From a virus: 20,377 nucleotides of DNA. This document shows, one piece after another, positions 1-20,377 of this stretch. Position 1 is the stretch's first letter; each line of letters opens with the position of its first letter. The DNA is taken from positions 1 through 20,377 of the IMG/VR virus record IMGVR_UViG_3300017760_000146. One strand, given 5' to 3'. The notes under the pieces are model-generated. The model did no database searches, was not told the DNA's origin, and saw only the letters and a program-made list of their open reading frames with translations. A program made the translations under genes and the position numbers.

Positions 1-177
1 AGAAGTTCAAGCTCAAGGGCTGCGGATATGGTATCTACCAAGACTACAACGATAGATGCTACAGCAGAACCTAAAATTTGGACTCAACAGGAGATCGCAG
101 CACTACCTATGGATGAGTTTGATCGTCTTGAATCCGAGATAGATCGAGCTTTAGAAGAAGGTAGAGTTCGTGATTAA
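1..177 (+). CDS. Probable scaffold/capsid-assembly protein, C-terminal end (partial)
   Basis: Frame 1 is open from the first base to a TAA at 175-177, giving the last 58 residues of a protein that starts outside the window. The visible part has a Ser/Thr-rich stretch (residues 2-22) and then a helical, charged tail with the pattern IWTQQEIAALPMDEFDRLE, ending in a short basic piece (EGRVRD). Tails of this kind, a 'T..EI..L...E...L..EI..A..EGRI' helix, are common at the end of phage scaffold or head-assembly proteins encoded just before the capsid gene. The position 33 bases upstream of the capsid gene fits. In P22 and T7 the scaffold C-terminus binds the coat protein. The gene is seen directly; the role is inferred from position and tail style. 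It could also be another pre-capsid head protein. Confidence 0.72.
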   Translation, partial: RSSSSRAADMVSTKTTTIDATAEPKIWTQQEIAALPMDEFDRLESEIDRALEEGRVRD

Positions 178-210
178 AAAGTAACTATTAACATTTAAAG
201 GTGACTTAAA

Positions 211-1209
211 ATGGCTTATAATCAATCTGATGCTTTATTCGAGCAATCGACTGATACTAATGGTAACTTTGGTAACTCCGTAACTGGACAAACTAATGCA
301 TTCTTTATGCCTAAGGTTTATTCCAAGAAGGTACTTAACTTTTTTAGAAAAGCCTCGGTAGCTGAAGCTATCACAAATACAGATTATTCTGGTGATATTT
401 CTGCATTTGGTGATACTGTCCGAATCGTCAAAGAACCTACGATTACTGTTTATCAGTATGAAAGAGGTGCTGACGTTACGCAGACCAAACTTACTGACAT
501 GGAAGAAACCCTTACTGTTGATGTCGCAAACGCTTTCAAATTCAAAGTAGATGATATTGAGGCTTCTATGTCTCATGTAAACTGGAAAGAGGTCGCATCC
601 TCTTCTGCAGCTTACGCTCTAAAAGATGCTTTTGATGAAGGTGTTATTGCTGAATTGTTTAGTGGTGTCTCAACTTCTTCACCTGACCATGTGTTAGGTG
701 CTGATGCTTCTGCTGCTACTCAAACAATGGCGCAACATCAAGGCGGTTCTAATGGTATCGACCTTACAGGTTCTGATGGTACTGGAACTGATCCTCTTGA
801 TGTAATGGCATTTATGGCTAGATTGTTAGACGAGCAAAACATTCCTGAAGAAGGAAGATGGTTTGTCGCTCCTCCTTCGTGGTATGAGCAACTGTCTCAA
901 TCTGGTTCAAAATTAATGTCAGTCGACTTCAACGCAGGGCAAGGTTCTCTACGTAATGGACTAGTATCAAGTGGAAAGCTTCGTGGCTTTGATATGTATA
1001 AATCTAATAACATTGCTGCTGCTTCTACAGCAAGCGGTAAATGTATAGCTGGACATATTTCTGCTGCGGCTACTGCACAAGCTATTACACAAACTGAAGT
1101 GATCCGTGATCCCGACAGTTTTGGTGACATCGTTAGAGGTCTTCACGTCTATGGCGCTGATGTACTTCGTAGCGAAGCTTTAGTATCTGCTTTCTATTCA
1201 ATTGACTAA
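211..1209 (+). CDS. Major capsid protein (HK97-fold type)
   Basis: A 332-residue protein with the layout of a tailed-phage coat protein. An N-terminal arm is followed by a segment 'MPKVYSKKVLNFFRKASV' (residues 33-50), then 'GDISAFGDTVRI' (61-72), a strand region 'ITVYQYERG' and 'FKVDDIEASMSHVNWKEV' near residues 110-127. The last resembles the T7 gp10 region 'DIEDAMNHYDV'. The C-terminal part (about 250-332) has the 'GLRG.D.Y.SN' and late 'YGADVLRSEAL' pattern typical of coat proteins. The ATG has a good ribosome site, AAAGGTG at 198-204. The gene follows a scaffold-like protein and precedes head-tail connectors, the usual order. Its base use is visibly richer in G and C than the downstream genes, with more C-ending codons, as expected for the most heavily expressed phage gene. 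No cleavage site or protease domain is visible. Confidence 0.9.
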   Translation: MAYNQSDALFEQSTDTNGNFGNSVTGQTNAFFMPKVYSKKVLNFFRKASVAEAITNTDYSGDISAFGDTVRIVKEPTITVYQYERGADVTQTKLTDMEETLTVDVANAFKFKVDDIEASMSHVNWKEVASSSAAYALKDAFDEGVIAELFSGVSTSSPDHVLGADASAATQTMAQHQGGSNGIDLTGSDGTGTDPLDVMAFMARLLDEQNIPEEGRWFVAPPSWYEQLSQSGSKLMSVDFNAGQGSLRNGLVSSGKLRGFDMYKSNNIAAASTASGKCIAGHISAAATAQAITQTEVIRDPDSFGDIVRGLHVYGADVLRSEALVSAFYSID

Positions 1210-1238
1210 TCGTTAATTAAAGCAATAAAACGGTGTGA

Positions 1239-1269
1239 GGGAAGGAAATTCTATAATATTCTCCTTCCC
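1239..1269 (+). other. GC-rich hairpin after the capsid gene
   Basis: GGGAAGGA (1239-1246) pairs perfectly with TCCTTCCC (1262-1269) around a 15-base AT-rich loop. This is the strongest inverted repeat noticed in the window and lies in its largest intergenic gap (1210-1290). No T-run follows on either strand, so it is not a classical factor-independent terminator. It may protect the 3' end of the capsid mRNA, slow the polymerase, or be a processing site that sets capsid expression apart from downstream genes. The loop carries TATAAT (1252-1257), but no matching -35 box is present. The stem is seen; the function is a guess. Confidence 0.45.
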
Positions 1270-1290
1270 CATACTAAAAAAAGGAAACAA

Positions 1291-1467
1291 ATGCCACAGC
1301 TAGGAACAGATGCAAGACCTGTAATCTTAAAGAATAAGAAAAAAGGCAATAGAAAAGTAGTAAGTGCAGGCAATAGAATGACTGCTCAAGAAAGAAAAAC
1401 ATACAATAAGAATTTTGATAGGATTTTTGGAAAGACCCAAAAGAACTTTAACAGGCAAAAAGGATAA
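1291..1467 (+). CDS. Small basic protein of unknown function (58 aa)
   Basis: An ATG with an AAAAAAAGGAAA ribosome site (1276-1287) opens a 58-residue frame ending at TAA 1465-1467. The protein is hydrophilic and basic: 'ILKNKKKGNRKVV' near residues 12-24, then 'MTAQERKTYNKNFDRIFGKTQKN'. There is no signal peptide, membrane segment or recognised domain. Support for a real gene: it fills the space between the capsid hairpin and the next gene, its own ribosome site is well placed, and its stop lies four bases before the next ATG. It is the first of three tiny Lys-rich genes here. It may be a minor head protein or a nucleic-acid-binding internal protein, but this cannot be told from sequence. 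Confidence 0.7.
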   Translation: MPQLGTDARPVILKNKKKGNRKVVSAGNRMTAQERKTYNKNFDRIFGKTQKNFNRQKG

Positions 1468-1471
1468 ACAA

Positions 1472-1726
1472 ATGAGTTTATATAAAAACATGAATGCTAG
1501 AAAAGCTAAAGGAATAAGCAGACCTAAAAATAAATCTACAATAACACCTGAAGCTTATAAAAATATGGAAGAAGGTTTTCCTAAAAAGAAAAGAAAGAAA
1601 GCATCTACTGGTGGAAACCAAAAAAGAGCAATGTACTATTCAGGTGGCGGTGTTAAAAAATATAAAAATATAAAAGACAAAGTTAAAAAGTGTGATGCCA
1701 AAGTTGGCATGAACACAATGAAGTAA
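1472..1726 (+). CDS. Small, strongly basic protein with PKKKRKK cluster (84 aa)
   Basis: The start is ATG 1472, four bases after the previous stop and preceded by AAAAAGGATAAACAA. An upstream in-frame TTG at 1415 would overlap the previous gene and lacks comparable support. The 84-residue product has 21 Lys and 4 Arg against 5 acidic residues. It begins 'MSLYKNMNARKAKGISRPK', has 'PEAYKNMEEGFPKKKRKK' in the middle (PKKKRKK at residues 37-43), and a C-terminal Gly-Gly-Gly-Val-Lys-Lys-Tyr segment with one Cys. Short proteins of this look are common near the capsid genes of marine phages, but no function is known to me. The charge suggests contact with DNA or RNA, or with an acidic capsid surface. 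No known domain is visible. Confidence 0.8.
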   Translation: MSLYKNMNARKAKGISRPKNKSTITPEAYKNMEEGFPKKKRKKASTGGNQKRAMYYSGGGVKKYKNIKDKVKKCDAKVGMNTMK

Positions 1727-1741
1727 TTGTAAGGATTTAAA

Positions 1742-1918
1742 ATGGCTAAAGGTGTAAAACATTATTTTAGAAATGGCACTGAGTTTAAAGGCAACACACA
1801 CAAAATGCCCAACGGACATGTACATTCTAATAAAACGCATACTAAAACAAGTAAAAGGCTTTATCATTTTAAAGATTTAAGTAAGACAGCAAAGAAAAAA
1901 GCTAAAGGTAAGAAATAA
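1742..1918 (+). CDS. Small His/Lys-rich conserved phage protein (58 aa)
   Basis: ATG 1742 follows the ribosome site TAAGGA, and the frame ends with TAA 1916-1918, two bases before the adaptor gene. The product is 58 residues. The first two thirds are 'HYFRNGTEFKGNTHKMPNG' followed by 'HVHSNKTHTKTS', with six His in the whole protein; the tail is Lys-rich (KTAKKKAKGKK). The 'NGTEFKG.THKMPNG..H....HT..S..L.HF' pattern looks like a small conserved family that recurs at this place in marine phage genomes. This is a memory-based impression, not a search. The His spacing (HVH, then H five residues later) could bind a metal, but this is speculative. It is probably a minor virion or assembly protein. 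Confidence 0.75.
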   Translation: MAKGVKHYFRNGTEFKGNTHKMPNGHVHSNKTHTKTSKRLYHFKDLSKTAKKKAKGKK

Positions 1919-1920
1919 AA

Positions 1921-2691
1921 ATGGCAACTACTTATTTACAATTAACGAATGAGTTATTAAGAGAATCAAACGAAGTTGTTTTAACTTCAAGTACTTTTAG
2001 TGGAGCAGTAGGAATACAAGCGCATGTCAAAGACTGTGTTAATCGTTCTTATAACGATATAGTTATGGCTGAACCTCGTTGGTCTTTTCTTGCTACAGGA
2101 GAAAGCGGAACTACAGATCCTTTTTATGGTAATGTTAATGTAGAAACCGTAGCAGGAACAAGATGGTATGAATTAAAAGCTTCATCAAGTTCAGTTGCAA
2201 ATGATTATGGTGCAATAAATTGGGATGATTTTTATCTTACAACTATAGGTGTAAGCGGAGAATCAGCACCTTATACAAGTAAAAATTTAAGATTTGCTAC
2301 TCTTGAAGATTGGAAAGATTTTAGAAGAGAATCTGAAAATGTAGATGATGCAGATACACAAACATACGGAACACCTAATGTGGTTTTTAGAAGCACAGAT
2401 GGCCGTAAGTTTGGAGTAAGTCCTATACCAGATAAAGTTTATAAAGTTTGGTTTTTTGCATATGATTTACCGACAGCGTTAAGCGCACACGGAGATACTA
2501 TTGTATTTCCTGATATGTATAGCACTGTATTATTAGCAAGAGCTAGATACTATATGCATCAATTTAAAGATGATTCTCAAGTTGCTGCTTTTGCTTTAGA
2601 TGATTATAAAAGAGGTTTAAGAAGAATGAGATCAAATCTTCTTAATCCTGCACCAAAATATATAACAGACGATAGAGTAAAAGTAATATGA
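1921..2691 (+). CDS. Head-to-tail adaptor protein (T7 gp11 / P22 gp4-like, tentative)
   Basis: A 256-residue protein with the layout of podovirus adaptors: an N-terminal helix (residues 3-16, 'TTYLQLTNELLRES'), a helix 'VKDCVNRSYNDIVM' (36-49) followed by 'EPRWSFL', a central beta-rich part with many aromatic residues, and C-terminal helices ('YSTVLLARARYYMHQF' near 200-215). Such proteins form the ring under the portal (T7 gp11, P22 gp4) that closes the head and carries the tail hub. The next gene looks like the hub, and the two overlap by the ATGA quartet at 2688-2691, so they are probably translationally coupled. Similarity to T7 gp11 is in architecture, not in clear sequence identity. It could be another head-completion protein. 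Confidence 0.68.
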   Translation: MATTYLQLTNELLRESNEVVLTSSTFSGAVGIQAHVKDCVNRSYNDIVMAEPRWSFLATGESGTTDPFYGNVNVETVAGTRWYELKASSSSVANDYGAINWDDFYLTTIGVSGESAPYTSKNLRFATLEDWKDFRRESENVDDADTQTYGTPNVVFRSTDGRKFGVSPIPDKVYKVWFFAYDLPTALSAHGDTIVFPDMYSTVLLARARYYMHQFKDDSQVAAFALDDYKRGLRRMRSNLLNPAPKYITDDRVKVI

Positions 2692-4316
2692 GTTCACAGC
2701 CTTTTGCATTGGCTTGTCAAGGTGGCTTAAATAAAGTATCAAGTCAGTTTGAACTGTTAAGATCTCCTGGAGAAGCTACAAAATTAACAAATTTTGAAGT
2801 TTCTACAAACGGTGGATATCGAAGAATAAATGGATACACACAGTTTGGAGATGGCACAAGACCAAATAGCTCAAACGCTATTAAAGGCTTACAAGTATAT
2901 GCAGATGGTTTAATTGCTGCTTCAGGAACAAATATATATTTTAGTCAAGACGGAGACAGTTGGTTACAGATAAATAAAGATAGCGTTGCAGGTGGAGGAG
3001 ACAACTACAGTACGTTTACAGGTAGAAGCACATTAGCTAGAACTTCACAGGACCAAGCATCTTTTGCAATATATGAAGGCGATACTGATTATGGAGAACT
3101 TATAATAACTGATAGAAGTTCTGCAACTAAACCTTTATATTTTAAAATGACAGGAACAGGCTCGGCATTGAGTAGTCGAACTTATTTTACTAAAGAAATT
3201 ACAGTTAGTGGAAGTGTCTATCCTAAATATTGTGTAATTCATGATAGGCATTTAGTAGTAGGAGGAGCAGCAACAGCACCAAATACTATATATTATAGCG
3301 GAACTGATGACATAGATGACTTTTCATCTACAGGTTCTGGAAGTATAAAGTTAGATGATCAAGTAGTAGGTTTAAAATCTTTTCGTGATGATTTAATTAT
3401 ATTTTGTAAAAACAGTATTTATAAATTAGTAAATATAAACAACTCATCTACTATTGCAGTACAACCAATAACACAGAACATAGGTTGTTTAGATGGTGAT
3501 AGCATTCAAGAAATAGGTGGTCAATTGTTGTTTTTAGCACCTGATGGAATAAGAACAGTTGCAGGTACAGCAAGAATTGGTGACGTTGAACTTGGATCTT
3601 TAAGTAGAAAAATACAACCTATTGTAGGAGATATTGCAGATAATATTTCTAGTTATAATATAAGTAGTGCTGTAATAAGAAGTAAATCTCAGTATCGTTT
3701 ATTTTATGGAAGTTCTGGTATAACTACTGCTGTTTCAGAAGGAATTATAGGAACACTTAGAATTACACCAGAAGGCGGTGCAAGATTTGAATGGTCTGAA
3801 ACAAAAGGAATACAAGGAAGTGGAGGCTTTACTTCTGGTTTTGATTCAACAGGAACAGAAAAGCTTTATCATGGAGATTATGCAGGTTATATTTATAATC
3901 ATGATACAGGAGATAAGTTTAATCCAGCAGGAACAGCAACAAACATCGATGCTGAATACGAAACACCAAGTTTAGATTTTGGAGATTTAGGAGTATTAAA
4001 AACTTTAAAGTATGTTAAGTTATCAGTTAAACCAGAAGGATCAGTACAGCCTTCTTTAAAAGTTGTTTATGATTATGATGATTCAACTATACCACAGCCT
4101 GCTGCTTATACTTTAAGTAGCATACCTACACCTGCAATTTTTGGAACAGGAGCATTTAATGCAGTTACATTTGGAGCAGCGCCTAATCCAATGACTAGGC
4201 AAACAGTAGAAGGAAGTGGAAACACTGCTTTTTTAAGATTATTTAGTGATGATCAAAACGGACCATACACAGTAAATGGAATTTATATAGATTACGTACC
4301 TTCAGGGAGAAATTAA
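2688..4316 (+). CDS. Tail hub / DNA-stabilising structural protein (T7 gp12 / P22 gp10-like, tentative)
   Basis: A 542-residue, beta-rich protein. Its N-terminus, 'QGGLNKVSSQFELLRSPGEA' followed by 'LTNFEVSTNGGYRRINGY' (about residues 11-50), matches the opening shared by many phage tail-tube hub proteins: a GGLN motif, a PGEA turn, then a strand with GGYRRI.GY. The rest alternates short strands and Gly/Asp turns ('GLQVYADGLIAASGTNIYFS', 'FRDDLIIFCKNSIYKL'), as in a beta-propeller. The start overlaps the adaptor stop by four bases. Order and size fit P22 gp10 or T7 gp12, the part that plugs the DNA channel and attaches fibres. The fibre gene follows three bases after its stop. The exact family is not proven by the sequence alone. 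Confidence 0.7.
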   Translation: MSSQPFALACQGGLNKVSSQFELLRSPGEATKLTNFEVSTNGGYRRINGYTQFGDGTRPNSSNAIKGLQVYADGLIAASGTNIYFSQDGDSWLQINKDSVAGGGDNYSTFTGRSTLARTSQDQASFAIYEGDTDYGELIITDRSSATKPLYFKMTGTGSALSSRTYFTKEITVSGSVYPKYCVIHDRHLVVGGAATAPNTIYYSGTDDIDDFSSTGSGSIKLDDQVVGLKSFRDDLIIFCKNSIYKLVNINNSSTIAVQPITQNIGCLDGDSIQEIGGQLLFLAPDGIRTVAGTARIGDVELGSLSRKIQPIVGDIADNISSYNISSAVIRSKSQYRLFYGSSGITTAVSEGIIGTLRITPEGGARFEWSETKGIQGSGGFTSGFDSTGTEKLYHGDYAGYIYNHDTGDKFNPAGTATNIDAEYETPSLDFGDLGVLKTLKYVKLSVKPEGSVQPSLKVVYDYDDSTIPQPAAYTLSSIPTPAIFGTGAFNAVTFGAAPNPMTRQTVEGSGNTAFLRLFSDDQNGPYTVNGIYIDYVPSGRN

Positions 4317-4319
4317 GAG

Positions 4320-7300
4320 ATGGCACAAAGTTATACAAGACAAAGTAGTTTTAGTGATGGAGATACCATTACTGCTGCTTTGTTTAACAATGAATACAAC
4401 CAATTAGTAAATGCATTTACATATAGTTCTAGTAGTGCATCAAGCACTGGACATAGGCATGATGGTACAGCAGGACACGGTGGTAATATACACACTATAG
4501 GAGATTTAGATTTCCTTAATAAAATTGTTGCAGATAGTACAAATAATCGTTGGGGAATATTTGTTCAGGTATCTTCTTCCGCAGTTGAACAAATTAGAAT
4601 CCAAGATGGAGCTATTGTACCAGTAACAGACAACGACATAGATTTAGGTACAAGTTCTGTAGAATTTAAAGATGCTTACTTTGATGGTACAGTTACAACT
4701 GATGCATTGGTTGCAGATACAGCCGACATAAACGGAGGAACTGTTGACGGAGCAATTATTGGTGGTTCAAGTGCAGCAGCCATTACAGGTACAGCCATTA
4801 CAGGTACAAGCTTTGTAATTGGTTCAGCAGACATTTCTGAAGCAGAACTAGAAACAATTGACGGAGTTACAGCAGGAACTGTTGCAGCTTCTAAAGCAGT
4901 TGTAGTAGATTCAAATAAAGATATAGCTTCTTTTAGAAACATTACACTTACAGGCGAACTTGATGCAGCTACACTTGATATAAGTGGAGATGCTGATATT
5001 GATGGTACAACTAATCTAGATGTAGTAGATATAGACGGTGCAGTTGATATGGCTACTACACTTACTGTAGCAGGTAACGTAGATTTTAACGGAGATTTAG
5101 ATGTAGATGGCACTACTAACTTAGATGTTGTAGACATTGACGGAGCTGTTGACATGGCCACAACTCTTGCAGTTGCAGGTAATGTAGACTTTAACGGAGA
5201 CTTAGATGTAGACGGTACTACTAACCTTGATGTCGTGGACATTGATGGTGCTGTTGATATGGCTTCTACACTAGCAGTTGCAGGTGTTTTAACAGGAGCC
5301 TCTTTAGATATTAGTGGCGATATAGACATAGATGGTACTTCAAACTTAGATATAGTTGATATTGATGGTGCTGTTGACATGGCTACAACTCTTACAGTTG
5401 GTGGTGAAATAACAGCAGCTAGTCTAGATATATCAGGAAACGTAGATATAGACGGTACTCTTGAAACAGATGCACTTACTATTGATGGAACTACACTTGC
5501 AGAAACAATCAGCGATACTGTTGGAGCTATGGTTGGAAGTAATACTGAAACAAATATTACAGTTACTTACGAAGACTCAGACAATACATTAGACTTTGTA
5601 ATCGGTACACTTAACCAAGACACTACAGGAACAGCAGATAATATTACAGTCTCTGCAAATAATAGCGCAGACGAAACTGTTTATCCAGTATTCGTAGACG
5701 GTGCTACAGGTTCTCAAGGTGCTGAGTCTGATACAGGACTTAATTATAATCCTAGCACAGGAATGTTAACAACCACAGGAGTTACTGCAACATTTACAGG
5801 TAATATAACAGGTAATGTAACAGGTAATACAAGTGGTACAGCAGCTACAGTAACAGGAGCAGCACAATCAAATATTACAAGTCTTGGAACGCTTACAACA
5901 CTTACTGTTGATAATGTAATAGTTAATGGTACAACTATAGGACATACATCAGATACAGATTTAATAACATTAGCCGATGGCAATGTTACTATTGCAGGAG
6001 AGCTTGATTTAACTACTTTAGATGTATCAGGTGATGCTGACATAGACGGCACACTCGAAGCAGACGCAATTACTGTTGGTGGCACAACTCTAGCAGAATT
6101 TATTTCGGACACAGCAGGTGCTATGTTCTCAAGCAATACTGAAACAGGAATTACTGCTACATACCAAGATGCTGACAACACAATTGATTTAGTTGTTGGA
6201 ACATTAAACCAAGATACTACAGGTACTGCTTCTAAAGTTACAGTATCAGACAGTACAGCAAACACTAATTTCCCTGTAGTCTTTCATGACGAGTCTAATG
6301 CACTATTAGATGATACAGGAGCTTTAAGATATAACCCAAGCACAGGAGAACTATTGGTTCCTAAACTGACTGTAGCAGGTACAACCACTACAGCAGACAC
6401 AGTTACGATGGAAGCTTCAAATGCTATTATCTTTGAAGGTGCTACAGCAGACTCAAACGAAACAACGCTTAGTATTGTAGACCCAACTTCGGACCACACA
6501 CAATATTTAATTAACCAAGGTGGATACATTCCAGTCTTGGCAGCAGCTACAACAACTGCTATTACTGCAACACCTGCGGAATTAAATCTATTAGATACCG
6601 CAGCAGCCAACAGTGTAGTTAATTCTAAAGCAGTAATTTATGGTTCTTCAGGAGAACTGGCAGGAACATTAAGCACTGCAGCACAGACAAACATTACAAG
6701 CGTTGGCACATTATCAAGCCTAGCTGTTGGAGCGATAACATCTACTGCAGCATCCACAATTACAACAGCAGATAACCTAGCACAACTAACGCTTGTATCC
6801 ACAGATACAGATTCTAGTATAGGTCCAGTTCTTGATCTTAAAAGAAATCCAAATGAAGCAGGTGCGGATAGTGATTTTCTTGGTCAAGTTCATTTTACTG
6901 GACACAACGATGCAGGAACACCTGAAGATATTGTTTATTCAAAACTTACCTCACAAATAGTTGATGCTTCTGATGGTACAGAAGATGCCAACATGGTTGC
7001 TTATGTGATGAAAGGTGGATCAAGAGCAGATATGTTTAGGCTTGGTCCGACAGAAGCAGTATTTAATGAAAGCAGTAATGATATAGACTTTAGAGTTGAG
7101 AGCAACGGCAACGCCAATATGCTTTTTGTTGATGGTGGGAATGATACTGTTGGAATAGGCGCTGTAAGTAGTGCAGCTCCTTTTCAAGTAAGTGCCTCGC
7201 CTTCAGATACAGTAGGTACTGTTGGAATTAGTTTAAAAGATGCAGATAACGCTATTGAATTTGGCTTACGTTTAGATGCAACTTCTAAAGACTTACATAT

Positions 7301-8744
7301 TGACAGATACTATTCTGGCGGTTGGCATAATAATATGACCTTTGATAGAAGCTCTGGAAACGTAGGAATCGGCACCGCAAGTCCAGAAGAACCACTACAT
7401 ATTAGTGAAGGAGATTCAGGTGTTACTCCAAAAGCAGGAACGCTTCTTTTTGTTGAAAACGATGGAGCTGCCAAAATAAGTCTTGGCTCTGCAAATGATA
7501 ATGATGGTCAAATACTTTTTGGAGATGATGGTGATAACGATATTGGAGCAATAACTTATTCTCATGGTGGCAATAGAATGGAGTTCAAAGTCAATGCTTC
7601 TGAAAGAATGAGAATAGATTCATCAGGAAACGTTGGGATTGGTACTACTACTGTAAACGGAAGACTTCATAGTGAAGACTCAACCGCAGGAAACTGGGTA
7701 GGTTATTTTAATAATACAGGTACTGGTGGTGCAGGTGTATTAATCAAGAGTGCAGGCGCAACAGGAAGTGAAAACTTATTAGATGTTAGAAACGGTAGTA
7801 ATACTTTATTTAAAGTTGAGCAAAATGGAGATGCTGTTAGGATTCCAACAGATGATATATGGTTTACTTTAGGCGCTAGTAATGATCTAGGACTAATCCA
7901 TGATGGTTCTAATTCTTATATGTCCAATTACTATGGTGCTATGTATTTTGATCAACATGTCAACGATGGAAACATGGTTTTTAGATCAGACGATGGTAGT
8001 GGTGGTGTAGCAGAATATTTAGCTCTTGACGGTGGTTCTGAAAAAGTAAAAGTAGCAAAACATCTTCAAGGAGCTACAAATATATCATCTTACAACGGTG
8101 CAAATGAGTGGGTAACAATAAGAGGATTAAGTGGAGGTCAGTATATTCAATATGGATCAGGTGATGGCTTATCTTTTGTAGCGGTTGATACTTTTCCTAA
8201 TTCGGGTGCATCAACAAAGATGTATTTGAATGCTGGTGGTAGGTTATTAGTAGGTTCAACTTCTGAATTATCACCAACCTCAAGAGTATTTATTAATGCA
8301 AACTCAAACAGCACCAATCCAGCTCTTAATCTTAAAGCCGCAACGACAACTTCATCGGGTTCCGTAGTAATATTTTTTGCAGGAGATGGAGATGAAGTAG
8401 GCTCTGTTGGTATGTCTAACTTAGAACAAGGAACAGGTGTTTCATATAACACAGGTTCAGATGCTAGATGGAAAGATGTCACAGGCGAAGCCAAAGGGCT
8501 TGAAGTAATAACTAAATTAAATCCAGTTGCATTTAATTGGAAAAAGTCAGGACTAGCCGATGAAGGATTAATAGCACAAGAGGTTCAAGAACATGTACCA
8601 AACATCGTCCAAGAAGGCAGTAATGGTTATTTGCAAATGGACTACGGAAAACTTGTCACACCACTTATCAAAGCGGTTCAAGAACAGCAAGAACAGATCG
8701 AAGAACTTAAACAACAAATAAATAAACTAAAAGAGGAAAAATAA
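4320..8744 (+). CDS. Tail fibre with repeat shaft and C-terminal S74 self-cleaving chaperone
   Basis: A 1474-residue receptor-binding fibre. Residues 1-60 are the probable attachment end ('SYTRQSSFSDGDTITAALFN'), with a GHRHDG motif at 44-49. Residues 100-145 carry the 'DLGTSSVEFKDAYFDGTV' type segment seen in many cyanophage fibres. Residues 213-362 are four tandem Asp/Val-rich repeats, and an 82-residue block (363-444) recurs at 561-642. Residues about 940-1320 hold knob-like modules opening with VGIG (944, 1015, 1105). The last 95 residues are an intramolecular chaperone of peptidase family S74: SDARWK at 1380-1385 has Ser and Lys five apart, as in the endosialidase Ser/Lys dyad, and a coiled coil ends the protein ('QEQQEQIEELKQQINKL'). 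Cleavage before Ser1380 would release the chaperone after trimer folding. The ribosome site AGGGAGA lies inside the end of the preceding gene. Confidence 0.93.
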   Translation: MAQSYTRQSSFSDGDTITAALFNNEYNQLVNAFTYSSSSASSTGHRHDGTAGHGGNIHTIGDLDFLNKIVADSTNNRWGIFVQVSSSAVEQIRIQDGAIVPVTDNDIDLGTSSVEFKDAYFDGTVTTDALVADTADINGGTVDGAIIGGSSAAAITGTAITGTSFVIGSADISEAELETIDGVTAGTVAASKAVVVDSNKDIASFRNITLTGELDAATLDISGDADIDGTTNLDVVDIDGAVDMATTLTVAGNVDFNGDLDVDGTTNLDVVDIDGAVDMATTLAVAGNVDFNGDLDVDGTTNLDVVDIDGAVDMASTLAVAGVLTGASLDISGDIDIDGTSNLDIVDIDGAVDMATTLTVGGEITAASLDISGNVDIDGTLETDALTIDGTTLAETISDTVGAMVGSNTETNITVTYEDSDNTLDFVIGTLNQDTTGTADNITVSANNSADETVYPVFVDGATGSQGAESDTGLNYNPSTGMLTTTGVTATFTGNITGNVTGNTSGTAATVTGAAQSNITSLGTLTTLTVDNVIVNGTTIGHTSDTDLITLADGNVTIAGELDLTTLDVSGDADIDGTLEADAITVGGTTLAEFISDTAGAMFSSNTETGITATYQDADNTIDLVVGTLNQDTTGTASKVTVSDSTANTNFPVVFHDESNALLDDTGALRYNPSTGELLVPKLTVAGTTTTADTVTMEASNAIIFEGATADSNETTLSIVDPTSDHTQYLINQGGYIPVLAAATTTAITATPAELNLLDTAAANSVVNSKAVIYGSSGELAGTLSTAAQTNITSVGTLSSLAVGAITSTAASTITTADNLAQLTLVSTDTDSSIGPVLDLKRNPNEAGADSDFLGQVHFTGHNDAGTPEDIVYSKLTSQIVDASDGTEDANMVAYVMKGGSRADMFRLGPTEAVFNESSNDIDFRVESNGNANMLFVDGGNDTVGIGAVSSAAPFQVSASPSDTVGTVGISLKDADNAIEFGLRLDATSKDLHIDRYYSGGWHNNMTFDRSSGNVGIGTASPEEPLHISEGDSGVTPKAGTLLFVENDGAAKISLGSANDNDGQILFGDDGDNDIGAITYSHGGNRMEFKVNASERMRIDSSGNVGIGTTTVNGRLHSEDSTAGNWVGYFNNTGTGGAGVLIKSAGATGSENLLDVRNGSNTLFKVEQNGDAVRIPTDDIWFTLGASNDLGLIHDGSNSYMSNYYGAMYFDQHVNDGNMVFRSDDGSGGVAEYLALDGGSEKVKVAKHLQGATNISSYNGANEWVTIRGLSGGQYIQYGSGDGLSFVAVDTFPNSGASTKMYLNAGGRLLVGSTSELSPTSRVFINANSNSTNPALNLKAATTTSSGSVVIFFAGDGDEVGSVGMSNLEQGTGVSYNTGSDARWKDVTGEAKGLEVITKLNPVAFNWKKSGLADEGLIAQEVQEHVPNIVQEGSNGYLQMDYGKLVTPLIKAVQEQQEQIEELKQQINKLKEEK
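4779..4808 (+). repeat. Perfect 15-bp tandem duplication in the fibre gene
   Basis: GCCATTACAGGTACA occurs twice back to back (4779-4793 and 4794-4808) and encodes Ala-Ile-Thr-Gly-Thr twice. The copies are identical at DNA level, which suggests a recent slippage event, unlike the older, codon-diverged repeats further along the gene. Confidence 0.9.
4956..5405 (+). repeat. Four tandem fibre-shaft repeats (40, 35, 35, 40 residues)
   Basis: Fibre residues 213-252, 253-287, 288-322 and 323-362 each contain the core DGT(T/S)NLD(V/I)VDIDGAVDMA followed by TL and V-(A/G)-G. Copies 2 and 3 differ by one residue (Thr to Ser) in 35. The other two carry a five-residue longer lead with 'LDISGD'. Regular Asp-x-Asp and Val/Leu alternation suggests a stacked beta structure (helix or prism) along the trimer shaft. 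The DNA copies are clearly diverged from each other. Confidence 0.9.
5406..5651 (+). repeat. Long fibre duplication, copy A (82 residues)
   Basis: Encodes fibre residues 363-444, beginning with 'LDISGNVDIDGTLE' shortly after the start and ending in 'LNQDTTGTADNITV'. It aligns without any gap to residues 561-642, with 56 of 82 residues identical. The block includes an 'ISDTVGAM.GSNTET.I' segment that resembles parts of cyanophage fibres. Confidence 0.88.
5796..5831 (+). repeat. Three 12-bp tandem units in the fibre gene
   Basis: ACAGGTAATATA, ACAGGTAATGTA and ACAGGTAATACA follow one another and encode Thr-Gly-Asn-x three times. The units share their first nine bases. The length is a multiple of three, so slippage here would change fibre length without breaking the frame. 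Confidence 0.88.
6000..6245 (+). repeat. Long fibre duplication, copy B (82 residues)
   Basis: Encodes fibre residues 561-642, starting 594 bases downstream of the start of copy A. It has the same length as copy A and no gaps. Differences are mostly conservative (Ile/Val/Leu, Ser/Ala, Glu/Gln), so both copies probably have the same fold. Confidence 0.88.
8457..8744 (+). other. S74 intramolecular chaperone domain of the fibre
   Basis: Encodes residues 1380-1474. SDARWK supplies the Ser/Lys pair; 'VITKLNPVAFNWKKSG' and 'GLIAQEVQEHVPNIV' are the conserved core of the family, followed by 'MDYGKLVTPLIKAVQEQQEQ' and a terminal coiled coil. In known members the chain is cut just before the Ser, after the trimer has formed. 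Confidence 0.93.
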
Positions 8745-8745
8745 A

Positions 8746-9093
8746 ATGGCAATCGGATATACTTGGGATGTTTCTACAGTAGACACATATCCAACTAAAG
8801 ACAGTAAAAGTGATGTTATCTATAAGGTACACTGGAGACTTAAAGCAACTGATGATACCAATAAAGACAGTGATGGTAATTTTTGGTCAGCAGTTACATA
8901 TGGCTCACAAGCATTAGATACTTCAGATCTTTCAAGCTTTAAAGCTTTTGCAGATGTTACAGCTTCTAACGTACAAGGATGGGTTGAAACTGCTATAGGT
9001 TCTGATGAAGTGACATCTATGAAAACAGGATTAGATTCACAAATAGCTGAAATGATTACACCTACAAGCGTTCAAAAAACTATAGGAAGTTAA
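8746..9093 (+). CDS. Small conserved tail-associated protein (115 aa)
   Basis: ATG 8746 lies one base after the fibre stop, with an AAAGAGGAAAA ribosome site inside the fibre end. The 115-residue product starts 'MAIGYTWDVSTVDTYPTKDS' and continues with 'DVIYKVHWRLKATDD' (residues 24-38), a Gly/Ser-rich middle, and 'VQGWVETAIGSDEVTSMKTG' near 75-94. It ends 'EMITPTSVQKTIGS'. This looks like a small family found beside tail-fibre genes of cyanophages and other marine phages (I believe DUF7936-like, from memory). The two strands around VIYKVHWRLKA and the C-terminal helix suggest a compact alpha/beta fold. A role as a fibre-associated or minor tail protein is inferred from its tight linkage to the fibre gene. 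Confidence 0.8.
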   Translation: MAIGYTWDVSTVDTYPTKDSKSDVIYKVHWRLKATDDTNKDSDGNFWSAVTYGSQALDTSDLSSFKAFADVTASNVQGWVETAIGSDEVTSMKTGLDSQIAEMITPTSVQKTIGS

Positions 9094-9341
9094 TGGAGCT
9101 TTCAAGCTATATAATTTGGAACGTGGTGTTGACTCTTGTAGTCGCACCTGTGCTGTATGGTATACGCAATAATGCTACAGAGCTTAAAAGGCTTGACATC
9201 CTTATCAATAAGACAAGAGAAGAGATGGCTAAAGAATATATATCCAGAGATACGTTTGAATACGACATGGGTAAACTTATGAAGGTCTTAGAAAAATTAG
9301 AAGTAAAACTAGACAGACTTTTTGAACAGGAAGGAAAGTAA
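9093..9341 (+). CDS. Small one-helix membrane protein with coiled coil (possible holin)
   Basis: The TAATG at 9091-9095 joins the previous stop to this start, with AGGAAG upstream. The 82-residue product has one clear membrane segment ('IIWNVVLTLVVAPVLYGI', about residues 7-24) and then a charged helix with heptad-like Leu/Ile spacing: 'ELKRLDILINKTREEMAK', followed by 'LMKVLEKLEVKLDRLFEQ'. The position directly after the fibre cluster recalls T7 gene 17.5, the holin after the fibre gene, and other holins are also short with one membrane helix. Against this, the long coiled coil also fits a small membrane-anchored structural or spanin-like protein. No endolysin is in the window to support a lysis cassette, so the holin label is tentative. 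Confidence 0.75.
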   Translation: MELSSYIIWNVVLTLVVAPVLYGIRNNATELKRLDILINKTREEMAKEYISRDTFEYDMGKLMKVLEKLEVKLDRLFEQEGK

Positions 9342-9344
9342 ACA

Positions 9345-12300
9345 ATGGCAAGAAAAAGATATAATAAAGGTAATAGACTTGATATGAGACAAGGCGGTAG
9401 AGTTGCTTTGGCTAGAGGTCGTAGTCCTAATAGAGAAGAAAACGGAACAGGCCGTAAAGATCCTAGAAATCCTAGACCTGATCCTAGACCTGATCCTAGA
9501 CCTGATCCTAGACCTGATCCTACATCTAGACCTGAACCTAGACCTCGTAAACCTACACCTGATCCTAAACCTATACCTGGACCTAGATATACTCCTACAA
9601 CACCAACAGGACCAGATCCAAGAGATCCTATAGATATTCCAGAAAGCGAAGGAGATAACACTCCACAATATACAGATCGTACAGACAATCAAGCACGAGC
9701 AACCAGAGAGTTTGTACAACAAGCAGCAGAAGGTAAACTTCCTGCGGATGCTATTATGTCTGAAACAGCAGTTACAGATCCTAATATAAAGTTTGTTGAA
9801 GACACTATTCCTCAAATGACAGAGACAGCTCTTCAAAAGGCCCAAGCATCTACTGCAAAAATGTTACCTAAAGGTTTTAGTTTTACTCCTCCTGAAGGAT
9901 TAAATATAGATGCTACAAGAAGACCTCCAGCAGGAAAAAGATATATTTATGGTCCTGATGGTCAAACTCAACTAGTCGATGAAGATGCAACTTTTGTAGA
10001 AGGAGAAGCAGTTGCAACAGGTGATTCCTCTACTGTTGATTTTTCTAGTTATAGAACAGATTCAGAAGGAAACCCAATTTTAGATGCAGATGGAAAACCA
10101 ATACCAACACTAGAATCATCAGGATATACAGCAGATCAAATAAGCAAAGAGTCTGCTCCAACAGTTACAGTAGCATCTATTAGTGGTCTTTCAGCAGGCG
10201 CAACAGCGAATTTAGAAGCAATAACACGGAGAGATCCTGCAACAGCCGCCAGCATTACTGATTCTATTATGAATGCAGCAAAAGCTAAAAATGCAGATGC
10301 TGTTATTAGTGCAGGCGCTTTTGCTCCTGAAGTTACAGGTATAGGTGGAAATGTATCTGAAACACCTGATGCAGAAGTAAAAACTAGAGAAGCTATTACA
10401 GGAACTAAAGCCACAAGTACAGAAGCACAGATCGTAGGTACAGTCGGTTATGAAGCTGCTCAACAAAGAGCAGTAACAGGTGAGGCAGCCAAAGGTGCTG
10501 CAGCCGATATGCTTGCAGAAACAGCAAACTTACCTCCAGAGATAAGTGCATCAATTGTAGAAGATCCTGCAACTGTTGAAGCACAGATAGATACTCAACC
10601 TGTAGAAGTTCAAGCTGCAGTCGCTGCATTACCTACAGAAGCTTTGGTTTCTTCACAAATGGAAAACCTTTTAGGAGGCATGGAAAATGGTGAAACTCCT
10701 TTATGGGCTAAACCTGCGGTAGACGCAGTTAATCAAATGATGGTTCAAAGAGGTTTAAATGTTTCAAGTGTTGGAAGAGATGCATTGTTTAATGCAATTA
10801 TAACACAAGCAATGCCTATGGCTCAAAGCAATGCACAGGCTTTACAGGCTAGAGCAGCTCAGAATTTATCAAATGAACAACAAGCTAATTTAGAACAGTC
10901 TCGTCAAGATATGCAAAGACGTATGGCTAATCTTTCTAATCGTCAAACGTCTGCTAGTCAAACTGCACAGATGGCTCAACAGATGGCCACAATGCAAAGT
11001 CAATTTAGACAAGATGCTACAATGACTACTGCACAACAGCAACAACAAACAAGAATGCAAAACTTGCAGAATGAACAACAAGCTGCTGTATTACGTTCTC
11101 AGAATCAACAAGCCATTGCCGCACAAGAATTAGGAAACGAGCAACAAATAAATCTAACAGAATTACAGATTGATGCTGCTAGAGCAGGTGCTGATCAGTC
11201 TGCAGAAAATCAAAAACGTATGTTAGAAATGCAAACTGCAGCAGATTTCTTATCTAAGAACGCTGGGTTTAAACAACAAATGCAAATTGCAAATTTGTCA
11301 AATGATCAACAAATGAGATTGGCAAATCTTTCTGCTCTTAATCAAGCATCATCTGAAAACTTAAGTGTAGAACAACAGACAGAACTTGCAAATCTTAATA
11401 AGACAATGCAAATGAATATTAAGAATGGTGAGTTAGCAAATGCAATGGGTGTTGCTCAATTAAATGTTGATCAACAAAGAGCCATGCAAAATGCTAACAT
11501 GGTTGCTAACATGGACATGACTAAGTTTACTGCAGAACAACAAGTAGAATTAGCTAACAGTAAATTTATGCAGACCGTATCTATTCAAAATATGAATGCA
11601 GAACAGCAATCTATTATGCAAAACGCAACAGCTATGGCAAGCCTAGACTTAGCAGAACTCGATTCAAATACTAAACTTGCTGCTCAAAATGCACAGGCTT
11701 TTCTTAGTATGGATATGGCAAACTTGTCAAACGAGCAACAAGCCAACATGCTTAGAGCGCAACAAGATCAACAAAGATTGTTAAGTAATCAAGCTGCTCA
11801 GAATGCATCTTTACAGTTTAACGCTGCTAACGAGCAACAAGCTAATATGTTTATGGAAAACCTAGCTGTTCAAGTTGATTTAAATAATGCTTCAAGAAAC
11901 GATGCAATGTCACAGTTTAATGCAACACAGTCTAATCAAGCAGAAGCAAGACGAATGGCAACAGAAGCTGATCTTTCTAAATTAAATGCTCAGTTAGAAA
12001 CACAAGTTTCACAGTTTAACGATCAACAAGATTTTCAAAGAGATCAGTGGAATAAAGCAAATGAAACTGCAATTATGCAATCCAATGTAGAATGGAGAAG
12101 AAAATCAAACACAATAAATACTGCAGCTCAAAATGAAACCAATAGGTTTAATGCTGCAAATGCTTTTAATATGAGTACACAAGGCATGACATTTATGTGG
12201 CAAGAAATGAGAGATCAAGCTAATTATCTTTTTCAAGCAGAACAAAATGAGGCTCAAAGACAGGCTGGATTGTTTAATACTATATTAGGACAAGAAGCAT

Positions 12301-12377
12301 TGATTACTGAAAACAGTGGCTTACAAAACTCATATAAAGATTTAATGGCAACCGTTACTGGTTGGTTCGGTACATAA
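9345..12377 (+). CDS. Large Gln-rich helical virion protein with hendecad repeats
   Basis: A 1010-residue protein with a strong ribosome site (AGGAAGGAAAG). Regions: a basic N-terminus (1-30, 'MARKRYNKGNRLDMRQGGRV'); a Pro-rich linker with four Arg-Pro-Asp-Pro-type units (about 40-97); a mixed domain (about 115-260); an Ala/Thr-rich helical domain (265-440); a conserved-looking cap ('PLWAKPAVDAVNQMMVQRG', 452-470); then a very long Gln/Asn/Ala-rich helix region (500-945) and a short C-terminal part. The Gln-rich region repeats NLSNEQQANL-like motifs in exact 11-residue register. Proteins of this look occur in virion gene clusters of marine phages. No enzyme motif is visible. It lies between the fibre cluster and other probable internal virion genes, so a structural or DNA-ejection role is the best guess. 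Confidence 0.82.
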   Translation: MARKRYNKGNRLDMRQGGRVALARGRSPNREENGTGRKDPRNPRPDPRPDPRPDPRPDPTSRPEPRPRKPTPDPKPIPGPRYTPTTPTGPDPRDPIDIPESEGDNTPQYTDRTDNQARATREFVQQAAEGKLPADAIMSETAVTDPNIKFVEDTIPQMTETALQKAQASTAKMLPKGFSFTPPEGLNIDATRRPPAGKRYIYGPDGQTQLVDEDATFVEGEAVATGDSSTVDFSSYRTDSEGNPILDADGKPIPTLESSGYTADQISKESAPTVTVASISGLSAGATANLEAITRRDPATAASITDSIMNAAKAKNADAVISAGAFAPEVTGIGGNVSETPDAEVKTREAITGTKATSTEAQIVGTVGYEAAQQRAVTGEAAKGAAADMLAETANLPPEISASIVEDPATVEAQIDTQPVEVQAAVAALPTEALVSSQMENLLGGMENGETPLWAKPAVDAVNQMMVQRGLNVSSVGRDALFNAIITQAMPMAQSNAQALQARAAQNLSNEQQANLEQSRQDMQRRMANLSNRQTSASQTAQMAQQMATMQSQFRQDATMTTAQQQQQTRMQNLQNEQQAAVLRSQNQQAIAAQELGNEQQINLTELQIDAARAGADQSAENQKRMLEMQTAADFLSKNAGFKQQMQIANLSNDQQMRLANLSALNQASSENLSVEQQTELANLNKTMQMNIKNGELANAMGVAQLNVDQQRAMQNANMVANMDMTKFTAEQQVELANSKFMQTVSIQNMNAEQQSIMQNATAMASLDLAELDSNTKLAAQNAQAFLSMDMANLSNEQQANMLRAQQDQQRLLSNQAAQNASLQFNAANEQQANMFMENLAVQVDLNNASRNDAMSQFNATQSNQAEARRMATEADLSKLNAQLETQVSQFNDQQDFQRDQWNKANETAIMQSNVEWRRKSNTINTAAQNETNRFNAANAFNMSTQGMTFMWQEMRDQANYLFQAEQNEAQRQAGLFNTILGQEALITENSGLQNSYKDLMATVTGWFGT
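9471..9518 (+). repeat. Four perfect 12-bp tandem repeats (Pro-rich linker)
   Basis: CCTAGACCTGAT is repeated four times without change (9471-9518) and encodes Pro-Arg-Pro-Asp units. Degenerate copies continue to about 9600 (CCTACATCTAGA, CCTGAACCTAGA and others). It makes a stiff, extended, charged linker at residues 43-58 of the Gln-rich protein. Perfect DNA identity indicates recent expansion. Confidence 0.93.
10875..12164 (+). repeat. Hendecad (11-residue, 33-base) repeat region
   Basis: Covers residues 511-940 of the Gln-rich protein. The acidic residue of the x-L-S-x-(E/D)-Q-Q motif is at 511, 577, 599, 654, 676, 709, 731, 753, 797 and 830. All gaps (66, 22, 55, 22, 33, 22, 22, 44, 33) are multiples of 11. 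The Phe of the (Q/R)FN motifs at 825, 858, 891 and 935 is also spaced by 33, 33 and 44. Hydrophobic residues tend to fall three before and five after the acidic residue. Confidence 0.88.
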
Positions 12378-12383
12378 AAGGAG
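12378..12383 (+). promoter_or_regulatory. Ribosome binding site with unusually long spacer
   Basis: AAGGAG lies just after the stop of the Gln-rich protein gene, but the first in-frame start, ATG 12399, is 15 bases away. Usual spacing is about 5-9. No nearer in-frame ATG, GTG or TTG exists, and the 'KRLFKKILKPIKNVVKKV' N-terminus looks authentic, so ATG 12399 is kept. Translation may be weaker than for the neighbours. Confidence 0.55.
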
Positions 12384-12398
12384 ATACTCAAAAACAAA

Positions 12399-13967
12399 AT
12401 GAAAAGATTATTTAAGAAAATTTTAAAACCTATTAAAAATGTTGTCAAGAAAGTTGGTGGTTTTTTTGGTAGAGTAATGAATAAATTAGGTCCTTTAGGT
12501 ATGTTTGCAATGATGATTGCTATGCCTACTTTATCTAACTTTTGGTCCTCGATGGGTAATGCTATAGGAGGTACTGCAACAGGTGGTCAAGTAGCAGCAA
12601 CTGCCGCAGCAGAAGCATCGGCAACTGCATCAGCTACAGGAGCAACCGCTTCTCAAGCTGCCAATTTAGGAGCAGAAGCAGGAAGACAGGCCGCAAAAGA
12701 AGCAGCTAAGAAAGCAGGAGAAGGTGTATTAAAAGCTTCTGTAAAAAGTGCTTATGCTTCTGGAACAGGACAAGCTACAGGTTTGTTTGCAGGTGGCACA
12801 GCTAGTCAGGCTTTAGGATATACTTTAAAAACTTTACACAATACTGCATCTTTAGGAATGAATGTATTTAGTACTTTAACTGGAGCAGTCAGTGGCGCTC
12901 TTGATCTTGTTAGTGGTGGAAGCCTTACAAAACTCGGTAACTTTTTCGGAGATCGTTTTGGAGATTTTCAAACTAGAATGGGAATGGCTACTAGTGAAGG
13001 ATATAAAACTAGATTAGGAGATCGTTTAAAACAAGGTCAATTAAGTGATGGTTTTTTAGAAGTTGTTCAAAAAAGAAATCCTAAGTTGTTTTCAGAGTAT
13101 AAAAATTTCTATACTCCTGAAGGAGAATATATTAGTGCTAGAGATAGTATAAGATCTTCTCAAGATACTGATGCACTACTTAAACAAGATGTTGAGTCTA
13201 TTCTTGCAGGCTCAAACAAAAATAGAAATTATTTAGTCGATGCTGATCCAGATGCTTCTAAACGTATGTACTCTAGTGTTTCTGAAGAAGTGCCTGCTGA
13301 TTTAGGAACATATAATGTTACAGGAAATCGTGAAGAACTTTTAGGAGATATAACTATTGGAGGAAAAGGTGATTTTGTTAATATGGATGCTTTAAATAAA
13401 AATACTTTTAGTGATAGTTCGGCTTTTTCAACATTACCGCCTGTTGAAGGAGAGTTAAGTTTATTAGGAAAGACAAGAGAAGTAGCTTCTGATTTTTATG
13501 CAGATATAAAACAAGGAATAATGGGAGGAGAAAGAACTACAATGGTAGATGAATATGCTGTTGATTCAGCAGGTGTATCTTTTCCAACAGGAAAACAAAT
13601 AGAACAAACAGTTATAGATCCAAACATTATTCAAAGAGCTTCGTCTGCTGCAGGAGATTCAATTTCTAATTTTCCTAAGAAAACAATTGATGAATACCAA
13701 CAGTCTTGGATAGATAGAAAACTTGGAAATGTTCCTCAAGTTGTAAATAATTATACTGCGAGATCAGAAATTCCAGGAATAAATTACGATCAAAGAAATG
13801 ATTTTGTAGTTGAATTACCTAGAGACTTAAATGATCCTGACCTTATTAATGTTAATAATTATAATAATAATAATAACGGTATTTTTTCAGCCAATCCTTA
13901 CATTACTGTTGATCAAAGAGGCGATAGAACAAATATTGATTATGGTACAGGAGGTATGTATGGATAA
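12399..13967 (+). CDS. Virion-type protein with cationic amphipathic N-terminus (522 aa)
   Basis: A 522-residue protein of unknown family. Residues 1-30 ('MKRLFKKILKPIKNVVKKVG' and onward) form a cationic amphipathic helix, followed by a hydrophobic stretch (33-49, 'LGMFAMMIAMPTLSNFW') and an Ala/Gly/Thr-rich, low-complexity helical region (60-115). Residues 120-200 are Gly/Ser/Ala-rich with further hydrophobic patches. The rest is mixed and polar, with an Asn-rich run (484-493) close to the C-terminus. Similar basic-then-hydrophobic N-termini occur in structural proteins of marine phages. The membrane-active look fits a protein that enters or crosses the host envelope during DNA ejection, but this is inference. 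The gene ends with an eight-base overlap with the next gene. Confidence 0.78.
   Translation: MKRLFKKILKPIKNVVKKVGGFFGRVMNKLGPLGMFAMMIAMPTLSNFWSSMGNAIGGTATGGQVAATAAAEASATASATGATASQAANLGAEAGRQAAKEAAKKAGEGVLKASVKSAYASGTGQATGLFAGGTASQALGYTLKTLHNTASLGMNVFSTLTGAVSGALDLVSGGSLTKLGNFFGDRFGDFQTRMGMATSEGYKTRLGDRLKQGQLSDGFLEVVQKRNPKLFSEYKNFYTPEGEYISARDSIRSSQDTDALLKQDVESILAGSNKNRNYLVDADPDASKRMYSSVSEEVPADLGTYNVTGNREELLGDITIGGKGDFVNMDALNKNTFSDSSAFSTLPPVEGELSLLGKTREVASDFYADIKQGIMGGERTTMVDEYAVDSAGVSFPTGKQIEQTVIDPNIIQRASSAAGDSISNFPKKTIDEYQQSWIDRKLGNVPQVVNNYTARSEIPGINYDQRNDFVVELPRDLNDPDLINVNNYNNNNNGIFSANPYITVDQRGDRTNIDYGTGGMYG
13854..13877 (+). repeat. AAT trinucleotide run (poly-Asn)
   Basis: AATAATTAT followed by AAT four times and AAC encodes Asn-Asn-Tyr then five Asn, near the C-terminus of the 522-residue protein. 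It is a short microsatellite that could change length in frame. In another frame it produces a spurious poly-Ile stretch. Confidence 0.85.
13949..13955 (+). promoter_or_regulatory. Near-perfect ribosome binding site deciding the start at 13960
   Basis: AGGAGGT, the strongest Shine-Dalgarno match noticed in the window, sits four bases before ATG 13960 and inside the end of the preceding gene. It fixes the start of the 196-residue protein and argues against the upstream ATG at 13831 in the same frame, which would encode a poly-Ile artefact of the AAT run. Confidence 0.85.
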
Positions 13968-14550
13968 TAATATGGAAGGACAAATCGCTATGCCTCAGTT
14001 TGAAAAACCTATTCCAGGTTCTTCTTTGACAAGCAGTGTTGATAATCCAAAACCTTTTGAGAAAGCACCTGAAATTACAAAACAAGCAGACGGAATTAAT
14101 TATTTGTTTTTAAAATTAACAGACGAAGAACAGTATCCAAAAGTAATGTCTTCAATAAGAGAAGGAGTTCCATTAAGCGAACTAGCTCAACTTGTTTTAT
14201 TTGAAGGTTTTTCTCAAGGCAAATGGAATCCAGATATGGTTTTGCTTTTGTTTGAACCTTTAATATATATGCTTATGGCCTTGTCTGAAAAAGTACAGAT
14301 TGAATATGTATTGTATCCTAATGAAGAAAAAGACGATGAGGTATTAGACATAGAACAAGAAGTAGAAATTTTAAGAAAGATTGCTGATATTGCTGCAAAA
14401 GAAGTTGGTACTGGAAGCAAAGTAACTTCTCTTCCTTCTGAAATACAAGAAAGATTAGAAGAGTTTAAACCTTCTGGTGATACTTTAAGTCTTATGGAAA
14501 AAGAAGAAAAACCAATAACTGATATAAGTTTAATGGAAAAACAATCATAG
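13960..14550 (+). CDS. Conserved acidic phage structural protein (196 aa)
   Basis: Starting at ATG 13960 (overlapping the previous gene by eight bases), the product is 196 residues. A short linker, 'MPQFEKPIPGSSLTSSVDNP', leads to a helical core 'LTDEEQYPKVMSSIREGVPL' (about 53-72), 'ELAQLVLFEGFSQGKWNPDM' (74-93) and a hydrophobic helix 'VLLLFEPLIYMLMALSEKV' (94-112), then an acidic tail. The pattern P-G-x-S-L-T...DNP...PE and 'VPLSELA...GF..GKWNPD...LL.EP' looks like a family seen in cyanophages and other marine phages beside large virion genes; I recall no function. The hydrophobic helix could be a membrane segment or a helix packing against partners. It is probably a minor virion or chaperone-like component coupled to the flanking genes. 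Confidence 0.82.
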   Translation: MDNNMEGQIAMPQFEKPIPGSSLTSSVDNPKPFEKAPEITKQADGINYLFLKLTDEEQYPKVMSSIREGVPLSELAQLVLFEGFSQGKWNPDMVLLLFEPLIYMLMALSEKVQIEYVLYPNEEKDDEVLDIEQEVEILRKIADIAAKEVGTGSKVTSLPSEIQERLEEFKPSGDTLSLMEKEEKPITDISLMEKQS

Positions 14551-14569
14551 TATATAGAGGAATAAAATA

Positions 14570-17023
14570 ATGGTTGATAGATGGCAAGGAAAAGGAACTG
14601 AAGAAGCAAAAGGCTATGCAGAAAAAATAGATACTGCATGGGATGACATTTATATGGGAAATAAAAGTAGTTCAAGTAGTCGTAAAGACCTTAGAAAACT
14701 TTTAAAAATAGGAGCAGGCTTGGGTATAGCAAAACTATACGGAGACAAGCAAGTTGAAAAATACGGTAACGATGCTTTATCAAGAGCAAATGATGTTAGT
14801 TTAGAGCTTCAACAACAAAAACAACTATTACTAAACGATATAGAACAGGCATCGGCTATTGGAGTAAGAGAAAAAAGAATGCGAGAAAAAGGCATTTTTG
14901 ATGTTCAAGATCCAAGACAAATAATGGAAGACATAGTTAATGATCCTGCTACAGGTTTAAATGCAGAAGGAGTTGCAAGATGGAACACTCAATACGGTTC
15001 TGGAAAAGCCTTAGAAGGAGGAGCAACTCAATATAATTTTGAAGATATATCTACATTAAGAAATATATTTAATAGTGAACAAATAGAAAGAGCTTCAAAT
15101 TTACTAGGACAACATTTAAAAGGATCGGCTGCTTTTAAAGGTTTAAGAGGACCTGGTGGCATAATGCCGTCTATAACAACGACCAAAGAAGGTCAAAAAA
15201 TTATTGATGATCAAGGCTATTTAAACAATGTTCAAACTGCTCTTGATAATATATCTGTAATAACACAGAATATTAAAACAGACGTAGATGGAATGAAATG
15301 GACAGACGGTATTTTATTGCGTATGGGAATTAAAAAGTTAGATAGAGAGTTTATTATTAAAGAAGAAATTTCAAAAGAAATAAATAGAAAATCTCAATCA
15401 GAAATAAGAAAAAATTTAAACTTTAATCTTAAACAAACTACTGCAGATGAAAATTTAGCGAAGCAATTAGAACTAAGAATACAGCAAGGTATAACTCAAG
15501 ATATACAGAATATGGATATTGATGAGGCTCTTAAAATTTTAAATATTGTTACTCCTAAAGTAGGAACACTAATAAAAACAACAACAAGTCAAGGTAGTTT
15601 TGATGGTACAACAGTATCAAAAACAACTGAAGATGTTTACATGAAATCTGAAAACTTTATAAGTTCGTTAGCTGAGACAGCAGTAACAAATACTATAAAT
15701 AACACGGATGGATCAATTAAGACAGGAATGAGTGATATTGTAGAAAGAGCTGAAAGTGATGAAATTCTCATGGCAAGATATACAGGCATGATTGGAGAAA
15801 GATCAGGTGCTGTGGATATGATAAAACAAACTATAGCAGACTTAAGGTTGCCGATTATAGAAGACGATCCTTTAACACCTAAGATAGATGAATCTTTTAT
15901 ACCTTCTGAAAATTTTGATCAAGCCTTTAACCAATATTGGCAAATTATAGATTCACAAGGTAAAAAATGGAATGAAGGTGAGTTCAATAGAATTAAAGGT
16001 AAATTAGGTTATGATGCAAAAACACAACTTGAGGAGTTAGAGTATGATCTTATTAATACTGGATTGCAATTAATACCTTATAGTAGTGAATCTCGACAAA
16101 CTGAAATCAAAAATCAACTTCGTCAATTGACTGGTAGAAGAGATAGTTTAATGGATATGTTAAATGAAACAGAACAAAACAAAACTAATTTTGATGTTTT
16201 TTCAGAAGATAAAAGACAAATTAGTTGGAATGCTTTGATGAATACATTAGGAGAATTAAAATCAGTACGTGATTTAGATGATTTATTAAACATAGGTCAT
16301 AGTACCGATGTTGCGACTGCTTTACTACAAGAAGCAAAAGGAGCAAATTATGAAAAGATGTATAATGTATTGAACAGAGAAGGAGAATTTACTGGATCAG
16401 ACTTGCAAACTCGTTATGGTGTAATGGTAGGATTTTTAACACAAGCTTATATGAGAACTGGTAAAGATGAAGATGTTGCACAGCGTTTAGCTTCTATAGA
16501 TGTAATTTCAGAATTGACTTATCAAGATAAATCAGGCAATAATCCACAAAGAGTAAGTATCAGTAGTTTATTTGCTAATAAAATATTTGGTCAAGGAAAT
16601 AAAAAAGACCCACAAACAAGTATAATTCCACTAGCAAATAGAATATTTAAAGCTGAAGAACAATATCAAAATGCAGATATTGAAAGTGCTTTGTCAATGA
16701 TGAAAGAATCTTTAGATACTGAAGAAGTAGCAGAAATTCTTGCTATAAAAGATGATTATATTAAAGTATATCAAGGCAAAGATCTTCCTCCTGATACTCC
16801 TTCTTTTGATGATTTAAACAATAGAGAACAATTACGTTTCTTATTACGACTTTCTGGTCAACTAATGTCAGTAGATCCATCATTAAAGATGAGACTAGAG
16901 CCTGATGTTATTAGATTATTAGATACTGCTACAAACATAGGAAGTAGTCAAGATAGAGAAACTGCCGTTACTATATTAAATAATATGATTACACAAGAAT
17001 TTAATTTGGCAGAACTTCTTTAG
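14570..17023 (+). CDS. Large helical virion-type protein (817 aa), probable internal protein
   Basis: An 817-residue protein with ribosome site AGAGGA before ATG 14570. It is hydrophilic and mostly helical, with no signal peptide or clear membrane segment. A weakly hydrophobic patch (45-56, 'LKIGAGLGIAKL') follows a Ser run and a basic stretch (32-46), then comes a coiled-coil-like segment (70-94, 'LELQQQKQLLLNDIEQA'). Later parts are rich in Asp/Glu/Lys and Ile, without recognised catalytic motifs. It follows a small acidic virion-type protein and precedes a giant protein, much as T7 genes 14-16 and P22 genes 7, 20 and 16 encode sets of ejected proteins. The grouping is inferred; the family is not recognised. 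Confidence 0.8.
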   Translation: MVDRWQGKGTEEAKGYAEKIDTAWDDIYMGNKSSSSSRKDLRKLLKIGAGLGIAKLYGDKQVEKYGNDALSRANDVSLELQQQKQLLLNDIEQASAIGVREKRMREKGIFDVQDPRQIMEDIVNDPATGLNAEGVARWNTQYGSGKALEGGATQYNFEDISTLRNIFNSEQIERASNLLGQHLKGSAAFKGLRGPGGIMPSITTTKEGQKIIDDQGYLNNVQTALDNISVITQNIKTDVDGMKWTDGILLRMGIKKLDREFIIKEEISKEINRKSQSEIRKNLNFNLKQTTADENLAKQLELRIQQGITQDIQNMDIDEALKILNIVTPKVGTLIKTTTSQGSFDGTTVSKTTEDVYMKSENFISSLAETAVTNTINNTDGSIKTGMSDIVERAESDEILMARYTGMIGERSGAVDMIKQTIADLRLPIIEDDPLTPKIDESFIPSENFDQAFNQYWQIIDSQGKKWNEGEFNRIKGKLGYDAKTQLEELEYDLINTGLQLIPYSSESRQTEIKNQLRQLTGRRDSLMDMLNETEQNKTNFDVFSEDKRQISWNALMNTLGELKSVRDLDDLLNIGHSTDVATALLQEAKGANYEKMYNVLNREGEFTGSDLQTRYGVMVGFLTQAYMRTGKDEDVAQRLASIDVISELTYQDKSGNNPQRVSISSLFANKIFGQGNKKDPQTSIIPLANRIFKAEEQYQNADIESALSMMKESLDTEEVAEILAIKDDYIKVYQGKDLPPDTPSFDDLNNREQLRFLLRLSGQLMSVDPSLKMRLEPDVIRLLDTATNIGSSQDRETAVTILNNMITQEFNLAELL

Positions 17024-17032
17024 GATAATTAA

Positions 17033-20000
17033 ATGTTGACTGAACTTCAAAGACAAGCTTTAAACAGTTTTATGTTTAGAGATAGATCTCAGGATGAAGA
17101 ATATCTTGAAGATGAAGATATGATTGTTGATTTTACTGATCAACTTGAAGAAGATACTCTTAATGTAGATATTGATCAACCAAGCATAGAAGAACAAGAA
17201 CAAAAACAAGAAATAATTGTTCCTGATCAAGATGGTCCAACTATTCCTTTTCCTAAAGAAGCTACTGCTGAAGAAGAACAAGAACAAAAAGAAGAAGAAG
17301 AAGTTCCTTCTATAGTAAACGATGTAGCACCTCCAACAAGAAACAAAGCGTATATTGAAATAGCAAATCAAGCTATTTTAAGACCTATGGATATTCAAAT
17401 TGCTAGATTAGAAAATAATTTAGATAGTAAATATGCAACTGATGACTCTAAAAAAGAAATACAGACAGAATTAGATGTTCTTAAAAGAGAACGAGATGAA
17501 ATACAAAAACAAATTACTGCAGATAATTATTCTTTAATTACTGATTTTTCAAAAGATATATCTAGCTATACTAAATTAGACGGTACAGACGATGCAATAA
17601 AAGCAGAAGAATTTTTAAAGGCTGATACTGCACAAATAAAAACTATTGATGCTTATGTAAACAACCCATTAATAAATAAAGTAGCTATGGATTTCTTTAA
17701 TGAATTAGGAGAAAAAGCTTGGAAGAATGCTTCAGCCGATGAAATGATGTATTATTTTAGAAAGGAAGTTTCTCTTGATGATATGATTAGAAGGGCCACA
17801 CAAGTAGGAGACTGGTCAGATGAACAAAAACAAAGGTATCTTTGGTTAAGAGAAACATTTGATAATACTAGTTGGACAGAATCAAGATTAAGTAGAAAAC
17901 TAGAAGCAGTCGGTGAATATACATGGCAAGTAATTTGGGATCCAGCTACGACAGTTACTCTCTTAACTGCTCCTTTTACAGGAGGCGGTTCTGTTGCAGC
18001 AAGAGCAAGCGCTCAAGCAGCTTCTAAAGTTGCCTTTAGACATATGTTATTAAATGGACTTAAAAATAATTTAAGCGCTAATTCAATTAAACAAGTAGCA
18101 AGTCGTATTGTATCTAAAGAAAGTTATAGTGCAAGAGCTTTAAAAAATACTTTGTTTGGTACTCCTGCTAGAACAAACATGACATACGGATTTACATATG
18201 GATCTATTGCAGATAATCTAATTCAAGAAAAAGCAATAGGTTTAAATCAACAAGACGAAAAAGATTATTATCGAATAATAAAAAACGGTGGTTTGTTTGC
18301 TTTAGCTGGAGGAACATTAGGTAAAGTAATAGACTCAACACCTGGAGCAGCTAAATATCTTGCAACTTCTGAAGCCAATCCTTTGTTTTTTCAAACAATC
18401 ATAGGAAATCCTAGTAAAAAAGTTATGTATGCTTTAAGACAAGCAGCTACAGCTATTGATACAACTTCTGGAAGAAGACTATCTACTGGTTTATCTTATA
18501 TGAGAGATGGTATTGATATTACTGCTGGTCTTACTTTTGGAAAAGCGACTTCAGTTTTTAAACGTGTTGTTGATATAACTCCAGGTTTAAGACCTTTTGC
18601 AAATGCTATGAATGCACAATGGGATCGTAGATTAATAGGTACTTCTCCAAGTAAAACAGATACACCAGAACAACTGTCTATGATACAAGAATATGGAAGC
18701 TTGGCTGGAGATTTTGGAACTCGTTTAAAATTAATACTTACTGACAACAAACTAAGAAAAGGAATATTTGGACAACTTAAAGGTAGAACACCAAGAGAGA
18801 AAAAATATGGTCCAAGCGGTGAAAAACTTTCTACAGGTTCTAATTTAGGTATGTATAAATTAGACGATGTAACTAATAATTTATTATCTACAACAGTAAG
18901 ATCAATGACATCTAGAGGACCAAGAAAAAATACTACACCTTTTACAGCAACAGGAAGACTTAGATTAGATTTTAAAAGACAAATTGAAGAAGCAGGACAA
19001 GGATACTACACAGTAGATAATTTTTTAAACGCAGCAAAAGAGATTAGAAAACTCGATGATGAAATTTTAAAAATAGCTAAAAATACTGGTTTAATAGATA
19101 AAAGTGTAAGAGTTGTAGGACATATGCCTCGTATGTGGTCTGAAAAGATTTTAGATCCTGCTAATAAAACAAAGATGATAGATCATTTTGTAAAAACAGG
19201 ACAAGCAAAAAATAAAGAAATTGCTACTGATATATATAATGAAATGATTGACAAGTCTTTAATGGCTCAACGATACGGTGCTTCTGCTCCTTATAGTGGA
19301 GTGGCTGGAAGAAAGCTAACAAAAATAAAAGATGATGAGCTAGCAGATCTTTTAGATAATGATGTAGAGTCTGTTTTTTCTAGTTACTTTGATGGGTTTA
19401 GTAAATTAATTGCTGAAAACAATTCTTTTGGATTACCTACACAGGCAAGATTATTAGTTGATCCTAAAAATGGTAAGTTTGTTCCTTTAAAAGGAAGCGA
19501 AGTTGGTAGTAAACTAGCTCCTGTGCTTAAACAAGCAATTAAAGACATAGATGCTTTAGATGTTTCAGTTGCTAGAAAAAAACTTTTAAGATTTCAATTA
19601 AAAAGACTAGAAAAAACTTATCAGTATACAGTAGGAAACGTACCTAGAATAGAAAACAAGGCTTTACGTTTTGCATCTGAAGCTGCTCAAGTAGGTGTGC
19701 AATTAGGTTTTCTACCTCTTGCAACAGTTACAAGTATATCAGAAGCTTTTATTCCTTTGGCTCATGTTAATGCTCCTACATACGCAAAAAATATGATGAG
19801 TGTTATAGGACTACAAGGTAAAAAAACAGTTAGAAATATATACAATGCTTTTGATTTAAACCAAACAAACTTGGCAAAATTAAATGTTGGTTATGAATTT
19901 AAAAAAGGATCTATCATACCTAAAAAAACAGAAGGTAAAAAACTTGGTGAATGGTTAAATAAAACAGAGGCTTTTGAAGAAGCAAATAAAGTTATGTTGT

Positions 20001-20377
20001 TCATGGATCAAGCAGCAATGCAAAGAGTTGAAACTTTATATTCTGCAGATATACAAAACAAAGGATTAAAAGCTGTACAACGGCTTTTCTTTAGAGCTAA
20101 CCTTCTTGCTGAGTGGACAAAAACTGTAGAGTTGGCTAGTTTTATGATGGGCAAAGATATGATTAGAACAAATCTTTCTAAAATTAATAAAGGCGGTTAT
20201 ACAAAGTTATCTTTAAATAGATATAGAGATGAACTTGAAACATTAGGAATTAATGTAGACGAAGGATTAAAGTTTATTCGTGGTGATATGAAAGCCAAAG
20301 AGATGTTAGATTTTGAAAAGAAGATTATGTTAGGCGGTCAACGATTTGCAAGACAAATTATTCTAAATCCTAAAGTA
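17033..20377 (+). CDS. Giant virion protein, N-terminal 1115 residues (partial, runs off the window)
   Basis: ATG 17033 (ribosome site TTAGGATAA) opens a frame with no stop to base 20377, so at least 1115 residues. Residues about 21-98 are strongly acidic (runs of Glu with Gln, Lys and Pro). A charged helical part follows, then a Gly/Ala-rich hydrophobic region after 'WDPATT' ('TVTLLTAPFTGGGSVAARAS', 307-326), and long mixed helical stretches. At 697-702 is HMPRMW, and near 1020-1044 'FFRANLLAEWTKTVELASFM'. A 'DP..LL..' hydrophobic segment, a '.PR.W' motif and a '.N....W' helix recur in very large phage proteins carried in the virion and delivered with DNA (T7 gp16-type and 'large polyvalent' proteins). 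No peptidoglycan-cutting domain is visible; one could lie downstream. The ejection role is an inference. Confidence 0.88.
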   Translation, partial: MLTELQRQALNSFMFRDRSQDEEYLEDEDMIVDFTDQLEEDTLNVDIDQPSIEEQEQKQEIIVPDQDGPTIPFPKEATAEEEQEQKEEEEVPSIVNDVAPPTRNKAYIEIANQAILRPMDIQIARLENNLDSKYATDDSKKEIQTELDVLKRERDEIQKQITADNYSLITDFSKDISSYTKLDGTDDAIKAEEFLKADTAQIKTIDAYVNNPLINKVAMDFFNELGEKAWKNASADEMMYYFRKEVSLDDMIRRATQVGDWSDEQKQRYLWLRETFDNTSWTESRLSRKLEAVGEYTWQVIWDPATTVTLLTAPFTGGGSVAARASAQAASKVAFRHMLLNGLKNNLSANSIKQVASRIVSKESYSARALKNTLFGTPARTNMTYGFTYGSIADNLIQEKAIGLNQQDEKDYYRIIKNGGLFALAGGTLGKVIDSTPGAAKYLATSEANPLFFQTIIGNPSKKVMYALRQAATAIDTTSGRRLSTGLSYMRDGIDITAGLTFGKATSVFKRVVDITPGLRPFANAMNAQWDRRLIGTSPSKTDTPEQLSMIQEYGSLAGDFGTRLKLILTDNKLRKGIFGQLKGRTPREKKYGPSGEKLSTGSNLGMYKLDDVTNNLLSTTVRSMTSRGPRKNTTPFTATGRLRLDFKRQIEEAGQGYYTVDNFLNAAKEIRKLDDEILKIAKNTGLIDKSVRVVGHMPRMWSEKILDPANKTKMIDHFVKTGQAKNKEIATDIYNEMIDKSLMAQRYGASAPYSGVAGRKLTKIKDDELADLLDNDVESVFSSYFDGFSKLIAENNSFGLPTQARLLVDPKNGKFVPLKGSEVGSKLAPVLKQAIKDIDALDVSVARKKLLRFQLKRLEKTYQYTVGNVPRIENKALRFASEAAQVGVQLGFLPLATVTSISEAFIPLAHVNAPTYAKNMMSVIGLQGKKTVRNIYNAFDLNQTNLAKLNVGYEFKKGSIIPKKTEGKKLGEWLNKTEAFEEANKVMLFMDQAAMQRVETLYSADIQNKGLKAVQRLFFRANLLAEWTKTVELASFMMGKDMIRTNLSKINKGGYTKLSLNRYRDELETLGINVDEGLKFIRGDMKAKEMLDFEKKIMLGGQRFARQIILNPKV

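Follow-up and report, generated by a model that had tools for sequence, protein, structure and literature searches.

A hendecad rod of quantised length in a glutamine-rich protein of HMO-2011-type podoviruses, a candidate ejection protein and possible DNA conduit

A glutamine-rich protein of a short-tailed marine phage, encoded in a record of an uncultivated virus (20,377 bases, analysed over its whole length and referred to here as the window), contains a continuous array of eleven-residue units, and in related phage proteins the length of this array differs by whole units. The quantised length of the rod between two conserved anchors is the strongest evidence that we report. From it, and from the setting of the gene and the arrangement of residues around the predicted helix, we tentatively propose that the array is the hendecad rod of an ejection protein and acts as a DNA conduit comparable to the H tube of phiX174, a reading in which our confidence stops a little short of even.

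The register is evident from the window protein by itself. Over residues 511-945, self-identity at lags of 11, 22, 33, 44 and 55 residues was 72, 89, 92, 79 and 72, compared with 38-42 in shuffled sequences (z = 5.0, 7.9, 8.8, 7.1 and 6.0), and every other lag below 60 had z of 1.2 or less. A first-pass annotation of the same DNA had claimed an eleven-residue register at 10875-12164 (residues 511-940) and had suggested autocorrelation as a check; with peaks at these five lags only, the claim was borne out more strongly than it had been made. That annotation counted ten (E/D)QQ motifs in one phase. The single phase holds, but there are eleven such motifs (residues 511, 577, 599, 654, 676, 709, 731, 753, 797, 808, and 830, of which 808 had been missed), and a twelfth motif of this type, DQQ at 893, is out of phase. 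The register was also correctly said to run on into a zone of FN motifs, those at 825, 858, 891, and 935 being in phase and those at 482, 941, and 977 out of phase. Among the intervening motifs that had been listed, ENQ 621, KQQ 643, LNQ 665, and R533Q are in register, but the NQQ placed at 588 is really at 587, one residue off. The in-register array covers approximately residues 507-946, and a phase model that penalises slips returned one block, 492-946, without a slip. Proline is absent from the rod after P491, and seven glycines lie between residues 470 and 702. Nothing comparable at lag 11 was found in the neighbouring proteins of the window.

At the DNA level the array is visible solely through its coding, and its units are recognisable only as protein. 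Within the rod, Tandem Repeats Finder picked up just two brief matches (two to three copies each) and no array, and third codon positions showed no excess of agreement at lag 33 (0.333 vs. 0.31-0.33, with lags 30 and 36 agreeing as often). Because the rod's DNA has no tandem-repeat structure, the array is old; a recent minisatellite expansion is ruled out by the lack of a tandem DNA array together with the lack of a third-position excess at lag 33. Within the same gene, the N-terminal region does carry a PDPR-type tandem repeat, at 9469-9585, with units of 12/18 bases.

Table 1. Features of the rod gene and its surroundings (positions are those of the window; residue numbers are those of the rod protein).
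Feature	Position	Strand	Remarks
Tail genes upstream of rod gene	1921..4316	+	Adaptor (SU10 adaptor-like) and nozzle-like protein
Gln-rich rod-protein ORF, 1010 aa	9345..12377	+	HMO-2011 gp25 / CHOED_013 family; homologues found
N-terminal region, residues 1-449	9345..10691	+	Begins Pro/Arg-rich with PDPR repeats; variable linker follows
Helical anchor domain, conserved, residues 450-506	10692..10862	+	TPLWA..AV..RGL..SS.G..A...AI...MPMAQ; from alignments
Invariant P491, N anchor	10815-10817	+	Pro of PIAQ-like (PxAQ) motif
Hendecad rod, residues 507-946	10863..12182	+	40 units of 11, single unbroken phase; register kept in relatives
C-terminal part of rod (FN zone), residues 815-946	11787..12182	+	Phase unchanged; Phe at column 11 replaces Leu at column 10
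W917, C anchor	12093-12095	+	Trp of SNxxWR; inside FN zone
Post-rod C-terminal domain, residues 947-1010	12183..12374	+	Helical; AlphaFold confidence moderate
522-aa gene, next after rod gene	12399..13967	+	Basic amphipathic N terminus
Syntenic partner gene, conserved	13960..14550	+	~196 aa if start is the in-frame ATG at 13960
817-aa ORF, presumed ejection module	14570..17023	+	From position only
Large ORF, at least 1115 aa, runs off window	17033..20377	+	Position of T7 gp16-type proteins

The rod gene is placed after adaptor and nozzle genes and before large ORFs of virion type or resembling internal proteins. Since this neighbourhood has the arrangement of an ejection module, we read the rod protein as an ejection protein; the ejection-module position is well supported, and the ejected-protein setting that the first-pass annotation had assumed is plausible on these grounds. 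Pfam and PHROG gave no family match for the 1010-aa ORF, and virion proteomics for any member of the rod family was not found in the literature searched. Also upstream, the window encodes a major head protein, a long S74-domain fibre, and small genes. In the fibre ORF (4320-8744) there are internal repeats of 35 and 40 residues and a match resembling bactofilin, the S74 domain being at the C terminus, and its DNA holds tandem 105/120-base arrays at 5001-5459. Downstream, the slot of the 522-aa gene is kept in relatives, but a match of its sequence to their genes was not found. In eight of the ten reference phages checked, the rod gene is closely followed by a relative of the partner gene. As listed (13831-14550), the partner ORF begins with a spurious hydrophobic N terminus, MILTLLMLIIIIII, an out-of-frame reading of AAT-rich sequence that belongs to the upstream gene, and its start is likely the ATG at 13960. 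The large ORF at the end of the window had weak matches to one PHROG annotated as endolysin and one annotated as virion structural protein; an internal virion protein D (IVP-D) is annotated in HMO-2011-type phages (PMC6918029).

Relatives of the rod protein were found in 27 phage records (each <60% identity), which include phages of Pelagibacter, Roseobacter, Puniceispirillum (HMO-2011), Vibrio, Aeromonas, Pseudoalteromonas, and rhizobia. A single-sequence search recovered 33 viral contigs with relatives, an alignment search found relatives in at least 527 of 600 candidate stretches, and 13 contigs of bacterial assemblies also carried them. The family belongs to HMO-2011-type podoviruses and their allies. 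Within the bacterial assemblies, the contigs L128-L131 showed identical lengths, ranges, and match statistics (and, for one pair, the same contig name) in two MAGs, one of Flavobacteriales and one of Neomarinimicrobiota; these duplicates suggest that viral contigs were wrongly binned with bacteria. In BFVD, four matches had E values of 0.001 or lower (28-48% identity), and these look like relatives judging from identity and length, W8FPS3 having the same length as CHOED_013; the remaining BFVD matches were tape measure-like long helices with insignificant E values. PHROG and Pfam matches among the relatives were mainly to the C-terminal S74 domain of one protein, together with a weak DUF5411. 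The protein with that domain is the rod homologue of Roseobacter phage CRP-738 (L042:4597-7011), which ends in a Peptidase_S74 chaperone domain in a region that also matches PHROG 4287, "DNA ejection protein." The homologue in HMO-2011, gp25 (L035:8960-11080), has an extra C-terminal module with a CWVAREVYG motif, unlike the S74 of CRP-738. Another homologue, in Podoviridae sp. ctYwJ313 (L041:5008-7599), is annotated as "huntingtin," probably a spurious label caused by its high Gln content.

Conservation of the register in homologues had been named as a further check, and there the outcome was clear: in practically every relative, lag 11 or 22 ranked first or close to first. Moreover, the distance between the anchors corresponding to P491 and W917 was 8 mod 11 in 95 of the 95 proteins that have both. 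It took 13 values (151, 162, 173, 184, 228, 239, 305, 316, 360, 426, 536, 646, and 866 residues), and a looser definition of the anchor gave 8 mod 11 in 101/101 and added the lengths 338 and 437. The same proteins supply the controls, in that distances from the start to P491 and from W917 to the end cover all residues mod 11; the length of the N-terminal region is thus independent of the register. Alignment gaps tell a similar story. Among gaps of eight residues or longer, multiples of 11 made up 377 of 790 in the rod (48%), compared with 108 of 1149 in the N-terminal region (9%, the chance level), these counts being drawn from sequence pairs that are not independent. A tree built from the flanking domains (78 sequences) requires the length class to have changed 22 times or more, always by a multiple of 11; the flanking sequence took in the rod's final portion, and exchange of entire rods by recombination between phages could inflate the number of changes. 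Column-specific residues and phase persist in proteins down to approximately 24-25% identity. Some of the lengths form a ladder with steps based on 110 residues (316, 426, 536, 646, and 866, in the rods L096, L097, L106, L110, and L018), and in the longest rods lags 110 and 55 dominate, which suggests duplication of blocks of ten hendecads. Rod length showed no positive relation with genome size when ten reference phages were compared by eye.

That the rod is helical we regard as near certain. An AlphaFold2 monomer model of residues 400-1010 (20 sequences) contained helix and loop only, with a mean pLDDT of 55. The pLDDT reached 75-85 in the most confident stretch of the C-terminal third, the helix was interrupted in several places in the middle, and the first half of the rod had low confidence. 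A relative with a short rod (L134, 27 sequences) was modelled as one unbroken helix of 158 residues (180-337), with blocks mostly at 71-88. Helix was therefore the only secondary structure given by AlphaFold for the window rod and the short-rod relative, and together with the continuous period of 11 residues it makes the units hendecads; as a rod structure helix is well supported. The monomer prediction asked for by the first-pass annotation was informative in part: it suggested no globular or beta fold, so that the fold on which the hendecad claim was to have fallen did not appear, but it was of low confidence in the rod's first half. A Foldseek search of PDB found no relative, and neither single-sequence nor profile searches of PDB sequences gave anything significant.

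The faces of the helix were analysed in 44 non-redundant rods (1438 units), with columns placed at 98.2 degrees per residue, and the resulting pattern is likewise well supported. Charged residues concentrate at columns 5 and 9 (33 and 65 degrees), where they account for 45% and 42%, and make up at most 17% of any other column. Columns 3 and 7 (196 and 229 degrees) hold Gln, Asn, Ser, or Thr in about two thirds of units (65-68%), and the Gln-lined side suggested earlier is supported. Two hydrophobic seams lie between these faces, one formed by columns 2 and 10 (98 and 164 degrees) with the Gln/Asn column 6 between them, the other by columns 11, 4, and 8 (262-327 degrees), which is nearly without acidic residues. 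In aligned rods of equal length, conservation was highest at column 6 (0.80) and near its lowest at the charged columns 5 and 9 (0.44-0.56). Two seams approximately 164 degrees apart would suit helices packed in a wide barrel or a sheet. A simple amphipathic 11/3 helix of the synuclein or apolipoprotein kind, which had also been put forward, did not survive the analysis, there being no single hydrophobic stripe: the single-stripe moment was 0.18 at 98 degrees vs. 0.31 for the mean of the shuffle maxima, and the k=3 power of mean column hydropathy was near zero.

Under the conduit reading, the rod protein would be packaged in the head of an HMO-2011-type podovirus and would leave it as extended helices. 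Each copy would form an alpha-helix of 11 residues per three turns with four lengthwise faces, the charged one made by columns 5 and 9, to which Asn 1 is adjacent, and the opposite, Gln/Ser/Asn face by columns 3 and 7. On ejection, several copies might pack side by side via both seams, with the Gln face inward and the charged face outward, giving a Gln-lined DNA conduit that would prolong the short tail in the manner of the decameric phiX174 H tube. As each unit would add one identical rise, rod length would evolve only in whole units. Rods of 151-184 residues (23-28 nm) would directly fit an envelope-spanning tube, and long rods would have to be folded back, coiled, or deployed only in part. 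As a straight helix, 426 residues measure 64 nm and 866 residues 130 nm, vs. 17 nm for the H tube. The Gram-negative envelope is usually thinner than rods of 64-130 nm. Heads of HMO-2011-type isolates are approximately 70 nm (PMC8528129). Since rods of this size outsize the envelope and the longest exceed the head, a plain straight tube across the envelope cannot be what every phage makes. The earlier idea of a conduit is strengthened, unexpectedly, by the fit of the rod pattern to the hendecads of phiX174 H, and the ejection-module setting is plausible. The single uninterrupted helix of 65 nm that went with it is not supported, given the breaks and the uncertain first half of the AlphaFold model and relatives whose rods, at up to 866 residues (~130 nm), compare with heads of ~70 nm; storage as one straight helix of 65 nm is unlikely.

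A further finding speaks against the conduit, namely that the most conserved column, 6, lies in a hydrophobic seam, outside columns 3 and 7 of the proposed lumen. The same finding suits a hendecad coiled coil of low order (dimer to tetramer), which would serve as a rigid structural or spacer rod in the virion or tail, with a core of columns 2, 6, and 10, which share one face, and Gln6 as a buried polar layer. Peptidase_S74 domains are known from trimeric fibres, and the CRP-738 relative that ends in one could be taken the same way, but by motif S74 occurs in just 1 of 106 relatives. A simple bundle would also have no need of the second hydrophobic seam (columns 4, 8, and 11) with its near lack of acidic residues, and we consider a coiled-coil rod unlikely. 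We think it somewhat more unlikely that the protein is an assembly ruler or scaffold, in which the number of units would set the length of an internal or tail-associated structure. Such a role would account for variation by whole units and by 110-residue blocks, and siphophage tape measures varying by whole 11-residue units are known (PMC3271669), as is the shortening of tails by unit deletions (PMC5099701). The isolates, however, are short-tailed and therefore have no long tail to measure, regular Trp/Phe markers are missing from most of the rod, and there is no membrane-type segment (the best 19-residue mean hydropathy is 1.05).

Few helix breakers and low tertiary confidence are what would be expected of a long helix devoid of tertiary structure, threaded through portal and tail and then binding a membrane surface, DNA, or peptidoglycan by an 11/3 face, much as synuclein and apolipoproteins do. 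Partial unfolding on ejection has been proposed for crAss cargo proteins (PMC10172136). Against this, hydrophobicity has power near zero at the 3/11 frequency, there are two stripes rather than a single amphipathic face, and the proposed membrane face bears conserved Gln/Asn; this reading we judge improbable. The register could, finally, be passive, a by-product of unequal recombination of 33-base units that adds or removes whole units with no bearing on structure. Gain and loss of units must begin by recombination, and duplications of 110-residue blocks are visible in long rods. However, the DNA units have diverged beyond detection while columns and phase persist at the low identities given above, and indels in the N-terminal region follow no multiple-of-11 rule, leaving a passive origin very improbable.

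Whole-hendecad change over a 6-fold range of lengths, in at least 22 steps, amounts to a natural experiment on rod length, in which phages with about 14, 22, 39, 49, or 79 units are directly comparable. A large family that is now labelled "hypothetical," with one member mislabelled as huntingtin, gains a usable annotation. If the tube is real, Gln-lined hendecad helices for DNA transport would have arisen convergently in ssDNA and dsDNA phages.

The closest known proteins are gp25 of HMO-2011 (phage1322_25) and CHOED_013, true homologues that share the anchors (PxAQ and SNxxWR), the 11-residue register between them, and the gene order with the window protein. Their rods are shorter, with 228 and 173 residues between anchors vs. 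426 in the window, and both carry only a "hypothetical" annotation. Outside the family, the nearest precedent for unit-wise change of length is given by the 11-residue tape measure proteins of siphophages (e.g., TP901-1), which likewise have helical units in variable number and change length by whole units (PMC3271669; PMC5099701). They differ from the rod in having Trp/Phe markers and mixed 11/18 periods, whereas the rod has a pure period of 11, is based on Gln/Asn, and has Phe as its only aromatic marker, confined to its end. They also have membrane segments and belong to long tails, in contrast to the rod protein, which has no membrane segment and comes from a short-tailed phage, as indicated by the short-tailed isolates that hold its closest known relatives and by the adaptor and nozzle genes in the window. 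Ejection proteins of podoviruses (T7 gp14-gp16, P22 gp7/gp20/gp16, and DEV gp71-gp73) share with it the position of the gene, helical structure, and presumed ejection, but T7 gp13-gp16 and the P22 proteins lack a lag-11 signal. Profile matches to T7 gp14-gp16 were marginal and composition-biased, and none was convincing.

The crAss cargo protein C1 (phiCrAss001 gp45), which is present in virions (PMC10172136), resembles the rod protein in its setting, its gene following directly on the muzzle/nozzle gene. Toward its C terminus (L139:43901-44512, residues ~639-842) there are [YF]N motifs spaced 11, 7, and 11, and the spacings of 11 then 7 recur in Steigviridae relatives. Unlike the rod, gp45 has few units only, mixed with a heptad. 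Homology by hhalign profile-profile comparison was insignificant (E 0.039, probability 1.3%), and gp45 is possibly a distant relative of the rod or a case of convergence.

A solved parallel for the conduit reading is phiX174 pilot protein H, a decameric helical tube of 170 Å built of three hendecads followed by heptads, in which 18 of 23 inward residues are Asn, Gln, or Arg (PMC7354561); the PDB entry 4jpn of the H-tube (4JPN/4JPP) contains 10 chains. A positional matrix of the rod, scored against the rod's own composition, gave 13.8 bits in a single phase for H residues 151-183 (33 residues), compared with a shuffle mean of -9.3 and 0/5000 shuffles as high; with the columns of H permuted, p was 0.017. 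The best segment in a scan of full H scored 23.6 bits. Among ~5,480 33-mers of other phage proteins, one reached 13.8 bits, crAss001 gp45 at 18.5 (the control scan listed nine matches, eight of which came from the CRP-738 rod protein slipping past the filter), and the maxima were 8.3 bits for T7 gp13-gp16 and 12.6 bits for the P22 ejection proteins. In the matched phase, positions 1 and 8 of H align with rod columns 7 and 3. These positions presumably face inward, because most inward residues of H are amide or Arg (PMC7354561). Some of this signal reflects symmetry of the pattern, as reversed H also reached 8.7 bits. PDB searches by single sequence or profile found no homology between rod and H, and their likeness is one of pattern, non-homologous and resting on three hendecads: a hendecad helix with Gln at matching relative positions and amide residues opposite a charged face. 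H combines three hendecads with 11 heptads in 17 nm, vs. the 14-79 pure hendecads of the rods, and it is a solved tube, whereas the rod belongs to dsDNA tailed phages and is without a solved structure. H is the ejected DNA conduit of a tail-less phage (PMC7354561). Its counterpart, if the conduit role suggested for the rod is correct, might be a DNA conduit assembled from alpha-helical modules in tailed dsDNA phages, convergent with the H tube, Gln-lined, made of pure hendecads up to 79 units, and extended in quanta of 11 residues (16.5 Å) and blocks of 110, a generalisation that we consider possible but rather doubtful.
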